This document shows positions 1-64,000 of a DNA stretch of 64,000 nucleotides, in pieces; the first letter of the stretch is position 1; each line of letters opens with the position of its first letter. Position numbers and translations under genes: made by a program. Below the pieces are notes generated by a model that was not told the origin of the DNA, made no database searches, and saw only the letters and a list, made by a program, of their open reading frames with translations. The stretch is from contig NZ_BJXA01000014.1 in the NCBI RefSeq assembly GCF_007990755.1, forward strand, positions 62,001 to 126,000, written 5' to 3'. This DNA is from Nocardia ninae NBRC 108245 (GTDB taxonomy: Bacteria; Actinomycetota; Actinomycetes; Mycobacteriales; Mycobacteriaceae).

Positions 1-1
1 C

Positions 2-793
2 GATGCCGACCTTGCCGTTCGATGGTTGGCACGCAACCACAAGAACCGTCCCATCCGGGCGGCGCGGGTCGAACAGTACTTCGACGACATGGTGGGCGGC
101 CGTTGGCGATTCAACGGCGACACGATCAAGTTCGGTGTCGATGGCCAGCTCCTCGATGGCCAACATCGACTGAAAGCCCTGGAGCGTACGAAGGGCAGCG
201 GGCTGGTGTTGCCGATGCTGGTCGTGCGGGGCTTGCCCGCGGAATCGCAGATCACCATGGACCAAGGTGCTAAACGCACTCCGGGTGACCAGCTGGCCTT
301 GTCGGGGCTTTCGCGGCGCAACACCACGCTGGTCGCCGCCGCGCTGCGCGTCTACATCGTGTGGATGGAGGACGGGCTCTTCGGTGACCGGGTGCGTACC
401 GCAGTATCGGCGACCAGGGTGGTCGAGTTCGCCGACGCCTATCCCGAAATCGTCGGCAGCGCGGAGGATCTCGCCGCTGTCGCGCTGCGCATCAAGTGCC
501 GTCCCGCTGTGGCCTGCGCGCTGGCGGTCCGTCTGAACGAGATCGACCCTGCGGCGGCCTCGGAGTTCTTGATAATGCTGGACTCCGGTGCGGGACTGAG
601 CACCGGGTCGCCGATCCTGGCCCTGCGCGAGCGTCTCGACAACATTCGTGCCACCAAGGTCCGGACCTCCGATCGTGACGTCCTTGGCTTGGGAGTGACC
701 GCCTGGAACCTGTGGCGTGACAACCGGTCTGTCTCCAAACTCCAACGCCCCAAGGGCGGTTGGACTCGGGAGAACTTCCCCCAACCTCGCTGA
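2..793 (+). CDS. ParB-like phage protein, 5' end cut by the window
   Basis: The reading frame is open to the first base of the window, so the true start probably lies upstream; a TTG at 26 is the first start-like codon inside. Near the N-terminus a segment reading RWRFNGDTIKF...LLDGQHRLKAL resembles the GxHRL-type core of ParB/sulfiredoxin-like domains. The rest is helical with no motif I recognise. Proteins of this shape are found among early genes of actinophages and are thought to bind DNA or nucleotides. Here it precedes a methylase operon. The ParB-like label rests on that one motif. Confidence 0.7.
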   Translation, partial: DADLAVRWLARNHKNRPIRAARVEQYFDDMVGGRWRFNGDTIKFGVDGQLLDGQHRLKALERTKGSGLVLPMLVVRGLPAESQITMDQGAKRTPGDQLALSGLSRRNTTLVAAALRVYIVWMEDGLFGDRVRTAVSATRVVEFADAYPEIVGSAEDLAAVALRIKCRPAVACALAVRLNEIDPAAASEFLIMLDSGAGLSTGSPILALRERLDNIRATKVRTSDRDVLGLGVTAWNLWRDNRSVSKLQRPKGGWTRENFPQPR

Positions 794-823
794 GCCAGCT
801 CACCACCGGATCGGAGACCCGCT

Positions 824-1243
824 GTGACCATGACCGCTATCGCGCCGCATCAGCCGACGGGCAACCCCGTCGGCCCCCAGACAATCGCCGTCGAGATGAC
901 CGCAACCCCCATCGTCCTGGTAATCAATCTGCCCCATAACCCTTCCGCGCGGGCACACGCACCCACCCGAGCAACTCCGCAGCCGGAGAACCGCACCGGG
1001 GCCTGGCCGGTACACCAGAAGCCGACGCTGGTCCCGGATGGCCGTCACCTCACCAGCTCCGACCGCAGGCATCCCTGCCTGGCTCACCAGCTCGGACGGC
1101 GACACATCAGTCCCAAAGAGCCGACGCGCCTCAAAGCCCACCTGGTGCTCGGTTCGCCGCAACCAGCCGCCGGGCCATCCGTCAGCGCGAGCACCGAACC
1201 AGCGCCGCCCGACACAGACGAAGGCATCGACAGTCATGAATGA
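824..1243 (+). CDS. Hypothetical proline-rich protein
   Basis: A GTG start (second in-frame ATG two codons on) is preceded by GGAG about 8 nt upstream, and the frame ends 8 nt inside the start of the cytosine methylase, as expected for a coupled phage gene. The 139-residue product is rich in Pro, Ala, Thr and His and shows no domain I recognise. Composition is close to what random high-GC sequence would give, so the gene may not be real; the position and overlap are its only support. Confidence 0.35.
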   Translation: MTMTAIAPHQPTGNPVGPQTIAVEMTATPIVLVINLPHNPSARAHAPTRATPQPENRTGAWPVHQKPTLVPDGRHLTSSDRRHPCLAHQLGRRHISPKEPTRLKAHLVLGSPQPAAGPSVSASTEPAPPDTDEGIDSHE

Positions 1244-2480
1244 GATCAAGATCGGGTCACTATTTTCTGGCGCTGGAACACTCGATCTCGCAGCGCTGCA
1301 ACTCTTTCCAGGATCGCGCCTTGTATGGCACTGCGAAAACGACCCCGCCGCCAGCCGGGTACTCGCACACCACTGGCCCCAGGTGCCCAACCTGGGTGAC
1401 ATCACCGAAATCCGCTGGCGCGAAGTAGAACCCGTCGACGTTCTCGTCGGCGGGTTTCCCTGCCAGGACGTCTCTCTCGCCGGACATCTCGCCGGCCTCG
1501 GCGAGGGAACACGCTCCGGGCTCTGGTCATACATGGCCGAGGCAATCGTGGCACTCGAACCTCGACATGTGCTCATCGAGAATGTCGAAGGAATTTTGAG
1601 TGCCTACGCCCTACGCGCAATGGAATCCCCGCCGAATGCTGTGGGAGAGCGCCGAGATCGATCTAGTGTCCGGGCTGCCGGTGCCGTTCTCGGCGCGCTG
1701 GCCACGCTCGGGCTCGATGCGGAATGGACGAGCTTACGTGCGTCTGCCATCGGAGCCTGCCACCGACGAAGCCGAATCTTCATCCTCGCCCACACTGCTG
1801 CCCACTCCGATGTCGCGAGACCACAAGGGCAAGGCCAATCCGCCCGGACGGACCCGAAAGAGCCGACCACGCACCCGAGGCGACGACACGCTGCCCGACG
1901 CAGTGGACCGGATCTGAGGCTGCTGCCGACGCCCTCGGTCGCCGACGGCACCGGCGGACACGTCTCGCGCTCCGGCGCCCGGATCGGGGAGCTGCTGCTC
2001 GGCGGCATCGCCCGCGCGCACGCGGCGGGCACTCTTTTGCCCACGCCCCGAGCCAGCGACGGAGCGAAAGGCTCACCCCGCCAACGTGGATCCGGTGGCG
2101 ACTTCATGCTGCCCTCAGCGATCTACGCACTTACCCACGCCCCTCACCGCGGGCAGGTCCTCGACAACACCGACACCGAGCACACACATGGATCCGACGC
2201 CAGCATATGGGGCGTCTACGCGGACGCGATCGCCCGCCAGGAGGCACTGACCCGCCCGGCCCCGCCGCCAGCTGAGCCGAATCGTGACGGAAACCCCCGC
2301 CTGTCACCAAGTTTCGCGGAATGGATGATGATGATGCCCCCATCATGGGTCACCGAGCCCGAGATCGGACTCTCCCGAGTACAGCAGCTGCGCATCATCG
2401 GCAACAGCGTCGTCGTTCCGTGCGCGCTCACCGCGTTCCGGCATCTGCGCCACCGCCAGCCATTGGACGAGGTGGCATGA
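1236..2480 (+). CDS. C5-cytosine DNA methyltransferase
   Basis: The product transfers a methyl group from SAM to cytosine C5 in DNA. Motif I (GSLFSGAGTLDLA) opens the protein, followed by the catalytic motif IV GGFPCQDVS, motif VI ENVEG, a motif VIII-like RRSRIFILA and a C-terminal GNSVV. The ATG at 1236 is chosen because family homology begins exactly there; the frame is open back to 1038, but that extension is unlike the family. Length from this start is 414 residues. The middle contains LLPTP repeats seen in many phage methylases. Between 1600 and 1917 a second frame also looks coding. The stop overlaps the next start by ATGA. Probably protects phage DNA from host restriction. Confidence 0.9.
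   Translation: MNEIKIGSLFSGAGTLDLAALQLFPGSRLVWHCENDPAASRVLAHHWPQVPNLGDITEIRWREVEPVDVLVGGFPCQDVSLAGHLAGLGEGTRSGLWSYMAEAIVALEPRHVLIENVEGILSAYALRAMESPPNAVGERRDRSSVRAAGAVLGALATLGLDAEWTSLRASAIGACHRRSRIFILAHTAAHSDVARPQGQGQSARTDPKEPTTHPRRRHAARRSGPDLRLLPTPSVADGTGGHVSRSGARIGELLLGGIARAHAAGTLLPTPRASDGAKGSPRQRGSGGDFMLPSAIYALTHAPHRGQVLDNTDTEHTHGSDASIWGVYADAIARQEALTRPAPPPAEPNRDGNPRLSPSFAEWMMMMPPSWVTEPEIGLSRVQQLRIIGNSVVVPCALTAFRHLRHRQPLDEVA
1600..1917 (+). CDS. Overlapping ORF inside the methylase gene with LLPTP-type sequence
   Basis: This 105-residue frame lies in +1 phase within the methylase gene. It starts at GTG directly after a TGA at 1597. Its content (YAQWNPRRMLWE, FSARWPRSGSMRNGRAY, SSSSPTLLPTP) is the kind of sequence that accompanies C5 methylases in actinophages. 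Its third codon positions are GC-rich, whereas those of the methylase frame are unusually AT-rich over the same stretch. It may be an overlapping gene, or the N-terminal part of a once separate gene whose 3' half (further LLPTP repeats) is now fused to the methylase frame. Expression is unproven. Confidence 0.35.
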   Translation: MPTPYAQWNPRRMLWESAEIDLVSGLPVPFSARWPRSGSMRNGRAYVRLPSEPATDEAESSSSPTLLPTPMSRDHKGKANPPGRTRKSRPRTRGDDTLPDAVDRI

Positions 2481-2632
2481 GGGTCCTGCGCTACGTCGAC
2501 GGCACCGTCGTGTCCGAAAGCGACCTCGAAGCAATCGCGCGAGCCCTCGGCTTCTCCTCCGCCCAGCGCTGGAACGACTACCACGCCGCCGCAGAACGGC
2601 GACGACTTTCTCGGGAGAGGAACGCGGCATGA
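2477..2632 (+). CDS. Small phage protein, 51 residues
   Basis: ATG overlaps the methylase stop as ATGA, so translation is probably coupled. The product (MRVLRYVDGTVVSE...RWNDYHAAAERRRLSRERNAA) has a short N-terminal strand segment and a basic helical C-terminus. It could be a small DNA- or RNA-binding accessory, but no family is recognised. Confidence 0.6.
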   Translation: MRVLRYVDGTVVSESDLEAIARALGFSSAQRWNDYHAAAERRRLSRERNAA

Positions 2633-2702
2633 ACACCTTCCGCGTCCGCGCGATGCGACCACCGCGATTTCCGCTTCCTCCACGACGCCGAAAGGAGGAG
2701 CC

Positions 2703-3737
2703 GTGGCTCGCGAGTTCGCGAAACTCTTTCTCAGCATCAACGGCGACGTCGACTTCGAATCGCTGACGGCGGACGCGCAAATGTTCTACACCCGAGTGCT
2801 TTTGGCCGAACCCACCCTGTCCTACTGCGGGATCGCCGACTGGCGCCCGAACAGGCTCGTGGGCCGCGCCAGCGACCTCACCCTGCCCAGGATCCTCACC
2901 GCCGCCAGCGAACTCGAACGCCGCCGCTACATCCTTGTCGACATCGCGACCGAGGAAGTGCTGGTCCGCTCACTCATTCGCCGCGACAACCTGCTGCGCA
3001 ACCCGAAGATGGCCGCTGCGGTCACCACCGCCTACTACGGTGCCGCGTCGCGGACCCTGCGTGCGGCCATCGTCACCGAAATCCAACGGGTGCGCCGCGA
3101 ACACCCCGAGTACAGCTCGTGGACCCACAAGGACTCCGCCGAGCGGCTCGGGCAACTACTGAGGATGCCCAACCTCGATACGGTCGGCTACACCAACACG
3201 ATTCAGGTTCCCGACACCAATACCGAACCGGTTTCGAATACCAATCCGATCACCAATACCGGTCCGGTCCACAACGCCGATCCTGAACCGGTCACCGATA
3301 CCGTTCCCGGCCCGAGCGAAGAACATCAATCGAATAACCAATCGAAATCGGTCCCGATTCCCAGCACCCACACCCCACACCCCACACCTTCTAGTGGTGG
3401 TGACGTAACTACGGAAGCTCACGTCGCACCCGCGGGCAGCGAACCGCCACCACGGCGCTGCCCCTCGCACCGCGACGAACCCTCACCCCCTCCCTGCCGC
3501 TCTTGCGGCGAGGCACGCAAAGCCCGTGACGCGTGGGAACGCGCTCACACCAACGAGATCCGCTCCACCGTGCGGGCCGACCGCGACGCGAGCCACGGAT
3601 GCCGAATGTGCGACGGCCGCTGGCGCAACCCGCCCGCCGAACTGCTGGCCCGGCACCCCGACCCGCCCGTCGTGCGATGCGACCACCGCACCCCGACCAG
3701 CCTCGATCACTGGCACACCTCCGAGGAGGCATCCTGA
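2703..3737 (+). CDS. Replication-initiator-like phage protein with C-terminal zinc finger
   Basis: The GTG start has a strong AAAGGAGG about 6 nt upstream. Residues 1-150 resemble the winged-helix replisome organisers of actinophages (FESLTADAQMFYTRVLL, GIADWRPNRL). A low-complexity linker follows with Asn-Thr-Asp-Pro repeats around residues 160-215. The C-terminal third holds paired Cys/His groups (RRCPSHRDEPSPPPCRSCGEARKA and CRMCDGRW) typical of a zinc-binding module. Likely role: recognising the phage origin and recruiting host replication factors. The family assignment is from pattern memory, and the linker between 3160 and 3400 is a good place for an origin, though no repeats were seen. 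Confidence 0.7.
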   Translation: MAREFAKLFLSINGDVDFESLTADAQMFYTRVLLAEPTLSYCGIADWRPNRLVGRASDLTLPRILTAASELERRRYILVDIATEEVLVRSLIRRDNLLRNPKMAAAVTTAYYGAASRTLRAAIVTEIQRVRREHPEYSSWTHKDSAERLGQLLRMPNLDTVGYTNTIQVPDTNTEPVSNTNPITNTGPVHNADPEPVTDTVPGPSEEHQSNNQSKSVPIPSTHTPHPTPSSGGDVTTEAHVAPAGSEPPPRRCPSHRDEPSPPPCRSCGEARKARDAWERAHTNEIRSTVRADRDASHGCRMCDGRWRNPPAELLARHPDPPVVRCDHRTPTSLDHWHTSEEAS

Positions 3738-4177
3738 TGGCACCCACCGCCCGACGACCGCTTCTAGCCCTCAATCATGACGGCCCGGCAGTGCATGTGA
3801 TCACCAGCGGCACCGGGGCCGACTACCAGATCGTGCGCGTCTTCACCGACCCCATCGAGGCCGGAGTGTTCCTTGTCGGGCACAACGCACGCCCGGACAA
3901 CGACCAGGCACGCATCGAGGAATGGGCGATCACCCAGACCGCGCCCGAGCAAATCATGTGGTGGCGAGTCCGCTGGGATCGCGACACCGAAACCATTGAG
4001 ACGCCTGAACAATTCGCGCAATGGGCCGACGAGCTATCGCTATTCAACGCCGAACCCTGCATCTGGCACACCAAGACCGGAGACATCGTCGCGCTGTCTA
4101 CCGACCGCGCCCGCGCCGTCGCCGCACTCACCGCGGAGCTCACTCGCGCTACGCAGCCGGAACCGAGTCCATCGTGA
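3737..4177 (+). CDS. Hypothetical phage protein, 146 residues
   Basis: The ATG overlaps the preceding stop by one base (TGATG), which marks the start against the longer open frame from 3533. The product is acidic with several Trp residues (MWWRVRWDRDTETIE). No domain or membrane segment is recognised. It sits between the replication-like protein and a DNA methylase and is co-translated with both. Confidence 0.65.
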   Translation: MAPTARRPLLALNHDGPAVHVITSGTGADYQIVRVFTDPIEAGVFLVGHNARPDNDQARIEEWAITQTAPEQIMWWRVRWDRDTETIETPEQFAQWADELSLFNAEPCIWHTKTGDIVALSTDRARAVAALTAELTRATQPEPSPS

Positions 4178-5382
4178 GCGTCTATCACCGCGACGAGGTG
4201 ACCACCTTGCACCTCGGCGACGCGCTCGAGGTGCTGCGTGAGCTGCCTGCCAGCAGCGTCGACTGTGTGGTGACCTCGCCACCGTACTGGGGGCTGCGCG
4301 ACTATGGCGTGCGCGGCCAGTACGGACAGGAGGTGACACCCGAGCAATATGTCAAGACACTACGAGCGGTGTTCGCCGAGGTCCGGCGCGTCCTCACCAT
4401 CGACGGCACCTGCTGGCTCAACCTCGGCGACACCTACCTCGACAAGAGCCTCGTCGGCGTGCCATGGATGGTGGCCCTCGCGCTCGGGCGCGACGGCTGG
4501 ATCCGCCGAAACGCCGTGGTCTGGTACAAAACCAACGCCATGCCCTCCAGCGCGGCCGACCGCCTGTCCTCACGCTACGAGCTGATCTTCCTGCTCACCC
4601 GCTCCAAGCGGTACTGGTTCGACCTCGACGCCATCCGCAAGCCCTACACCGGAGATCGTTCAGCGTCGCGGCGCTCGCGCAGCGGGTACACCACCAAACC
4701 GAACTCGATCGCCTCCCCATGGAACGCCCAGACCAACCTCGCCGCCGACGGAACCCGCCACACCGCCGCACATCCGGCCGGCGGCAACCCCGGCGATCTC
4801 TGGGAGCAAGCCAATCAGCCCTTCGCCCAAGCCCACTTCGCAGTCATGGCCACCGCGATCGCTGAACGCTGCATCCGGGCGGGCTGCCCGCCTCGCCGCT
4901 GCCGGACCTGTGGTGCAGCGCCGACCAGAACGAGAGGTGTTCCTCTACTCGATCTTTCCCGCACGCAGGCCCGCCGCGCCCAAGCCCTCGCCGAGGCTGC
5001 CGGACTCACCGACCAGCACATCCACGCGATCCGTGCGGTCGGGATCACCGACAGCGGCAAAGCGGCCGAGTCTCAGACCGGCACCGGCAAGAACGCCGAC
5101 GAGGTCCAGCGCCTGGCCGCCGAAGCTAAGCAGGCACTCGGCGGCTACTTCCGCGAATACCTGCTCGCCCGCCCGAGTACGACCGGCTGGACAGACTGCG
5201 GCCATAACGACTACCGGCGCGGCATCGTGCTGGATCCCTTTTCCGGTAGCGGCACCACCGGCCTGGCCGCCCACCGCCACGGCCGCGCCTACGTCGGCGT
5301 CGACCTCAACAGCGCCTATCTCGACCTTTCTCTTCGCACCCGGCTCCGCCAGGGCGAACTCGACCTCGGGGCCGCCTCATGA
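4174..5382 (+). CDS. DNA N4-cytosine/N6-adenine methyltransferase (TSPPY type)
   Basis: A beta-class amino-methyltransferase: the catalytic motif VTSPPYWGLRDYG lies near residue 30 and the SAM-binding motif LDPFSGSGTTGLAA near residue 355, the order expected for the class. The GTG start overlaps the upstream stop (GTGA) and gives 402 residues. An insert of roughly 100 residues (about 225-330) contains a Cys-rich CPPRRCRTCGAAP group that may bind zinc or form part of the target-recognition region. TSPPY suggests N4-cytosine methylation but does not exclude adenine. It belongs to the early operon and probably masks phage DNA from restriction. Confidence 0.88.
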   Translation: MSVYHRDEVTTLHLGDALEVLRELPASSVDCVVTSPPYWGLRDYGVRGQYGQEVTPEQYVKTLRAVFAEVRRVLTIDGTCWLNLGDTYLDKSLVGVPWMVALALGRDGWIRRNAVVWYKTNAMPSSAADRLSSRYELIFLLTRSKRYWFDLDAIRKPYTGDRSASRRSRSGYTTKPNSIASPWNAQTNLAADGTRHTAAHPAGGNPGDLWEQANQPFAQAHFAVMATAIAERCIRAGCPPRRCRTCGAAPTRTRGVPLLDLSRTQARRAQALAEAAGLTDQHIHAIRAVGITDSGKAAESQTGTGKNADEVQRLAAEAKQALGGYFREYLLARPSTTGWTDCGHNDYRRGIVLDPFSGSGTTGLAAHRHGRAYVGVDLNSAYLDLSLRTRLRQGELDLGAAS

Positions 5383-6104
5383 CCAGCGACGAGCCAATTC
5401 ACGAATGCCGCCAAGGCGTCCGTTGCAAGTCCCGCATTCGTGACGACGAGGGCTGCTGGCACGGCAGTGGGGTCGAGCGCCCCGATGCGCTGTGTCGATC
5501 CTGCGAGGAGGCCGCGTTCGCCTCGATTCGCCAGCTCTACGACGACTGGCTGCTGCTCGAAGCTGCGAAACTTCAGCCACCACCAAAGGATCGAGCACCC
5601 AAGGTCACCCACTCGACGCCGTACTCGATCCCGATCCGTCTCGATATCGACACCATCCAATCCGGTATCGAAGACGAAACCCTCACCTGGGCCAGGATCC
5701 TCACCCGCGGCGATCCCGTGCCGACGCAACGTCAGAAGTGCGTCCAGAAGTGCGTGACGATCGTGGCAGCTAACCTCGGCACCCTCGTCGACCAGCCATG
5801 GCGACGACGATGGCGAATGGCGCCACGCGCCGACGGTGGCGACGAACTCATCCACGTCGGCGTCGATGGCGTCGACGCGGTCCTGAGTCTCTCTGACTTG
5901 CATCGCCGCGCCCGAGAAGTACTCGGCCTCAACGAGACCCGCATTTGGCTGCCGGACCCCTGTCACCTCTGCGGTGTAAAAGCGCTGACCTCCTCCCCAG
6001 ACCAGCAGACTGTCACCTGCCAAGCGTGCCGCGCTTCGTGGGCCAAGGAAGAATTCGCCCGGCTCAACGGCGTCGGTGTTCTCGACATGAAACGAGCATC
6101 GTGA
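5379..6104 (+). CDS. Phage protein with zinc-ribbon-like Cys pairs
   Basis: Start overlaps the methylase stop by ATGA. Two groups of cysteines frame the 241-residue product: CRQGVRC...CWHGSG...CRSCEEAAF at the N-terminus and CHLCGVKALTSSPDQQTVTCQACRASW near the C-terminus, the latter having a zinc-ribbon pattern. The central part has no recognised fold. Likely a nucleic-acid-binding accessory of the early region; this is inference from the zinc-ribbon pattern. Confidence 0.65.
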   Translation: MTSDEPIHECRQGVRCKSRIRDDEGCWHGSGVERPDALCRSCEEAAFASIRQLYDDWLLLEAAKLQPPPKDRAPKVTHSTPYSIPIRLDIDTIQSGIEDETLTWARILTRGDPVPTQRQKCVQKCVTIVAANLGTLVDQPWRRRWRMAPRADGGDELIHVGVDGVDAVLSLSDLHRRAREVLGLNETRIWLPDPCHLCGVKALTSSPDQQTVTCQACRASWAKEEFARLNGVGVLDMKRAS

Positions 6105-6466
6105 CCAGCGACCCATGGCCGTTCCCCGGCGACACCGCGCTGCAACGCGCTCGCAAGGTCGCTAGTTCCTACCGCGCCGCCCTCCATACGATCGACCCAC
6201 AGCGGTGCGCTGAACTTGACGAGCGCGCCGTTGAACTCGGGCAAGGATGGGTCGCGCCTGTCGAGCTACCGGCTCACTTAGCCGAGTACGCGCTCGATGC
6301 CGAGCTGTCAGCTGCCGACATCGAGCATTTTTGGCGCATCCCCGCTTCGACCATTCGTACCTGGGCTCATCGGGGATTGATCGCATCGCGACCGGCTCTG
6401 GATGGATCACCCCGGTACGTGGTCGGTGAAGTGCTGCGCAGGAACTCCCGCCTCAGCGGGCCATAA
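6101..6466 (+). CDS. Small helix-turn-helix phage protein
   Basis: The GTG start overlaps the upstream stop (GTGA). The C-terminal 45 residues read LSAADIEHFWRIPASTIRTWAHRGLIASR...PRYVVGEVLRR, a MerR/Xis-like winged helix-turn-helix in which a recognition helix is followed by a short wing. At 121 residues it is the right size for an excisionase or a small transcription factor. It is the last gene of the early operon, just before the restriction enzyme gene, so it might regulate that gene; there is no direct evidence. Confidence 0.65.
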   Translation: MTSDPWPFPGDTALQRARKVASSYRAALHTIDPQRCAELDERAVELGQGWVAPVELPAHLAEYALDAELSAADIEHFWRIPASTIRTWAHRGLIASRPALDGSPRYVVGEVLRRNSRLSGP

Positions 6467-6610
6467 CGGCCACCCGTCTGAAACGGCCCGACTCGTAACC
6501 AATATGCGCGGGACGTCCGCGAGTAGCAGTAGGGTTTTGAGTACTTTTGGTGCAAGGTTCTCGGCGCGTGATGGCGCGTGCCTCTGGCTGTGATTGGGGA
6601 GCGAAGCTAA

Positions 6611-9600
6611 GTGGCCACCACGACGGTGCACGACGTTCTGAAGGCGATCCGCAAGGGTGCCACCTCAAATCGCGATCGCGGTACACGCTTCGAGGAACTG
6701 ATGCTCCAGTACCTCAGCACCGACCCCGAGTGGACCGAACAGTTCAGCCGAGTGTGGATGTGGGCCGACTGGCCAGGAGCAGACGCCGACAAGCGCGACA
6801 CCGGCATAGATCTCGTAGCTCAGGACCGGGAAACCGGCGGGTTCTGCGCGATCCAGTGCAAGTTCTACGAGCCTCACCACACCGTCAGTAAAGAAGACAT
6901 CGACTCCTTCTTCACCGCGTCGGGCAAGGGCGGCTTCACCCGCCGCATGATTATTTCGACGACAGACAAGTGGGGCGTGCACGCCGAGGCAGCCCTGAAC
7001 GACCAGCAGATCCCCGTCACGCGCCTTGGGCTGTCACAGATCGCCAGCAGTCCGGTGGAGTGGCACCTCCCGACTGTCGGTGCCCCCATCGAGCTGAGCC
7101 TGCAACAGAAGAAGGAACCACGCCCGCACCAACGCGAAGCGATCGACGATGTCTTCGCGGGCTTCGCCGACCACAACCGCGGCAAGTTGATCATGGCCTG
7201 TGGCACAGGCAAGACCTTCACCGGCCTAAAGATCGTCGAACGGCTGCAGCAGGAGCGCGCCGCCGCTGGGATGGGGGACCACACCACTGTTCTGTTTCTT
7301 GTTCCGTCCATCGCGCTGCTCTCGCAGACGCTGCGTGAATGGTCGTTCGAGACCGAAGTGCCGATGCGCGGTTTCGCGGTGTGCTCCGACCGCAAAGTCG
7401 GCAAGCAGCATACCGTGGGCGATGACAACGACATGGCCACCTACGACCTGGCCCTGCCACCGACCACGGACTCCGACCGCCTGATCCAACAGATGGCCTC
7501 GGTGGAGTCGACCGCCGGACTGACCGTGGTGTTCTCCACCTACCAATCCATCGCTACCGTCGCCGAAGCCCAGCAAAAGGGGCTGGCACGCTTCGATCTC
7601 ATCCTGTGCGACGAGGCGCACCGTACGACCGGTGTCACCTTGGCCGGCCACGACGAGTCAGCATTCGTCCGGGTCCACGACGACACTTACATCGGCGCAG
7701 ACCGGCGCCTCTACATGACGGCAACCCCGCGCATCTACAACGAGGACACCAAGACCGATGCGAAGAACGCCGCCGCGCTTCTGGCCTCGATGGACAACGA
7801 GGAGATGTTCGGGCCGGAGTTCCACCGCCTGGGCTTTGGCAAGGCGGTAGCACAGGGCCTGCTAACGGACTACAAGGTTTTGATCCTGACCATCGACGAG
7901 GGTGTGGTCGCAAAGACCCTCCAGAAGGGCCTCGCCAGCGGATCGGAGCTGAATCTCGACGACGCAGCCAAGATCATCGGCTGCTGGAACGCGATGGCCA
8001 AGCGCACCGGTACCTTCGCCGACGGCTCAGGCTTCACACAGGGCGAGACGCCAATGAAGCGCGCAGTCGCCTTCGCACGATCTATCGCTGATTCCAAGGA
8101 GATCGCCGCACGCTTCAACGAGGTTGTCGACGCCTACGACGACGCGGACGACACCTTGTTGCATTGCGAGGTCGACCATGTCGATGGCACATTCAATACT
8201 CTGGAACGCAACCGGCTTCTCGACTGGCTCAAGCAAGATCCGGGCCAAAACCAAGCCCGCATTCTCTCCAATGCCCGATGCCTGTCCGAGGGCGTCGATG
8301 TTCCCAGCCTGGACGCGGTTCTCTTCCTGCACCCCCGCAACTCCGTGGTAGACGTTGTCCAGTCCGTCGGCCGCGTGATGCGCCTGGCCACAGGCAAGAA
8401 CTATGGCTACATCATCCTGCCCGTCGCCATCCCTGCCGGTATGCCAGCCGAGAAAGCGCTCGCTGACAACCAGCGGTTCAAGACCGTTTGGCAGGTCCTT
8501 CAAGCTCTGCGCGCCCACGACGACCGCTTCAACGCGACCGTCAACCAGATTGAGCTGAACAAGAACAAGCCCGACAACAAGATCGGCATCGGCCATGTCG
8601 GCCCCAACGACGAGGCCATCGGTGACCAGGACGGCTCCAGCACCTCCGACAGCGGCCAAGCCGCCCAGAGTAAGCACGCCCAGAGTGCTCAGGGCATCCA
8701 GGACGCACTCTTCTCCATCAGTGACTGGCGCGACGCCATCTACGCCCGCATCGTCGACAAGGTCGGCGAGCGTCATTACTGGGAGGACTGGGCCAAGGAC
8801 ATCGCCCAGATTGCCGACCGACACGTCACCCGTATCAAGGCTGCTCTGGCGATTCCGGAGAAGCAGGCTGCGTTCGAGGAGTTCGTCGGGGAGCTGCGCG
8901 AGACCATCAACCCCGGTGTCACCAATTCTGACGCCATCGACATGCTTGCCCAGCACATCGTCACCAAGCCAGTCTTCGACGCCCTGTTTAAGGACTACGG
9001 CTTCGCCGAACACAACCCGGTATCCAAGGCTATGCAGCGGATGCTCGATATTCTCGACGACCAGGGCCTCGACGCAGAAGCCAAGACCTTGGAGGGTTTC
9101 TACACCTCGGTGAGGGATCGCGCCGAGGGCATTGACAACCACGAGGGGCGCCAGCGCGTCATCGTCGAGTTGTACGACAAATTCTTCAAGACCGCTTTGC
9201 CGAAGACCGCCGACTCTCTGGGCATCGTCTACACGCCGATCGAGGTCGTCGACTTCATCATCCGCGCCACCGAACAGGCTCTGGCCAAACATCTCGGCCG
9301 CTCCCTGTCCGACGAGGGCGTCCAGATCATCGATCCGTTCGTTGGCACCGGCACCTTTCCTGTGCGACTGCTGCAGTCCGGGATCATCAAGCCCGGGGAC
9401 CTGCTCCGCAAATACACAAGCGAACTGCACGCCAACGAAATTGTGCTGCTGGCCTACTACATCGCCGCCATTAACATCGAGGCCGCATTCCACGACCTCG
9501 TCGGCGGTGACTACCAACCCTTCGAAGGCATCGTCCTTACCGACACCTTCCAGCTGGCCGAAGGTACAGCGAAACTCGAGGGTATGGATGTCCTGGAAGG

Positions 9601-11473
9601 CAACAGTGCACGGGCGAAGAAGCAGCAAAAACAGGGCATCACCGTGGTCGTTGGCAACCCCCCGTACTCAGTCGGACAGGACAATCAGAACGACGATAAC
9701 CAGAACCTAAAGTATGAAGTACTGGATGAGCGAATTAAGCAAACATACGCTTCCTTGTCAACCGCCACGAACAAGAATTCGCTATATGACTCTTACTATC
9801 GAGCTATCCGCTGGGCTTCAGATCGCATAAAGAACGAAGGAATCGTCGCCTTCGTATCAAATGGTGGATACATCGATGGCAACACCGCAGATGGCATGCG
9901 CAGGTCGTTGACGGACGAATTCGACGCGATCTATTGCTACAATCTGCGGGGTAACCAGCGCACGCACGATTGGAAACGAGAAGGCGGCAAGGTATTCGGG
10001 TCTGGAAGTCAGAACACTGTCGCCATCCTGATACTTGTCAAAGGTGGTAAAACTGCCCCTGGCGCAGGTTGTATGCTGAATTATCGGGATGTTGGCGACT
10101 ATCTTAGCCGCGAAGACAAACTCCGCATAGTAGGATCACAGGACCTCCACGCGGTGGAGTGGGAGTCGCTCACCCCAAATGCGAATGGGGACTGGATAAA
10201 TCAACGAGACGAGCGCTTCGCGGAATTCCAGGCTATTGCAACTAAAGATAAGGGCGAATCGAACAAGCCAATCTTCGAACTGTTCTCCCGAGGGCTGGAG
10301 ACTGGTCGTGACTACTGGGTATACAGCTTCTCGAAAGACCGCTTGGCGGGAAATGTTCAGGCCTCGATTGACTTCTATAACGAGCAAGCGGCCAGTTTTA
10401 GGGAGCACTGCAAGGCCAAGAGGATTACGGCTCCCAAGGTCACTGACGTCGACGAGTTCATAGATCGCGATCCCAAAAAAATTAGCTGGAATCGCATCGA
10501 CAAAATCCGGGCGGCCAAGGGGTCCGTATACAGTTATGACTCTGAGCGAGTTTCTGTCGCCAGCTATCGCCCTTTCTCCAAGCAGTGGGTTTACTTCGAT
10601 ACGCAAATGAATAGTTATGTGAATCAGTTGCCGCGGATGTTCCCTGCGCCGGAATATGCCAACTTGGGCTTTTATATTACCGGAACTGGATCTGACGAGC
10701 CCTTTTCGGTCCTGATGACGGACGTTGTCCCTGATTTGCATGCAGTTGGCACGAAGAGTGTTGGCCCATACTTCCCTCGGTTTGCATATCGTGAATTGAA
10801 AATTGAGGGAGGCTTCGATTTCGGTGAAAGCGGCAAATCTTACGAACGCTGCGACAATATTACAGACGCTGCTCTCCGTGAATTCCAGAATGCCTACAAT
10901 GACCCCCTTCTCTCCAAGGATGACTGCTTCTACTACACCTATGCGCTGCTGCATTCCCCGGAATATCGCGATCGTTTCGCCGCCGACCTGAAGAGGTCAG
11001 TACCACGCATCCCGAAGACACGTGACTTCCACGGCTTCGCCCAGGCTGGCCGCACCCTAGCGGACCTTCACGTCAATTATGAGCAAGCGGAACCGTACAA
11101 GGGCATCGTCGAGAAGGTCTCCGGCGACGCTCCCGACGCGTCACCCTCGCTGTTGTATCGCGTCGCCAAGATGAAAATTCCCAAATTGAAGGGGCAGCAA
11201 GACCGGTCGACGATCGTCTACAACAACCGTGTCACCCTCTCCAATATCCCGGAGGAGGCGTACCGCTATCAGCTCGGCGCCCGATCCGCCATCGAATGGC
11301 TTATCGACCGGTATCAGGTCAAAGTTGACAAGGCATCGGGGATCACCAACGATCCCAACGATTGGTCCGACGATCCGCGCTACATCATCGACCTCGTCAA
11401 ACGGATCGTGACGGTTAGCCTCGCGACGATGAGGATCGTGGATGCTTTGCCGCCGCTGGAGATCCTCGACTAG
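6611..11473 (+). CDS. Type ISP restriction-modification enzyme (nuclease-helicase-methylase)
   Basis: One 1620-residue chain carries all the parts of a LlaGI/LlaBIII-type enzyme. An Mrr-like PD-(D/E)xK nuclease lies at the N-terminus (D67, then Q82-C-K84). A superfamily 2 translocase follows, with Walker A ACGTGKT around residues 196-202 and DEAH at 334-337. A gamma-class adenine methylase follows, with DPFVGTG from 908 and catalytic NPPY at 1016-1019. The C-terminal 600 residues should be target recognition. The GTG start has GGGGAG upstream. Base composition drops clearly from about 9690 to 10920, just after NPPY, so the recognition module looks exchanged. The enzyme would methylate one strand of its site and cut unmodified invading DNA. 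Confidence 0.92.
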   Translation: MATTTVHDVLKAIRKGATSNRDRGTRFEELMLQYLSTDPEWTEQFSRVWMWADWPGADADKRDTGIDLVAQDRETGGFCAIQCKFYEPHHTVSKEDIDSFFTASGKGGFTRRMIISTTDKWGVHAEAALNDQQIPVTRLGLSQIASSPVEWHLPTVGAPIELSLQQKKEPRPHQREAIDDVFAGFADHNRGKLIMACGTGKTFTGLKIVERLQQERAAAGMGDHTTVLFLVPSIALLSQTLREWSFETEVPMRGFAVCSDRKVGKQHTVGDDNDMATYDLALPPTTDSDRLIQQMASVESTAGLTVVFSTYQSIATVAEAQQKGLARFDLILCDEAHRTTGVTLAGHDESAFVRVHDDTYIGADRRLYMTATPRIYNEDTKTDAKNAAALLASMDNEEMFGPEFHRLGFGKAVAQGLLTDYKVLILTIDEGVVAKTLQKGLASGSELNLDDAAKIIGCWNAMAKRTGTFADGSGFTQGETPMKRAVAFARSIADSKEIAARFNEVVDAYDDADDTLLHCEVDHVDGTFNTLERNRLLDWLKQDPGQNQARILSNARCLSEGVDVPSLDAVLFLHPRNSVVDVVQSVGRVMRLATGKNYGYIILPVAIPAGMPAEKALADNQRFKTVWQVLQALRAHDDRFNATVNQIELNKNKPDNKIGIGHVGPNDEAIGDQDGSSTSDSGQAAQSKHAQSAQGIQDALFSISDWRDAIYARIVDKVGERHYWEDWAKDIAQIADRHVTRIKAALAIPEKQAAFEEFVGELRETINPGVTNSDAIDMLAQHIVTKPVFDALFKDYGFAEHNPVSKAMQRMLDILDDQGLDAEAKTLEGFYTSVRDRAEGIDNHEGRQRVIVELYDKFFKTALPKTADSLGIVYTPIEVVDFIIRATEQALAKHLGRSLSDEGVQIIDPFVGTGTFPVRLLQSGIIKPGDLLRKYTSELHANEIVLLAYYIAAINIEAAFHDLVGGDYQPFEGIVLTDTFQLAEGTAKLEGMDVLEGNSARAKKQQKQGITVVVGNPPYSVGQDNQNDDNQNLKYEVLDERIKQTYASLSTATNKNSLYDSYYRAIRWASDRIKNEGIVAFVSNGGYIDGNTADGMRRSLTDEFDAIYCYNLRGNQRTHDWKREGGKVFGSGSQNTVAILILVKGGKTAPGAGCMLNYRDVGDYLSREDKLRIVGSQDLHAVEWESLTPNANGDWINQRDERFAEFQAIATKDKGESNKPIFELFSRGLETGRDYWVYSFSKDRLAGNVQASIDFYNEQAASFREHCKAKRITAPKVTDVDEFIDRDPKKISWNRIDKIRAAKGSVYSYDSERVSVASYRPFSKQWVYFDTQMNSYVNQLPRMFPAPEYANLGFYITGTGSDEPFSVLMTDVVPDLHAVGTKSVGPYFPRFAYRELKIEGGFDFGESGKSYERCDNITDAALREFQNAYNDPLLSKDDCFYYTYALLHSPEYRDRFAADLKRSVPRIPKTRDFHGFAQAGRTLADLHVNYEQAEPYKGIVEKVSGDAPDASPSLLYRVAKMKIPKLKGQQDRSTIVYNNRVTLSNIPEEAYRYQLGARSAIEWLIDRYQVKVDKASGITNDPNDWSDDPRYIIDLVKRIVTVSLATMRIVDALPPLEILD

Positions 11474-11817
11474 CTACTTGCTGAAGTCTTGATTCAGACG
11501 CTGCCGAATACGCGTCTCTAGAAACACAGCACACTGGTGTACCTGTGATAGGGCCAGATTAAACGGTCCGGACGGGTAAGCCATCGGCGAAAATCTCCAG
11601 CGGCTTGACATCCACCGCACGTCTCAGGGACGCTGGAGGCGCGAGTGGTACACCTGTACCTGTAGGGCCTCGATCCGTCTCTTCGGATCGGGGCCTGACT
11701 CATTTGAGCAGGGCTTCGCCGTGCTTGAGCGCACTCGCAATCCCACTGCGCCACAAGACATTGGCGCCCCTCGTCGACGTGCGGCGACACATCCCATCAG
11801 TTCTGAAAGGACTCGAC
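11474..11817. other. Non-coding gap of 344 bases
   Basis: No convincing gene is seen. The stretch holds one strong hairpin (listed separately) and two copies of a related short word: TACCTGTGATAGGGCC at 11540-11555 and TACCTGTAGGGCC at 11657-11669. It may contain the end of the restriction-gene transcript and a promoter for the genes that follow. Confidence 0.5.
11666..11695 (+). terminator. Hairpin, possible terminator
   Basis: GGCCTCGATCCG pairs with CGGATCGGGGCC through 12 base pairs (one G-U) around a 6-nt loop TCTCTT. There is no T tract after it, as is usual for actinobacterial hairpin terminators. It lies about 190 nt after the restriction enzyme stop. Confidence 0.45.
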
Positions 11818-11916
11818 ATGCCTTTGTTCATTCAGTGGATCCTTTGGTTGGTCGCCCTAACCCAGCTGGGCAGCGGCTCGGCCAGCGGTTCTGCTGGTCT
11901 CCCGACCGGCAGCTGA
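11818..11916 (+). CDS. Small hydrophobic peptide, 32 residues
   Basis: The ATG follows a clear GAAAGGA about 6 nt upstream. The product begins MPLFIQWILWLVALTQ, a single hydrophobic segment, and ends in a Gly/Ser-rich tail. It could be a tiny membrane protein or a leader peptide for the HNH gene 14 nt downstream. The frame is open further upstream to 11605, but only this ATG has a ribosome-binding site. Confidence 0.45.
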   Translation: MPLFIQWILWLVALTQLGSGSASGSAGLPTGS

Positions 11917-11929
11917 TCAACCGACGACG

Positions 11930-12205
11930 GTGACGACGGACCCGCGCCAGACCCACCGGTGGCGGGCCATCGTCGCTGACCTTCGTGCCCGGAGGCTGCC
12001 GTGCTGGCGCTGCGGGCAGCCGATCGACTATGACGCTGCCCGGTTCGCATCGGATGGCTTCGAGGCTGATCACGTCTATCCGGTCAGCACCCACCCAAAC
12101 CTGGCTCTGGACCCGGCCAACGCGCGAGCAAGTCACTTGCGCTGCAACCGGTCTCGCGGCAACGACGCCCCGAAGGCAGGGGCATGGGTGCGCTCGGACT
12201 TCTGA
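11930..12205 (+). CDS. HNH endonuclease
   Basis: The 91-residue product contains a zinc knuckle (CWRCGQPID) followed by the HNH core FEADHVYPVSTHPNLALDPANARASHLRCNRSRGN, with the metal-binding DH, the central N and the final H of the beta-beta-alpha fold. Small stand-alone HNH proteins near terminase genes commonly assist DNA packaging in HK97-like phages. Here it lies about 3.6 kb upstream of the terminase, so a free-standing homing or nicking role is also possible. Start is GTG. Confidence 0.85.
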   Translation: MTTDPRQTHRWRAIVADLRARRLPCWRCGQPIDYDAARFASDGFEADHVYPVSTHPNLALDPANARASHLRCNRSRGNDAPKAGAWVRSDF

Positions 12206-12350
12206 TACCTCGCAGGCGACTGCGGTCGTATTTGTAAGCTCTGGTCGATGAGTACGCTGAGCTGGTCCCGGAACAGACATCGTCGGCTCAAGCCCGCCAT
12301 TCCATCACCTCGAGCGAACCAACGCCGCTCAGCAACCTGAGGTCCAGCCG

Positions 12351-13001
12351 ATGCCGCAATACCGTGAAATCATCCACGTCGCCGCAGTAGGGGACGACCG
12401 AATCTCGACGCACCTTGGTCCTCTGCTGATGCGAATGAGCAAGGCGCTGTCAGTGGCTGGGACTCGGCGACGGTTCGGTCCGCTCGACCGAGAGCCCGAC
12501 AGTACATACATCCACGACGTCCAGACCGTCGAGGACCTCGTTGCTGCACTACAACATTCATCCACGATCACGCTCGTCACGGGCCACGGCGGATGGGGTA
12601 CTGGTAGTGACTGGAAAATCGGTCACGGCGAGTACAGCCCCCTGATATCGATCGGTGATCTTGCGCCGCTGGTCGGGCAGATTCCGACCAAGATGCTCAT
12701 AGTCTCGGCATGCCACGCGACTAACGCTGCGTCACAGTGGAGGTCGCTCCTCGCGAACGATGGGGTCCTCGTGGCCGTCGAAGGCCCGATACAGGTCGTC
12801 GACGCTGCGCGCTGGCTGACGACACTGCTGAGTGCGCTGGCGGCATACGGCGGCAAGAGAGAAGAGCCGCTGACGGCGGCCCAGCTGTCCGCAGCATTCG
12901 ACACCGCCCGTGGTTGCTTGCAGCTTCAGCAAGGAGCCTCGGGAATCAAGAATAGGCGGCCCGCCTTCGAACCGGTATCACTGGTGTTCAGAAAGTTCTG
13001 A
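12351..13001 (+). CDS. Caspase-like (clan CD) cysteine peptidase candidate
   Basis: A 216-residue stand-alone protein. A hydrophobic strand ending in a histidine (STITLVTGHGGWG, H79) is followed about 40 residues later by a second strand ending in a cysteine (KMLIVSACHATNA, C121). This strand-His-Gly and strand-Ala-Cys spacing matches the catalytic dyad of caspase/CHAT-type peptidases. No effector or sensor domain is fused to it. It lies between an HNH nuclease and a ParB-methylase, in the cargo part of the early region. A role in abortive infection or superinfection exclusion is plausible but inferred; it may instead be an inactive fold relative. Confidence 0.5.
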   Translation: MPQYREIIHVAAVGDDRISTHLGPLLMRMSKALSVAGTRRRFGPLDREPDSTYIHDVQTVEDLVAALQHSSTITLVTGHGGWGTGSDWKIGHGEYSPLISIGDLAPLVGQIPTKMLIVSACHATNAASQWRSLLANDGVLVAVEGPIQVVDAARWLTTLLSALAAYGGKREEPLTAAQLSAAFDTARGCLQLQQGASGIKNRRPAFEPVSLVFRKF

Positions 13002-13225
13002 GTCCGCTTCATCGGGCTTGGCCCACCACGCCAGACTTAGTTCCCGTAAAAAGCCAATCGATATTCGGCACTTGAGCGAGTTGGCGGGTCTAACGGGGGA
13101 GGGGCGGGTGGAAAGTTGAAGGCGATCGGCTCCTCGAATCCTCGGGCACTGGGCAATCTCCCCCCGCGGGCATACCCCCATCGCGCGAGGCACGCGGAAC
13201 TTCCAGTGGCCGGCGAGGTGTGCAC

Positions 13226-14476
13226 GTGAGTCGCCCGGTCGCCTCGATCCGATTCGACACCCTCGCCGTGGATCGACTGCACACCTTCGAGGGCAACCCA
13301 CGCCGAGGCAACGTCGACGCAATCGCGCAATCCCTCGACGCCACCGGCCAGTACCGGCCCGTCGTGGTCAACGAAGGCACCCTCACCGGTAGAGCCTTCG
13401 AAGTGCTCGCGGGCAACCACACCCTGCTCGCCGCGCGGCAACTCGGCTGGGCGGAGTTGGCCGTCGGGATCATCGACGTCGACGAGCAGACCGCGCGACG
13501 CATCGTCGCCGCCGACAACCGCACCGCCGATCTTGGCGATTACGACCACACCGCGCTGTTCGAACTTCTCGACGGCCTCGACGATCTGGCCGGAACTGGT
13601 TACAGCACCGAGGATTTCGACAAGCTCGTCGCCGAGATCATCTCGCGCGAGACCCGCACCGACCCCGACGACGCCCCGGAGCTGCCCGACGATCCGATCA
13701 GCGTGACCGGCGACATCTGGCAGCTGGGGCCGCACAGGCTCGCGGTTGGCGACGCCACCGACTTCGCCGCGCTCGAAGCGCTCATGGACGGCGAGCAGGC
13801 CGACTGCGTGTGGACCGACCCACCCTACGGAGTCGACTACGTCGGCAAGACCAAGGACGCCCTGCGGATCCAAGGGGACGCCGCCGGTGATCTCGACGAC
13901 CTGCTCGGCGGGGCGTTCGCCTCGATGGTCGCGGTCGCCCGGCCCGGCGCACCGGTCTATGTCGCCCACGCTGACTCCGAGCGCCTGCGGTTCGAGACCG
14001 CGCTGCGCCAAGCCGGAGTGCTTGTCCGCCAAAACCTGGTGTGGGTGAAGAACACGATCGTCATGGGTCGCAGCGACTACCACTACAAGCACGAGCCGAT
14101 CCTGTACGGGTTTGTCCCCGGCGGGGAGGGGCGGCTGGGCAGAGGTGGGGACCGCTGGCACGGAGACAACGCCCAGTCCACAACGTTCGAGTTCGACAAG
14201 CCCTTGGCCAACCGTGACCACCCGACCATGAAGCCGGTCGCGCTCATCGAAGCGATGCTGGCCAACTCGCTGCGGCCCGGTGGCCGGGTCCTCGATCTGT
14301 TCGGTGGCAGCGGCTCTACTCTCATCGCCGCCCACCAGCACGGCTCTGTCGCCCGACTGGTCGAGCTGGACCCGCGCTACGCCGACGTCATTTGCCGCCG
14401 CTCTCAGGAGCACACCGGGGTTGTTCCGATCCGAAATGACGGCGAGGCCGTGGATTTCACGGCCTCGCGTGGGTGA
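13226..14476 (+). CDS. ParB-like domain fused to DNA methyltransferase
   Basis: Residues 1-110 form a ParB/Srx-like domain (NPRRGNVDAIAQSLDATGQYRPVVV, then EVLAGNHTLLAARQLG and AADNRTADLG). From about residue 150 follows a beta-class amino-methyltransferase with catalytic WTDPPYGVDY near residue 200 and SAM motif LDLFGGSGSTLIAA near residue 355. This fusion is common in phages and conjugative elements. GTG at 13226 is chosen because GGCGAGG stands 7 nt before it; an in-frame GTG also lies at 13220. It probably methylates phage DNA, with the ParB-like part binding DNA or hydrolysing a nucleotide. Confidence 0.88.
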   Translation: MSRPVASIRFDTLAVDRLHTFEGNPRRGNVDAIAQSLDATGQYRPVVVNEGTLTGRAFEVLAGNHTLLAARQLGWAELAVGIIDVDEQTARRIVAADNRTADLGDYDHTALFELLDGLDDLAGTGYSTEDFDKLVAEIISRETRTDPDDAPELPDDPISVTGDIWQLGPHRLAVGDATDFAALEALMDGEQADCVWTDPPYGVDYVGKTKDALRIQGDAAGDLDDLLGGAFASMVAVARPGAPVYVAHADSERLRFETALRQAGVLVRQNLVWVKNTIVMGRSDYHYKHEPILYGFVPGGEGRLGRGGDRWHGDNAQSTTFEFDKPLANRDHPTMKPVALIEAMLANSLRPGGRVLDLFGGSGSTLIAAHQHGSVARLVELDPRYADVICRRSQEHTGVVPIRNDGEAVDFTASRG

Positions 14477-14488
14477 GCGGTGTCGATG

Positions 14489-14710
14489 TCAGAATTCGGC
14501 GACCACGGCGATCTGCTCGGGTGTCGGATTCGGGATCTCCTCGATCTCGTCGAGGGTGCACAGGTCGAATGCGCCATCCGCCCAGCGGATCTCGGCGAGC
14601 CCGTGGTGGGCGAACCCGTCCGGGTCGATCGCTGGGCAGGCGATGACCTTGCCGACGGTTGTGTCGACGCCGGTCGCTCCGAGCCAGTAGACCAGCGTGC
14701 CGGGAATCAT
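14489..14710 (-). CDS. Small hypothetical protein, 73 residues
   Basis: Minus-strand gene; its ATG overlaps the stop of the upstream gene (14707-14982) by 4 nt, which marks the start against a longer open frame. The product (MIPGTLVYWLG...ACPAIDPDGFAHHGLAE...NPTPEQIAVVAEF) is acidic and unrecognised. It forms a two-gene operon with its neighbour, facing away from the terminase genes. Confidence 0.6.
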   Translation of the reverse strand: MIPGTLVYWLGATGVDTTVGKVIACPAIDPDGFAHHGLAEIRWADGAFDLCTLDEIEEIPNPTPEQIAVVAEF

Positions 14711-14982
14711 GCCCGCCTCTGATTCTCGATGGCCGACGCGACGGCGGAGTCGATCCACTCGGCGAACTCCGTCGCCTGCTCGGGCAGCAACGTCAAGATC
14801 ACGTCGTTGCCGTTGATGGCGTCGTAGACGGCGATCCGTACGGTGCCGCCCCGGACGTCGACCAGAGCGTGTCCCCAGTCGTCAACCGTGACGCCCTCCC
14901 AGTCCATCCAGTCGCCCGCGTCGGGGTCCGGCTCGTCGTTCCACTCGACCTCCAGCTCCTCTTTGCGTCGGTCCTCGGTCAT
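14707..14982 (-). CDS. Small acidic hypothetical protein, 91 residues
   Basis: The ATG at 14982 is preceded on the minus strand by AGGAGGGG, a strong ribosome-binding site. The product begins MTEDRRKEELEVEWNDEPDPD and is rich in Asp, Glu and Trp; such acidic small phage proteins are often DNA mimics or inhibitors, but no family is recognised. About 32 nt upstream of the start is one copy of a bipartite motif also found upstream of the next minus-strand gene. Confidence 0.6.
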   Translation of the reverse strand: MTEDRRKEELEVEWNDEPDPDAGDWMDWEGVTVDDWGHALVDVRGGTVRIAVYDAINGNDVILTLLPEQATEFAEWIDSAVASAIENQRRA

Positions 14983-15013
14983 CGTGGTGCCCCCTCCTGG
15001 TGTCGGTACACCA

Positions 15014-15046
15014 CCATGAACGCTCTGACCGCGAACGAAGTCAAGC
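15014..15046 (-). promoter_or_regulatory. Bipartite promoter-like element, copy A
   Basis: Read on the minus strand this is GCTTGACTTC, nine variable bases, then CAGAGCGTTCATGG. Both blocks and their spacing are repeated exactly at 15712-15744, and each copy stands upstream of a minus-strand phage gene. TTGACT in the first block fits a -35 box; the second block would cover the -10 position with an 18-nt spacer (TTCATG). Confidence 0.5.
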
Positions 15047-15152
15047 GCCGGATCACGACGAAATATGTTGCTGCACAACGTATTACGGAGCTATGGTGTG
15101 ATCGCTTCCGGATCGCGACCGGAAGATGGACCCGCCGCCGACGGGCGGCGGG

Positions 15153-15212
15153 GTGGAGCCTCGGTAGGCCCAGCCAGAGGGCTGGTGTCCGAGTTCGACT
15201 CTCGGACTCCAC
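15153..15212 (+). ncRNA. Degenerate tRNA-like element
   Basis: GTGGAG and CTCCAC at the two ends pair as an acceptor stem. The 3' half has a textbook T arm: CCGAG, loop TTCGACT, CTCGG. A middle hairpin CCAGC/GCTGG stands in the anticodon position, but its loop is 6 nt. The D-arm part (GCCTCGGTAGGC) is shortened. At 60 nt it is too short for a normal tRNA and shows no clear anticodon. It may be a decayed phage tRNA or a tRNA-mimicking RNA. Confidence 0.4.
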
Positions 15213-15408
15213 GCGGACGGGGCATCCGCTCGCTACGGACCCCCGACCCCGGCGGGGACGCACGCCCCGCCGGAGCTGGCGGCGGACTGCGCTGCTCGGC
15301 CTGGACCGGACGGTAGCTCCGGATGGAAAGGGCAGGGGAGCGCAGTCCGCCGCACGCTGATCGTGTCGCCGGGTCAGCGATCGGACGATTGGTTCGTTCG
15401 GCTGTCGC

Positions 15409-15657
15409 CTAGCTCTGATCGGCGATCCAGCACAGGAAGCAGTCCGCCTCCCTATGGGCGGCGATGTCGTCACCTACTCGTTCGAGCAGGATGCGGTGGC
15501 GGGCCTGGTGCCAGTCCTGAGTTTCGAACAGGACCTCGAAGCGGCACAGCCGATCGTCATCAGGGCGATACGTCGACGCCGCGACGTACCCATCGAGGTG
15601 AGGCTCGGTCGAGCTCCTGCGCCACACCACGTAGGTGTTCGGTTCGTGCTGGTACAT
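15409..15657 (-). CDS. Small hypothetical protein, 82 residues
   Basis: The ATG at 15657 is preceded by CAGGGAGGG on the minus strand, which favours it over the longer frame from 15729. The product (MYQHEPNTYVVWRRSS...RHRILLERVGDDIAAHREADCFLCWIADQS) has no recognised family. Copy B of the bipartite promoter-like element lies about 55 nt upstream. It is transcribed away from the terminase genes like the pair at 14489-14982. Confidence 0.6.
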   Translation of the reverse strand: MYQHEPNTYVVWRRSSTEPHLDGYVAASTYRPDDDRLCRFEVLFETQDWHQARHRILLERVGDDIAAHREADCFLCWIADQS

Positions 15658-15711
15658 CGTGTTGTCCCTCCCTGAGCCTGTGGGCTGCCCGGCCATCGCA
15701 GGCGGCCATGA

Positions 15712-15744
15712 CCATGAACGCTCTGTCATTGCTGGAAGTCAAGC
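15712..15744 (-). promoter_or_regulatory. Bipartite promoter-like element, copy B
   Basis: Minus-strand reading is GCTTGACTTC, nine bases, then CAGAGCGTTCATGG, identical in both blocks and spacing to the copy at 15014-15046. The nine central bases differ between the copies, which argues for selection on the blocks and not for recent duplication. Confidence 0.5.
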
Positions 15745-15798
15745 CGACGCCGATGAGTCGGAAAGCGTTGCACCACAAGGGTTGTGAGGAGTCTGACG

Positions 15799-16197
15799 AT
15801 GCCGAAAAATGCTGTCGCGCAACAGGCTCTGCAGTTGCGGAAGGCTGGTGTGGCGTACGCGAAGATCGCCGAGCAGCTCGGTGTCAGCGAAGCTGAGACC
15901 TACGACTTGGTGACCGCCGCGCTGCAGGCGCGCGAGGAAGCACCCGAGACCCGTGTCCGCCTGGACCTCGAACGGTTGGACTCGATGCTGCTCGGTCTGT
16001 GGAAGCGCATCGGCCAGGGCGATCCGAAAGCTGTGGAACAGGGCCTGGAGGTGATGCGGTTGCGCGCGGACATGCTCGCCGGTCGCGCCGCCCCTGGTGA
16101 CGGCGGCGAGGTCGGGGACTACCTGGAATCGGTGAAAGCCGCTGCGCGGGAGAACAAGCAGAGCGCTGGGACGCGGCTGCGGGCGGTGGAGTCCTGA
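15799..16197 (+). CDS. Helix-turn-helix protein of the terminase region
   Basis: ATG at 15799 follows GAGGAG with about 8 nt spacing. The N-terminal 50 residues form a helix-turn-helix of the type found in phage small terminases (ALQLRKAGVAYAKIAEQLGVSEAETYDLV). The remainder (about residues 50-132) is helical and could oligomerise. It directly precedes a second small-terminase-like gene with TGATG overlap. It may be the DNA-recognition subunit of packaging or a regulator of the late operon. Confidence 0.65.
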   Translation: MPKNAVAQQALQLRKAGVAYAKIAEQLGVSEAETYDLVTAALQAREEAPETRVRLDLERLDSMLLGLWKRIGQGDPKAVEQGLEVMRLRADMLAGRAAPGDGGEVGDYLESVKAAARENKQSAGTRLRAVES

Positions 16198-16493
16198 TGG
16201 CGCGCTCGTTGCCGGAGTCGGTCGCGGCCGCGGTCGAGGAGATGACGTGGCTGACTCCGGCCGATCAGGCGGCGGTCGATCTGGCGCTGCGTTACGCGGT
16301 GCAGATCGAAGCCGGTATCAGTCGCGGCGGATCCGATGCGACCAAGGCTCTGTATCTCGGTCCGCATCTGCTGCGGGCGCTGGCCGAGCTGGGCGGCACT
16401 CCGGGAGGCCGGCGAGCCTTCGGTGATGGCGGCGGCGAGGGCGTCGAATCCACCTTGACCAGGCTGCGGCGCGAGTTTGGACACTCCGCGTAG
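16197..16493 (+). CDS. Terminase small subunit-like protein
   Basis: A 98-residue protein overlapping the previous gene by one base and the large terminase by 17. The sequence WLTPADQAAVDLALRYAVQIE...TKALYLGPHLLRALAELGGTPGGRR matches the short small-terminase proteins of actinobacterial HK97-like phages. It would bind the packaging site and load the large subunit. Confidence 0.75.
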   Translation: MARSLPESVAAAVEEMTWLTPADQAAVDLALRYAVQIEAGISRGGSDATKALYLGPHLLRALAELGGTPGGRRAFGDGGGEGVESTLTRLRREFGHSA

Positions 16494-18000
16494 AGGCTGT
16501 GAACAGCCCAGGATCTTCACTCCGCCGCTGCGGGAGCTGACGCGGGAGACCACTCACGGCTTCTCGGTAATCGACTTCGCCGAGACAACGTTGGGGATCG
16601 TGCTGTTGCCATGGCAGAAGTGGCTGTTCATCCACGCCCTCGAACTGCGCCCCGACGGGCTCTACCGGTTCCGCACAGTGCTGGTCCTCATAGCCCGTCA
16701 GAACGGCAAGACGCTGTGCATGCTGATCCTCGCGCTGTGGCACATCTACGTCCGCGGCTCGCGCACCGTGATCGGCACCGCCCAGGACCTGGCCAACGCG
16801 GAGAAGGCGTGGGGCGAGGCGGTCGACATCGCCGAAGCCGTCCCAGATCTCGCGATCGGGATCCGGCATGTGGTCAAGACCAACGGCAAGAAGTCGCTGA
16901 AACTGCAAGCGGGCGAGCAATACCGGGTCGCCGCCGCGTCCCGACGAGGCGCCCGCGGCTTCTCCGGCGACCTCGTGCTCCTTGATGAGCTTCGTGAGCA
17001 CCAGTCCTGGGACGCATGGGGAGCCTCGACCAAAACCACGCTCGCTAGGCCGCACGCCCAGGTGTGGGGCTTCTCCAACGCGGGCGACTCGCTGTCGGTG
17101 GTGCTGCGCTACCTGCGCGCCCTGGCCCACCAGGTGCTCGGCTGGCCCGACGGAGACGCCGACGCCACCGCGCTCGAACTCGTCGCCGACGATCTCGTCG
17201 ACGAACCCGACGAAGACGACTCGCTGGCACTGTTCGAATGGTCCGCGCCGCCGAGCGCGGATCGCCGCGACCGCGACGCCTGGGCGCAGGCCAACCCCAG
17301 CCTGGGCTACACGATCACTGAACGCGCGATCGCCGCCGCCCTGCGCACCGACCCACCAGCGGTGTTCTCCGTCGAGGTGCTGTGCCGATGGCTCGAATCA
17401 GCCGCCGCCGGACCCTTCGGCGACGGGACCTGGGCAGCGAGCCTGGACGCTGGCTCGCGCATCGCCGAGGGATCGCGCCGCGTGGTGGGCGTGGACGTGT
17501 CGTGGAACCGCTCGAGCACTTACATCGCGTTGGCAGGGTTGCGCGCCGACGGGCGCGCGCACGTGGAGATCACCGCCGACCGCGCGGGAACCGACTGGGT
17601 CCTCGACTGGCTGCTGCAACGCCGCGACCGGATCGAAGCCGTGGTGCTGCAGGCCAACGGCGCACCGGTATCGAGCCTGCTCGACGCACTGACCGCTGCA
17701 GGGCTTCCGGTGCTGGCCTGGGCCGGTCCCGATCTCGGGCGCGCGACCGGGCAAGCATTCGACCTGGTCGACAACAAACGCCTGCGCCACCTCCCACACC
17801 CCGGACTCGACCTGGCCGCGACCACGGCGACGGTGCGGCCGGTCGGGGATGCGTGGGTGATCGACCGCAAACGCTCACCGAGCGACGCCGCGCCGCTGGT
17901 GGCCGCGATCGCGGCGTTGTGGGCGCTGCTGTCACCGGACGACCCGGCCCCACAGATCCATGACTGGCCCGAGGAATTGTGGGAGGAAACCAGCGTATGA
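16477..18000 (+). CDS. Terminase large subunit
   Basis: A 507-residue packaging motor. The ATPase half shows LLPWQKWLFIHAL at the Q-motif position, Walker A LIARQNGKT (K78) and Walker B LVLLDE (D170-E171). The C-terminal RNase H-like nuclease begins with GVDVSWNRSSTYIAL, whose aspartate would hold a catalytic metal. It starts at TTG inside the upstream gene; family members begin with the same (V/M)DTPxR sequence. The stop overlaps the next small gene by ATGA. It cuts concatemeric DNA and pumps it into proheads. Confidence 0.95.
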   Translation: MDTPRRGCEQPRIFTPPLRELTRETTHGFSVIDFAETTLGIVLLPWQKWLFIHALELRPDGLYRFRTVLVLIARQNGKTLCMLILALWHIYVRGSRTVIGTAQDLANAEKAWGEAVDIAEAVPDLAIGIRHVVKTNGKKSLKLQAGEQYRVAAASRRGARGFSGDLVLLDELREHQSWDAWGASTKTTLARPHAQVWGFSNAGDSLSVVLRYLRALAHQVLGWPDGDADATALELVADDLVDEPDEDDSLALFEWSAPPSADRRDRDAWAQANPSLGYTITERAIAAALRTDPPAVFSVEVLCRWLESAAAGPFGDGTWAASLDAGSRIAEGSRRVVGVDVSWNRSSTYIALAGLRADGRAHVEITADRAGTDWVLDWLLQRRDRIEAVVLQANGAPVSSLLDALTAAGLPVLAWAGPDLGRATGQAFDLVDNKRLRHLPHPGLDLAATTATVRPVGDAWVIDRKRSPSDAAPLVAAIAALWALLSPDDPAPQIHDWPEELWEETSV

Positions 18001-18155
18001 GAGCCAAAACTATACTGTTGCTCGATATTTCGGGCACAGCGGCGATATTGGGCGGGCTGTGGCTGTTGGGGTCAGCGTTCCTTCTCATCGGTGCTGGGGC
18101 GATCTCTCTGATCGCGGCGGCACTGGTCGACCGACGACGGATCGATCGCTCGTGA
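17997..18155 (+). CDS. Small two-helix membrane protein, 52 residues
   Basis: The ATG overlaps the terminase stop and its own stop overlaps the portal GTG start (GTGA), so it is translated in chain with both. The product has two hydrophobic stretches (TILLLDISGTAAILGGLWLLG and AFLLIGAGAISLIAAAL) and a basic tail DRRRIDRS. Its place between terminase and portal is unusual for a membrane protein. No function is known to me; membrane tethering of packaging is speculation. Confidence 0.7.
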   Translation: MRAKTILLLDISGTAAILGGLWLLGSAFLLIGAGAISLIAAALVDRRRIDRS

Positions 18156-19387
18156 GTTTGCTGTCGCGGCTATTCGGTGACGGAGGCGAGGCGCGAGCGC
18201 TCACCGAGCTGTCGTCGATCCCCTCGAACTGGTCGGATACCTCCGAATCCGGGATCGCGGTCTCCGAACGCACTGCCCTGCAGCACGTCACCGTCTACGC
18301 CTGCGTGCGCCTGCTGGCCGATGCGGTCGCGTCGTTGCCGGTCGACGCTTACCGCCGACGTGGAGAGGTCCGTGAGGAGATCTCGCCCGCTCCGTTGTGG
18401 GTGCGGCGTCCGGACCCGAGATGGACCCGCTTCGAGTGGCTGTTCCAGGTGGTGTGCTCACTGGCGTTGCGCGGCAACGCCTATCTGCACATCACCGCCC
18501 GCGATCTGAGCCAGTTCCCGACTGTGCTCGAACCGCTGCACCCCGACGAGGTGATCCTGCATGGGGTCGACTCCCGAGGTGTCCCCACCGGCGGCAAGGT
18601 CTTCTATTCCGTGCTCGGCCAACAGGTCCCGGCTGCCGACATCGTGCACCTGCGCCGCTTCGTGCTCCCCGGCAGCTTGATCGGGCTCAGCCCCATCACC
18701 CAGGCCCGCCAGAGCATCGGACTCGGGCTGGCCGCCGAACGGTTCGGGGCACGCTGGTTCGGCCAATCGGCCAACCCTTCCAGCGTGCTGGAGACCGACC
18801 AGCCACTCTCGGCCGAGGCCGTGACTCACCTGCAGCGCCAGTGGATCTCCTCCCACGGCGGACGCCGCCACCCAGCGGTGCTCTCCGGTGGAGTGAAGTG
18901 GCGCCCGATCTCCATCACCCCAGAAGAGTCGCAGTTCCTGGCCACCCGCGAGTTCCAGCGTGCCGAGATCGCGATGCTCTACGGCATCCCGCCGCACATG
19001 ATCGGCGACACCCAGAAATCGACCAGCTGGGGCGCGGGCATCGAAGCCCAAGGCATCGGGTTCACCACCTTCACCCTGCGCCCATGGCTGGCCTGCATCG
19101 AAGACGCCCTCTCTGACCTGCTGCCCCGCGGGCAGTTCGCCAAATTCAACGTCGGCGGCCTGCTGCGCGGAGACCAGCGCGCCCGTTACGACGCCTACGC
19201 CTCCGCGCGCAACGCCGGATGGATGTCGGTCAACGAGATCCGCGCGCTGGAAGACCTGCCGCCGATCCCCGGCGGCGACTCCTACATCCAGCCCCTTAAC
19301 TACGGCCCGCTTGGCGCGGACCCCACCACCCCCGACCAGCCCGCACCCGAGGAGGACCCGAGTGGACCGCTCGACGAAGCTGCGTGA
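18152..19387 (+). CDS. Portal protein (HK97 family)
   Basis: A 411-residue portal. Signature parts include VYACVRLLADAVASLPVDAYRR near the N-terminus, the central SPITQARQSIGLGLAAERFGARWFGQSANPSSVLE and the C-terminal IPPHMIGDTQKSTSWGAGIEAQGIGF. GTG at 18152 is selected because it overlaps the preceding stop; the open frame continues upstream without meaning. The portal forms the twelve-fold ring through which DNA enters and leaves the capsid. Confidence 0.94.
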   Translation: MSLLSRLFGDGGEARALTELSSIPSNWSDTSESGIAVSERTALQHVTVYACVRLLADAVASLPVDAYRRRGEVREEISPAPLWVRRPDPRWTRFEWLFQVVCSLALRGNAYLHITARDLSQFPTVLEPLHPDEVILHGVDSRGVPTGGKVFYSVLGQQVPAADIVHLRRFVLPGSLIGLSPITQARQSIGLGLAAERFGARWFGQSANPSSVLETDQPLSAEAVTHLQRQWISSHGGRRHPAVLSGGVKWRPISITPEESQFLATREFQRAEIAMLYGIPPHMIGDTQKSTSWGAGIEAQGIGFTTFTLRPWLACIEDALSDLLPRGQFAKFNVGGLLRGDQRARYDAYASARNAGWMSVNEIRALEDLPPIPGGDSYIQPLNYGPLGADPTTPDQPAPEEDPSGPLDEAA

Positions 19388-20081
19388 CTCACGCGAGATC
19401 CGTTCCTACGCAGCTCATCACGTACAGCTTCGCAGCCGCGACGACGAACTGACCTTGCGCGGATACGCCTCGATCTTCGATGCCCCATATGAGATGTATG
19501 GCGGATCCGACGCTGGCGGATGGGACGAGACCGTCGACCCCGGCGCCTTCGACATCACCCTGCGCGAACGCCCCGACCTGCACCTGCTCATCAATCACGA
19601 CGGAATGCCCCTGGCGAGAACGAAATCCGGCACTCTGCGGCTCTCGGCAGACCGGCAGGGCCTGGCCGTCGAAGCCGACCTCGACCGCCGCGACCCCGAT
19701 GTCGCACGCCTGGAAACGAAGATGAGCCGAGGCGACATGGACGAGATGAGCTTCGCGTTCCGCGTCAAGAACGACTCCTGGAACCGCGAACAGACCACCC
19801 GCCGCATCACCGAAATCAGCCTGCACAAAGGCGACGTCTCGGTGGTGAACTTCGGCGCGAACCCCGCCACCTCGGCCAGCTTGCGCGGGTTGCTTGACGC
19901 GCTGGCCGAGGCCGAGGTCGATGATGCCCTGCTGGCCGAGGCCCGATCCGTTGGCGCGGACCGCCTCGGCTCGGCCCACGAACTGCTGGGCCGCCTGCGT
20001 GGCGCACTACGACCGAAGCGTTCCGACACCCTGCGCGTCGCGCAGCTCATCGCACTCGGTGAGGGCACCGACCTGAAGTAG
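19362..20081 (+). CDS. Prohead protease (HK97 family)
   Basis: GTG at 19362 has GAGGAGG 6 nt upstream and lies 26 nt inside the portal gene. The 239-residue product has the family core: LRGYASIFDAPYEMYGG, then LLINHDGMPLARTKSGTLRL with the catalytic His, and GDMDEMSFAFRVKNDSW with the nucleophilic Ser, followed by EISLHKGDVSVVNFGANPATSASL. It cleaves the capsid delta domain during maturation. Confidence 0.93.
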   Translation: MDRSTKLRDSREIRSYAAHHVQLRSRDDELTLRGYASIFDAPYEMYGGSDAGGWDETVDPGAFDITLRERPDLHLLINHDGMPLARTKSGTLRLSADRQGLAVEADLDRRDPDVARLETKMSRGDMDEMSFAFRVKNDSWNREQTTRRITEISLHKGDVSVVNFGANPATSASLRGLLDALAEAEVDDALLAEARSVGADRLGSAHELLGRLRGALRPKRSDTLRVAQLIALGEGTDLK

Positions 20082-20133
20082 TCCACAGCCACTCACAGCT
20101 TTATCCCCAACTTCCACAACCTGTTTCCCGAGT

Positions 20134-20193
20134 CCTGGCACTGGATCGGGGGCTTCACAGCCCTGGCACTGGGCGGAAATGGCCTGGCACTGG
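20134..20193. repeat. Three direct copies of CCTGGCACTGG
   Basis: Exact 11-mers begin at 20134, 20162 and 20183, in the gap just before the capsid gene. Spacings are 28 and 21 nt. They could be operator sites or part of an mRNA structure. Confidence 0.6.
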
Positions 20194-20236
20194 CCGCCAT
20201 TCACCCATTCCCGAATCCAGTAAAGGACACCTCATC

Positions 20237-21619
20237 ATGGATGAGCGGCTCAACAGGCTCATCGCACTGCGCGAGCAAGCCACCGAAACCCGCACGACAC
20301 TGCTCGGGGCGCGCACCACGATCCTCGCCACCGCCGCCGACGACGGCCGCGAAGACCTCTCCGAGGACGAAGACCGCACCTTCCGCGAACTCACCGACCA
20401 GATCCGCACCGCCGACACCGAGATCACCGGCTGCGACGAACGCATCACCGAGCTCAACGAGGAGATCGAACGCGCCCGCGCGATCGATGAAGGCACGGTC
20501 GCACTGCGTCGCGCCCAGACACGTGTACAGGTCACCGAGCAGCCAGCGACGTACGTCCGCGGCAACGGGCACTCCTACCTGCAGGACCTGATCCGGTTCT
20601 CGTTCCGTATGGACGCCGACGGCACCGCCGAGGACCGCCTGCGTAACCACGGCGAGGACGTGACCCGCTCCCCGGAGTACCGCGACCTCGACCGCGTCGA
20701 CGGCACCGGCGGGTTCTTCGTGCCACCGATCTGGCTGATGAACCAATTCATCGAACTCGCGCGCGCCGGACGCGCAGTCGCCAACCTCGCCGAATCCGAC
20801 GTGCTGCCACCGGGCACCGACTCGATCAACATCCCCAAGGTCGCCACCGGCACGGCCACCGAACCCCAGATCGCCGACAACACCCAGATCGCCGACACCG
20901 ACCTGACCGACACCTACGTCTCCGCACCGGTGCGCACGGTCGCCGGTCAGCAGGACATCGCCGTCCAGCTCCTGGACCAGTCACCGATCAACTTCGACCA
21001 GGTGATCTTCTCCGATCTGATCGCTGACTACGCGGCCAAGCTCGACATTCAGGTGATCGGCGGGTCCGGCACCGCCGGGCAGGTCCTGGGCGTCCGGCGC
21101 ACCGCAGGCATCGCGACCATCACCGCGACCCCGACGGTTCGCTCGGTCTACGGGGCGATCGCTGACGCGGTCCAGCGCGTGCACACCAAGAGGCTGCAGC
21201 CGCCGACCGTGATCGCAATGCACCCGCGCCGCTGGGGCTGGCTGCTCGCACAACTCGACGACACCCAGCGGCCGTTGGTTCTTCCGCAACAGAACTCGCC
21301 GCAGAACGCACTGGCCACCCTGGGTGCGGTCGCCGCCGAACAGATCGTCGGCAACCTGCACGGGCTGCCGGTCATCACCGACCCGAACCTGCCCATCACC
21401 CTCGGCGCGGGCAACAACGAAGACGTCATCCTCGTGATGCGCGCCTCGGATCTGCGCCTCTACGAATCCGGCATCCGCACAAGGGTTTTCCCCTCGCCGC
21501 GCTCGGCGACGCTGACCACCCGACTGCAGGTCTACGGATATCTGGCCTTCACAGCGGCGCGCTACCCGCAGTCGATCGTCGAGATCGGCGGGCTCACCCC
21601 GCCCGACTTCGGCGGCTGA
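20237..21619 (+). CDS. Major capsid protein (HK97 fold)
   Basis: The ATG has AAAGGA upstream. Residues 1-100 form a charged coiled coil (the delta or scaffold domain, removed by the prohead protease). The mature part runs from about residue 115, with GGFFVPPIWLMNQFIELARAGRAVANL, SINIPKVATGTATEPQIADN and the C-terminal SPRSATLTTRLQVYGYLAFTAARYPQSIVEIGG, all typical for actinophage HK97 capsids. A strong hairpin follows the stop. Confidence 0.95.
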   Translation: MDERLNRLIALREQATETRTTLLGARTTILATAADDGREDLSEDEDRTFRELTDQIRTADTEITGCDERITELNEEIERARAIDEGTVALRRAQTRVQVTEQPATYVRGNGHSYLQDLIRFSFRMDADGTAEDRLRNHGEDVTRSPEYRDLDRVDGTGGFFVPPIWLMNQFIELARAGRAVANLAESDVLPPGTDSINIPKVATGTATEPQIADNTQIADTDLTDTYVSAPVRTVAGQQDIAVQLLDQSPINFDQVIFSDLIADYAAKLDIQVIGGSGTAGQVLGVRRTAGIATITATPTVRSVYGAIADAVQRVHTKRLQPPTVIAMHPRRWGWLLAQLDDTQRPLVLPQQNSPQNALATLGAVAAEQIVGNLHGLPVITDPNLPITLGAGNNEDVILVMRASDLRLYESGIRTRVFPSPRSATLTTRLQVYGYLAFTAARYPQSIVEIGGLTPPDFGG

Positions 21620-21638
21620 CATCTCTTGCGGGGACCTG

Positions 21639-21669
21639 GTCCCCGAACGGCGGCACGCCGTTCGGGGAC
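21639..21669 (+). terminator. Hairpin terminator or attenuator after the capsid gene
   Basis: GTCCCCGAACGGCG pairs perfectly over 14 bp with CGCCGTTCGGGGAC around the loop GCA. A competing 7-bp hairpin (GGGGACC-T-GGTCCCC, from 21630) uses the same left arm. Partial termination here would keep capsid mRNA more abundant than that of downstream genes. Confidence 0.75.
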
Positions 21670-21737
21670 AACAGGTTTCAGCGCGTGAGACCTCAGCAAG
21701 GCCCCTCAGACCCCCCTACCGAAAGGGAGGAGTGCCG

Positions 21738-22019
21738 ATGTGGCACATCACGATCACGACCAGTGATCCATTCACCGAGATCAGGAGCATGTTCATGGCT
21801 AATCAGGACAAGATCGACCGCCTCGCCGCGCAGCTGACCAAGGCCAAGGCCGAGATCGTCGCCGAGATCGCCCGCCTCAAGGACCAGATCGACAACGGCA
21901 CCGGCGAACTCGACTTCACCGCCCTCGATGGTCTGGTCGCAGACCTCGACGGCCTCAACCCCGACGTCCCCAGTGGCGAGCCGGGCGAGGAAGAGCCGGG
22001 CACCGGCGAGCCCGCCTGA
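21738..22019 (+). CDS. Small phage head-region protein
   Basis: Two in-frame starts each have a good ribosome-binding site: ATG 21738 (GGGAGGAG upstream; 93 residues, MWHITITTSDPFTEIRSMF...) and ATG 21795 (AGGAG upstream; 74 residues, MANQDKIDRLAAQLTKAKAEI...). Most of the product is a coiled-coil helix followed by an acidic Pro/Gly/Glu tail. Comparable short proteins follow the capsid gene in related phages; the role is unknown. A hairpin terminator follows. Confidence 0.65.
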   Translation: MWHITITTSDPFTEIRSMFMANQDKIDRLAAQLTKAKAEIVAEIARLKDQIDNGTGELDFTALDGLVADLDGLNPDVPSGEPGEEEPGTGEPA

Positions 22020-22032
22020 CCCATCACAGTCC

Positions 22033-22066
22033 CTCGCTCCGGCCCGACAAACCGGGCCGGAGCGAG
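22033..22066 (+). terminator. Strong hairpin terminator
   Basis: CTCGCTCCGGCCCG and CGGGCCGGAGCGAG form a perfect 14-bp stem with a 6-nt loop ACAAAC, directly after the stop at 22019. Confidence 0.8.
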
Positions 22067-22113
22067 CGGCACCTACTCATCCTTTGAGCCATCCTTTGAG
22101 GAGGACAAACGCC

Positions 22114-22368
22114 GTGAGCAGCCGAGATGTCGAAGCCGACTACCTGCACGCGTACCTCGAGCAGTACACCCGCGCCCGCCAGGCGGGCCGGACCGAGGAA
22201 GCGTCGCGGATCGCGCAGGTACTGCGCAGCCGCTTCGGCCACGAAGTAGAGGCCACGTCCTCGCAGCCCGAAGCCGCAACAGACTCCACCGCGTCTCCTC
22301 GCCGGCCTCGCCCACCGAAGGCGAAGACAACTCCCGCCCCGGCTCCCGAGACAGCCGTCCACGATTGA
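22114..22368 (+). CDS. Small phage protein, 84 residues
   Basis: GTG with GAGGAGG about 9 nt upstream. The N-terminal half is a helical hairpin (ADYLHAYLEQYTRARQAGRTEEASRIAQVLRSRFG) and the C-terminal half is Pro/Ala/Lys-rich and disordered. It precedes the connector gene by one base. Function unknown. Confidence 0.65.
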   Translation: MSSRDVEADYLHAYLEQYTRARQAGRTEEASRIAQVLRSRFGHEVEATSSQPEAATDSTASPRRPRPPKAKTTPAPAPETAVHD

Positions 22369-22369
22369 G

Positions 22370-22951
22370 ATGACCGACGCGAGCTCACCTACCCCGGCTG
22401 CGGTCCCGGTCGCGCCGATCCCGCCGCTGGCCGATGAGACAGCGCTCGCCGACTACGAAAATGGCAGTCCCGCACTGGCCTTGGCGATCGCGAACGCTCT
22501 GGTGCGTGACTGGTGCGGCTGGCACATCGCCCCGACCCTCACCGAGACACTCTTCTTGGACGGGTCCGGCGATCGGGTGCAGATGGTGCCGACGCTGCGC
22601 CTGCTCGATCTGCACTCGGTCACCGAGAACGACCGCCCGATCGACCTCGCCAAGGTCCGGTGGTCACCGACCGGATACCTGCGTCGCGCGGTCGCCTGGA
22701 CGACCCGCGAGCGCGGCGTCCGGATCGAGATCACCCACGGATGGGCTACGCCTCCACCGCTGCTGGTCGGCGTCGTGCTCGGAATCGCCAAGCGCGCCAA
22801 GGACACTCCAGCCTCTGCGGTGCGCGCCCGCACTGCAGGACCGTTCAGCGAGCAACTCACCGTCAGCGCGGACGGCTCGATCGGCGGGGTGGCGCTGACC
22901 CAGGTCGAACGCGACCTGCTCGCCGACTATCGCATCGTCCCGATCGCATGA
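22370..22951 (+). CDS. Head-tail connector protein
   Basis: A 193-residue protein in the position of the HK97 gp6/SPP1 gp15-type adaptor. The pattern ALALAIANALVRDWCGWHIAPTLTETLFLDGSGDRVQMVPTLRLLDLHSVTEN, followed by strands and a helix (LVGVVLGIAKRAKD), fits this family in actinophages. It would sit below the portal and receive the tail. Overlaps the next gene by ATGA. Confidence 0.75.
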   Translation: MTDASSPTPAAVPVAPIPPLADETALADYENGSPALALAIANALVRDWCGWHIAPTLTETLFLDGSGDRVQMVPTLRLLDLHSVTENDRPIDLAKVRWSPTGYLRRAVAWTTRERGVRIEITHGWATPPPLLVGVVLGIAKRAKDTPASAVRARTAGPFSEQLTVSADGSIGGVALTQVERDLLADYRIVPIA

Positions 22952-23310
22952 ACCTGCCGCTACGCCACACCCTGAACCATTACCGCCACCGCGACGGTGG
23001 CACCGACTCCCACGGCAACCCCGTCCCGCTCTACACCCCGCCCCTGGACGAACCCGGTATCGCGGTGCGCGTCTACGGGTGGGGACCTGCCCGTTCCAAC
23101 GAACCCGACCTCGACGGACACAACCGGGTCACTACCGAGGTCGAGGTATACACGCCCACCCAATTCCAGCCCGCACCAGCAGATCTCATCGATCTGCCGT
23201 CCGGACCGGCAGGTCGTTTCGAGGTGGTCGGCGTCGCCGCCGACGCCAACCACGGCCCGTTCGGCTGGACGCCGGGCAACGTCATCACGCTGCGAAAGGT
23301 GGACGGATAA
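22948..23310 (+). CDS. Head-tail stopper/adaptor-like protein
   Basis: ATG overlaps the previous stop. The 120-residue product is beta-rich (PGIAVRVYGWGPARSNE, VTTEVEVYTP, GRFEVVGVAADANHGPFGWTPGNVITLRKVDG), as in small head-closure proteins. The function is assigned from size, fold-like strand pattern and position. Confidence 0.65.
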   Translation: MNLPLRHTLNHYRHRDGGTDSHGNPVPLYTPPLDEPGIAVRVYGWGPARSNEPDLDGHNRVTTEVEVYTPTQFQPAPADLIDLPSGPAGRFEVVGVAADANHGPFGWTPGNVITLRKVDG

Positions 23311-23573
23311 TGCCCAAACCGAAGATCCACTGGGAACCCAACGGCCAGTACAACTTACGCCGCGCGCCCGGCGTGGTCCGCGACGGCGAAGCGCGCGGCC
23401 GACGTGTGAAAGCAGCCGCGGGCGAGGGCTTCGAGATGACCTCCCGCCAAGGCGCACGCCATCCGCAAGGCCGTTGGCGGGTCACCATCTTCGCCCGCAC
23501 GATCAAAGCGGCCCGCCGCAACGCCAAAGACAACACCCTGGTCAAAGCACTCAACGCGGGACGCGGCCGGTGA
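23310..23573 (+). CDS. Head-tail joining protein candidate, 87 residues
   Basis: ATG overlaps the preceding stop by one base. A small, very basic protein (ARGRRVKAAAGEGFEMTSRQGARHPQGRWRVTIFARTIKAARRNAKDN). Its position matches the HK97 gp10-like joining protein slot. No specific motif. Confidence 0.6.
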   Translation: MPKPKIHWEPNGQYNLRRAPGVVRDGEARGRRVKAAAGEGFEMTSRQGARHPQGRWRVTIFARTIKAARRNAKDNTLVKALNAGRGR

Positions 23574-23971
23574 GCGAACTGGTCGTCTTCCCGGCGATCG
23601 AGGCCCTCGCCGTCGCCTACCTGAGTACGCGGCTGGCCGTGCGAGGCGATCGGGCGGTGGTAGCGACGAAAGTCCCCAACCCGCGCCCGGACCGGCTGGT
23701 ACGCGTGAGCGCCGCCGGTGGCGGCAACGACCGGCGGATCCTCGCCTCCCGCATGGTGATCATTGAATGCTGGGATCTACGCGAACCCGACGCCGCACAA
23801 CTGGCCGAGCTGTGCCACGCACTGCTACTGAGCGCACCCCGCGACCCCCAGGAACCACGGATCCGTGCCGCCGCCACAGTCGGCGCCCCGGTCAACCATC
23901 CCGATCCTGACACCGGCCACCCGCGCTACCAGGCGACCCTCGATCTCGACGTGCGCGGCCATCTCGCCTGA
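23570..23971 (+). CDS. Tail terminator-like protein
   Basis: GTG overlaps the upstream stop (GTGA). The 133-residue protein (IEALAVAYLSTRLAV...RLVRVSAAGGGNDRRILASRMVIIECWD...AAQLAELCHALLL...RYQATLDLDVRGHLA) has the helix-strand layout of phage tail terminator proteins and lies directly before the major tail protein. It would cap the tail tube at its correct length. Confidence 0.7.
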   Translation: MSELVVFPAIEALAVAYLSTRLAVRGDRAVVATKVPNPRPDRLVRVSAAGGGNDRRILASRMVIIECWDLREPDAAQLAELCHALLLSAPRDPQEPRIRAAATVGAPVNHPDPDTGHPRYQATLDLDVRGHLA

Positions 23972-24131
23972 CCGCTTCACCGATTGCGTCGAACGGCCGA
24001 GTCCGTCACCGCCGCGACGGCCGCCACCACCTGATATCCACTGCGCTGACGCCAGCGCCCTCCATTCCTATTGCCGCACATCCCTTTCGAGCAGGCCCGG
24101 TCCGCCTTGCGCCTGAAAGGGGCAACCGATC

Positions 24132-24959
24132 ATGGCAAGTACGGTCGCCAACATCTACGCGGCAATGCCGCGTGCCACCGGTTCGCTGCTGCGCGCACCG
24201 TTGGGCACACCCGGTCCGAGCAGCGCCACCAGCGATCTGGATCCCGCGTTCCTCGATCACGGCTACATCGGCGAAGACGGCTATACCCTCGCCGAATCGC
24301 GCGACATCGACAAGAAGAAAGCCTTCGGCGGCTCCACGGTCAAGATCCTGCAGACCGACTACACCCTCACCGCCCAGTTCGCGTTCCTCGAGTCCATCAA
24401 CGCGCTCGTCCTGCGTGCTGTGTACGGCGACGACAACGTCACCGTGACGGGCAACTCGATCGCGGTGCGGCACAACAAGCGTCAGCTGCCGCACTCGAGC
24501 TGGATCATCGACACCCTCGACTCCGATGTCGCGCTGCGCCGGATCTGGATCCCCGACGGGCAGATCAGCACCGTCGACGACGTACAGATCGTGCACACCG
24601 AGACCATCGCCTACACCGTCACCGTCGAATGCTTCGAAGACGCCGACGGCACCCCGCTGTATGAGTGGGTGCACAAGGGCCGCCCGCCGACCCAATGGAC
24701 TCTCACGCTGTCGGCGACCGCTGGCACGTTCCTGCTCTCGGTCGATGGAAAGCCCACAACCGCAATCGCTTTCGACGCCACTAACGCTGCGGTGCGCTCG
24801 GCGCTCGCGGCGCTGGCCGGGGTCGGCAATGACGGCGTCACCGTGACCGGTCCGGCGGGTGGCCCGTACAAGATCACCCTCTCCAGTGGCGGCACTTTGA
24901 GCGGCAACGGCGCCGGACTCACCGGCACCGGCACCAAACTCACCGTCGCCCCCGCCTGA
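24132..24959 (+). CDS. Major tail protein with C-terminal Ig-like domain
   Basis: The ATG follows GAAAGGGG. Residues 1-180 are the tube-forming domain (LDPAFLDHGYIGEDGYTLAESRD, HSSWIIDTLDSDVALRRIWIPDGQ, IAYTVTVECFED). Residues about 190-275 form an added Ig-like decoration (TLTLSATAGTFLLSVDGKPTTAIAFDATNAAVRSALAAL, then PYKITLSSGGTLSGNGAGL). Such domains project from the tail tube and may touch the host surface. The next gene is a bacterial-type enzyme and not the expected tail chaperone. Confidence 0.85.
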   Translation: MASTVANIYAAMPRATGSLLRAPLGTPGPSSATSDLDPAFLDHGYIGEDGYTLAESRDIDKKKAFGGSTVKILQTDYTLTAQFAFLESINALVLRAVYGDDNVTVTGNSIAVRHNKRQLPHSSWIIDTLDSDVALRRIWIPDGQISTVDDVQIVHTETIAYTVTVECFEDADGTPLYEWVHKGRPPTQWTLTLSATAGTFLLSVDGKPTTAIAFDATNAAVRSALAALAGVGNDGVTVTGPAGGPYKITLSSGGTLSGNGAGLTGTGTKLTVAPA

Positions 24960-25038
24960 TCGACAGCTCAAAGTCCGGCCGGCGGGGAATGCGTCGTGCG
25001 CGTGAGCGGAGACAGCTTCTACAGAAACGGAAGAGTCA

Positions 25039-26745
25039 GTGACCGATTCTGATCGCGCCCGGCTGAGCCGGGCTCAGTTCCTCCGCCTGACAGGTGCAGC
25101 TGTCAGCGTCGCTGCGGTGAGCGGGCTGGTGGCGGCGTGCTCGACGTCTCCTCGACCACACCCAGGGCCCGAACGCATCCTGCTCGATGGGGTCCGCGGC
25201 TACACCTGCACCGCCAGCGGACTGCACCGGTTCTCCAGCTTGCTGATCGACGCGCACGGAAGAGTAGAAGCGCTCGATCCCGCCGGGACGGCAGGCGCGC
25301 GACGCATCGACGGACGTGGCAGGGTGTGTCTGCCCGGCTTCCACGACGCCCACGGTCATATCTGGAGTTTCGGCGCCGCCGCGACCCAGATCGACCTCGC
25401 TGGTGTGCGGTCGGTCGATGACGCGCTGCGGGTCATCGCAACCTACGCGCGCGAGCACCGGGATCGGCCGTGGCTGCTCGGGCGAGGATGGAACGACGTC
25501 GGCTGGGGCCGGTTACCGAGTGCAGCCGACCTCGACCGAGTGGTCGAGGACCGCCCGCTGTGGCTGCTGCGCGTGGACAGCCATGCAGGTGTGGCCAATA
25601 CGGCTGCGTTGCGCCTCGCCGGGATCACCGCATCGACGCCTGACCCCGCGGGCGGGCAGATCATCCGCGACCACGACGGCCGACCCACCGGCGTGCTGGT
25701 CGACGCCGCAAAAAAGCTGATCGAACAACACATCCCGGCTCCGACACTGCTCGACTACGAAGACCGGCTCCTCGCCGCTCAGCACAGGCTCAACGCTGCC
25801 GGGCTCACCTCGATCAGCGAGGCGTCCACCGCCCCCGATCAAATCGCCGCGCTCTTCGACCTCACCAACACCCGCCGAATGACATTGCGTATCAACGCAT
25901 TCCTCAACTGGGATGCTTTCGTCAGATTCGGCAAACACGCGCGAACAGACTCAGGAGCAGACGACATGCTGCGAGTCCGCACGGTCAAGCTGATCGCAGA
26001 CGGCGCACTCGGCTCGTACGGGGCAGCACTGCTCGACCCGTACACCGACCGGCCCACCAGCCGGGGACTGCCACAGCTACAGCCCGCCGAACTGACCTCC
26101 CGCGTTCGCCAGATCGTGGACGCTGGCTACCAGAGCGCGATCCACGCCATCGGTGACTACGCCAACCGGATAGCCCTCGACGCCTACACCGACGTGCTGG
26201 GCTCGGTGCGAGGACCACGACTGCGCCACCGTATCGAGCATGCCCAGGTCCTCGCACCGCCGGACCTGCCGCGCTTGCAACAGCTCGGTCTGATCGCCTC
26301 GATGCAGCCCAGCCACGCCACCGACGACATGAACATGGCCGAGGCCCGCCTCGGCGCAGCGCGGCTCTCCGGCGCTTACGCCTGGCGGTCGCTGCTCGAT
26401 CAGGGAACGATCATCGCGGCGGGCAGCGACTTTCCCGTGTCCTCACATCGCCCCTTCGATGGCATCCACGCCGCTGTCACCCGGACCGACCGCGACGGGC
26501 AGCCCGTCGGCGGCTGGCATCGCGAGCAAGCGATGACCGTCGCCGAAGCGCTGCGCGCCTACACACTCGACGCCGCCTACGCCGCGCATCAAGAGCGCGT
26601 CCTGGGATCCCTCACCCCCGGCAAGCACGCCGACTTCGTGCTCCTCGATCAGGACCTGTTCTGGCCGCAGAAGCCGCTGTGGCAGACCGAGGTACTCCAG
26701 ACCTGGGTCGGCGGCCGACGCATCGGCGAATACGGCCAACTCTGA
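25039..26745 (+). CDS. Exported lipoprotein-type amidohydrolase (YtcJ-like), phage cargo
   Basis: A 568-residue metal-dependent hydrolase of the YtcJ/amidohydrolase-3 family. It shows the HxH metal motif (PGFHDAHGHIWSFG), the LLRVDSHAGVANTAAL segment, KLIADGALGS, the HRIEHAQVL histidines, the catalytic GSDFPV aspartate and a C-terminal GSLTPGKHADFVLLD. The N-terminus SRAQFLRLTGAAVSVAAVSGLVAAC looks like a Tat-type signal with a lipobox, though the twin arginine is R-A. The gene sits between the major tail protein and the tail chaperone with short flanking gaps. Its substrate is unknown. It is probably a lysogenic-conversion gene exported to the cell surface. Confidence 0.88.
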   Translation: MTDSDRARLSRAQFLRLTGAAVSVAAVSGLVAACSTSPRPHPGPERILLDGVRGYTCTASGLHRFSSLLIDAHGRVEALDPAGTAGARRIDGRGRVCLPGFHDAHGHIWSFGAAATQIDLAGVRSVDDALRVIATYAREHRDRPWLLGRGWNDVGWGRLPSAADLDRVVEDRPLWLLRVDSHAGVANTAALRLAGITASTPDPAGGQIIRDHDGRPTGVLVDAAKKLIEQHIPAPTLLDYEDRLLAAQHRLNAAGLTSISEASTAPDQIAALFDLTNTRRMTLRINAFLNWDAFVRFGKHARTDSGADDMLRVRTVKLIADGALGSYGAALLDPYTDRPTSRGLPQLQPAELTSRVRQIVDAGYQSAIHAIGDYANRIALDAYTDVLGSVRGPRLRHRIEHAQVLAPPDLPRLQQLGLIASMQPSHATDDMNMAEARLGAARLSGAYAWRSLLDQGTIIAAGSDFPVSSHRPFDGIHAAVTRTDRDGQPVGGWHREQAMTVAEALRAYTLDAAYAAHQERVLGSLTPGKHADFVLLDQDLFWPQKPLWQTEVLQTWVGGRRIGEYGQL

Positions 26746-26855
26746 GATCAGCGACGCCTCACCCAAGTCACATCAACGGAACTCGCTCCGAGCGGGTGCC
26801 GAACAAGTCGTCCTGTGACTCCGCGATCCCGTCCGGCGAGGTTCATTCATCCCTT

Positions 26856-26900
26856 GGACCGGGCCTGCCCTCGCCGGGCGGGCACTGAAAGGCCCAGTCC
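26856..26900 (+). terminator. Imperfect long hairpin before the tail chaperone
   Basis: GGACCGGGCC pairs with GGCCCAGTCC (9 of 10 bp) enclosing an inner TGCCC/GGGCA stem. It lies between the amidohydrolase and the chaperone gene and could end the inserted gene's transcript. Confidence 0.3.
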
Positions 26901-26930
26901 GCCAATTGAAACCGAAGAAAGGTCGGGCCC

Positions 26931-27191
26931 ATGGTGATGGAGAAGTTCACGCACACGACCGCGGGTGGCAAGACGATCTCGCTACCGAGGATGGAGAACA
27001 TCCCGTTCGGGATCATCCGCAAGCTGCGTAAGGAGAACGACACCGAGCAGTTCTTCGCACTCATCGAGGGTGTTGCCGCCGCAAAGGATCTCGCGGTGAT
27101 CGACGCGATGACCCAGGCGCAGGTGCGCGAGCTGATGAACGCCTGGCAGAAAGACAGCGGTATCGAGCTGGGGGAATCTTCGGACTCCTGA
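26931..27191 (+). CDS. Tail assembly chaperone, short form (gpG-like)
   Basis: An 86-residue product (MVMEKFTHTTAGGKTISLPRMENIPFGIIRKLR...MTQAQVRELMNAWQKDSGIELGESSDS). A strand-rich N-terminus followed by a helix and an acidic end is typical of the upstream tail chaperone in siphophages. It binds the tape measure protein during tail assembly. Its 3' end carries a slippery run that should redirect some ribosomes into the -1 frame. Confidence 0.85.
   Translation: MVMEKFTHTTAGGKTISLPRMENIPFGIIRKLRKENDTEQFFALIEGVAAAKDLAVIDAMTQAQVRELMNAWQKDSGIELGESSDS
27170..27176 (+). promoter_or_regulatory. Slippery heptamer G GGG GAA for -1 frameshifting
   Basis: Read in the gpG frame the site is CTG GGG GAA. 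Slipping back one base keeps the GGG pairing in the P site and continues into the open -1 frame, giving a fused gpG-T product of 217 residues. The -1 frame is open from here to 27583. Confidence 0.65.
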
Positions 27192-27583
27192 GCTTGGTCG
27201 ATGCGCACCGCGACGCGGTGGAAGCCGACCTCATCCGCGCTGGTGTCCGGTTGCGCGATGTCGGCTCGGAGTCCTTCAACTGGCACGACCTGCTCGTCCT
27301 GGTCCGCCAATCCCCGCGCGAGTCCGCGCTTATGTCCGTGATGCACCCCGAGGTGACCCGCTGGGGGCAAGGGGAGTTCCTGCTCGCCGAGCTGATCGAC
27401 CTCGCGAGCTTGCTGCTGTGGGCCAAGACCAAAGACGGCGCGAAGAACCGCAACCGCCCGCGCCCCTATCCGCGCCCCGGCGTCGACGATCCGGGCTCAC
27501 GCCGTGTCAGTGGTCACGCGGTCCCGATGAACGAGGTCCGAGACCGGTTGCGCGCCTTGCGAACCCAGAACCAGGGGAGGTGA
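27170..27583 (+). CDS. Tail assembly chaperone extension (gpT-like, made by -1 frameshift)
   Basis: The downstream half of the frameshift pair. In the -1 frame the sequence runs IFGLLSLVDAHRDAVEADLIRAGVRLRDVGSESFNWHDLLVLVRQ...HPEVTRWGQGEFLLAELIDLASLLLWAKTKDGAKNRNRPRPYPRPG. The WxxTKDGxxxRNRPxPxPRPG ending is characteristic of this family in actinophages. A TTG at 27194 could in principle start it alone, but there is no good ribosome-binding site and homologues are made by frameshifting. The tape measure gene follows after 7 nt. Confidence 0.8.
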   Translation, partial: GGIFGLLSLVDAHRDAVEADLIRAGVRLRDVGSESFNWHDLLVLVRQSPRESALMSVMHPEVTRWGQGEFLLAELIDLASLLLWAKTKDGAKNRNRPRPYPRPGVDDPGSRRVSGHAVPMNEVRDRLRALRTQNQGR

Positions 27584-27590
27584 CCAGGTC

Positions 27591-30500
27591 ATGACCAGCG
27601 GCGGAGTGAACCTTGCCACCGGCTACGTATCACTGGTCCCGGAGACCTCCAAGGTCGCCCCCGGTGTCGAGGGCGCATTCGTGCAGGCCCAAGGCAGCGC
27701 CGACAAGGCCGGACGCTCCCTGGGTTCCCGCTTTGCCTCGGGCTTCGGTGCCGTGTTCAAGACCGCCGTCACCGCCGGAGGGATCGGTGCGGCTCTGTTC
27801 GGTGGCACCGCACTCAAGTCCGGGTTGGACCGGCTGACCACGATCCAGAACGCCACCACCTCGCTGACCACGATCATGGGCTCGGCCACCGAGGCCGGCC
27901 GCCTGATGGACGACATCAAGAAGACCGTCAACGGCACCCCGTTCAATCTGGATCAGTTCGCCACCGTGGGCAAGAACCTGGTCGCGATGAATGTGCCCGC
28001 GGCGAAGGTGCCGGGATATCTGACCGCGATCGGTGAGGCCGCTGCCGCGTCGGGCAAGGGTGCGGACGGTGTCGAGCAGGTGTCGGCGGCGTTCGGGAAG
28101 ATGGCCGCCACTGGCAAGGTGTCGCTGGATCAGGTGTGGTCGGTCGCCGAAGCCGGTGTCCCCGCGCTGGCGATCCTGGCGAACGGGTTTGGTGTCACCA
28201 CCGCCGAGATGCAGAAGATGATCTCCAAGGGGGCGGTGCCCGCCGAGCGGGCGATGGACATCCTCGCCAAGGGGATTATGGAGGGCTCCGACGGAGCCGC
28301 CGGGGCGACCAAAGCCTATGCGGGCACCATGGCCGGACTCCGCCAAACGTTGTCCGGCGCCAGCGGCGGTTTCAAAGCCGCGATGGCTCGCTTCGGCGCG
28401 GGAATCCTGGCCCCTTGGTTGCCGGTCGCCACGACGACTCTGACCGGGCTCGCCGGGGGACTCGACACGCTCACCCCGAAGATCCAGACGTTCTCCCAGC
28501 GGTTGGCCGACTCCCACGCGGTCGAGACGTTCACCGGCTGGATTTCCAGGCTGCCCGCCACGATCGAGCGGGTTACCAATTCCCTTGGCGAGTTCGACTT
28601 TTCGAAGCTCACCTCCGGATTCACCACCGTCACCGACCAGCTGATCAAGATCGGCGAGGCCGGTGCTGGAGGCGAGGACAGCGGATTCCTATCCACCCTG
28701 ACCTCCGGGCTGGCCGGGCTCGGCGGCGCGCTGGGCAACCTCGGCGTCGACACCATCACCGTGCTCACCGCCGCGCTGGGCTCGATGAGCGACATCCTCG
28801 GCGTCCTGGCCGAGCACACCGGTCTCGTCACCCCGCTGCTGCTCGGGCTGGCCGCCGCGTATGCGACCAGCCAAGCAGCGCAGACCGGCTTTCACATCGC
28901 CCGGATCGTGCAGACCCCAGCGATGTTCGCCCAGCTGGTGGTGCAGCGCCAGCTCACTGCCGCGATGACCGCCCACACCGCCGCACTGACCGCCAACACC
29001 GTCGCGACCGGAGTGAATACCGGGACACAGAACACTCAGACCGCCACCACTCTGCGGGCCAAGGTCGCCGCGCTCGCCTCTGCGGCGGCCTCTCGGGTCG
29101 CTACCGCCGCGACGTGGTTGTGGAACGCCGCGCTCACTGCCAATCCCATCGGCATCGTGATCGCCGCGATCGCGGCACTGGTCGCCGGGCTCGTCTGGTT
29201 CTTCACTCAAACCGACACCGGACGCGCGATCTGGGAAACCGTTTGGGGCGCAATCCAATCCGCGCTCGCGGCTGCCTGGTCCTATATCCAGCCGATTTGG
29301 GACGGCTTCCTCGACGCGCTGGGCTGGGTCGGAGACAAAGTGCTCTGGCTGGGGTCGGTCGTCTCTCCGGTCTTCGGGTTCATCGGCTCGCTGATCTCGG
29401 GTTGGTGGTCCGGTGTGCAGGGCTACTTCGCTGCCTGGAAGAGCGCGCTCGGCGAAGCCGGAGACATCGTGTCCTGGTGGTGGACCAGCGTGGTCCAACC
29501 GGTCTTCGGATTCGTGTCCGATCTGATCAGTGGCTGGTGGGCGGGGGTGCAGGTCTACCTCGCTGCCTGGCGAGCCGGGATCGGTGAGGCCGGAGACAAG
29601 GTGTCCTGGTTCGCCGACGGCCTGCGCGCAGGCTGGGCGATCATCGGTGCCGCGATCGAGACCGGCAAGGGCTGGTTCACCTCGCTACGCGATGTGGTGG
29701 TCTCCGCGATCGAGAAGATCCTCGAATACTGGGACCGGGTCAAAGGCGTCATCGGCACGGTCACCGATGTTGCGGGCCGGATCGGGTCCAGCGTCCTGAG
29801 CATTTTGCCGGGTCACGCAGACGGCGGGGCCATCGCCGGTCCCGGTGGCCCGACCTCCGACAGTGTCGTGGCACGGCTGTCGGCAGGCGAGCACGTCGTC
29901 ACCGCCCGCGAAGTCGCCTCCGTCGGCGGCCAGGGCGCGATGTATCGGCTGCGCGCCGCGATGCGCTCGGGCGCACTACGTTTCGCCGCCGGAGGTGCGG
30001 TCCCGCGCGGCATCAAAGATGCCCTGGCCGCCGCGCGGGCGGTCACCGGCAATCCCTACGAGTGGGGTGGTGTCGGCCCGGATCGGTTCGACTGCAGCGG
30101 GTTCATCTCCTTCCTGCAGCGGGTGGCGATGGGCATGGCGAACCCGGCGGTGCGCCTCTACACCACCCTGGACCTGCTGGCCGGTCGGCTCGCGGGCTTG
30201 CAAGCCGGGCTCGGTCCGGCCGGCACTTTGTTCCAGGTTGGTGCGAACGCCGACCACATGGCCGCGTCGATCAACGGCCAACCCGCCGAATCCGGTGGCT
30301 CCCATGGCACCTCACGTCTGGGATCACCAGCGGTCGGAGCGACCGACGCCCAGTTCACCAATGCCTTTCACTTACCCAACGAGCTGATCGCGGGCTGGGC
30401 GGAAGGAGCCAGCGACACCGGCACCGCGGGCAAGCCGGGCAAAGAGAAGAAGGAGTGGACCGACGCTGATCAGACCAACCTGGAATCGGCGCAGGTCTCG

Positions 30501-31394
30501 GTCGAGCAGGCCAAGCAGCGCCGCGACAAGGTCTACGCCGACACCGACAAGTCCGACGCCGACCGCCGCCAGGCCGACCTCGCCGTGGAGAAGGCCGAGC
30601 AGAAGGTCCTCGGCCTGCAACAGCGCAAGGACGACGCGGCCTCGGGCACCGCGAATGGACCCGCACCCCAAGCACCCGCGCTGGAACGCAAATTCAGCGA
30701 CGACGAGGTGGCCCGCATCGACGCGCAAGCCTCGGTCGATTCGGCCAATACTCGCCGCAACGAGGTCTACGCCGATCCCGAGGCCAGTGCCAACGATCGG
30801 CTCAAGGCCGATGCCGAGCTCTCGCGGGCGCAGACCAAGCTCGACGAGCTGGGTAAATCCGGCAGCAAGATCCAGGGCCGGGTCCGGAACTTCGTGACCG
30901 ACGCCGCTGAAATCGCGTTCGACGCGCTGCTCGAACAGCTGCCGTTCGGGCTCGGTGAAACCCGCTGGTGGACCATCGACTACACGCCGCTGATCGCGGC
31001 CGGGCAGAGCGCCGCGCAGAAAGCGAGCGCGGCGATCGGGCCGTTGCCGTCGTTCTCTGCGGAGTCGATCGCCGCCCAGCTCGGCTACACCCCGGTCGCG
31101 GGGCAACCGCCACCGGAATGGTGGGACAAGCTGCGGCCCAAGGTCTTCGACCGTGGTGGCTGGTTGATGCCCGGTGAGACCGCGATCAACCTGTCTCGCC
31201 GTCCGGAGCCGGTGCTGTCGAGTCCAGGGCAGATGCAGGCGTTCATGGGCGGGTTCGCCGCCGAGCCCGCGCTGGATGCCAGCGTCCGTATCGAGAACCT
31301 CACCACCGGGATGAGCGCTTCGGAGTTCCGCCGTGAATGGGCGCTGATGACTCTGGATCAGCGTCAGCGGGCCAAGACCTGGCAGGGCCGATGA
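27591..31394 (+). CDS. Tape measure protein with embedded NlpC/P60-like peptidase
   Basis: A 1267-residue tail-length protein. It starts with the usual VNLATGYVSLVPETSKVAPGVEGAF and has glycine/alanine-rich hydrophobic helices around residues 50-90 and 490-560. Around 560-700 it has Trp-rich repeats (PVFGFxxxLISGWWxGVQxYxAAW twice). At about 810-930 it contains an NlpC/P60-type domain: NPYEWGGVGPDRFDCSGFISFLQ with C835, and ADHMAASI supplying a histidine. Two coiled-coil repeats (TNLESAQVSVEQAKQRRDKVYAD and AQASVDSANTRRNEVYAD) follow. The peptidase probably opens peptidoglycan during DNA entry. Length predicts a tail near 190 nm by the common 0.15 nm per residue rule. Confidence 0.92.
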   Translation: MTSGGVNLATGYVSLVPETSKVAPGVEGAFVQAQGSADKAGRSLGSRFASGFGAVFKTAVTAGGIGAALFGGTALKSGLDRLTTIQNATTSLTTIMGSATEAGRLMDDIKKTVNGTPFNLDQFATVGKNLVAMNVPAAKVPGYLTAIGEAAAASGKGADGVEQVSAAFGKMAATGKVSLDQVWSVAEAGVPALAILANGFGVTTAEMQKMISKGAVPAERAMDILAKGIMEGSDGAAGATKAYAGTMAGLRQTLSGASGGFKAAMARFGAGILAPWLPVATTTLTGLAGGLDTLTPKIQTFSQRLADSHAVETFTGWISRLPATIERVTNSLGEFDFSKLTSGFTTVTDQLIKIGEAGAGGEDSGFLSTLTSGLAGLGGALGNLGVDTITVLTAALGSMSDILGVLAEHTGLVTPLLLGLAAAYATSQAAQTGFHIARIVQTPAMFAQLVVQRQLTAAMTAHTAALTANTVATGVNTGTQNTQTATTLRAKVAALASAAASRVATAATWLWNAALTANPIGIVIAAIAALVAGLVWFFTQTDTGRAIWETVWGAIQSALAAAWSYIQPIWDGFLDALGWVGDKVLWLGSVVSPVFGFIGSLISGWWSGVQGYFAAWKSALGEAGDIVSWWWTSVVQPVFGFVSDLISGWWAGVQVYLAAWRAGIGEAGDKVSWFADGLRAGWAIIGAAIETGKGWFTSLRDVVVSAIEKILEYWDRVKGVIGTVTDVAGRIGSSVLSILPGHADGGAIAGPGGPTSDSVVARLSAGEHVVTAREVASVGGQGAMYRLRAAMRSGALRFAAGGAVPRGIKDALAAARAVTGNPYEWGGVGPDRFDCSGFISFLQRVAMGMANPAVRLYTTLDLLAGRLAGLQAGLGPAGTLFQVGANADHMAASINGQPAESGGSHGTSRLGSPAVGATDAQFTNAFHLPNELIAGWAEGASDTGTAGKPGKEKKEWTDADQTNLESAQVSVEQAKQRRDKVYADTDKSDADRRQADLAVEKAEQKVLGLQQRKDDAASGTANGPAPQAPALERKFSDDEVARIDAQASVDSANTRRNEVYADPEASANDRLKADAELSRAQTKLDELGKSGSKIQGRVRNFVTDAAEIAFDALLEQLPFGLGETRWWTIDYTPLIAAGQSAAQKASAAIGPLPSFSAESIAAQLGYTPVAGQPPPEWWDKLRPKVFDRGGWLMPGETAINLSRRPEPVLSSPGQMQAFMGGFAAEPALDASVRIENLTTGMSASEFRREWALMTLDQRQRAKTWQGR

Positions 31395-32329
31395 TCACCC
31401 CACCGCCCGACACCCGCATCGTGATCGAGGGTCCGGGCGCGGAGAAGTTCACCGTCGCCGGTCCGGGTATGGGCGATCGCGGAGTCGTGCTCGCCGATGA
31501 GGACTCGGGCACCGACTTCGACGCGATGTATGAGACCGCGACCACCACGATCTGGAACGCCACGGCCTATCAGATCGGCGCGGACTTCGGCGGGCTGCGT
31601 GAGGAGAAGTTCGACTTCTCCCTCGCCTTCCATGTTCTGGGCACCCCGCAGCTGCCGTGGCGGCACGCCGATTCGGCCTTCCGACAAGGCTTTTCGTTCC
31701 GCCGCGACTCACTGGTCCGGGTCCAGATCGATGACACTGAGCGTCGACTGCCGGTACGCCTGGGTGCCAAACCGCGCGTCAAGATCGTCGGCGACCCGAA
31801 TATCCACGACTACGGCCTGGTCGTCGTGCCACTGATCGGTGCGTACCCGCGCTGGCTCGAAGACGACGCCACCTCCAGCTTCATCACGACCACCGACACC
31901 ACCGGAGGCGGTGTCGAGACCGGGTTCGTCACCGTCGCCAACCCGCTGCCGATCGACTACGAGATCTGGCCGCGCTGGGTGTTCCAAGGCACCGCCGGAA
32001 TCGTGTGGACGATCCCCGACTTTTCCTGGGGCAGCGATGAATTCGATCGTGCTGAGATCGACGCCGACCGCAAGATCGTGATGCCGCCGTTGCTGGCCGG
32101 TGAGCACATCGTCATCGACACCGACCGGATGGCGCGCAACGGCCAAGCGAACTCGAGCCTGGATACCGAGTTCTACGCGCGCATGGGCGGCAAGCGGTTC
32201 GTGTATGCGCTGCCCGGGCGTACTCCCGAAACACGGATTCCGGTGTCGGTGACCGGTGCGCCGATCGGTGCCGGAATCCAAGTGCGCTGCCCGCGGCCGT
32301 GGCCGCGTCCCTGGGGTGGCTTGGATTGA
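31391..32329 (+). CDS. Distal tail (Dit-like) minor tail protein
   Basis: ATG overlaps the tape measure stop (ATGA). The 312-residue protein reads RIVIEGPGAEKFTVAGPGMGDRGVVL, ...FDFSLAFHVLGT, then VVPLIGAYPRWLED and PRWVFQGTAGIVWTIPDFSWG, as in the first minor tail protein after the tape measure of actinophages. It would form the ring joining tail tube and tip. Confidence 0.8.
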   Translation: MITPPPDTRIVIEGPGAEKFTVAGPGMGDRGVVLADEDSGTDFDAMYETATTTIWNATAYQIGADFGGLREEKFDFSLAFHVLGTPQLPWRHADSAFRQGFSFRRDSLVRVQIDDTERRLPVRLGAKPRVKIVGDPNIHDYGLVVVPLIGAYPRWLEDDATSSFITTTDTTGGGVETGFVTVANPLPIDYEIWPRWVFQGTAGIVWTIPDFSWGSDEFDRAEIDADRKIVMPPLLAGEHIVIDTDRMARNGQANSSLDTEFYARMGGKRFVYALPGRTPETRIPVSVTGAPIGAGIQVRCPRPWPRPWGGLD

Positions 32330-34371
32330 GTACCAGCGTCGAAACCATCGATTTCGATCGGGTTTTCGACGACATCGTCGCGCGCCTCAAGCGCGACACC
32401 GATCGCCGGATCCTGCCTCCGTTGATGCGGATCTGGGACGGCAACTGGGTGCTGCGCGGGGAGATCCACAACGAGATCTCGGCGAAGTTCTCCGCGATCG
32501 AAAACGACACCGGCATAGGCACTGTCGAGCTGCCCGCGACCTACTACCTCGCGCGGTGGATGACCAACCACGACGCCCGAACGACCAAGAACATTTTCAT
32601 CACCGTCGACCGCGACGGGGCGAGATGGTCCGGGATGCTCGACGACCTCGAGCAGGACCGCGACGCGCACGGTCAGCGCATCATCCGGGCGACGTTCAAG
32701 CACGACACGGAGCATTTACGCCATATAACCGCATACTGTAACCCGTTCACCCCGCCGGAATTTCAGTTCCCGAAGACGTGGGCGTGTGTATCGGGACAGA
32801 CCCTCGTGCAGGTCTGCGAGGGCGAGCAGATCGTCCTCCGCCCGATCCGGGAGTTGGCCGGGCGCCCGTGTCAGGTTGTGGTCGACGGGCGCATACACCA
32901 CTCGCCGACCGGGTCGTGGAGCAACGGCATCAAGCCGGTCTACCGGCTCACCACCGCCACCGGCAAGTCCATCGAGCTCACCGGCGACCACAAGGTCCTC
33001 ACCCCCGACGGGTTCATGCCCGCCCAAGACATCGGTGTCGGCGGCTGGGTCATGGCCGAACACCAGGTCCCCGAACAGGTCACCGCGTTCGAATTCAGCG
33101 GTGAGACCGAGGTTTTCGACATCGCGGTCTCCGATGTGCACCGCTTCGTCGCCAATGGGGTTGTCGTGCACAACTGCTTCGGGCCCGCCCGCTGGAGTTT
33201 GCTGCTGACCCTGTTTTTGAATCTTCTTCGCCTCGAGGGACGCCTGTGGACGCTGCCGGTCGGGGATCCGCTGGATCCGCGTTCGTGGCTGAACTTGGAT
33301 ACCTCGACCTGGTCGCAGGTGGTCAAGCCGCTCTCGATCCTCGATGACCATTCCCAGTTCGCGGTGGTGCACAGCCGCTTCAAGTCGATGTATGAGGTCA
33401 GTCAGCGCATCGTCGCCGACGCGCAACTGACTTGGGAGCCGCGCCGCTGGCTCACCGGCGACCCGCCGCCGTGGCCCGGAGCACGGCTGCGCCACGGCGC
33501 ACTCGTATGGGACCTGGTCGATTCCAGCGGCTGGGACACCGAAACCTCCTTCGCGGGCAACCTTTTCGATGGCTTGGTGCGCGCGGTCACCCGCATCGGG
33601 GCTGACGGCATGGTCGAAACCGTCGAGGAGATCAAGGATCCGACCTTCCCCGAGGAGTACAGCCGCCCCGGCTGGAAGGGGACCATCCCGCGAGCGCCGG
33701 GCATCATCCTGCGCGACGGCGACCGAACCGGCGTGCTGTCCACCAACTTTCACTGGAGACCCGCGACCGACGTCGGCTTCATAACGGGAGGCCACAGCGC
33801 CCCTGGAATCAACGAAATGCTCGGCGCGGCGGTCAACCTCCTGGGCGATCTCGTGTCGCTCAGTTTGGCGATCCCGCCCCTGGGGGGTGTGGCCTCAGAA
33901 ATCCTGAAACCGCTGTTCACTGACGTTTTCGGGGCCTTCCAGAAGCGCGGTGACCCGGCGCGCGAACGCAGCCTCGGATGGTCGCACTATCACGAAACCT
34001 TCTGTGCCGGAGCCGATCGCGCCTACACCCTCAACGCTCTGATCGCCCTGCGCACCGGCAGGTGGCGAACCCGTGAGCAGACCACGCATTCGGTCAAAGT
34101 CGTCGATGGCTACGACAACCTGCGCATCGGCCAACACGGACACGGAAACGCCTGGCTGGGCACCCGCATCGGCACCACGGTGCGCGACTGGGGGATGCCG
34201 GGACGGGTCTATGTCGACCGGATCACCGAAATCGTCCTGGCCTGGGACCGCACCACCACCCCGACCTGGGACATCACCGTCGGCGCGCGAGAGCCCGACG
34301 ACCCACTGCTGAAGGGACTGGAAATGCTCGATGAACTCGCCGGCCTCGCCCGGGACCTGGGGGTCTTGTGA
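32326..34371 (+). CDS. Tal-like minor tail protein interrupted by a mini-intein
   Basis: TTG start overlaps the preceding stop (TTGA). The 681-residue precursor holds a 130-residue intein (32785-33174) after about residue 153; the mature tail protein would be about 551 residues. The exteins (PEFQFPKTWA before, CFGPARWSLLLTLFLNLLRLEG after) join into the conserved tail-protein sequence, and the C-terminal part (LRHGALVWDLVDSSGWDTETS, RVYVDRITEIVLAWDRTTTPTWDITVG) is typical of tail-tip proteins. Splicing is needed to restore the motif. Confidence 0.85.
   Translation: MSTSVETIDFDRVFDDIVARLKRDTDRRILPPLMRIWDGNWVLRGEIHNEISAKFSAIENDTGIGTVELPATYYLARWMTNHDARTTKNIFITVDRDGARWSGMLDDLEQDRDAHGQRIIRATFKHDTEHLRHITAYCNPFTPPEFQFPKTWACVSGQTLVQVCEGEQIVLRPIRELAGRPCQVVVDGRIHHSPTGSWSNGIKPVYRLTTATGKSIELTGDHKVLTPDGFMPAQDIGVGGWVMAEHQVPEQVTAFEFSGETEVFDIAVSDVHRFVANGVVVHNCFGPARWSLLLTLFLNLLRLEGRLWTLPVGDPLDPRSWLNLDTSTWSQVVKPLSILDDHSQFAVVHSRFKSMYEVSQRIVADAQLTWEPRRWLTGDPPPWPGARLRHGALVWDLVDSSGWDTETSFAGNLFDGLVRAVTRIGADGMVETVEEIKDPTFPEEYSRPGWKGTIPRAPGIILRDGDRTGVLSTNFHWRPATDVGFITGGHSAPGINEMLGAAVNLLGDLVSLSLAIPPLGGVASEILKPLFTDVFGAFQKRGDPARERSLGWSHYHETFCAGADRAYTLNALIALRTGRWRTREQTTHSVKVVDGYDNLRIGQHGHGNAWLGTRIGTTVRDWGMPGRVYVDRITEIVLAWDRTTTPTWDITVGAREPDDPLLKGLEMLDELAGLARDLGVL
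32785..33174 (+). other. Mini-intein, 130 residues, no homing endonuclease
   Basis: All splicing blocks are present. Block A is CVSGQTLVQV with the nucleophile C1. Block B is KSIELTGDHKVLTPDG with the TxxH signature. Blocks F and G are VFDIAVSDVHRFVANGVVVHN, ending in the penultimate His and terminal Asn. The +1 extein residue is Cys. No LAGLIDADG or HNH endonuclease is inserted between blocks B and F; only about 45 residues separate them. At 130 residues it is among the smallest inteins and should splice in cis without a cofactor. Confidence 0.9.
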
Positions 34372-34928
34372 ACACGCTCTGGCGTATCGAAGACATCGAT
34401 CCCGACGACCCAGAGCAGAGGTTTCTGCCTGCGCTGCAGTGCATTCCGATCATCGGCCGCACTCCGATTGTGTTCGTCGAACCGCTGGCCCGTGCCATCT
34501 CCAAACATCTCACCGAGGCCGGATGTCCGCCGATGGATCCGGCGTTGGCGACCAAGAAGTTTCAGCGCCCGTATCGCGGTGAGCAGCACTCGCTCAACGG
34601 GGCGGGCCAGTGGGTCGACCTCGACGTCTCCGATCCCGAGCCGGTCGTTATCCAGGATCCGGCGACGATGACCGTGCGCGAGCGCGAAGCCCAGGTAGAG
34701 CGGCTGCGCTATCTCGGTTACCGGATCGACGAGCCCGAGCCCGCGACACCGACCGCCCAGGTCATCGACACCCTCGACACCCCGCCCCGCTTCGACCCGA
34801 GCGCGCATTCGGTCACCGAGGTGAACGCCTACTTGCGCGCGCTCGACGACCCGATCGAACATCGCCGCGTCATCCACGCCGAACGAAATGACAAGGTCCG
34901 CAACGGAATTCTACGGAGGTTCGGATGA
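34368..34928 (+). CDS. Phage gene 29-like tail protein (DUF2744-like)
   Basis: GTG overlaps the previous stop (GTGA). Residues 20-90 (PALQCIPIIGRTPIVFVEPLARAISKHLTEAGCPP...GQWVDLDV) resemble DUF2744, a family found next to tail-tip genes in mycobacteriophages. The C-terminal half is acidic and helical. Exact structural role unknown. Confidence 0.65.
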   Translation: MNTLWRIEDIDPDDPEQRFLPALQCIPIIGRTPIVFVEPLARAISKHLTEAGCPPMDPALATKKFQRPYRGEQHSLNGAGQWVDLDVSDPEPVVIQDPATMTVREREAQVERLRYLGYRIDEPEPATPTAQVIDTLDTPPRFDPSAHSVTEVNAYLRALDDPIEHRRVIHAERNDKVRNGILRRFG

Positions 34929-36247
34929 ACCGAGTTTGGCCGATGGAACGCGGGCACCGTGTCACCTCTCATTTCGGTCCCCGTGAGGGTGGCTGGCATT
35001 GGGGTGTGGATCTCGGCTGGCCCGGCGGCAGCGGCGGACGCGCCGTTTACGCGATGGCGGGTGGTCGAGTCGACCGCGCCGGGCCCGCGAGGGGGTTCGG
35101 GCGTTGGGTGTGTCTGGACCACGACACCGCTGATGGCGGCGGATACACCGTGTATGGGCACGTCGTGCCCGAAGTCGAAGTCGGCGAGCGAGTCGAGGCA
35201 GGTCAACGCATCGCCCACGTCGATCCCGATCCCGACACCAACGCAGGCGTCGACCCGCACGTACACGTCGAAGTGCACGAATCCGTTTGGGTGCCACCAG
35301 GTCCGGGCCATCTGGAGCCGCTGCTGTGGCTCGGTGCAGCCAACTATCCGAACGAAAGGCCAACCATGTCAACGATGTTCGGCATCGATGTCTCCAATCA
35401 CCAGCGGGACTTCGATTTCGGCGCGGCGCGGCGCGAAGGGTTCAGCTTCGCCACGCACAAGGTCTCCGAGGGCACCTGGCGCGATCCGTGCTGGCCCCTT
35501 GCCCGAGACGAGATGGCGATCCATTTCCCCGACACCTGGGGTGGCTACGTGTTCTGCAAGGTCGGCACCGATCCCGACCGGGAAGCCGACACCGCGCTGG
35601 CCCACTCCGGTGGCGCCTGCCGCCTGCAGATCGATTACGAGGACCTCGACGCCGACGGCAGCATCGAGGACTTGTGGGCGCGGATCACCGCTCTCACTGC
35701 GCGCGGCTTCGAGTTGCTGCCGATTTATCTGCCGCGCTGGTACTGGTCCTCGCGCATGGGCTCGCCGTCGCTGAGCGGGCTGCCGGTCGGGATCTGGAAC
35801 AGCCACTACGTGACCGGCGACGGCTTCGCCAGCGAGCTCTACCCCGGCGACAGCCATCCCGGCTGGGAGCCGATGGGCGGACAGCGCATCGACATCCTCC
35901 AGTTCTCCTCCACCGCCCGGGTCGCCGGGCAACTCATCGACGTCAACGCCGTGCGCGGGGGCGAACCCGCCCTCGCCGCTCTTTTCGGAAAGGAACTAGA
36001 TATGACCCCCGACCAGGAACGCAAGCTCGACGAGATCCACCGCGAACTCACCCAGCTCTACCCATCGCGCTCGCACTACCGCGACTCCGACGATCCCACC
36101 GACACCATGGCCGGATACCTGCTCAACGTCGACGGCCGCGTCCACGAGTCCTCGATCGACCTGCCCGCCACCCTCGAACGGCTGCAGCAGAGCATCGACG
36201 AGCTGCCCGCCAAGCTCGCCGCCGCACTACGCGAGGCCAAGCCGTGA
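34925..36247 (+). CDS. Endolysin: M23 peptidase plus GH25 muramidase
   Basis: A 440-residue cell-wall hydrolase with three modules. Residues 1-135 are a LytM/M23 zinc peptidase (H25 and D29 in GGWHWGVDLG; H112 and H114 in HVHVE). Residues about 151-345 are a GH25 lysozyme (MFGIDVSNHQRDFDF, LQIDYEDLD, LPIYLPRWYWSSR). The last 80 residues form a helical tail. Two internal in-frame ATGs, at 35366 and 36002, each stand behind a good ribosome-binding site exactly at the module borders, so shorter products may also be made. It degrades peptidoglycan at lysis. ATG start overlaps the previous stop. Confidence 0.92.
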   Translation: MNRVWPMERGHRVTSHFGPREGGWHWGVDLGWPGGSGGRAVYAMAGGRVDRAGPARGFGRWVCLDHDTADGGGYTVYGHVVPEVEVGERVEAGQRIAHVDPDPDTNAGVDPHVHVEVHESVWVPPGPGHLEPLLWLGAANYPNERPTMSTMFGIDVSNHQRDFDFGAARREGFSFATHKVSEGTWRDPCWPLARDEMAIHFPDTWGGYVFCKVGTDPDREADTALAHSGGACRLQIDYEDLDADGSIEDLWARITALTARGFELLPIYLPRWYWSSRMGSPSLSGLPVGIWNSHYVTGDGFASELYPGDSHPGWEPMGGQRIDILQFSSTARVAGQLIDVNAVRGGEPALAALFGKELDMTPDQERKLDEIHRELTQLYPSRSHYRDSDDPTDTMAGYLLNVDGRVHESSIDLPATLERLQQSIDELPAKLAAALREAKP

Positions 36248-36474
36248 CCACGCCCACGCCGAAGCTCCCCGAGCCCGCGCTGGTGCGCTCGGTGCTGGTC
36301 ACGCTCACCGCTGTCGCGGCGTACCTGCTCAACCGGCAAGTCGACACCAGCTGGGTGGAACCGCTGCTGACCCTCTACACCCTGGTCGCACCCTTGATCG
36401 CCGGGCTGCTCATCCGCCACGCCGTCCGGCCGGTCAAGCCAACCAAGCGGCCGAGACCCGCACAGGACAATTGA
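36244..36474 (+). CDS. Holin
   Basis: GTG overlaps the endolysin stop (GTGA). The 76-residue protein has two hydrophobic helices (VRSVLVTLTAVAAYLLN and PLLTLYTLVAPLIAGLLI) separated by a short polar turn and a basic Pro/Lys/Arg tail, the usual shape of an actinophage holin. It would form the pores that release or trigger the endolysin. Confidence 0.8.
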   Translation: MTTPTPKLPEPALVRSVLVTLTAVAAYLLNRQVDTSWVEPLLTLYTLVAPLIAGLLIRHAVRPVKPTKRPRPAQDN

Positions 36475-36513
36475 GGTGGTCTGGCTTGCCGCCGGAACTC
36501 AATCAGGCTGTGA

Positions 36514-36939
36514 TCAGCGGTTATTCGTCCAGCCGTGGTTCATCCGTTCGAAGTATTCATCGTCTGCGCGCTGAATCTCTTCTTCCGTCGGCTGAGACCG
36601 ACCGGCGGGAGCGGGCTCGCTGTGTGGCTTGGGGAGCTGCTTGCCGAGCCGCGGGTCGGCCTTGGTGAGTAGGCGTTCGACCCTGGCTTTGGCATCGGCT
36701 CGGGCTTTGCGGTGGCAGTCGAGCAGAGTCGCGGTGAGCTGGCTGCCACTCCATCGCATTGCAGCGGGAGCGATCTGCAGGTTGGTGATGTCACCATCTG
36801 CGTCGACCTCGATGATGACCCCGCGCACTTCGCCGCGACCCCGCACGACGGCAATGGCACTGGCGAGCTGTGCACTGCTGCGGCGGATGTCGGCGAGGTC
36901 TTGCATGAGCTGCCGCTCCCACTCCTGTATATCGGTCAT
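36514..36939 (-). CDS. YbaB/EbfC-like protein of ESX toxin loci
   Basis: The 141-residue product starts with a helix (MTDIQEWERQLMQDLADIRRSSAQLASAIAVVRGRGEVRGVIIEVDADGDITNLQI), a YbaB-like layout in which an N-terminal helix is followed by three strands. A charged Pro-rich tail follows. YbaB-like proteins often accompany WXG100 proteins in Nocardia and Rhodococcus. It is the last gene of the minus-strand cassette and may act as a chaperone or nucleoid protein. Confidence 0.7.
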   Translation of the reverse strand: MTDIQEWERQLMQDLADIRRSSAQLASAIAVVRGRGEVRGVIIEVDADGDITNLQIAPAAMRWSGSQLTATLLDCHRKARADAKARVERLLTKADPRLGKQLPKPHSEPAPAGRSQPTEEEIQRADDEYFERMNHGWTNNR

Positions 36940-37005
36940 CGCAACCAGGCGCTTTCCTCGGCCGAAACCGAATAGATCACATTTATGCGAAACTGGCCGA
37001 CCATG

Positions 37006-37269
37006 TCATCCCCGGCGGTTGATCACTGTTCCAGCGGTGACGACAGGGCGCAGCTCCGCATCCAACATGATCGTCGTTTTCCCAGGCCGACCATGGAGTT
37101 CGATCGATTTGATCGTCGCACTCGTTGTCTGGTCGCCGTGCTGGATGGTCACCGCATCACCGATGCCAACCGGCTCGCCAGAGAGCACACCGGTAACGAA
37201 TATCCAGTCGGCACGGCTTGGGAGAAAGTCAACTCGTTCGACAATCATTCGTGACGTTCCGTCGCTCAT
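37006..37269 (-). CDS. Candidate immunity protein, 87 residues
   Basis: The start overlaps the toxin stop by 4 nt, the position in which polymorphic-toxin immunity genes are usually found. The product (MSDGTSRMIVERVDFLPSRADWIFVTGVLSGEPVGIGDAVTIQHGDQTTSATIKSIELHGRPGKTTIMLDAE) looks like a small beta barrel resembling domain 2 of translation GTPases. The immunity role is inferred from position only. Confidence 0.55.
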   Translation of the reverse strand: MSDGTSRMIVERVDFLPSRADWIFVTGVLSGEPVGIGDAVTIQHGDQTTSATIKSIELHGRPGKTTIMLDAELRPVVTAGTVINRRG

Positions 37270-38666
37270 CGAATGTTCCTCCGCCAGGTATCGACGAAGG
37301 CGTCTTCGGCCGCATAGGCTTCGTCTTCCAGTGCGCGTGTCATCGAATTGATTTGGCCTTCCGCGTATTGGCGGACATGCACATTTTCATGCGCCAGCGT
37401 CCGCACGAGTGTTTCCGCATCCTGAAAGGATGCCGGTCCGAGCTGGACTCCCAGGGAGTCGGTTCTGGCTATCGCACCCTGGAAATCCAGGTAGGAAATC
37501 GTGTCGGCATCGTCGAGGATCTCGATCTTGGCACCGCGAAGGTCGATGCCGGCCAGCCGGGCGTACTCCTCGATGGTGTCCATGTCCCGGGGCAGGCCGA
37601 TATTGCCTTCCAGGACTTCACGATTGGTCAGGGCGCCACCGCGTGAGTACAGGGCGGTGGGTCCGCTACGACCGAGGAACTTGGTCCGGGCTGCCTGCAC
37701 CCACGTGCGAACCTTCTCGACCAGCGGTTTCAATCGCTCGGCGAGTGGTCTGATGACGTCGGCGACGATTTTCGCTGCCCTCGCCGCGAGCTCGCTGATG
37801 ATCGTGGCGATACGTCGGGCCTTGGCAGTGAGGCGGGCGGCCAGGGCCGCGTTGCCCACCCATTCCGACAGCGTGGCAGTGAACGGTGCCAGGACCGCGA
37901 AAGCTGCTTCGGCGGCGACGGTTTCGATGGCCATGTCCTTGAGCTCGTCGAGGATCTGGCTGTGCGCCTCGTCGAGGTGATGGGCGTATTCCCCACAGGC
38001 ATCACCGAGTGACTGGCAGGCATCAGCCAACGCGTTGAGGTCGGCCTGGCGGGTCTGGCAGGTTTGCACCCCGATCTCGATCTCGGGTGACTGCTGGTTG
38101 GTGAGCAGACCAACTGCCTGCGGAACCGCACCGGCCACCGTACGGAAATCCGATGAGGCTGTGTGCCATGCGGTTTTGGCGGCGTTCAGTTGGTCCTGAT
38201 GTCCGCTGGGCCACGCCCACCCGACCATGTCTTTGATGAACGACCACCCGAACGGCTCCGGTATCCCGTCCCCGGCGGCGGAGGGCGCGGTTTCGGGCAG
38301 ACACGGATCAGACGACAGTGACGGTGTTGGCGGCTCGGGCAGCTGCCGCAGGTTGGCGGCAGCTTCCGCGACTTGGTGGTTGTATGCGCTGACAACGATC
38401 AGATCGCGGGTCTGCCCGCACGCGGTCGCCAGTTTGGATGAGGTCGATATCGCCAGCTGGGCGGCCTCGTCGTAGCCCGCGGCCCACTGAGTACCGACGC
38501 TGTCGCTACCAGCCATCCCCTTGTACGCGGTCAGCACCGTGACCAATGCGGAGTGCGTGGTGACCGAATCGGTGGACATCTGGCCGAAAACCTCACCGGC
38601 AGAGGTGTACTCCTGCCCCCGGTGAACAATGAGCGGCACCGTCGGTGTCGGCGTCACCGTGGCCAC
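37266..38666 (-). CDS. ESX-type polymorphic toxin with C-terminal metallopeptidase domain
   Basis: A 466-residue protein. The N-terminal 250 residues are helical with a WXG/LXG-like arrangement (SALVTVLTAYKGMAGSD, TQWAAGYDEAAQLAIS...), followed by a hydrophobic segment near 250-300 (VAAEAAFAVLAPFTATLSEWVGNAALAARL). The C-terminal domain carries a zincin motif: TLAHENVHVRQYAEG, with H426, E427 and H430, and downstream acidic residues (EDEAYAAED) that could give the third ligand. It follows two WXG100 genes and overlaps the second by 13 nt. Probably secreted through the host type VII (ESX) system, with the peptidase as the toxic part. Confidence 0.75.
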   Translation of the reverse strand: MATVTPTPTVPLIVHRGQEYTSAGEVFGQMSTDSVTTHSALVTVLTAYKGMAGSDSVGTQWAAGYDEAAQLAISTSSKLATACGQTRDLIVVSAYNHQVAEAAANLRQLPEPPTPSLSSDPCLPETAPSAAGDGIPEPFGWSFIKDMVGWAWPSGHQDQLNAAKTAWHTASSDFRTVAGAVPQAVGLLTNQQSPEIEIGVQTCQTRQADLNALADACQSLGDACGEYAHHLDEAHSQILDELKDMAIETVAAEAAFAVLAPFTATLSEWVGNAALAARLTAKARRIATIISELAARAAKIVADVIRPLAERLKPLVEKVRTWVQAARTKFLGRSGPTALYSRGGALTNREVLEGNIGLPRDMDTIEEYARLAGIDLRGAKIEILDDADTISYLDFQGAIARTDSLGVQLGPASFQDAETLVRTLAHENVHVRQYAEGQINSMTRALEDEAYAAEDAFVDTWRRNIR

Positions 38667-38947
38667 ATCCCCACATTGGTGTGGACTGCGGTGGTGTAAC
38701 TCGTGTGTGCTCGCCGAGCCACTTCACGCAACTCGCCAAGGTTCTCCTGCATCTCCGCCGCACCGGCCATCCACCGGTCGTGCGCGGCGCGCTGGGCCTG
38801 CGCGGCCTCGCTCGCCCACGCCAGGTGTAACTCAGCGACCTTGGTATCGACTTCCCGCAGCAAGCCCTCGACCTCGGCACCGAACGTGGCCATCGTCGCG
38901 ATCGTGTCGTCGAGCTGCCCGAGATTGACCCGGTAGTCCTCCGCCAT
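38654..38947 (-). CDS. WXG100-family protein (EsxB-like)
   Basis: ATG at 38947 gives 97 residues starting MAEDYRVNLGQLDDTIATMATFGAEVEGLL, then LHLAWASEAAQAQRAAHDRW, where the WAS turn stands in the W-x-G position between two long helices. The longer upstream frame is unlike the family. It should pair with the neighbouring WXG100 protein or with the toxin N-terminus for ESX export. Confidence 0.8.
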   Translation of the reverse strand: MAEDYRVNLGQLDDTIATMATFGAEVEGLLREVDTKVAELHLAWASEAAQAQRAAHDRWMAGAAEMQENLGELREVARRAHTSYTTAVHTNVGMWPR

Positions 38948-38949
38948 GG

Positions 38950-39261
38950 CTATACCTGCCCACCGGCTCGGTTGATCGCGTCCCGGAAAGAGCCATCGCG
39001 CAGCTCGTATTGATTGGCCGCCGTCAGCAGGTTCGCCGCCGAATCCTGGAGCGCGGCGACGATCTGCTCGGCACCGAGCTTCCACTCGACCCAGGACTCG
39101 TCATAGGCGGACGCCGCCGTGCCTTGCCATCCATCGACCAGCAATTCCCGACCGACCGTGCCGTCGAGCTTGTCGACACCGTCCTTGATGCGCTGGGCTC
39201 GATCCGAGATGAACCGTGCAGTCTCACGGAGTCGATCCACCTCGACCTGCAGCTCGGACAC
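38950..39261 (-). CDS. WXG100-family protein (EsxA-like)
   Basis: A 103-residue helical hairpin protein with the defining turn DGWQGTAASAYDESW. The GTG start has GGGAGG upstream. It is the first gene of the minus-strand cassette, two bases ahead of the second WXG100 gene. Secretion would use the host ESX machinery, since no ESX ATPase or membrane component is in the window. Confidence 0.85.
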   Translation of the reverse strand: MSELQVEVDRLRETARFISDRAQRIKDGVDKLDGTVGRELLVDGWQGTAASAYDESWVEWKLGAEQIVAALQDSAANLLTAANQYELRDGSFRDAINRAGGQV

Positions 39262-39302
39262 CCCGCCTCCCCTCTGACAGCCGCCTTTCAGAACATCTTC
39301 GC

Positions 39303-39308
39303 ACTATA
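39303..39308 (-). promoter_or_regulatory. Possible -10 box for the ESX cassette
   Basis: TATAGT on the minus strand, about 42 nt upstream of the first WXG100 start, in the 285-base gap between divergent genes. No matching -35 hexamer was found. Confidence 0.3.
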
Positions 39309-39546
39309 AGGCAGCTCTCACTCGGCCGTGGCCGTGCCTGACCTACCTGCTGAGAGTCACGCGCTCGTCGTGGCCCACCGCCCTCGCTGATGGCCGAGAC
39401 CCAACGGTCCATCAACTGAGGCGCTGCTGCGCCCCGGCGTCGTGCGCCCATTCCGCTGGTGCCTCTGACCTTTCCCATGCTCTGCCACCGAACCGGGGCC
39501 GGGCCGGATGTGGCATGCCGCCACCTACCTCGTACCCGGAGGTGAG

Positions 39547-40551
39547 ATGACCACTCCAGGACAACCAGCGCCCGACGGCTCCTTCGTTCTGGGCTCCGTC
39601 TTCGGCCAGAACATCAACGAAGACTCCGCCAAAGCGGTGCTCAAAGAGGCGACGCTGGCGGTGTTCACCCGCTACCAGCAGCGGCTGCACAGCCAGGTCG
39701 TCAACGTCATCAACGATCACTCCCAGTCGATCACCGAGCTGCGCCAAGCCTACGAACAACTCACCCTGCACGGCCGCACGATCGTGTTCCCCGGCAACGC
39801 CACCTACACGCCCACCAAGGGCATCGTCTTCGTCGACGTCATCATCCTCGGCGGCGGAGCCGGAGGCGCGGCCGGCCGCTGGGACATCCTCGGAGCGAAC
39901 CGAAAGACCGGTGGCGGCGGCGGTGGCGGCGGGGAAGTCCACTACAGCATCCCTGCCTCCCTCCTCCCAGCCGACCGCGACGGAAACTTCCTGCCCATCG
40001 CCATCGTCATCGGACGAGGAGGTGGCGGCGGCACCGGAGATGCCCAACCCGGAAACGGTGGCGGCGACACCAAATTCGGTGACTTCCTCACCGCAGGCGG
40101 CGGCGTCGGTGGCCTAGCCGAGGCCGAAATCGGCGGCACCGGAGGCCCCGGCGGGGTCGGCATGGTGCGCGGCGGCGACGGAGGCAAAGGCTCGTCTTCG
40201 GGCAGCACATACCCGGCCGCCGCGGGCGGCAACTCGTACTCGCCGTACTCACTCAACGGCGGCGGAGGAGGCGGCGGCGGAGGCGCGGGCATCGGCGGTC
40301 CGGGAATGGCGGGCGGACAAGGCGGAATCTCCCTCGGCGGACTCCCCGGACAAGACGGCCAACCGCCGTCGAGCGTGGTCACCACCGGCGGCGGCGGTGG
40401 TGGAGGTTCCCCCAGCACAACCACTAGCGGCGGCCACGGCGCGGCCCCTTCCGGTGGTGGCGGTGGAGGTGGCGCCGGGATGACCCCACCGCGAGGCAAC
40501 GGCGGCAACGGCGGGTCCGGGGTGCTCTACGTCATCGAGCGATTCACCTGA
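39547..40551 (+). CDS. Glycine-rich minor tail protein
   Basis: ATG at 39547 has GGAGGTGAG immediately upstream, which favours it over the frame from 39508. The 334-residue product has a helical N-terminus (ESAKAVLKEATLAVFTRYQQRLHSQVVNVINDHSQSITELRQAYEQL), then a strand block (GRTIVFPGNATYTPTKGIVFVDVIILGGG) and a long Gly-rich region with runs of up to nine Gly. Such proteins form tail fibres or tips in Rhodococcus and Gordonia phages. The ESX cassette separates it from the other tail and lysis genes. Confidence 0.78.
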   Translation: MTTPGQPAPDGSFVLGSVFGQNINEDSAKAVLKEATLAVFTRYQQRLHSQVVNVINDHSQSITELRQAYEQLTLHGRTIVFPGNATYTPTKGIVFVDVIILGGGAGGAAGRWDILGANRKTGGGGGGGGEVHYSIPASLLPADRDGNFLPIAIVIGRGGGGGTGDAQPGNGGGDTKFGDFLTAGGGVGGLAEAEIGGTGGPGGVGMVRGGDGGKGSSSGSTYPAAAGGNSYSPYSLNGGGGGGGGGAGIGGPGMAGGQGGISLGGLPGQDGQPPSSVVTTGGGGGGGSPSTTTSGGHGAAPSGGGGGGGAGMTPPRGNGGNGGSGVLYVIERFT

Positions 40552-41156
40552 TGCGCGCCGTGCTTCGGCTCTACTCCACCAACGACACCTGGCACAAACC
40601 GCCCGAGCTGGAATCGATCGAAGTCATCGACCGGGCAGGGGGTGGTGGCGGCAACGCCACCAACGGCGGAGGCGGCGGCGCCGCCGTGCAGCCACGCCGC
40701 ATCCGCGCCAGCCAACTACCCGACACCATCGCCATCATCGTCGGCCCCGGCGGCGAGGTCGGACTCGACGGTGGACTTACCGCATTCGGTGACCTCATCA
40801 CCGCTCCACCAGGACTCGGTGCGGACCACGGCGGTACCGGCGGACGCTCCAACATGCGTGGCGGAAACGGCGGCGGCCCAAACCAATCCGGCGAATCGGT
40901 GAGTTCCGGCGTCGTCGCCTTGCTCGCCGGAGGCGGCGGTGGCGCGGGATCCGGATCGACCGGCGGCGCATCCGGATTCGTGCCCGCGGGCACGAGTTAT
41001 CCGGTGCTGTGGCAGGCCGGTCAATCCGGCGGTGGCGGCCACGCCGGGCAACCCGGCGGTTTCCCCGCCGGTGGCGGCGGTGCGGGCGCACCCGGCGCGG
41101 CAGGGCTACTCACCCTCATCGAATACCTCTTCGAACCGACGCCAACCACGCCCTGA
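40551..41156 (+). CDS. Second glycine-rich tail protein
   Basis: ATG overlaps the preceding stop by one base. The 201-residue product has a short strand-forming start (MRAVLRLYSTNDTWHKPPELESIEVIDRAGGGGG) and Gly-rich repeats throughout, ending LLTLIEYLFEP, an ending comparable to that of the first Gly-rich protein (GVLYVIERF). The two probably assemble together. Confidence 0.7.
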   Translation: MRAVLRLYSTNDTWHKPPELESIEVIDRAGGGGGNATNGGGGGAAVQPRRIRASQLPDTIAIIVGPGGEVGLDGGLTAFGDLITAPPGLGADHGGTGGRSNMRGGNGGGPNQSGESVSSGVVALLAGGGGGAGSGSTGGASGFVPAGTSYPVLWQAGQSGGGGHAGQPGGFPAGGGGAGAPGAAGLLTLIEYLFEPTPTTP

Positions 41157-41214
41157 CTCAAACCCCGTGCGTACCTGCCTATCTCAGGACGCGAGACTCA
41201 AGGAGAGGTAATTC

Positions 41215-41541
41215 ATGGCGTATGCCGTGCTTCACGCCGACGACCTCGGCGGGTACATCGGACCTGCCCGCTGCTACCGACTAGACCCGCCCGTGCGCCT
41301 CGGCGGCACCGACCACGAATACGTCACCGTGTGGGTCCAACCCGGCTTACCGCACCAGCAGGCCGAAGTCGGCGTCGTCGCCGCGACCTCTACCGGCGCG
41401 TGCGCCACCTGGTCGATGCTGCGCCAGCCCGGAAGCTTTGTCCTGCACGGCGATCCGGACACCGACGACTACCTCGACGGCTGCTACACCATGGCCCTCG
41501 GCCTGCTCGGCTACCAACTCGGCGACGCACCCACCAACTGA
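41215..41541 (+). CDS. Small phage protein, 108 residues
   Basis: ATG with AAGGAGAGG upstream. The product (MAYAVLHADDLGGYIGPARCYRLDPPVRLGGTDHEYVTVWVQPGLPHQQAEVGVVAA...) is beta-rich and unrecognised. It ends the rightward late operon, before a hairpin terminator shared with the opposing gene. Confidence 0.6.
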   Translation: MAYAVLHADDLGGYIGPARCYRLDPPVRLGGTDHEYVTVWVQPGLPHQQAEVGVVAATSTGACATWSMLRQPGSFVLHGDPDTDDYLDGCYTMALGLLGYQLGDAPTN

Positions 41542-41560
41542 CACAACCCGGCACGCGATC

Positions 41561-41586
41561 GAGCCCCGGCCTCACGGCCGGGGCTC
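41561..41586. terminator. Bidirectional hairpin terminator
   Basis: GAGCCCCGGCC and GGCCGGGGCTC form a perfect 11-bp stem with loop TCAC between convergent genes ending at 41541 and 41603. Confidence 0.8.
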
Positions 41587-41602
41587 CATTCGCATATTCG
41601 GG

Positions 41603-42151
41603 TCAGGATGAAACCTGGCCCCCGCCGGTCGCACGTCGCCGCGCCTCCAGCCAATCCTCTCGTTTGAATTCGCCCAACCCGTCCAGCCCTCGTTCGTCCA
41701 CGATCGACATCGCGGCCACGATCACCTCCGGCGAGGGCACCAACTCGAACTCAGGTTCCGGAGGAGCTGGCGCTGTGGTGCGGTCGATCCGTAGATCCGC
41801 CGCCTCCTCCACCCAGGTGTGGTCGGTGAACAACACCAGCACCGGCCCCGGTCGTTGCGGATCTGGAAACACCCGTTTGACCCGGCGGTCGCCCTCGTGC
41901 CACCGATCGAACGGAAGCAGATCACCCACTGCCACCGTGGTGTCCCACGGCAGCCGCCCGGTGATCGTGTAATCGATCGCCCAACTATCGGTGCACTCCG
42001 CGCAAATGGTGATGCCATGATCGCACGCATCGGTACTGGATGCGATCGGGATTACGACTTCATCGACGAGATAGGTCATGGTATTCGAACCGGCTGGGAC
42101 ATAGCTGTTGTCGATGGTTGCGGTCACCGTCCGTACGGCAGCGTCGGTCAT
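41603..42151 (-). CDS. Hypothetical protein, 182 residues, with Cys cluster
   Basis: ATG preceded by GGGAGGAACG on the minus strand. The product contains CDHGITICAECTDSW, a possible metal site, and an acidic C-terminal region (EREDW-like ending DGLGEFKREDWLEARRR). No family recognised. It is convergent with the phage late operon and may be the last gene of the prophage. Confidence 0.6.
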   Translation of the reverse strand: MTDAAVRTVTATIDNSYVPAGSNTMTYLVDEVVIPIASSTDACDHGITICAECTDSWAIDYTITGRLPWDTTVAVGDLLPFDRWHEGDRRVKRVFPDPQRPGPVLVLFTDHTWVEEAADLRIDRTTAPAPPEPEFELVPSPEVIVAAMSIVDERGLDGLGEFKREDWLEARRRATGGGQVSS

Positions 42152-42169
42152 TGTTTCGTTCCTCCCGAA

Positions 42170-42197
42170 CTACGTGATCTGTATATACGGAACGTAG
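42170..42197. promoter_or_regulatory. Operator-like inverted repeat
   Basis: CTACGT and ACGTAG flank the palindrome GTATATAC, just upstream of the minus-strand gene ending its start at 42151. The region from here to 42313 is clearly AT-richer than its surroundings. Confidence 0.35.
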
Positions 42198-42313
42198 CTA
42201 TGGACGACGGAAACCGGAACCCAGCTATCGAGTCATTTGAAAGTGAAAAACATTGGGGGACAACCATTTATGGTATTAAATTCATCGTTCGGCCGTTGAT
42301 ATCGCTACACCAC

Positions 42314-43639
42314 TCAGTCTGTTGCCGGTTCGCCGATGGCGTCGGCCTCGGGATGGGTTGCCAAGTACGCATCTCGGACGGCCGGGGTGCTTAGCACGAG
42401 AGCGCCTGCAAGCCAGGCGCGGTCGCCTCGCTGGGGATGGCGCTCACTCAGCGGTCGGGCTAGGTGGCGGGTCGCTGTTCCTGCCGGATCGCTGTCGTAA
42501 GGGTAGGCGCCCCACACTGTTGCTTCATCGACGGTGGGATTGCACCAGAATTCGTGCATCACTTCGTGGATCAATGGCCGCGCTTCCTCGGTTTCTAGGT
42601 TTTCGAGGGCGGCGGCGAACTCGTAGAGCGTGGAACGATATATGTCGAGCCCCCAGGTGTCGGCACCCAAGTTCGTCTTCGATTGAAGGATGGGCGCAAC
42701 TTCTCCCGAGGGTTCTCGGTGATAGCCGGAAACGATGCCGTGGTCACCCATGCAGAAGGTTTCGACCAGGAAGGGTGCGTCGGGAACCCGCCAGTTCAAC
42801 CCCTGTCCCACTGCCGTGTTGTAGATGAAGGCGGCGACTTTCTCGGGATCGGTCCAGCCAGTTGGGCGTGGCTCGTGACCCCACAGCAGGACGTGGGGGC
42901 GTTGCAATCCGGCTGTCTCGCAGACCTGAACGAGGGATCCGATCATTCGACCAGTCCAACCGGCATCGACCAGTCCTGTAGTTGGATCGGCGAGCGTATG
43001 TTGCACGGCGTACTCGGTCAGCAGCTCTCGGGTCCGACTGATTCGCGGCGCTGTCGCGGCGGTGACCTCGGGCGTCCGCACGAACCGACGCATGGCGGTG
43101 GCCTGCTGGTCTTGGTCCGCGCGGACGTCAGGATCCAAGGAGACGTGTGACGCGACAAGTAGCGGCTCGAATTCGCTGATCGCGAGTCCCAGGCGCGAAC
43201 ACAGGTCTGCCGCGTTGGATTTCATGAAGCTGTTGAACAACCAGGCTGCCTTGTCTAGGTTGTCGGGGTCAGTTGCTGCCAGGCTCCAGGTGAGTCGACT
43301 GCTGTAGACGTACTGCAGATCCAGGTCTACACCGATCACTGGTGCAAGTCGTCGTGCCAGCTCGTAAAACACCTGCCCGTCACGGGATAAGAACCTGAGG
43401 CGGTGGAGTCCTCGGCGCTGTGCTTCCCGCAGCATCCAGACAACACACCCTGCGAGAGCGGGAGCTGCCACGCCAGCAGCCACGTCCCGGATAACTGCCT
43501 CTCGTTCCGTCCCGGCCGCGGTCTTGGTTCGGGCTTGCTTGCTTGCATAGAGGAACTGCGCTGCTGGGTCACCGAACCGACTGGAGTGGTTCAGCATGAT
43601 CCGTTCGTAACGGGACGTTGCAATGGTTGTGTCGCGCAT
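42314..43639 (-). CDS. HAD-superfamily-like protein (surface polysaccharide type)
   Basis: The 441-residue product contains HRLRFLSRDGQVFYELARRLAP, followed by LQYVYSSRLTWSLAA and VDAGWTGRMIGSLVQV, the pattern of predicted HAD-type proteins found in glycan gene clusters, where SRDG replaces the canonical DxD region. It starts 3 nt after the stop of the STAND regulator and is therefore probably co-transcribed with it. It may be a phosphatase-like or carbohydrate-modifying enzyme; the catalytic aspartates were not confirmed. Confidence 0.6.
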   Translation of the reverse strand: MRDTTIATSRYERIMLNHSSRFGDPAAQFLYASKQARTKTAAGTEREAVIRDVAAGVAAPALAGCVVWMLREAQRRGLHRLRFLSRDGQVFYELARRLAPVIGVDLDLQYVYSSRLTWSLAATDPDNLDKAAWLFNSFMKSNAADLCSRLGLAISEFEPLLVASHVSLDPDVRADQDQQATAMRRFVRTPEVTAATAPRISRTRELLTEYAVQHTLADPTTGLVDAGWTGRMIGSLVQVCETAGLQRPHVLLWGHEPRPTGWTDPEKVAAFIYNTAVGQGLNWRVPDAPFLVETFCMGDHGIVSGYHREPSGEVAPILQSKTNLGADTWGLDIYRSTLYEFAAALENLETEEARPLIHEVMHEFWCNPTVDEATVWGAYPYDSDPAGTATRHLARPLSERHPQRGDRAWLAGALVLSTPAVRDAYLATHPEADAIGEPATD

Positions 43640-43642
43640 CGG

Positions 43643-46585
43643 TCACCATTCTTTCAGCACCGCGCCGACTCTATCCGGGGTGGCGATGTCGTGGCGATGA
43701 CAGATCGTTATGGCCGCGCCCATCAGCGGAGCGGAGTCCTCGCCCCGTTGTTCGGCCAGCCTGGCCAGGCTGGCCTGAACACGCGCAACCCACAATTCAT
43801 CGCCAAGCTCTGTGAAGATCGAGCGGGCGCAGGCTAGGGCGGCTTCCGCTGCATCGAAATTGCCTGTGTCTCTGCGTAACACACCGAGTTCCCGCAACGC
43901 CCTCGCTTCGGCTGGGCGGTCGCCGATGGATCGGAAAACCGCGAGCGCTGCCTCGACTTGATAGTCTGCGACCTCCCACTGCTCATCGCATCGGTTCAGG
44001 TCTGCCATGCTCAGTTGTGTACGCGCAGACCAACGTTCATCGCCGATACCCTCGAATATCTGCAATGCGTTCTGAAGGTCGGCTGCGGCAGCAGCCCGGT
44101 TCTCGGCGAGGCGATACGCGTCACCTCGGTTGCGAAGCGTGACACCCATGCCGCGACGGTCGGCGAGCAACTCGAATCGCGACAGGCATTCGTCGAAGAC
44201 AGCCAACGCTCCCTTGATGTCTCCTTCGTTGCGGCGCACGACTGCTATGTGCCGGAGCGCTCGGGCCTCCCAGCGTTGATCTTCGAGTCGCCGGAAAGTC
44301 GTGAGCGCCTGGGTGAACAGGCGGGCCGCCTCCTCGTTGCGCCACTGATCGCGATGGACCAGCCCATAGCGGATCAGTGTTCGTGCTTCTTCGAGCTGGT
44401 CGTTGAGACTGCGGTAGATGGTCAGGCTCGCTTCGAAATGCTCGCGGGCGTCATCCCATCGGGACAATCCACGGCTCGCGTCGGCGATGCCGTTGAGAAC
44501 ACCAGCGACGGATCGTGTGTCGCCTTCGGTTTGGACGATGTCGAGCGCAGCGGAGAAGGCTCTGATGGCGTCGTCGAGTCGTCCCTGGTATCGCCGGGTG
44601 TCACCGAGGTTTCTCATTGCGGCTGCCCACTGGCGCCGGTCGCCGATGCGCAAGAAGATCTCGGTTGCCTGGGTGAGCATGTCGACGGCTTCACCGAAGC
44701 GCCCTAGCTCGCGGTAGAGCGCGCCCATGTTCCGGAGGATCACTGCTTCGGCGTGATGATTCGCCATCTTTCGTGCTGCATCACGGGCGAGCCGATGGGT
44801 ATGGGCCCATGCTTGCCAATCGGCACGCCAGTCGAACATCGTGGGCAGTGTTTCTACGAGTTGCCAAGTGCGATCCCATAATTCAGCGTCATACGCAAGA
44901 TCCACCGCAGCAATCAAGTTGGCACGTTCAGCTGTGAACCATCCGCGTGGATCGTCTCGACAGAGTTTGTCGACTGCCGCAGTTGTGGACGTTGCGGCTG
45001 TCGCAGTTGCGGACGTGGCCGCGTGGTCGTCGTACAAGCCGGGATGCAGTGCGGCGGACGCCGCACGGACGCCGTCGGTGTACCGGCCGACGAGTCGATG
45101 GACGGCTGCGCAACGTAGGTCGGGTGCATCGAGGGTCGTGGAGCACTCGCGGGCGAAGTCTCGGATCAGATCGTGCAGCCTGTATCGGATCAGCCCAACT
45201 GCATCGGTGCCCGCGACTTCGACGAGCTGTGCGTCGACGAGACACTCCAATAGCTGCTCGGCCTCATCAACATCGACGTCGAGCAGCGCGGCGACATTCC
45301 ACGCGGGAAAGCTCGCCGCAGTCAACGCCAGCATCCGGAAAGTTGTTTGCTCCTGGTTACTGCGGCTCTGGTAGCTCAAAGCGAAGGAGGCCCGGACCTC
45401 GAGGTCGCCGGCCTTCAGCAGGTCCAAACGGCGGCTTTCGTCAGCGAGCCGGTCGGCGAACCATGAGATCTTCCACGTCGGCCTGGACATCAGGCGCGCC
45501 CCCGCGATGCGCAGCGCGAGGGGTAGATAGCCACACAGCCGGGCCACTTCGAGAACTGAATCCGGTTCTGTTGCCGCGCGCTGAGATCCGACCAGCGCCA
45601 TGAGCAGCGTGGCCGCTTGCTCTGCCGGAAGAACGTCCAGATGGATCGTGTTCGAACCAGACAGGGCTGCCATATGGGATCGGCTGGTGACAAGGACCGC
45701 GCTGGTCGCAGCACCTGGCAAGAGCGGGCGGATTTGCGTTTCGTCGGCGGCGTTGTCGAGGACGACGAGGATGCGGCGCCGGGCCAGGTGTGTGCGATAC
45801 ATCCGCGCCCGTTCGTCTGTGCCCTCCGGAATGTCGGTGCCAGCAACGCCGAGCTCACGCAGGAAGCCCGCCACGACTTCGCCAGCTGCTAGTGGATGAG
45901 GTTCGACGCCACGAAGGTTGGCGTAAAGCTGACCGTCAGGAAATGCGTGGGCAACCATGTGCGCGACATGGATCGCGAGGGCTGTCTTGCCAACACCGGC
46001 CTGACCGGAAACCGTCGCGATCGGTACCGCGGTCCTCGTGGTGGAGGCCAGGACGTTGATCAGCTGCGCGATCTGGTCGTTGCGGCCGGTGAAGTCGTCG
46101 GTGTCGGGAGGCAGATGTCTCAGCGCTCTGGAGCCGCTGTCACTGTCCGACGACCTTCCGTGCCCGGTGTCGCTGCCCTGCGCCGATCGTTCCAGCGCCA
46201 TCCGTACAGACGGCGCATAGTCCGAAGCCCAACCCAGCTGGACCGGATTCGTCCGAAACAGGCGACACAGCAGGTCCTGATAGTCCCAACTCGGGCGCGA
46301 TCCGGCTTCCCACTCCATCCAGGACCGGGCGACAAGCCCTCGTTGCTTGAGCTTCTCGCGTCGACACATCAGATGGAACTGATCGACGGCCTCGGCGACT
46401 GTCCATCCCCAGGCGAGCCTGTGTGACTTGAACAGGTTGTGCCCGCATTGTTCAGCGATCTCGTGGGCCATGGCGTGCAGGAGTTCGATCCGCAGATCAT
46501 CGCCGCGCCGTAGGTCGTGGAGATATCGGCTACGGATTCGGTCGGCGCAGCTGTCCTCACGACGCCCAGATCCGTTCTCGCCCAT
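43643..46585 (-). CDS. STAND/NB-ARC regulator with TPR repeats
   Basis: From ATG 46585 the product is 980 residues. An N-terminal helical region with an XRE-like stretch (LKQRGLVARSWMEWEAGSRPSWDYQDLLCRLF) is followed by an NB-ARC ATPase (Walker A VSGQAGVGKTALAIHVA, Walker B RRILVVLDNA, then LVTSRSHMAAL and GYLPLALRIAGA). A winged-helix segment comes next, and a long TPR superhelix makes up the C-terminal half. This is the layout of AfsR-like regulators lacking the SARP domain. The frame is open to 46684, but only 46585 fits the family start. It is divergent from the peptide biosynthetic locus and probably controls it. Confidence 0.8.
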   Translation of the reverse strand: MGENGSGRREDSCADRIRSRYLHDLRRGDDLRIELLHAMAHEIAEQCGHNLFKSHRLAWGWTVAEAVDQFHLMCRREKLKQRGLVARSWMEWEAGSRPSWDYQDLLCRLFRTNPVQLGWASDYAPSVRMALERSAQGSDTGHGRSSDSDSGSRALRHLPPDTDDFTGRNDQIAQLINVLASTTRTAVPIATVSGQAGVGKTALAIHVAHMVAHAFPDGQLYANLRGVEPHPLAAGEVVAGFLRELGVAGTDIPEGTDERARMYRTHLARRRILVVLDNAADETQIRPLLPGAATSAVLVTSRSHMAALSGSNTIHLDVLPAEQAATLLMALVGSQRAATEPDSVLEVARLCGYLPLALRIAGARLMSRPTWKISWFADRLADESRRLDLLKAGDLEVRASFALSYQSRSNQEQTTFRMLALTAASFPAWNVAALLDVDVDEAEQLLECLVDAQLVEVAGTDAVGLIRYRLHDLIRDFARECSTTLDAPDLRCAAVHRLVGRYTDGVRAASAALHPGLYDDHAATSATATAATSTTAAVDKLCRDDPRGWFTAERANLIAAVDLAYDAELWDRTWQLVETLPTMFDWRADWQAWAHTHRLARDAARKMANHHAEAVILRNMGALYRELGRFGEAVDMLTQATEIFLRIGDRRQWAAAMRNLGDTRRYQGRLDDAIRAFSAALDIVQTEGDTRSVAGVLNGIADASRGLSRWDDAREHFEASLTIYRSLNDQLEEARTLIRYGLVHRDQWRNEEAARLFTQALTTFRRLEDQRWEARALRHIAVVRRNEGDIKGALAVFDECLSRFELLADRRGMGVTLRNRGDAYRLAENRAAAAADLQNALQIFEGIGDERWSARTQLSMADLNRCDEQWEVADYQVEAALAVFRSIGDRPAEARALRELGVLRRDTGNFDAAEAALACARSIFTELGDELWVARVQASLARLAEQRGEDSAPLMGAAITICHRHDIATPDRVGAVLKEW

Positions 46586-46883
46586 ATTCTTTACGCCCCC
46601 CACATTGCGTTCCCGCGACACGTGATGGCCTGTACGGTAACCCGCCCTACCCGACTGCCGCATGGCATCGGGCTCGACGAGCACGCAAGAGTGCCGCGCA
46701 GGTGAGGTGGCGTCTCGGTCTGGCTGAGGTCACCGCCGATGCGGTGGCTGTCAGCAGCGAAAAGGTCCTGCGGTGTCACCTCTCGCGTGTGAGGCGCGCT
46801 CTCGTCTATCCGTGGAGCCCGGTGCCCGGCGACCCTGGACTGTGCGCTTTGACCGGCACGCAACCACTTTGAAGGGAGGACCA
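46586..46883. other. Divergent intergenic region of the biosynthetic locus
   Basis: About 300 bases between the leftward regulator and the rightward precursor candidate. It must hold both promoters. TTGACC at 46849-46854 resembles a -35 box, but no -10 box is found at the right distance. No repeat or riboswitch-like structure was recognised. Confidence 0.4.
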
Positions 46884-46946
46884 ATGACCAAGCGACCCTG
46901 GCGTCGACCACTGTGGCGTGCTCGAAATGTCCGGACCCACTGCTGA
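46884..46946 (+). CDS. Candidate ribosomal peptide precursor, 20 residues
   Basis: A 20-codon frame with one of the strongest ribosome-binding sites in the region (GAAGGGAGGA, about 3 nt before ATG). The peptide is very basic, contains PWRRP and PLWRA as an imperfect repeat with two Trp, and ends in THC. It is the first frame of an operon-like set encoding a PqqD-like recognition protein and two radical SAM enzymes, where a precursor gene is expected. It overlaps no other likely gene. Its function is inferred from position, Shine-Dalgarno strength and composition; it could also be a leader peptide or meaningless. Confidence 0.45.
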   Translation: MTKRPWRRPLWRARNVRTHC

Positions 46947-47037
46947 TACCCCTCGCCCATCGCGGTGTGCGGATCGCCGACGCCGACCATTCGCACACCG
47001 CAACCAGCGCTACCAACCGGATAGGCAAGGAAGCACA

Positions 47038-47328
47038 TTGACTCCCAAGCAGCTTGCAGACATCAGTGTGGCGCTACAACCACATGCGGTGTGTCGGAGG
47101 ACAACCTCCGGCTTGACGATGCTCTTCGATCGTGCCAAGGGGGTGATGTACGAGCTCAACGAATCCGCTTCAGCCATAGTCGAACTGCTCAGCACCGATC
47201 CCATGCCAGTCGGCCAGATCGTCGACACCTTATGCGCACAGTTCGAGGCGCCGAGCGAGGAGATCGCCGCCGATGTGCAAGTGTTCGTCGACGATTTCCT
47301 CGAAGCTGGCATGTTGAAGACGAGCTGA
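47038..47328 (+). CDS. PqqD-like peptide recognition protein (RRE)
   Basis: TTG at 47038 follows AAGGAAG and gives 96 residues that fit the PqqD family end to end: VALQPHAVCRRTTSGLTMLFDRAKGVMYELNESASAIVELLSTDPMPVGQIVDTLCAQFEAPSEEIAADVQVFVDDFLEAGML. An upstream in-frame extension to 46918 is unlike the family and lacks a ribosome-binding site. PqqD-like proteins bind precursor peptides and present them to radical SAM enzymes. The radical SAM gene follows after 5 nt. Confidence 0.85.
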   Translation: MTPKQLADISVALQPHAVCRRTTSGLTMLFDRAKGVMYELNESASAIVELLSTDPMPVGQIVDTLCAQFEAPSEEIAADVQVFVDDFLEAGMLKTS

Positions 47329-47333
47329 TCATC

Positions 47334-48503
47334 GTGCAGCACAACATGCTTCTAGCGTGGCCGGATGATTTTCAGCTGACCGAAAACCCTATACCGATCC
47401 TCGTCCAGCTCGGTCTGACCTATCGCTGCAACCTCAAGTGCACCCACTGCTACGCCCTGTATCGGCGCTCCAGAGACGAATTCACCCTCACTGAGATTGA
47501 AAGCCTTGCCGATCAACTTTATGACGCGGGTAGCGCGAGCCTGGTCTACTCGCACGGGGAGAACATGATTCGGCGCGACTTCCACGATGCTGCCACGATC
47601 TTCCGTGACCGCGACTTCTATCAGACGCTGATGCTCAACGGGTTCTATGTGCGCACGCCCGATGATGCGGCGCGACTTGTCCAATCCGGCATCAACCGAA
47701 CAATGGTGTCCATCGATAGCATCGACCCGACAGTGCACGACAAGGTCCGGGGCAAGTCCGGCGCGTTCGACGTCGCCGTCCGGGCACTGCGTCTGCTGAA
47801 GGACGCCGGGATACCCACCGTCGGCTTCTCTACGACGATCGACACTCACAACTACGGGCAGGTCGAGCGAATCGCGGAATTCGCCCGCGACCTTGGTATT
47901 GACGCGGTCAGCTTCATGCAGAACCGCTACAACCTCACCAATGTCTTCGATCGCGCTCTCTGGCCTACCTACCAGGCCGTATGCCGCACGCTGTATCAAC
48001 TGATTCTCGACAATCAGGGAGTGCTGGACGTCTACACCCACGACCCCTTTATGCTCACCGTGCTCGATGACCGGCTGACCGATCGTCGTGCCCGCGAAAC
48101 CTTCATCGGCTCGAACCTGTGCAACGTCGCAACCAGCATGGTCTCGATCGACCCGATCGGAAACGTCTCCGGGTGCAACTTCATCGAGGAAAGCATCGGC
48201 AATGTCCGGGACGAGCCCTTCCAGCAGATCTGGGACCGGCTGGTCAACCGGTATTCCGACCGAATCGAATCTCCGTCAGGCCCGTGCGGGTCATGTTCGG
48301 CACTTGGTCCGTGCATGGGTGGTTGCAAAGCTTTTCACTACAACGGCAAGTATGACGAGCGCTGCGGTGAGCAGCGGTTTGTCGACCAGGAGTCGCATCA
48401 GATCGGCACCAGCGACAAACCGATTCCGGTGAGCGCACCGGGTCGAGCGCCCGGCGTCTTCGTCGGACTGCCCCGTGTCCGGGTGAGCGAGGAGACACGA
48501 TGA
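47334..48503 (+). CDS. Radical SAM/SPASM peptide-modifying enzyme
   Basis: About 389 residues. The [4Fe-4S] motif TYRCNLKCTHCYA places C32, C36 and C39 in CxxxCxxC. The barrel continues with GINRTMVSIDSIDPTVHDKVRG. The C-terminal region has SPASM-type cysteines (SNLCNVATSMVSIDPIGNVSGCNFIEESIGN and GPCGSCSALGPCMGGCKAFHYN...C), which should hold auxiliary clusters. Such enzymes crosslink or cleave peptide side chains in RiPP pathways of the PqqE, MftC and sactipeptide type. GTG at 47334 or ATG at 47346 may be the start. Directly follows the PqqD-like gene. Confidence 0.85.
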   Translation: MQHNMLLAWPDDFQLTENPIPILVQLGLTYRCNLKCTHCYALYRRSRDEFTLTEIESLADQLYDAGSASLVYSHGENMIRRDFHDAATIFRDRDFYQTLMLNGFYVRTPDDAARLVQSGINRTMVSIDSIDPTVHDKVRGKSGAFDVAVRALRLLKDAGIPTVGFSTTIDTHNYGQVERIAEFARDLGIDAVSFMQNRYNLTNVFDRALWPTYQAVCRTLYQLILDNQGVLDVYTHDPFMLTVLDDRLTDRRARETFIGSNLCNVATSMVSIDPIGNVSGCNFIEESIGNVRDEPFQQIWDRLVNRYSDRIESPSGPCGSCSALGPCMGGCKAFHYNGKYDERCGEQRFVDQESHQIGTSDKPIPVSAPGRAPGVFVGLPRVRVSEETR

Positions 48504-49894
48504 GGGTCCTGTTCGTGAATCCTCACTACACCCACGACCCTCGCACGCTGTTGCTGCACCCGCCACTGGGCTACGCCTATATGGCCCGCGCGCTGAAGAT
48601 GGCCGGCCACGACGTCGTCCATGTGGACCTGCCATTTGAGGGCAACAGCCCAGAGGCGTTGATCCCACGTTTGGATGATCTGCGGCCGGACCTCATCGGA
48701 GTCACCTCTGTTGCTCAAAGCTACTTCCATGCGGTCGAATTGGCCCGCATCGCTCGATGCTGGAACCCGACTGTCCCGGTCGTGTTCGGCGGACCGCACG
48801 TGTCCTTCATCGCCACCGAGTGTCTCCAGCGGCATCCCAGCGTCGACTACGTGCTGCTGTTCGACGCCGAGGAAAGCATCGTGTGCCTAGCCGATGCTCT
48901 CGCCGCGGGCGCTGCCTCGCACGATCTCGAGAAAGTCCCGGGCCTCGTCTTCCGCGACGGCTCCGGTATACGTGCGACAGCGCCAGCGCCCCCCGAAATG
49001 CAGCTGGACCGATACGGACAACCGGACCGCTCAATCTTCGACCTGCGCAACTACCTGGACTACGACTACGAAACCGTGGTGATGACCGCTCGGGGATGTC
49101 CCAGCCGTTGCACCTTCTGCTCCACCACCATTGCCGGGCGCACCGCTCGCTGGAATAGCCCCGCTCACGTGGCCGACGAGATGGAAGCCGTTGCTGAGAT
49201 GGGGTTCTCGTCGATCTTCTTCGGAGATGACACCTTCTCCGGCGACCCCCGACGTGCCGTGGCAATCTGCGAAGAAATCAGTCGACGCAGGCTGGCGATC
49301 CCCTGGACAAGCAACATGCGCGCCCAAGACGCACGCCCCCACGTCCTCGATGCCATCCGTGAGGCGGGCGCATATCGGGTGTTCGTCGGCTTCGAATCGA
49401 TCCAGGAGCATACCCTTCGATTGGTCAAGAAGGGAACTTCGCCCGCGCGGCTGTATAAAACCGCCCAGCGGATCATGGATGCCGGGCTGGAACTACACGC
49501 CTCCTTCATCGTCGGGGCACCCGGCGACACCCCGGAAACACTTTCGGCCACCATGGATTTCATCAGGTTGGTCAACCCGACAGTCGCCACATTCAACGTG
49601 ATGGAGCCGCGCCCCGGGACCGACCTGTTCGCCAACCCGGCCAAGTACGGGATCACCATTCCTGACCGCTACTGGTATGAAACAACCGACTGGCTGCACC
49701 TGCCGGTATGTCACAACGATTCGATGTCCGCGACCGACATTCGCGACTGGGTCAGCCGCTGCTACGACGAGTTCTGCGACCCCGACTTCCGATCAACCGA
49801 TCACCTCCAACGCCTCACCCCCGTTCGTAAGCATTGGGACGAAGCCGCAGAAAAGGTTCAGCGCCATCTCCCCCTGACAACGGCACGCCGATGA
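48500..49894 (+). CDS. B12-binding-domain radical SAM enzyme
   Basis: ATG overlaps the preceding stop (ATGA). Residues 1-150 form a cobalamin-binding-like Rossmann domain (MRVLFVNPHYTHDPRTLLLHPPLGYAYMARALKMAGHDV, PDLIGVTSVAQSYFHAVELARIA, VPVVFGGPHVSF) without the classical DxHxxG loop. The radical SAM barrel follows with TARGCPSRCTFCS (C200, C204, C207), GDDTFSGDPRRAVAICEEI and FESIQEHTLRLVKKGT. Class B enzymes of this kind often methylate unactivated carbon. The substrate here may be the peptide or a derivative released from it. Confidence 0.85.
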   Translation: MRVLFVNPHYTHDPRTLLLHPPLGYAYMARALKMAGHDVVHVDLPFEGNSPEALIPRLDDLRPDLIGVTSVAQSYFHAVELARIARCWNPTVPVVFGGPHVSFIATECLQRHPSVDYVLLFDAEESIVCLADALAAGAASHDLEKVPGLVFRDGSGIRATAPAPPEMQLDRYGQPDRSIFDLRNYLDYDYETVVMTARGCPSRCTFCSTTIAGRTARWNSPAHVADEMEAVAEMGFSSIFFGDDTFSGDPRRAVAICEEISRRRLAIPWTSNMRAQDARPHVLDAIREAGAYRVFVGFESIQEHTLRLVKKGTSPARLYKTAQRIMDAGLELHASFIVGAPGDTPETLSATMDFIRLVNPTVATFNVMEPRPGTDLFANPAKYGITIPDRYWYETTDWLHLPVCHNDSMSATDIRDWVSRCYDEFCDPDFRSTDHLQRLTPVRKHWDEAAEKVQRHLPLTTARR

Positions 49895-50898
49895 CTATCC
49901 GGATCGCGCTCGTCGGCGCTGGCCTTGCCGCTCGCTCACACGCCTTGGACATAATCACCGATCCGACAATGGAACTCACCGGAGTCACTGCGAGGAGCGC
50001 TGCCTCAGCCCGAGCGTTCACCGCCATATTCGGCGGGACCATCTACCCTGACGTCGAGGCAATTGTCGATGACGATCGCGTCAACGCTGTCGTTGTCGCA
50101 GTACCGCCCTCCGCGGTCCTCGGAGTCACCGAGCAACTAGATATCAACAAGCCCTGCCTCGTCGAGAAGCCAATCGTGACAACCGACAGCGAACGCGACC
50201 GCCTGTCGAACCTTGCCCAGCGATTCACTCACCTCATTGCGCCCTTCAATCGCCGCTATCAGCCCCACATCCGTCAAGCCGCCAACATGATCGAGTCTGG
50301 CCTGATCGGAAACGTGGTCGATGTCAATGCCCAGTGGCGGGGTCCGTACCGTTCACGCTTCGCCAACGACGGCGGAACCTATCGCGGCTCTGCCGGGCCC
50401 CGACACGGGGTACTCGTCGACACCGGTAGTCATGCACTCGATCTGATCTCGATGCTGGTCGGCTACACCCATCCGATCCACGTGCTAGGCGGGCTCACCT
50501 GTAACGACCGCGGAGCCGACATAGCAGCCGAGCTCGAGATCGCCGCCGGAACCACAATCCGTCTGACGGTGACCGATGACCCGAACGCTCCCGAATGCGG
50601 CGGCTGGGCCGTCGTGGTGAACGGTGCCGCCGGATCGCTAACCGTGGACAGCCGTGGCAGCCAGGTCCGCACGACGAGCTCTGGCACGCTGCAAGGCTTT
50701 CGCGCTGAACCGATGCACCGACCTGTCAGCGATCTTGCCCGGATGGCGGACGGTATTGCCCCGCTCGGGTCGCCGATGGCCGAGGTCTTGACCGTCAGCG
50801 ACGTCATCATCGCCGCCCACGACCACAACCAACAGCGCCGAGCCCGATGGAAACGTCCCCGCGGCAAAGCACTGGGCCGACTCAACGGCGCCTGCTGA
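49891..50898 (+). CDS. Gfo/Idh/MocA-family oxidoreductase
   Basis: ATG overlaps the radical SAM stop. The 335-residue product has the NAD(P)-binding start IRIALVGAGLAARSHA, the family motif NKPCLVEKPIVT (E-K-P), and GVLVDTGSHALDLISMLVG holding the catalytic-region Asp/His. The family oxidises or reduces sugars, cyclitols and related small molecules, which suggests that part of the final product is not peptide or that a side chain is redox-modified. Confidence 0.85.
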   Translation: MTIRIALVGAGLAARSHALDIITDPTMELTGVTARSAASARAFTAIFGGTIYPDVEAIVDDDRVNAVVVAVPPSAVLGVTEQLDINKPCLVEKPIVTTDSERDRLSNLAQRFTHLIAPFNRRYQPHIRQAANMIESGLIGNVVDVNAQWRGPYRSRFANDGGTYRGSAGPRHGVLVDTGSHALDLISMLVGYTHPIHVLGGLTCNDRGADIAAELEIAAGTTIRLTVTDDPNAPECGGWAVVVNGAAGSLTVDSRGSQVRTTSSGTLQGFRAEPMHRPVSDLARMADGIAPLGSPMAEVLTVSDVIIAAHDHNQQRRARWKRPRGKALGRLNGAC

Positions 50899-50916
50899 CT
50901 CGAAGGGGAGCCCTCT

Positions 50917-51636
50917 GTGCAACAACCGCAGTTCGATTTCACACATAAGCCGCCGGAAGTGGGTGCATGTCGAACTACGTCCGTGGTGCCGCTCGGTGAC
51001 CGCGTTGGCGCCGTCCGCGTCGAGCAGTTCTTCAATGACCAAGCCACAGCATTGCTTACACCGTTTCTGCACGGCGACCTTGTCTATGAGCGGGATGAGA
51101 TCGGCGATCAGAAGCTCGTCAGTCGCGCGTCACGCCAGGGTGATTTGCCCGACGACCCGCTCGTTCAGCGTTCCTCGACACTCGATGCTGACTCGGCTCT
51201 CGCTGTGTTGAATACATTCGGCAGTTCCTGGTTCATAGAGCAGCTCGGGGATTGGCTCAATACCCCCCTGCGAATGCTGCGGCCACCGACGCCCTACCGC
51301 ATGGACGTCGGGGACTACGTCGAACCACACGATGACCACCCTTCACCGGAATTCCGGCTATCGGTGACCTACAACCTGACCGCCAACTGGCAACCAGGCG
51401 ATGGCGGTGAAACCGTTGTCGGCCTTGTCGAGGCGGTCACCGAGTTCGATCACCCCGATTTCCCATTCCCACTCAAGACATGGACCCTCGGCACTGGTGC
51501 GCAGTCACTTGAACCCGTCTTCAATTCCGTGTTGCTGCTCCCACTGTCAGACGAGCAGGCCCATGCCGTCCGCCCGGTTCGCCGAGCATCGCGGTACTCG
51601 ATCACCACCCTCTACGGCGACAGGACCTCCCATTGA
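50917..51636 (+). CDS. 2-Oxoglutarate/Fe(II) oxygenase
   Basis: GTG with AAGGGGAG upstream; 239 residues. The facial-triad start HxD is in DYVEPHDDHPSPEFRLSVTYNLTANWQPGDGGETVV, and the distal His and Arg are in EQAHAVRPVRRASRYSITTLYG, the layout of prolyl-4-hydroxylase-like 2OG enzymes. It would hydroxylate, desaturate or crosslink a biosynthetic intermediate. The stop overlaps the next oxygenase by TTGA. Confidence 0.82.
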   Translation: MQQPQFDFTHKPPEVGACRTTSVVPLGDRVGAVRVEQFFNDQATALLTPFLHGDLVYERDEIGDQKLVSRASRQGDLPDDPLVQRSSTLDADSALAVLNTFGSSWFIEQLGDWLNTPLRMLRPPTPYRMDVGDYVEPHDDHPSPEFRLSVTYNLTANWQPGDGGETVVGLVEAVTEFDHPDFPFPLKTWTLGTGAQSLEPVFNSVLLLPLSDEQAHAVRPVRRASRYSITTLYGDRTSH

Positions 51637-52553
51637 CTGCGTCTCTGCTGACCGAGGACGAGCGACACCACTGGGACACCTTCGGCTACCTGCATTTCCG
51701 CAACGTGCTTGCACCGAACGAGACACATCAGCTGCATCGTTCATTGACAGCGGTGCACACCCGCTCCACCGACACTGCGGACCGGCACCAGCACTGGGAG
51801 GATCTGTTCGACGCTGGCAACGATCGGGATCTGAGTATCGCCAACGCCGTCTCACATTGTGACGAGATCGGTTCTCTCCTAGACCATCCCGGCGTCTTCG
51901 GGAAGATCCTCGGTCTCATGGGACCGTATGTGCAGGTTCTGGGATCCGAAGCGTTCTTCCGTTACCCCTACTCCGAGCCGTTGGTCGACTTCCACACCGA
52001 CCAGGGGCCATCGCTACGCCAAGCCGCGCCCGCCGCAGGCAAAGAGATCCAGCTCAAGATCCAATTCTTCCTGACCGATCTAACCCAACCGGACCACGGA
52101 AACTTCACTGTCGCACCAGGTTCACACCGCGCAGACTTTCCCGGCAAAGTCGCCTACACCCAAGTGAACGACCCAGTCCAGATCCTGGCCAACGCCGGGG
52201 ATGCGGTGATCTTCCCTTTATCGCTGGGTCACGGCGTCGCCCGGAACCATTGCCCGGCCACCCGAGTCAGCGTGGTGCTCAGATATGGCCAAATCTTCTG
52301 CCGCCCAGTCGATTACTGGAAGATGCCAGCCGAGGTTTTGAACCGGCTGTCGCCGCGCCAGCGACGACTACTCGGCGACCTCGGGGCACGTCAACGCCCC
52401 GGAGACGTCTACGGCCAGATACCTGACCAGCTGAAGCTGATCTACGGGCAGGAGTGGTTAGCCACCAGGGATGCGCAACTAGATCTTCACGCGGGCCACC
52501 ATGACCAAGCTGCGTACGAGGACCTGTCGCGAGGAGCAAGTCAGCATGCCTGA
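51633..52553 (+). CDS. Phytanoyl-CoA dioxygenase (PhyH)-family oxygenase
   Basis: TTG start overlapping the upstream stop; 306 residues. HxD is in PLVDFHTDQGPSLRQ, the distal His in FPLSLGHGVARNHCPATRVSVVLRYGQ, and GNFTVAPGSHRADFPG is typical for PhyH enzymes. Bacterial members of the family hydroxylate or halogen-like functionalise small molecules in natural product pathways. It ends 8 nt inside the carbamoyltransferase start. Confidence 0.85.
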   Translation: MTASLLTEDERHHWDTFGYLHFRNVLAPNETHQLHRSLTAVHTRSTDTADRHQHWEDLFDAGNDRDLSIANAVSHCDEIGSLLDHPGVFGKILGLMGPYVQVLGSEAFFRYPYSEPLVDFHTDQGPSLRQAAPAAGKEIQLKIQFFLTDLTQPDHGNFTVAPGSHRADFPGKVAYTQVNDPVQILANAGDAVIFPLSLGHGVARNHCPATRVSVVLRYGQIFCRPVDYWKMPAEVLNRLSPRQRRLLGDLGARQRPGDVYGQIPDQLKLIYGQEWLATRDAQLDLHAGHHDQAAYEDLSRGASQHA

Positions 52554-54324
52554 AGTCGTACTGGGAGTGAATCTCACCCGGACCAGCGACGGCATTCCCC
52601 TCGACGATGGTGCCGCGGCACTACTCGAAGACGGCGTGGTGACGGTGGCGATCGCCGAGGAGCGCCTCGTGCGACGCAAACACGCAGGCGGCGTCGTCAA
52701 CGCCGTGCGCTACTGCCTTGCCACTCGCGGACTGGAACTGCACGACGTCGATCGTGTCGCTGTCAGCCTGTGTTGTGACCTACCGCCCGAGCCTGCGATG
52801 GCGTTGTCTCAGCTGAGATCCGAAGGACTTGCCGTCCGCGAAGACCAACTGGTCGTCGTTCCCTCGCATCATCTTTCTCACGCAGCCAGCGCGTTCTACC
52901 CGAGCCCGTTCGAAGACGCCGTGGTGATCGTGGCCGACAACGAAGGCACCATCATCGGCGATCGAACACGAACCCACTACTGGCACAACCGACTCGAACG
53001 CACCAGCGTCTTCATCGGGCGCGGAACCGAACTACAACTCTTGCGCCGCTATGGTGACGAGCCCGGACAGCTCAGCCTCGGTGCAACCTACAACCACTTC
53101 ATCAAGTGGCTAGGGTTCCGGACTCACCATGAGGCTGGCCAAGTCATGGCGCTGGCCGCGTACGGGAGCGGCAAGCTCAGCAGCGTCGAGATATTCACCT
53201 CGATCAACGATGGCTTTCGTTGCCTTCTACAGCCAGCCCTGCTTACCAACCAGGTCGAGGAGCATAAGACCGGTCCGCCTGACGAATTCGATATCGAGGC
53301 CGCACGACTCCTGCAGGCTGACGCAGTCCGAGCCCTGATCATGGAGCAGTCCGGCATCGATATCGGCGCCGGTCGCAGTTCCTGCTACGAGCCCGATCAG
53401 ACCCAATGTGACGTCGCGGAGCTGATCCAATCCGAACTACAGCATGCCCTCGTCGAGCTCGTGCGGTCCACCATCGACGAGACCGGCATCCAGCGAGTCT
53501 GTCTGGCAGGAGGCGTCGCTCTGAACTGTGTGGCAAACACGATGATCGCCCAGTTGAATGAGATCGAGGAGCTCTACATCCAACCGGCCGCAGGCGATGT
53601 CGGGCAACCACTCGGAAACGCGCTGTTGGCATATCACCACACGAAAAGGCGTCCTCGGCACTGGACGATGCCGACATGCGCGCTGGGCCGCTCTTACCCC
53701 ACATCAGAGGTCGACGCTGTCCTAGAGCGATGCTCAGACCGGATCGCTACCGAGACGATCGACGATCCAGCAGCGACCGCCGCCCTGCTTCTCACGCAGC
53801 AGTTGACTATCGGATGGTTCAGCGGAGGAAGCGAGTTCGGCCCCCGTGGGCTCGGACGCCGCAGCGTGCTGGGCGATCCCCGATCCGCCGAGACAAAAAC
53901 CCGGCTCGACAACCTTCACAAACTTCGGGCACCGTTTCGTCCCTATGCACCGAGCGTCCTAGCTGAGGAAGTTTCCGCCTGGTTCGACGTCGACGATCGG
54001 TTCACCCGAACTGCGGCGCAACCAATGTCGGCCATGCTGGTGGCACCCAAGCTGCGGGAAGACAGATCCCATCTGGTTCCAGCAGTTGCCTTTACCGACG
54101 GCACCGCACGACTACAGGCCGTGACCGCCCATGAAAACCCGCTCTACTACAGACTCATTCGCCACTTCGCCAGGCTCACCGGTATCCCGATGGTCCTCAA
54201 CACCTCTTTCAACGCCAGCGGTGATCCTGTTGTCGAGACCCCGGAAGATGCCATAGAAAGCATGCTCAAAATGCGGTTGGACGCGCTGATCATCGACCGT
54301 CGACTGGTGCGCGCGAAGGGATGA
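52546..54324 (+). CDS. NodU/TobZ-type O-carbamoyltransferase
   Basis: A 592-residue two-domain enzyme. The Kae1-like N-terminal domain shows VLGVNLTRTSDG, AIAEERLVRRKHAGG, the metal-binding VPSHHLSHAASAFY and VIVADNEGT, and later VCLAGGVALNCVANTM and PAAGDVGQPLGNAL. The C-terminal YrdC-like domain shows GWFSGGSEFGPRGLGRRSVLGDPR and MVLNTSFNASGDPVVETPEDAI. It uses carbamoyl phosphate and ATP to carbamoylate a hydroxyl, presumably one installed by the neighbouring oxygenases. ATG at 52546 has GAGGAG upstream. Confidence 0.92.
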   Translation: MPEVVLGVNLTRTSDGIPLDDGAAALLEDGVVTVAIAEERLVRRKHAGGVVNAVRYCLATRGLELHDVDRVAVSLCCDLPPEPAMALSQLRSEGLAVREDQLVVVPSHHLSHAASAFYPSPFEDAVVIVADNEGTIIGDRTRTHYWHNRLERTSVFIGRGTELQLLRRYGDEPGQLSLGATYNHFIKWLGFRTHHEAGQVMALAAYGSGKLSSVEIFTSINDGFRCLLQPALLTNQVEEHKTGPPDEFDIEAARLLQADAVRALIMEQSGIDIGAGRSSCYEPDQTQCDVAELIQSELQHALVELVRSTIDETGIQRVCLAGGVALNCVANTMIAQLNEIEELYIQPAAGDVGQPLGNALLAYHHTKRRPRHWTMPTCALGRSYPTSEVDAVLERCSDRIATETIDDPAATAALLLTQQLTIGWFSGGSEFGPRGLGRRSVLGDPRSAETKTRLDNLHKLRAPFRPYAPSVLAEEVSAWFDVDDRFTRTAAQPMSAMLVAPKLREDRSHLVPAVAFTDGTARLQAVTAHENPLYYRLIRHFARLTGIPMVLNTSFNASGDPVVETPEDAIESMLKMRLDALIIDRRLVRAKG

Positions 54325-55115
54325 CGATGTTCGATGCCGAGAACATCGCCGCGCAACGCGAGGCTGAGTACTACGACCTCGTCACCGACTGGCGCCACGA
54401 TGCCGACTTCTTCACAGCTCTCGCCAAAGAACACGGCGGCCCCATCCTGGAACTCGGATGCGGGACCGGCCGAATCACCCTGCAGATTGCCCGGACAGGA
54501 ATCACGATCGAGGGCCTCGACCTGGGAGTGGAACGACTCCGCATCGCAGAGGCCGCCAACAGCGCACTGCCTCCGCAGATGCAAGCCCGGTTCCATCACG
54601 CCGACATGCGGACCTTTGTCCTCGATCACACATTTCGCATGGCAATGTTTCCCTACCGAGTGCTGCAGGAGCTGACCACGGTCGCCGACAAGATGGATTG
54701 CCTTCGGCAGGTCCACGCTCACCTCGACCACGACGGGCTCCTTCTCATCGACAACTACTCTCCCTCCATCCCGTACCTAGCTGCCGACCCAAGTCACTGC
54801 ACAACCAGTTGCGAGAAGCTCGGACCGGCCGGCGAAACGATCCGATACACGCAACTCGTGCTCTCCCGCGACTACAGCAACCAGACTCAACAACTGCAGG
54901 TCGTCTACGACATCAGCTATCTGGACGAGTCGACCGAGCACTTCGTCATCCCCTACGAAACGAGTTACATGTTCCGATTCGAGCTTGAGCACCTGCTGTC
55001 GCGATGCGGATTCACCGTCTGCTCTGTGTGGGGCGGGTACGGCTTCGAACCGTTCGCAGACGATTCCCCCGGAGAACTGATCGTGCTTGCCCAACGCGCC
55101 GACCAGCCGATGTAG
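54321..55115 (+). CDS. Class I SAM-dependent methyltransferase
   Basis: ATG overlaps the carbamoyltransferase stop (ATGA). Motif I is PILELGCGTGRITLQIARTG and the following acidic residue is in IEGLDLGVERLRIAEAA. The 264-residue fold matches the methyltransferase-25/11 group. It probably performs N- or O-methylation late in the pathway. Confidence 0.85.
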   Translation: MTMFDAENIAAQREAEYYDLVTDWRHDADFFTALAKEHGGPILELGCGTGRITLQIARTGITIEGLDLGVERLRIAEAANSALPPQMQARFHHADMRTFVLDHTFRMAMFPYRVLQELTTVADKMDCLRQVHAHLDHDGLLLIDNYSPSIPYLAADPSHCTTSCEKLGPAGETIRYTQLVLSRDYSNQTQQLQVVYDISYLDESTEHFVIPYETSYMFRFELEHLLSRCGFTVCSVWGGYGFEPFADDSPGELIVLAQRADQPM

Positions 55116-55187
55116 GCCACCGCCTACCATCTCCGATGTACCGCGAGCATCCCCGCGGTGAGGAATCGAACGAGCGAAGGACCACTG

Positions 55188-56456
55188 GTGAAAGCCGACA
55201 ACAGCCCCGCCCGCGGAATGAGGGACCTGCTCCCCGCCGACGTCGCGACCCGGGACCATGTGCTGGAGGCAATCACGAGGACCTACCGCGATTTCGGTTA
55301 CCAACGCATCGAGACACCAGCACTGGAAGACATCAATCGGCTGCAAGGCGGCCAAGGCGGCGAAAACGAAAAGCTGATCTACCAGGTGCTCAAGCGCGGC
55401 CTGCCCGAGGAACCCGAGCCCGGTACGCAAATCCGGGACATGGTCGACCTCGGTCTGCGGTTCGACCTTACGGTCCCGCTGACTCGGTTCTACGGCAACA
55501 ATCACGCTCAGCTGCCAACACCGTTCCGATCTCTACAGATCGGACCTGTCTGGCGAGCCGAACGACCACAAAAAGGCCGTTTCCGTCAGTTCTACCAATG
55601 CGACATCGACATGATCGGTGAGCCCACCGTCTTGGCAGAAGCCGAGCTCATCGAGGCAACAACCGCAGCCCTGGCCGCAGTCGGACTGGACGACCTCACC
55701 GTCCGTCTCTCCGATCGCCGCTTCCTGACCGCCCTCGCAGCCGATGCCGGACTACCCGAGCAGTCCTGGGATCGGTTCTTCATCGTGCTCGACAAACTCG
55801 ACAAGATCGGCTGGGACGGAGTCCGTGCCGAACTCGATAACGCCGGAATGCCCTCCGACACAACCACAGTCGTTATCGACAAGATCGACAGCCTCAACGA
55901 CGTCGCTGGCGACAAACTCGCCGATACGCTCACTGACACCCTGCCTGGTCTGTCGAGCGAAGTGATCGCCGACATCGCGACCACCACCGCGAGTCTGGAT
56001 CGGCTCTCAGCACACCGATCACTGAAATGGCAGTTCGACCCCACACTCGTCCGCGGCATGGGCTACTACACCGGGCAGATCTTCGAGATCACCCACCCGG
56101 AGATGTCCAGCTCGGTTGCCGGCGGTGGCCGATACGACAAGCTGATCGGCCGTTCTCTCGGCAAGGACGTCCCGGCCTGCGGGTTTTCGATCGGATTCGA
56201 GCGCATCGTCGGCCTGCTGAGTAACGAGGCCCAGCGACATGCAACAGCCGTCCTCGCTGATCCCGACATTGCCGTCGCCGACGTCCTCGCGGTCGCGCGT
56301 GATCTGAGGTCTCAAGACCGCGTGGTCGAAGTCGTACGTCGAAGCGGCAAGCTTGGTGCGCAACTGAAGCGACTTCAAACTGCCGGGTTCGAAACATTCG
56401 TGACGATTGAGAGCGACGGAGGAACGATCGTCGTCAGCGAGGAACGAACCGTCTGA
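55188..56456 (+). CDS. Histidyl-tRNA synthetase paralogue
   Basis: GTG at 55188 has AAGGA 6 nt upstream; 422 residues. Class II motifs are present: GMRDLLPADVATRDHV, motif 2 GPVWRAERPQKGRFRQFYQCDIDMIG, the histidine loop RGMGYYTGQIFEITHPEM, motif 3 GFSIGFERI, and a short C-terminal anticodon-binding-like domain. RGMGYYTG differs from the usual RGLDYYTG. It ends the operon, before a terminator. It may be a resistant copy protecting the producer, may supply His-tRNA for tRNA-dependent chemistry, or may be unrelated to the pathway. Housekeeping use seems less likely given the context. Confidence 0.88.
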   Translation: MKADNSPARGMRDLLPADVATRDHVLEAITRTYRDFGYQRIETPALEDINRLQGGQGGENEKLIYQVLKRGLPEEPEPGTQIRDMVDLGLRFDLTVPLTRFYGNNHAQLPTPFRSLQIGPVWRAERPQKGRFRQFYQCDIDMIGEPTVLAEAELIEATTAALAAVGLDDLTVRLSDRRFLTALAADAGLPEQSWDRFFIVLDKLDKIGWDGVRAELDNAGMPSDTTTVVIDKIDSLNDVAGDKLADTLTDTLPGLSSEVIADIATTTASLDRLSAHRSLKWQFDPTLVRGMGYYTGQIFEITHPEMSSSVAGGGRYDKLIGRSLGKDVPACGFSIGFERIVGLLSNEAQRHATAVLADPDIAVADVLAVARDLRSQDRVVEVVRRSGKLGAQLKRLQTAGFETFVTIESDGGTIVVSEERTV

Positions 56457-56474
56457 AGCAGGAAAGCGCAAAGT

Positions 56475-56506
56475 AGATAGGCCGGTTCCGAACGGACCGC
56501 CTATCT
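56475..56506. terminator. Bidirectional hairpin terminator
   Basis: AGATAGGC pairs with GCCTATCT, extended by an inner GGTTCC/GGACC stem around loop GAAC. It lies between the convergent genes ending at 56456 and 56520. Confidence 0.8.
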
Positions 56507-56519
56507 GTACTGTCTTCGG

Positions 56520-56894
56520 TCAGCGCGCGTCGAACTCGCCATCCGCGACGCCCTTCGTCCACGCTTCCATCTCGTCAACGTCGAACTCGAACTTGACCGG
56601 GTGGCCACGGGCGTCGACTCCATGGAAGGTCGCTGCGCTATCGGCGTGCAGTTCGATGGCGACCGCGTCCTGGACCTCGCCAGAAGCGGCGCTGAGGGCC
56701 AGATGCCGGACGGCAGGCCAATGCGAATCCGCGAAGGAGATGGTGGGCTGCCCCGCTGGGTTATCTGCGTACTCGGCGTCCTGCTTGCTGTCTTGGATGA
56801 GCACGAGGTTGCCTTCGCAGGCGATCGCTACACAGGTCTGCTCTCCACCGCTGTACGAACTGATCCGCCTCTTGATTGTGCTCACACTATTCAC
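56520..56894 (-). CDS. DUF397-family protein
   Basis: A 124-residue product with the family pattern RRISSYSGGEQTCVAIAC...VLIQDSKQDAEYADN...TISFADSHWPAVRHLAL. DUF397 proteins act as antagonists or partners of the adjacent XRE-DUF5753 regulators (WhiJ-type pairs). The C-terminal extension (TFHGVDARGHPVKFEFDVDEMEAWTKGVADGEF) is longer than usual. Its start overlaps the regulator's stop by 4 nt. Confidence 0.85.
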   Translation of the reverse strand: MNSVSTIKRRISSYSGGEQTCVAIACEGNLVLIQDSKQDAEYADNPAGQPTISFADSHWPAVRHLALSAASGEVQDAVAIELHADSAATFHGVDARGHPVKFEFDVDEMEAWTKGVADGEFDAR

Positions 56895-57760
56895 CCTATC
56901 TGACGTGCTATTTGCCCGATTAGATCCAAGGATCCCTCACGGTCGAGAGCAATCGCCTGCACCTGCTTGTACTTGTAAGCCAGCTTGTTCACGTCCTCTG
57001 GGTCTTCGACGATCTCACCCCAGATTGCAGACTCAATCCAGCCGAGGGTCGGCAATCGCCCGGACTCGAAGTCAAGCAGGTGATAGGTCGCCGAGTTGAG
57101 GCTCGCTACCGCTCCTCCGGCCTTGAACGGGACGATCCGCAGGTCCAGTCGATCAGGATGTTCGTCCACCAAGTCATGCAGATGACGCAGCTGTCCGCGA
57201 TGAATTTCGGGGCCACCGACTTCTTGCATCAAGGCTGCCTGACCCATCACTACCAGCAACTTGTCGATCGGGTCTGGGCCGGTGAGTAGGTGTCCCCGTT
57301 CAGTACGAACAGCAACGCGCTGATCCACCTCGGTCGGGAGGCTGATCGTGACGGTCGAGCTGACCAGGTCTCGGGCGTAGTCCTCAGTCTGTAACAGACC
57401 AGGCACAACGTTGTTCTCGAATGTGCGGATGCTCTGTGCTCCAGCCTCCAGGCCGTAGAACCGCATGAGAGTGTCGGGGAACAGCCCCGAGTACTTCGCG
57501 TAAGGGCGCGGTCCTTTCGCGATCTCACGCAGCTCAAGCATCTCTGCCCGCTCGGCCTGGTCGAACTCCAGATACCTGATCGCAGTCTCAAGCTTGTCCT
57601 TCGCGAGAACGCCCCTGCCGTTCATGACCAGCGAGACGTACTGCGGAGTGAAGCCGAGCTCGCCTGCGAGGGATTTCGCGGTGACGCCTCGGAGCGCGGC
57701 CTGATCGCGGATGCGCTTCATCAGATCCCAGTTGGCGACCGTGGGAGATGTCGTTCGCAT
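56891..57760 (-). CDS. XRE-family regulator with DUF5753 domain
   Basis: The 289-residue product begins with an HTH (LRGVTAKSLAGELGFTPQYVSLVMNGRGVLAKDKLETAIRYL). DUF5753 follows, including FENNVVPGLLQTEDYARDLV, EVDQRVAVRTERGHLL, LLVVMGQAALMQEVGG and YHLLDFESGRLPTLGWIESAIWGEIVEDPEDV. It forms the usual translationally coupled pair with the DUF397 protein. The pair regulates development or secondary metabolism in streptomycetes; its target here is unknown, and the adjacent biosynthetic operon is one candidate. Confidence 0.88.
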   Translation of the reverse strand: MRTTSPTVANWDLMKRIRDQAALRGVTAKSLAGELGFTPQYVSLVMNGRGVLAKDKLETAIRYLEFDQAERAEMLELREIAKGPRPYAKYSGLFPDTLMRFYGLEAGAQSIRTFENNVVPGLLQTEDYARDLVSSTVTISLPTEVDQRVAVRTERGHLLTGPDPIDKLLVVMGQAALMQEVGGPEIHRGQLRHLHDLVDEHPDRLDLRIVPFKAGGAVASLNSATYHLLDFESGRLPTLGWIESAIWGEIVEDPEDVNKLAYKYKQVQAIALDREGSLDLIGQIARQIG

Positions 57761-57923
57761 CCCGCTCCTTCTCGTCTTGGGCCGACCCCACCGTACAGCA
57801 AAAACACTTCCAGTCAGTTCAGCTGTATGTATTGGATACTTGAATCAAGCGTCGTATTCTCATGGTACGCAATATCACGATTTCGACCTTGCTTCGGCAG
57901 TTACTGCAATGGATCGGGGAACG

Positions 57924-58223
57924 ATGGCGGTACACGTAATCGGCCATTCGATGAGCAGCGACCAGACCGACCACCAGGCGCGGAGCGTCGGGGACGGGGG
58001 ATGGGTGGTCAGCTTTCTGCCCGGACGAACGCTCACCGCAGCTCAGGCGGTAGCCGCATTAAGAGGCGCTGAAGAGCTGGCCGCTCTCCGCGAATACGCC
58101 CAGGACCTCAGCCTGACCGCGCTGGAGCTCGCGGGGATGGCGGAAGCGCCGTGTTCCTGGCCAACTTGCCCGCCTACGCAGGCCAAATCAAACGCTCGCC
58201 GTTGGATGCGAGCCAGCCGATGA
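57924..58223 (+). CDS. Small conserved actinobacterial protein, 99 residues
   Basis: ATG 57924 has GGGGA upstream; another in-frame ATG lies at 57909. The core DGGWVVSFLPGRTLTAAQAVAALRGAEELAALREYA resembles short proteins common in Nocardia and Streptomyces accessory regions. Its last 20 residues (APCSWPTCPPTQAKSNARRWMRASR) look atypical and may result from a frameshift. Function unknown. First gene of a rightward run reaching 61304. Confidence 0.55.
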   Translation: MAVHVIGHSMSSDQTDHQARSVGDGGWVVSFLPGRTLTAAQAVAALRGAEELAALREYAQDLSLTALELAGMAEAPCSWPTCPPTQAKSNARRWMRASR

Positions 58224-58389
58224 TGCACGGCCGAGCGTTGCTGCGTGGTAGGCGGATTCAGGGTTTCAGCGCGGGTGCGGCGAAGGGGCGGCAGGACGCT
58301 GCTGAGTGTGCGTGGGAACCGATCGAGTTGCGACCGCTGCTGACGGTCGTCAGCAATCAGGATGGACGCCACGCGAAGGCGGTGCAGTG

Positions 58390-58857
58390 ATGTTCGAGAG
58401 CTGTCACACGCCCAACGAGGTGGCTGATGTCTACCGCCGCAAGTTCGGGCTGCCGGTCGAGCTGTTCGATCGGCGGGCGTTCATCGCAACTGGTGACACG
58501 GTTGGCGCGGTCTTGATGCCGCCGCCGTTGGGGCTGCGGGTGAAGAAGGCTTTCAGTGATGAGGTGTCGGTGCCGATCATCCGGCATTTCCCACGAGGCG
58601 GCCACTGGATCTTCCTTGCTAGCCGCCGTGGGCGTGTGCGCAACCGCGCGATAACTGCGTTGATGCGCCATGACGGAACAGTGCTGTCACCCCGTACACG
58701 CGTGTGGTTGCCGATGACCGATGCTGGGATCGAGTGGACGTGGTTTTCACCGCCGCATCCGGGTGCGGTTCTGCCGACGCTCCCGTTGGTGATGCATACG
58801 GCATTGGCCGTGATTGACCAGGACGAAATGTCGTCTAGTCCAGCGCTGAAGCGGTGA
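58390..58857 (+). CDS. Conserved hypothetical protein, 155 residues
   Basis: Begins MFESCHTPNEVADVYRRKFGLPVELFDRRAFIATGDTVGAVLMPPPLGLRVKKAF and continues PVIRHFPRGGHWIFLASRR...ALMRHDGTVLSPRTRVWLPMTDAGIEWTWFSPP. This resembles small actinobacterial proteins related in layout to primase-polymerase N-terminal domains (a strand with H near the GGHWIFL segment), but the catalytic aspartates are not evident. Function unassigned. Confidence 0.6.
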   Translation: MFESCHTPNEVADVYRRKFGLPVELFDRRAFIATGDTVGAVLMPPPLGLRVKKAFSDEVSVPIIRHFPRGGHWIFLASRRGRVRNRAITALMRHDGTVLSPRTRVWLPMTDAGIEWTWFSPPHPGAVLPTLPLVMHTALAVIDQDEMSSSPALKR

Positions 58858-58904
58858 TCCCGCTGCGCGCTTGCGCATCCGCGCGGTCGGACAGGTGGTG
58901 ACCT

Positions 58905-59339
58905 GTGTTGTCTCTCCCGTCCGATGACGAGTTGTTCCTGGCGATCCGGGGCCAACTCTCCGATGAGCATCGGCTCTGCCAGCTCGCCAATGAACTGGGC
59001 CAGCTGCACTGGCAACAGTTGGTCGGCGAGCCTACAGCTTCCGAAATCCACTGCAAGAGAGCGGAACTCATCCATGACGTTGACTCGTGGGTGTCGGCTC
59101 GGCTGCCGATCCCGCACCGGTCCGCAACTCTGCACACCGAGACTCTCGGCCAGGTGGTCGACAGATTCGCGGGCGCTGTCGTGCATGCCTATCACCTGTT
59201 GATGACGCTCGAACCCGACGACGTGAAAGTCCACGCCGCTTGGTATCGGCTGGCCGAGCTCGCAGACGGCTACACCGACCTGTGCACCGAAGTCAGCAAC
59301 CGGGCGCGGCGGCTTCCTGCTCTCGGGGACCGCCATTGA
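58905..59339 (+). CDS. DUF4254-family protein
   Basis: GTG start; 144 residues, all helical. LANELGQLHWQQLVGEPTASEIHCKRAELIHDVDSWVSARLP and LGQVVDRFAGAVVHAYHLLM...HAAWYRLAELADGYTDLCTEV match DUF4254 of actinomycetes, where it commonly lies near the small genes seen here. Biochemical role unknown. A 38-codon frame overlapping its stop (59336-59452) may be translated but is not supported further. Confidence 0.7.
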   Translation: MLSLPSDDELFLAIRGQLSDEHRLCQLANELGQLHWQQLVGEPTASEIHCKRAELIHDVDSWVSARLPIPHRSATLHTETLGQVVDRFAGAVVHAYHLLMTLEPDDVKVHAAWYRLAELADGYTDLCTEVSNRARRLPALGDRH

Positions 59340-59470
59340 CCACGAGCAGACCGGGCGAACCTTCCTCGAAGCGCTCAGGGGGCGTCGGTCACCGACCCGC
59401 TGTGTCCGCTCGGCACCGAACTTTCCTTCCGAAATCCGCAACATCACAGTGAAAAGGAGTGCGATAGAAC

Positions 59471-60400
59471 ATGTTCGATGACCCACCACCGATGACCGGC
59501 CATCCGATGGCGGCAGCGTATACCCGTGCGATGACAGGCTGGTTGGACAAGGTGATGATCCTGGATACAGACGTGTTTTACGATCCGGATGACCTTGCGG
59601 CGTTGGTCCTTGCCGCCGGGACTGTGCCGAATCTCGTGGTGATCACCGCTGATGAGACTGGCGGTCGGCGGGCTCGGCTTGCCCGCCACGCGCTGGATCT
59701 GCTGGATCGTGCCGACGTGCCGGTGATCGCCGGCCTCGAACTCCCGGGCGGCGAGCGGCGGTTCCTGATGGACGATTACCTCGATGGCCTGAAGCCGCAG
59801 CCCGATGATCTGGTCGACTCGGTGGCCCGGATCTGCGCCACCACGACCGGCCTGATCGACTGGGTCGGCATGGGGCCGATGACCAACTACGCCGCTGTCG
59901 TGACCGCTGCCCCGGAGCTGGCCGAGCGGTTCGTCTTGACCCAAATGGGCGGTTGGATCGACAAATATCGAGACAAGAGCCGTGCCAGCCACAACCTACG
60001 CACGGACACCGTCTCTGCGGGATTGGGTTTGCGGGTCGCGCACAAGCCGAGGTTGATGCTGTCCGATTTCACCAACGCGCCAGCGATTCACATCACCCCT
60101 GAATGGGCGTTGATGGGAAGCCTGCGGTCATCGGTTCATCCGGCGGCGAAGCTCCTGGTGGCGAACTTCGACGTCTGGTTCGAAAGGCGGGGCGGTAGTT
60201 GGATGCATGACCCGCTGGCACTCAGCCTCGGCCTCAACTTGCCGTTCGTGAGGTTGCGCAGCGAGTGGCTTCGGATTGCACCTGATGCCCGGCTCTACCG
60301 CGATCTGGATGGTCGCGTGATGGAGGTATCGAGTGCGGTTGACTACTCGGGCTTCCTCGATTGGTTCCATGAGGGGCTGCTAGCCGGGGTATGCCGATGA
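59471..60400 (+). CDS. Nucleoside hydrolase-like protein
   Basis: The 309-residue product has the calcium-binding N-terminal motif MILDTDVFYDPDDLAALVLAAG (canonical DTDPGxDDAxAL with changes), GLIDWVGMGPMTNYAAVV in place of GPLTNLA, and GSWMHDPLALSLGLN with the final aspartate. These are the substrate and metal sites of inosine-uridine-preferring nucleoside hydrolases, which cleave the N-glycosidic bond. The start ATG has AAAAGGAG upstream. The altered first motif leaves the activity open to doubt. Confidence 0.75.
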   Translation: MFDDPPPMTGHPMAAAYTRAMTGWLDKVMILDTDVFYDPDDLAALVLAAGTVPNLVVITADETGGRRARLARHALDLLDRADVPVIAGLELPGGERRFLMDDYLDGLKPQPDDLVDSVARICATTTGLIDWVGMGPMTNYAAVVTAAPELAERFVLTQMGGWIDKYRDKSRASHNLRTDTVSAGLGLRVAHKPRLMLSDFTNAPAIHITPEWALMGSLRSSVHPAAKLLVANFDVWFERRGGSWMHDPLALSLGLNLPFVRLRSEWLRIAPDARLYRDLDGRVMEVSSAVDYSGFLDWFHEGLLAGVCR

Positions 60401-60723
60401 GGTGGGGACGTTGGCTGCATGCCCATCCGCAGAACACCTCTTACCCGAATCCGGCGGTCGAGGACTCTGACTGCTCCTCGATCCCGCCTGGCGTCGCGGC
60501 GGGTGGGGCTGGCTACGTTCGGCTCCACGCTGATTGCGGCAGAGCCGAATTCGACGCGAACCACGACCTGGCCCGGGTCGCCTGCCCGGCGGTGTGGTGC
60601 GGGTCGGTGTCGGTGGACGACAACACGATCCGGCCACATCAGACGTGGGACAAACTCCCGTGCTGGTGGAGCGGATGGCGCATCGTCGATGACGGCGTCG
60701 CGGTCGAGCGGGCGGTGTCGTGA
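60397..60723 (+). CDS. Hypothetical protein, 108 residues
   Basis: ATG overlaps the nucleoside hydrolase stop (ATGA). The product is Cys- and Trp-rich (MRWGRWLHAHPQNTSYPNPAVEDSDCSSIPP...ADCGRAEFDANHDLARVACPAVWCGSVSV...KLPCWWSGWRIVDDGVAVERA). Several Cys could bind a metal. No family recognised. Confidence 0.55.
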   Translation: MRWGRWLHAHPQNTSYPNPAVEDSDCSSIPPGVAAGGAGYVRLHADCGRAEFDANHDLARVACPAVWCGSVSVDDNTIRPHQTWDKLPCWWSGWRIVDDGVAVERAVS

Positions 60724-61085
60724 ACGCAGCAAACCCCGATAACGGCAGCGCCATCACACGTTTCGGCGATTGCCTCGTCGATCCGGGGAAACTCACCAGC
60801 ACTAAGGCGATTGCTGTGATGAGCGAGCATTACGCCTGCCCGCCCGAGTGCTTGCCGCTCAGACGGGCCGACACGGCTCTGAACACCGAAGATGGCGCGG
60901 TGCCGGTCCTCGCCGAGCAGGACGCAGAGCGGAAGTGGGATACCGAAATGGCGGGGTTGTGCCGGGAGGCGATACGACTGGTCACCCGAGCCCAACAACG
61001 CGAGGAGCCCGACCCGCCACCCTCGGCCGATGGCGATTCGGGAGCTTCAGAGGTCGATGAGTGTCCCGCACGTACCGCTGGCTAG
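60720..61085 (+). CDS. Hypothetical protein, 121 residues
   Basis: GTG overlaps the preceding stop (GTGA). The product (MNAANPDNGSAITRFGDCLVDPGKLTSTKAIAVMSEHYACPPECLPLRRADTALNTEDG...EEPDPPPSADGDSGASEVDE) ends in a disordered acidic tail. No family recognised. Co-translated with the previous gene. Confidence 0.55.
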   Translation: MNAANPDNGSAITRFGDCLVDPGKLTSTKAIAVMSEHYACPPECLPLRRADTALNTEDGAVPVLAEQDAERKWDTEMAGLCREAIRLVTRAQQREEPDPPPSADGDSGASEVDECPARTAG

Positions 61086-61169
61086 CCCGCATGAGACTCC
61101 CGCCTTGATTGCCAGGGCTGAACATTTCTGCCCGACAACATTTTCCGTCCACACTGCTAGGAGAACACC

Positions 61170-61304
61170 ATGGGTCGCTTGTACACCGCCGTCGCGACGC
61201 TGACCTACGCGATCACGGCGATAGTCATCTACGACACGATCGTCACCTACGCGCGCCATCAAGTATTCGCAGAACTTCGTGGCAGCAGCTTCGGCAGAGA
61301 CTAA
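61170..61304 (+). CDS. Small membrane protein, 44 residues
   Basis: ATG with AGGAG about 6 nt upstream. The product (MGRLYTAVATLTYAITAIVIYDTIVTYARHQVF...) has a single transmembrane helix near the N-terminus and a polar C-terminus. It ends the rightward run and is followed by a very strong terminator. Confidence 0.55.
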   Translation: MGRLYTAVATLTYAITAIVIYDTIVTYARHQVFAELRGSSFGRD

Positions 61305-61335
61305 TCCGCAGGTTAACGGTGAGCCGTTGAACCGT

Positions 61336-61373
61336 CACGGCCCGGTCGCCCCGCGCGGGGCGACCGGGCCGTG
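61336..61373. terminator. Perfect 38-bp palindromic terminator
   Basis: CACGGCCCGGTCGCCCC and its exact complement form a 17-bp stem with loop GCGC, between convergent genes ending at 61304 and 61378. Confidence 0.9.
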
Positions 61374-61377
61374 CCCG

Positions 61378-62379
61378 TCAGGTCGGCAACCAGTAGTGGC
61401 AGATTCCGTCGTCGGTGATGGTGTCGAGGTCGCCGCCGCAGGCGGTGATCACTCGCCGGGAGGCGGTGTTGTCGCTGCGGCAGGTCAGCAGGGCGCGCGC
61501 AATACCGAGATCCTTTGCCAGTGGCAGGGTTTGGCGCAGGATCTGGGTGCCGTATCCGCGCCCGCGATGCTCCGGCATGACGACGTAGCCGATGTGGCCG
61601 CCCCAATGGCTGAGCCGTCTGGTGAGGCGGTGCCGAATATCGCTGCTGCCGATGATCTGCCCGGCGGCGTCCTCGGCCATGAGGAAGGTACTCGGCACTG
61701 TCTCCGGAGCCAGATCGATGCCTTGCCGCGCCCTGTCGAGCTGGTCGAGATAGGCCGCCCAGGGGCCTCGGTAGTCCTTGGCGAAGTCGAACCCGTCGGC
61801 GTGTAACCGGGCACGGACGGCGAGGAATTGGGCCTCGTCGTGTGGACCGAGCAGCCGCAGCCCTAGGCCAAGGTGCGAACGTGACGGTGACGCGGTGCGC
61901 GAGCCCGACGTCAGCGGCAGTGCCATCTCGATCTCGGCGACGGCCGGAGCGTCGAGAGCGTGCCGATTCCGGCCGGTGGCGGTGAAGCCGAGGCGGGTAT
62001 ACAGCGTTCGCGCGTGGGCGTTGGAGTCGGTGAACCACAGCCGCAGCCGGTCGTGTCCGTCGGCGCGTGCCCAGTCGGCCACCGCGCCGACGAGCAGGTC
62101 GGAGATTCCGGTGCCGCGGGCTGGTGGACTCACCCATACCGACTCCACCGAGGGACCTTCGGCGCCGGGGACGCCCCCGGCCGAGCCGAGGAGCTCGCCG
62201 TCGCCCGCGGCGACGAACAGTGCCTGGCCATCCATCCAGCGTCTCCACTGCCCCTCGTCCCACGCCGAGGCGACTTCGAATGCCGAGCCGAACACGCCAT
62301 CGCGCGCTTCGGTCAATGCCGCGAGGCGCACCGTTCGTACGAGCTGCCAGGCGTCGCTATCCACTCGGCGTATGGTCAT
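61378..62379 (-). CDS. Tandem GNAT N-acetyltransferase
   Basis: Two GNAT domains in 333 residues. The first (about 1-155) has ESVWVSPPARGTGISDLLVGAVADWAR and ARTLYTRLGFTATGRNRH. The second (about 170-333) has HIGYVVMPEHRGRGYGTQILRQTLPLAKDLG and LTCRSDNTASRRVITACGG. Q/RxxGxG/A acetyl-CoA loops are visible in both, clearer in the second (RGRGYGT). Substrate unknown. Tandem GNATs in actinomycetes include mycothiol synthase-like and drug-modifying enzymes. Confidence 0.85.
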   Translation of the reverse strand: MTIRRVDSDAWQLVRTVRLAALTEARDGVFGSAFEVASAWDEGQWRRWMDGQALFVAAGDGELLGSAGGVPGAEGPSVESVWVSPPARGTGISDLLVGAVADWARADGHDRLRLWFTDSNAHARTLYTRLGFTATGRNRHALDAPAVAEIEMALPLTSGSRTASPSRSHLGLGLRLLGPHDEAQFLAVRARLHADGFDFAKDYRGPWAAYLDQLDRARQGIDLAPETVPSTFLMAEDAAGQIIGSSDIRHRLTRRLSHWGGHIGYVVMPEHRGRGYGTQILRQTLPLAKDLGIARALLTCRSDNTASRRVITACGGDLDTITDDGICHYWLPT

Positions 62380-62534
62380 CGCTCGATCGTGCGCAGGTCA
62401 GATGATCACCGCAACGCAATATCGCGGCCAGTCTCTCGGAGTTGTCGGCCTTGCCGCCGCCGGGCCGTTGGGCTTCGTCGATGGCCGCGATGTGGTAGGC
62501 AGACCAGAACAAGGTCGTCGGGTGGGAGGCAGGC

Positions 62535-63776
62535 ATGGATCACGCAGCGGCGGAGGCGTCACTGGCCTCGGTCAAGCTCGATATCCTCAGCAACGACCGC
62601 GAGTGTGATCGCGTTGCCCGGCTCTACCTTGCCGCGGGCGAGGTCCCGCGCTTCGATGTCAGTACAGGCAATTTCACCAGAGATCCGTTTCTCCTGTGCG
62701 CGAGTCAGTACTGGGGCCAGCGGCTACTCGACGAGCCGACCGTCACCGTGGCCGCCGAGTGTGCCAGCTGGCTGGCCGACCGCGTCGCCCTCGAGCTTCG
62801 CGAGGCCGTGGCCGAGCGGTGGAGTGTCGAATTCGCGGTCAGAACAAGGCATCTGGTCCAACCTGCCGATGAAGTCCTCACGACTCTGTCCGAATTCGCC
62901 GACGATGTCCTCGACCGATCTGGCCTGCGGATGATCTGTCTCTACCAGGCGAGCAAACTGCGCTCGAACTATCACTTCGAGGAGCTGGTGAGCTTCCTCG
63001 ATGCCGTGGAGACCGCAGGCATCCTCGACTCCGAAGACAGCCCGGTGTTCACAGCCCTGCGGGCAGCAGGGCTATTGGGCGGCAGGGCGCGCCGCACCGA
63101 GGTCGCACTGGGACTGGCGGAGCAGGCTTGGGCCTGCCCGGCCCGGACCCACGTATCGATCGACATCATCACCGCCGCACTCGATGACGCGCCACCGTTC
63201 GACGGGCAGGGCGAGCTGCTCCGCCGCTATGCCTGCGACGCCGTCGCCGCTCACTCCGAGGACCATGCGTTTCACTACCGTCTGGCCCGGGGGCTGCATC
63301 TCTGCGGAGACGACGATGCCGCCCTCGGTGCCGTCGATGAAGCCGTGCAACGGATTCCGTCGCCGATCGACGCCTCGGACTATCTCGTGCTGATGGCCCG
63401 CTACCGCGATCTGCGCCACGCGATCTCGGTAAGCCGCGACGCGGCAGCGGCGGCCACGGCCGCCGAGGAAAACACCGACCAACTGCTCAGCGTGGCCCGT
63501 AGCCGGATAGAGGAGGCGGACCAACTCACCGAATCGGTCCGCCGCCACGGCACACTATCGGACTCGACGCGGCGATTGGTGGGTTTCCTGGCGCTATTCG
63601 GCTGCGCCGTAGCGTTCTTCGCAAGCTCTTCTGCTGTCCAGGCAGATCAGCAACTCGGGCTCGCCGATCGCCAAGCACAGGTCATCCTGCTCGGCAGCAG
63701 CCTCGCGTTGTTCATCGTGATCCTCTTCGGCGCCACAAGCCTTATCCACAGGCTCGGTCGGAATCGACGCCGATAG
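62535..63776 (+). CDS. C-terminally anchored membrane protein, helical repeat type
   Basis: ATG with GGGAGG upstream; 413 residues. The first 330 residues are helical with TPR-like periodicity (ELLRRYACDAVAAHSEDHAFHYRLARGLHLCGDDDAALGAVDEAVQRI). A coiled coil follows around 300-345 (AAAATAAEENTDQLLSVARSRIEEADQLTESVRRHG). Two transmembrane helices (LVGFLALFGCAVAFFASSSAV and VILLGSSLALFIVILFGATSLI) lie at the end. Most of the protein would face the cytoplasm. No family name assigned. Confidence 0.65.
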   Translation: MDHAAAEASLASVKLDILSNDRECDRVARLYLAAGEVPRFDVSTGNFTRDPFLLCASQYWGQRLLDEPTVTVAAECASWLADRVALELREAVAERWSVEFAVRTRHLVQPADEVLTTLSEFADDVLDRSGLRMICLYQASKLRSNYHFEELVSFLDAVETAGILDSEDSPVFTALRAAGLLGGRARRTEVALGLAEQAWACPARTHVSIDIITAALDDAPPFDGQGELLRRYACDAVAAHSEDHAFHYRLARGLHLCGDDDAALGAVDEAVQRIPSPIDASDYLVLMARYRDLRHAISVSRDAAAAATAAEENTDQLLSVARSRIEEADQLTESVRRHGTLSDSTRRLVGFLALFGCAVAFFASSSAVQADQQLGLADRQAQVILLGSSLALFIVILFGATSLIHRLGRNRRR

Positions 63777-64000
63777 AGGTCTCGCCCACGTCCGGGAACG
63801 GCTCGCAACTCCGTAGGGGCGGGGGTTCCTCCAGCCGAGGCCGGCGAGCGCTGTGGGCCTCGATAATCGGCGGGTGGCAACCCTCTGCGCCTGATTCGCG
63901 GTCGCGACCAGGCTCGGACTCCGGATACCGGTGGTGTGGTGCGCGGATCCGCCAGCTCAGCGGCGATGCACGCGCAGGGCGTCGTGCACGGCGCGACGTG
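63777..64000. other. Window end without recognised gene
   Basis: The last 224 bases show no supported gene, hairpin or repeat. The minus-strand frame 63647-63880 is considered a shadow. Confidence 0.4.

Follow-up and report, generated by a model that had tools for sequence, protein, structure and literature searches.

In the 64,000-nucleotide stretch of DNA analysed here (the window), the genes at 46884-56456 probably encode an undescribed RiPP family that makes an inhibitor of histidyl-tRNA synthetase (HisRS), with a HisRS of foreign lineage protecting the maker. A conserved putative precursor and a co-inherited gene set are evident from the comparison of related loci, two radical enzymes probably rebuild the tiny peptide, and the spare HisRS probably protects the producer; the locus as a whole suggests a peptide-derived antibiotic, previously undescribed, that is aimed at histidine loading. 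A RiPP family would here have its molecular target, HisRS, predicted from genome data alone, and if the prediction is true, the producers stay immune by acquiring complete synthetases of foreign lineages. The pair of radical SAM enzymes, with a nearly invariant peptide of 15 residues as their presumed substrate, would also offer a compact system for enzymology.

An ORF and coordinate check of the window places ten genes at 46884-56456, all on the + strand and several with overlaps of 4 bp or similar, which agrees with the ten rightward genes with mostly overlapping ends listed in the preliminary description, and each of the gene families named there was recovered in Pfam and NCBIfam scans of the nine operon proteins and the regulator. 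The series opens with a 20-residue precursor peptide (MTKRPWRRPLWRARNVRTHC; 46884-46946), whose ORF has a good Shine-Dalgarno sequence (GAAGGGAGGACC-ATG), followed by a PqqD-like peptide recognition protein (RRE; 47038-47328; PF05402, E 1.2e-16), a SPASM radical SAM maturase (47334-48503; PF04055, PF13186), a B12-binding radical SAM enzyme (48500-49894; PF02310, PF04055), a Gfo/Idh/MocA oxidoreductase (49891-50898; PF01408), the core 2OG/Fe(II) oxygenase 1 (50917-51636; PF13640, 2OG-Fe(II)_Oxy_3), a PhyH-type 2OG oxygenase seen in Nocardia loci only (51633-52553; PF05721), an accessory NodU-type carbamoyltransferase (52546-54324; PF02543, PF16861, Carbam_trans_N/C), an accessory SAM methyltransferase (54321-55115; PF13649) and a second HisRS, the probable self-resistance copy (55188-56456; TIGR00442). 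The preferred starts are TTG for the PqqD gene, GTG for the SPASM and HisRS genes and, for the Gfo gene, an ATG at 49891 in an ATGA overlap. The top NCBIfam model was BchE for the B12 radical SAM enzyme, with a score below the cut-off, and daptide_MTase for the methyltransferase (74 bits vs a cut-off of 175). The unit reaches leftwards on the - strand, where an NB-ARC/TPR regulator gene (43643-46684; Pfam NB-ARC and TPR) is divergent to the operon and, 3 bp from it on the same strand, lies the gene for a 441-residue protein (42314-43639). Both are also present in the N. miyunensis (L005) and N. seriolae (L006) loci; the regulator, with HaaT as its top NCBIfam model (443 bits vs a cut-off of 1125), is 61-67% identical there, and the 441-residue protein, found only in the window and these two loci, is 65-67% identical.

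By its conservation, the 20-residue ORF is a real gene; its recurrence within the cluster in 13/13 loci examined argues that it is not a chance ORF. The C-terminal consensus WRRPxWRARNVRTHC was present in all 13 maturase-bearing loci, one of them from Bacteroidota, the ending varying within WR[RK]P-[QLM]-[WS]-RARN[VI]RTHC, while the N-terminal part is variable in sequence as well as in length. In the last 15 codons, summed over all locus pairs, 529 synonymous differences stand against 59 non-synonymous ones; the pairs are non-independent, so that the counts serve as a description only, although their direction is plain. The ORF precedes the pqqD gene in nine loci and an oxygenase gene in the other four (Nonomuraea, Saccharothrix, Lentzea and Mucilaginibacter). 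The reported recognition sequence of PqqD-like domain groups is W/Y/LxxP/L/I, and the invariant WR[RK]P of the precursor fits the W/Y/LxxP motif as given in the accessible text of that source (PMC12710340). The locus thus combines an encoded, conserved precursor with a recognition domain (PF05402) and a putative matching leader motif, as is expected of a RiPP cluster. The only histidine of the peptide is invariant and penultimate, adjoining the C-terminal cysteine, a position that agrees with a histidine-like inhibitor and proves nothing.

The SPASM protein was used to scan 84,980 species, a search that detects close relatives only, and ten homologous loci were obtained: five from Nocardia, one each from Nonomuraea, Saccharothrix, Lentzea and Mucilaginibacter, and one from an actinobacterial MAG (L014). 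A search of the genus Nocardia added two more, giving 13 loci with the window. The preliminary description had proposed a RiPP-like pathway, against which it would have counted if homologous loci had no conserved small ORF and had the PqqD and radical SAM genes separate from the others; the opposite was found, the small ORF being nearly invariant over two phyla and the genes for PqqD, the SPASM enzyme, the B12 radical SAM enzyme, the Gfo oxidoreductase and HisRS travelling together in 13/13 genomes. In N. seriolae the HisRS gene is on a separate contig (L031), together with the methyltransferase gene and part of the carbamoyltransferase gene. Oxygenase 1 is encoded in 11/13 loci, none being found in the MAG locus and L006 of N. 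seriolae stopping at a contig end, and the PhyH oxygenase in all seven Nocardia loci that extend far enough, the window among them. The anticipated co-occurrence of PqqD, SPASM and carbamoyltransferase genes therefore held for the first two, but not for the third: full carbamoyltransferase and methyltransferase genes occur only in the window, in N. miyunensis and in N. seriolae, and G552 retains a remnant. In these window-type loci they occur together with the 42314 gene and the one for the NB-ARC regulator; they supplement the core in three Nocardia loci, and this restriction rules out the carbamoyltransferase as a core enzyme. The proposed RiPP-like pathway is supported by the comparison, with these two genes as accessory ones.

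In the nine other aligned rows, identity to the SPASM enzyme of the window ranges over 46-82%, and all ten rows share CxxxCxxC and seven more cysteines without exception; the CxxxCxxC of the B12 radical SAM enzyme is kept in 12/12 rows. At E 1e-70, the SPASM profile found the maturase in 1/396 Actinomycetota (the source genome alone), 8/150 Nocardia, 2/346 genomes of the Saccharothrix family (both known loci), 1/296 Bacteroidota and 1/251 of the Mucilaginibacter family, the last two being the same known locus. Because the distribution in these samples is sporadic, the cluster is probably a rare, transferred trait of few bacteria in two phyla. A plasmid search returned 11 records with SPASM proteins of about 28-31% identity and gave no lead, and none of the scanned genes, a subset of those of the loci, was recognisable as coding for an exporter or a leader peptidase. 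The size of the source genome is 9.7 Mb.

The cluster HisRS scores 311.9 bits on TIGR00442 (cut-off 286.75), and a HisZ-type regulator was rejected with 184 bits on TIGR00443 (cut-off 271.65). The paralogue had been listed before without a role; it is indeed present, and it is best read as a self-resistance gene, which makes HisRS the predicted target. A second HisRS was found in 10/10 genomes from the species scan and in the source genome. In a same-class sample, 20/21 genomes had one HisRS match and the source genome two; many actinobacterial genomes outside the class have two HisRS-like matches, so in the phylum at large it is not unusual to find a duplicate or a HisRS-like relative. In a tree of 83 HisRS rows, from which the residents of G527 and G460 were left out, the copies from the clusters separate into three lineages, each of which groups with, or lies among, HisRS from outside the clusters. 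Type N (eight Nocardia) adjoins L091 and a second MAG copy, type B (Nonomuraea, Saccharothrix, Lentzea and the MAG) adjoins L094 and L107, and type M, the Mucilaginibacter copy, groups with classical bacterial HisRS; the Mucilaginibacter resident falls in a eukaryote-like group and the actinobacterial residents are classical. The cluster copy is apart from the resident in 10/10 genomes with a resident in the tree, the MAG resident being uncertain because the other MAG copy is partial and type-N-like. The tree carried warnings for long branches, including one of 1.27 for Mucilaginibacter, and for uneven composition; the three-group split appears firm, the exact placement of type M less so. As judged from this tree, the cluster copies are of separate origins.

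Of the catalytic motifs of HisRS, motif 2 and the HisA region persist in all three lineages. Type N has the eukaryote-like LRxDLTVP, motif 2 and motif 3, with HisA as RGMGYY as in L091; its C-terminal part is shorter (82-94 residues past motif 3 vs 108-114 in ten residents), and that of L091 is 89. Type B is without the motif-3 arginine, and so are L094 and L107. L091, L094 and L107 are the sole HisRS found in G016, G031 and G235 (97-100% complete), which argues that the lineages of types N and B charge tRNA, and since the motifs match these sole-HisRS relatives, the cluster copies look like working synthetases acquired whole, not worn or re-tooled. The anticodon domain was present in all four distant copies scanned. 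The clusters would thus carry what a self-resistance cluster calls for, a second, by its motifs catalytically complete synthetase unlike the resident, type B being without the motif-3 arginine. The maturases are about 70% identical between Nocardia and Nonomuraea and their cluster HisRS 27%. A tree of the SPASM and B12 enzymes (12 rows, two long branches, few strong forks) needs just two changes of HisRS type, the minimum for three types, with type N as one clade, which suggests that exchange of HisRS is rare and not rampant.

Type-N HisRS occurs in 9/150 Nocardia, namely the eight with the maturase and G552. In the latter, the HisRS gene, the methyltransferase gene and a carbamoyltransferase gene whose match begins at residue 132 lie in a 19.5-kb stretch, where neither PqqD nor the radical SAM enzymes had a match and the precursor motif was not found. 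G552 may thus be a cluster that lost production and kept its HisRS, as expected of a resistance gene, which chance survival of the distal end would explain equally well.

We hypothesize that the short peptide ending in RARN(V/I)RTHC is the substrate, that its WxxP motif is bound by the PqqD protein, and that the latter would present it to the SPASM enzyme and then to the B12 radical SAM enzyme. The oxidoreductase and one 2OG oxygenase would complete the common core, which clade-specific enzymes may decorate, in the window the PhyH oxygenase, the carbamoyltransferase and the methyltransferase, so that all genes would serve one product. The mature C-terminal part, with the sole histidine beside the C-terminal cysteine, would be this product and inhibit HisRS, and the maker would survive by its cluster-borne, presumably insensitive HisRS of foreign lineage.

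A role of the HisRS in biosynthesis, in which it would (also) activate histidine or supply His-tRNA for ligation to the peptide, would account for its presence in 13/13 genomes, and extra synthetases with such roles are known: those found in clusters, the AlaRS AcmD and the IleRS SbzA, are described as having roles in resistance and biosynthesis, AcmD, from the ascamycin cluster, being more resistant than canonical AlaRS and supplying Ala-tRNA (PMC12945691). Because these extra synthetases act in both, a double role has to be reckoned with beside pure self-resistance. Three HisRS lineages serve one homologous maturase set, however, which requires no more than the activity already provided by the resident; no PEARL, GNAT-like or Fem-like transferase domain was found among 30 Pfam-scanned proteins, a subset of the neighbouring genes (nine operon proteins, the regulator and 20 more, i.e., 19 of related loci and the 42314 protein of the window), and G552 kept its HisRS without the maturases. 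We therefore regard a biosynthetic HisRS as unlikely. The clusters share with those of AcmD and SbzA an additional synthetase tied, here putatively, to self-resistance, and differ in that neither of the two is a HisRS and in their use of three synthetase lineages; to our knowledge, neither AcmD nor SbzA comes from a RiPP cluster. Pearlin pathways, as far as the accessible account of them goes, likewise use a scaffold peptide and build the product at its C-terminus (PMC12945691), whereas here the C-terminal cysteine is genetically encoded and the 30 scanned proteins hold no LanB-like PEARL ligase, on which ground a pearlin pathway was rejected.

A redox cofactor or metallophore as the product, with the HisRS as a stress-tolerant spare, is quite improbable. 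PQQ and mycofactocin also derive from a small precursor modified near its C-terminus, the conserved, invariant precursor with PqqD and a SPASM enzyme recalls their logic, and the SPASM enzyme reaches 118 bits on the mycofactocin maturase model. Against this, the scores stay far below the cut-offs of the cofactor models (MftC 118.5 bits vs 265, PqqE 89 vs 381, PqqD 32 vs 46), and both pathways were rejected; the B12 radical SAM enzyme, the 2OG oxygenases and the HisRS come in addition, the distribution given above is sporadic, and a foreign HisRS is not called for. Least credible of all is the small ORF as a regulatory leader, i.e., an attenuator and not a substrate. It is short and lies just upstream of the operon, as such a leader would, but it has one histidine codon and no codon run, contains the WxxP motif and keeps its sequence in the four loci where it is followed by the oxygenase gene and not by pqqD; its conservation is at the protein and not at the DNA level, and on this the attenuator was rejected.

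No description of the system was found in the open-access literature searched, in line with the preliminary description, whose author knew of no described pathway with this full set, and an account in print elsewhere is possible. As a tentative and rather doubtful elaboration of the HisRS inhibitor, the product may be a radical-SAM-built counterpart of microcin C, in which host peptidases would free from an Arg-rich carrier a modified His-Cys terminus, a mimic of histidyl-adenylate that would block HisRS. We know of no natural product targeting HisRS, and if this reading is true, the present one would be the first. Microcin C is a RiPP that is processed to a non-hydrolysable aspartyl-adenylate, which blocks AspRS (PMC7136475), and the system proposed here resembles it in a short ribosomal peptide that would likewise end in an aminoacyl-tRNA synthetase as its target. 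It differs in its radical SAM chemistry, its HisRS target and its protection by a spare synthetase; a pathway of the microcin C type itself was rejected, as no ThiF/MccB adenylating domain was found in the 30 scanned proteins. A review of synthetase inhibitors, in its accessible part, names histidinol and crystallographic fragments for HisRS (PMC4695845), and no natural HisRS inhibitor was found in the portions of the literature surveyed.

The accessory genes suggest a nucleotide-like tail in some variants. The loci of Nonomuraea, Saccharothrix, Lentzea and Mucilaginibacter (L009-L012) encode thymidylate-kinase-like and AAA_28 proteins, the latter of which we take to be NadR-like kinases, and the MAG locus a TrpD-like protein (79 bits vs a cut-off of 199). 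None of these tail-related genes was found in the five other Nocardia loci (L007, L008, L013, L058, L059), where an asparaginase, a PCC protein and an HTH regulator are the accessory proteins. A DUF6687 protein is present in L009 and L011; its predicted fold (pLDDT 32) was unusable. The 441-residue protein of the window-type loci had no Pfam match at E 0.01. Its residues 63-221 gave a profile match to the Bcs3 capsule multienzyme 8a0c (E 8e-8), and its predicted model, of low confidence (pLDDT 59), gave Foldseek matches to 8a0m/8a0c and to the ribofuranosyl transferase 7shg. Together with what we take to be a motif resemblance to phosphoribosyltransferases, these matches point, on a weak fold, to a putative phosphoribosyltransferase-like protein.

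Genes for an asparaginase, a PCC-domain protein and an HTH regulator make up a conserved trio, which adjoins the clusters in the five related Nocardia loci L007, L008, L013, L058 and L059. The trio-bearing clusters are without the carbamoyltransferase, and the trio itself changes position among the five loci: some have it at the precursor end of the cluster, others at the HisRS end. The SPASM match of the N. beijingensis locus (L013, 8649-9808) is split over two reading frames, and for this reason the cluster there may be broken or misread.

In the window, the HisRS gene is directly followed by a DUF397-like / HTH-DUF5753 regulator pair on the minus strand (56520-57760), and for the genes that lie beyond HisRS on the right, relatives occur in L007 only, where they are scattered. 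On the other side, the left half of the window (1-36250) reads as a prophage from its gene content: phage-family matches were found in eight of the nine proteins scanned, and they include DNA methyltransferases, a helicase, terminase, portal, major head protein and tape-measure/endolysin proteins. The endolysin gene lies about 6 kb from the left edge of the cluster.

Near the Saccharothrix cluster (L010), features were recorded on the minus strand at 16433-17661; a 343-aa protein in this neighbourhood has a class II synthetase core domain, and a 73-residue stretch matches the window carbamoyltransferase at its N-terminal end (E 5e-7). Two further HisRS-like genes, with about 10 kb between them, are found in another stretch of the same genome (L060; G006, C45 120000-138500), on a different contig from the cluster, and thus bring the genome's total to four. 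One of these genes has a very long branch in the HisRS tree of 83 rows.
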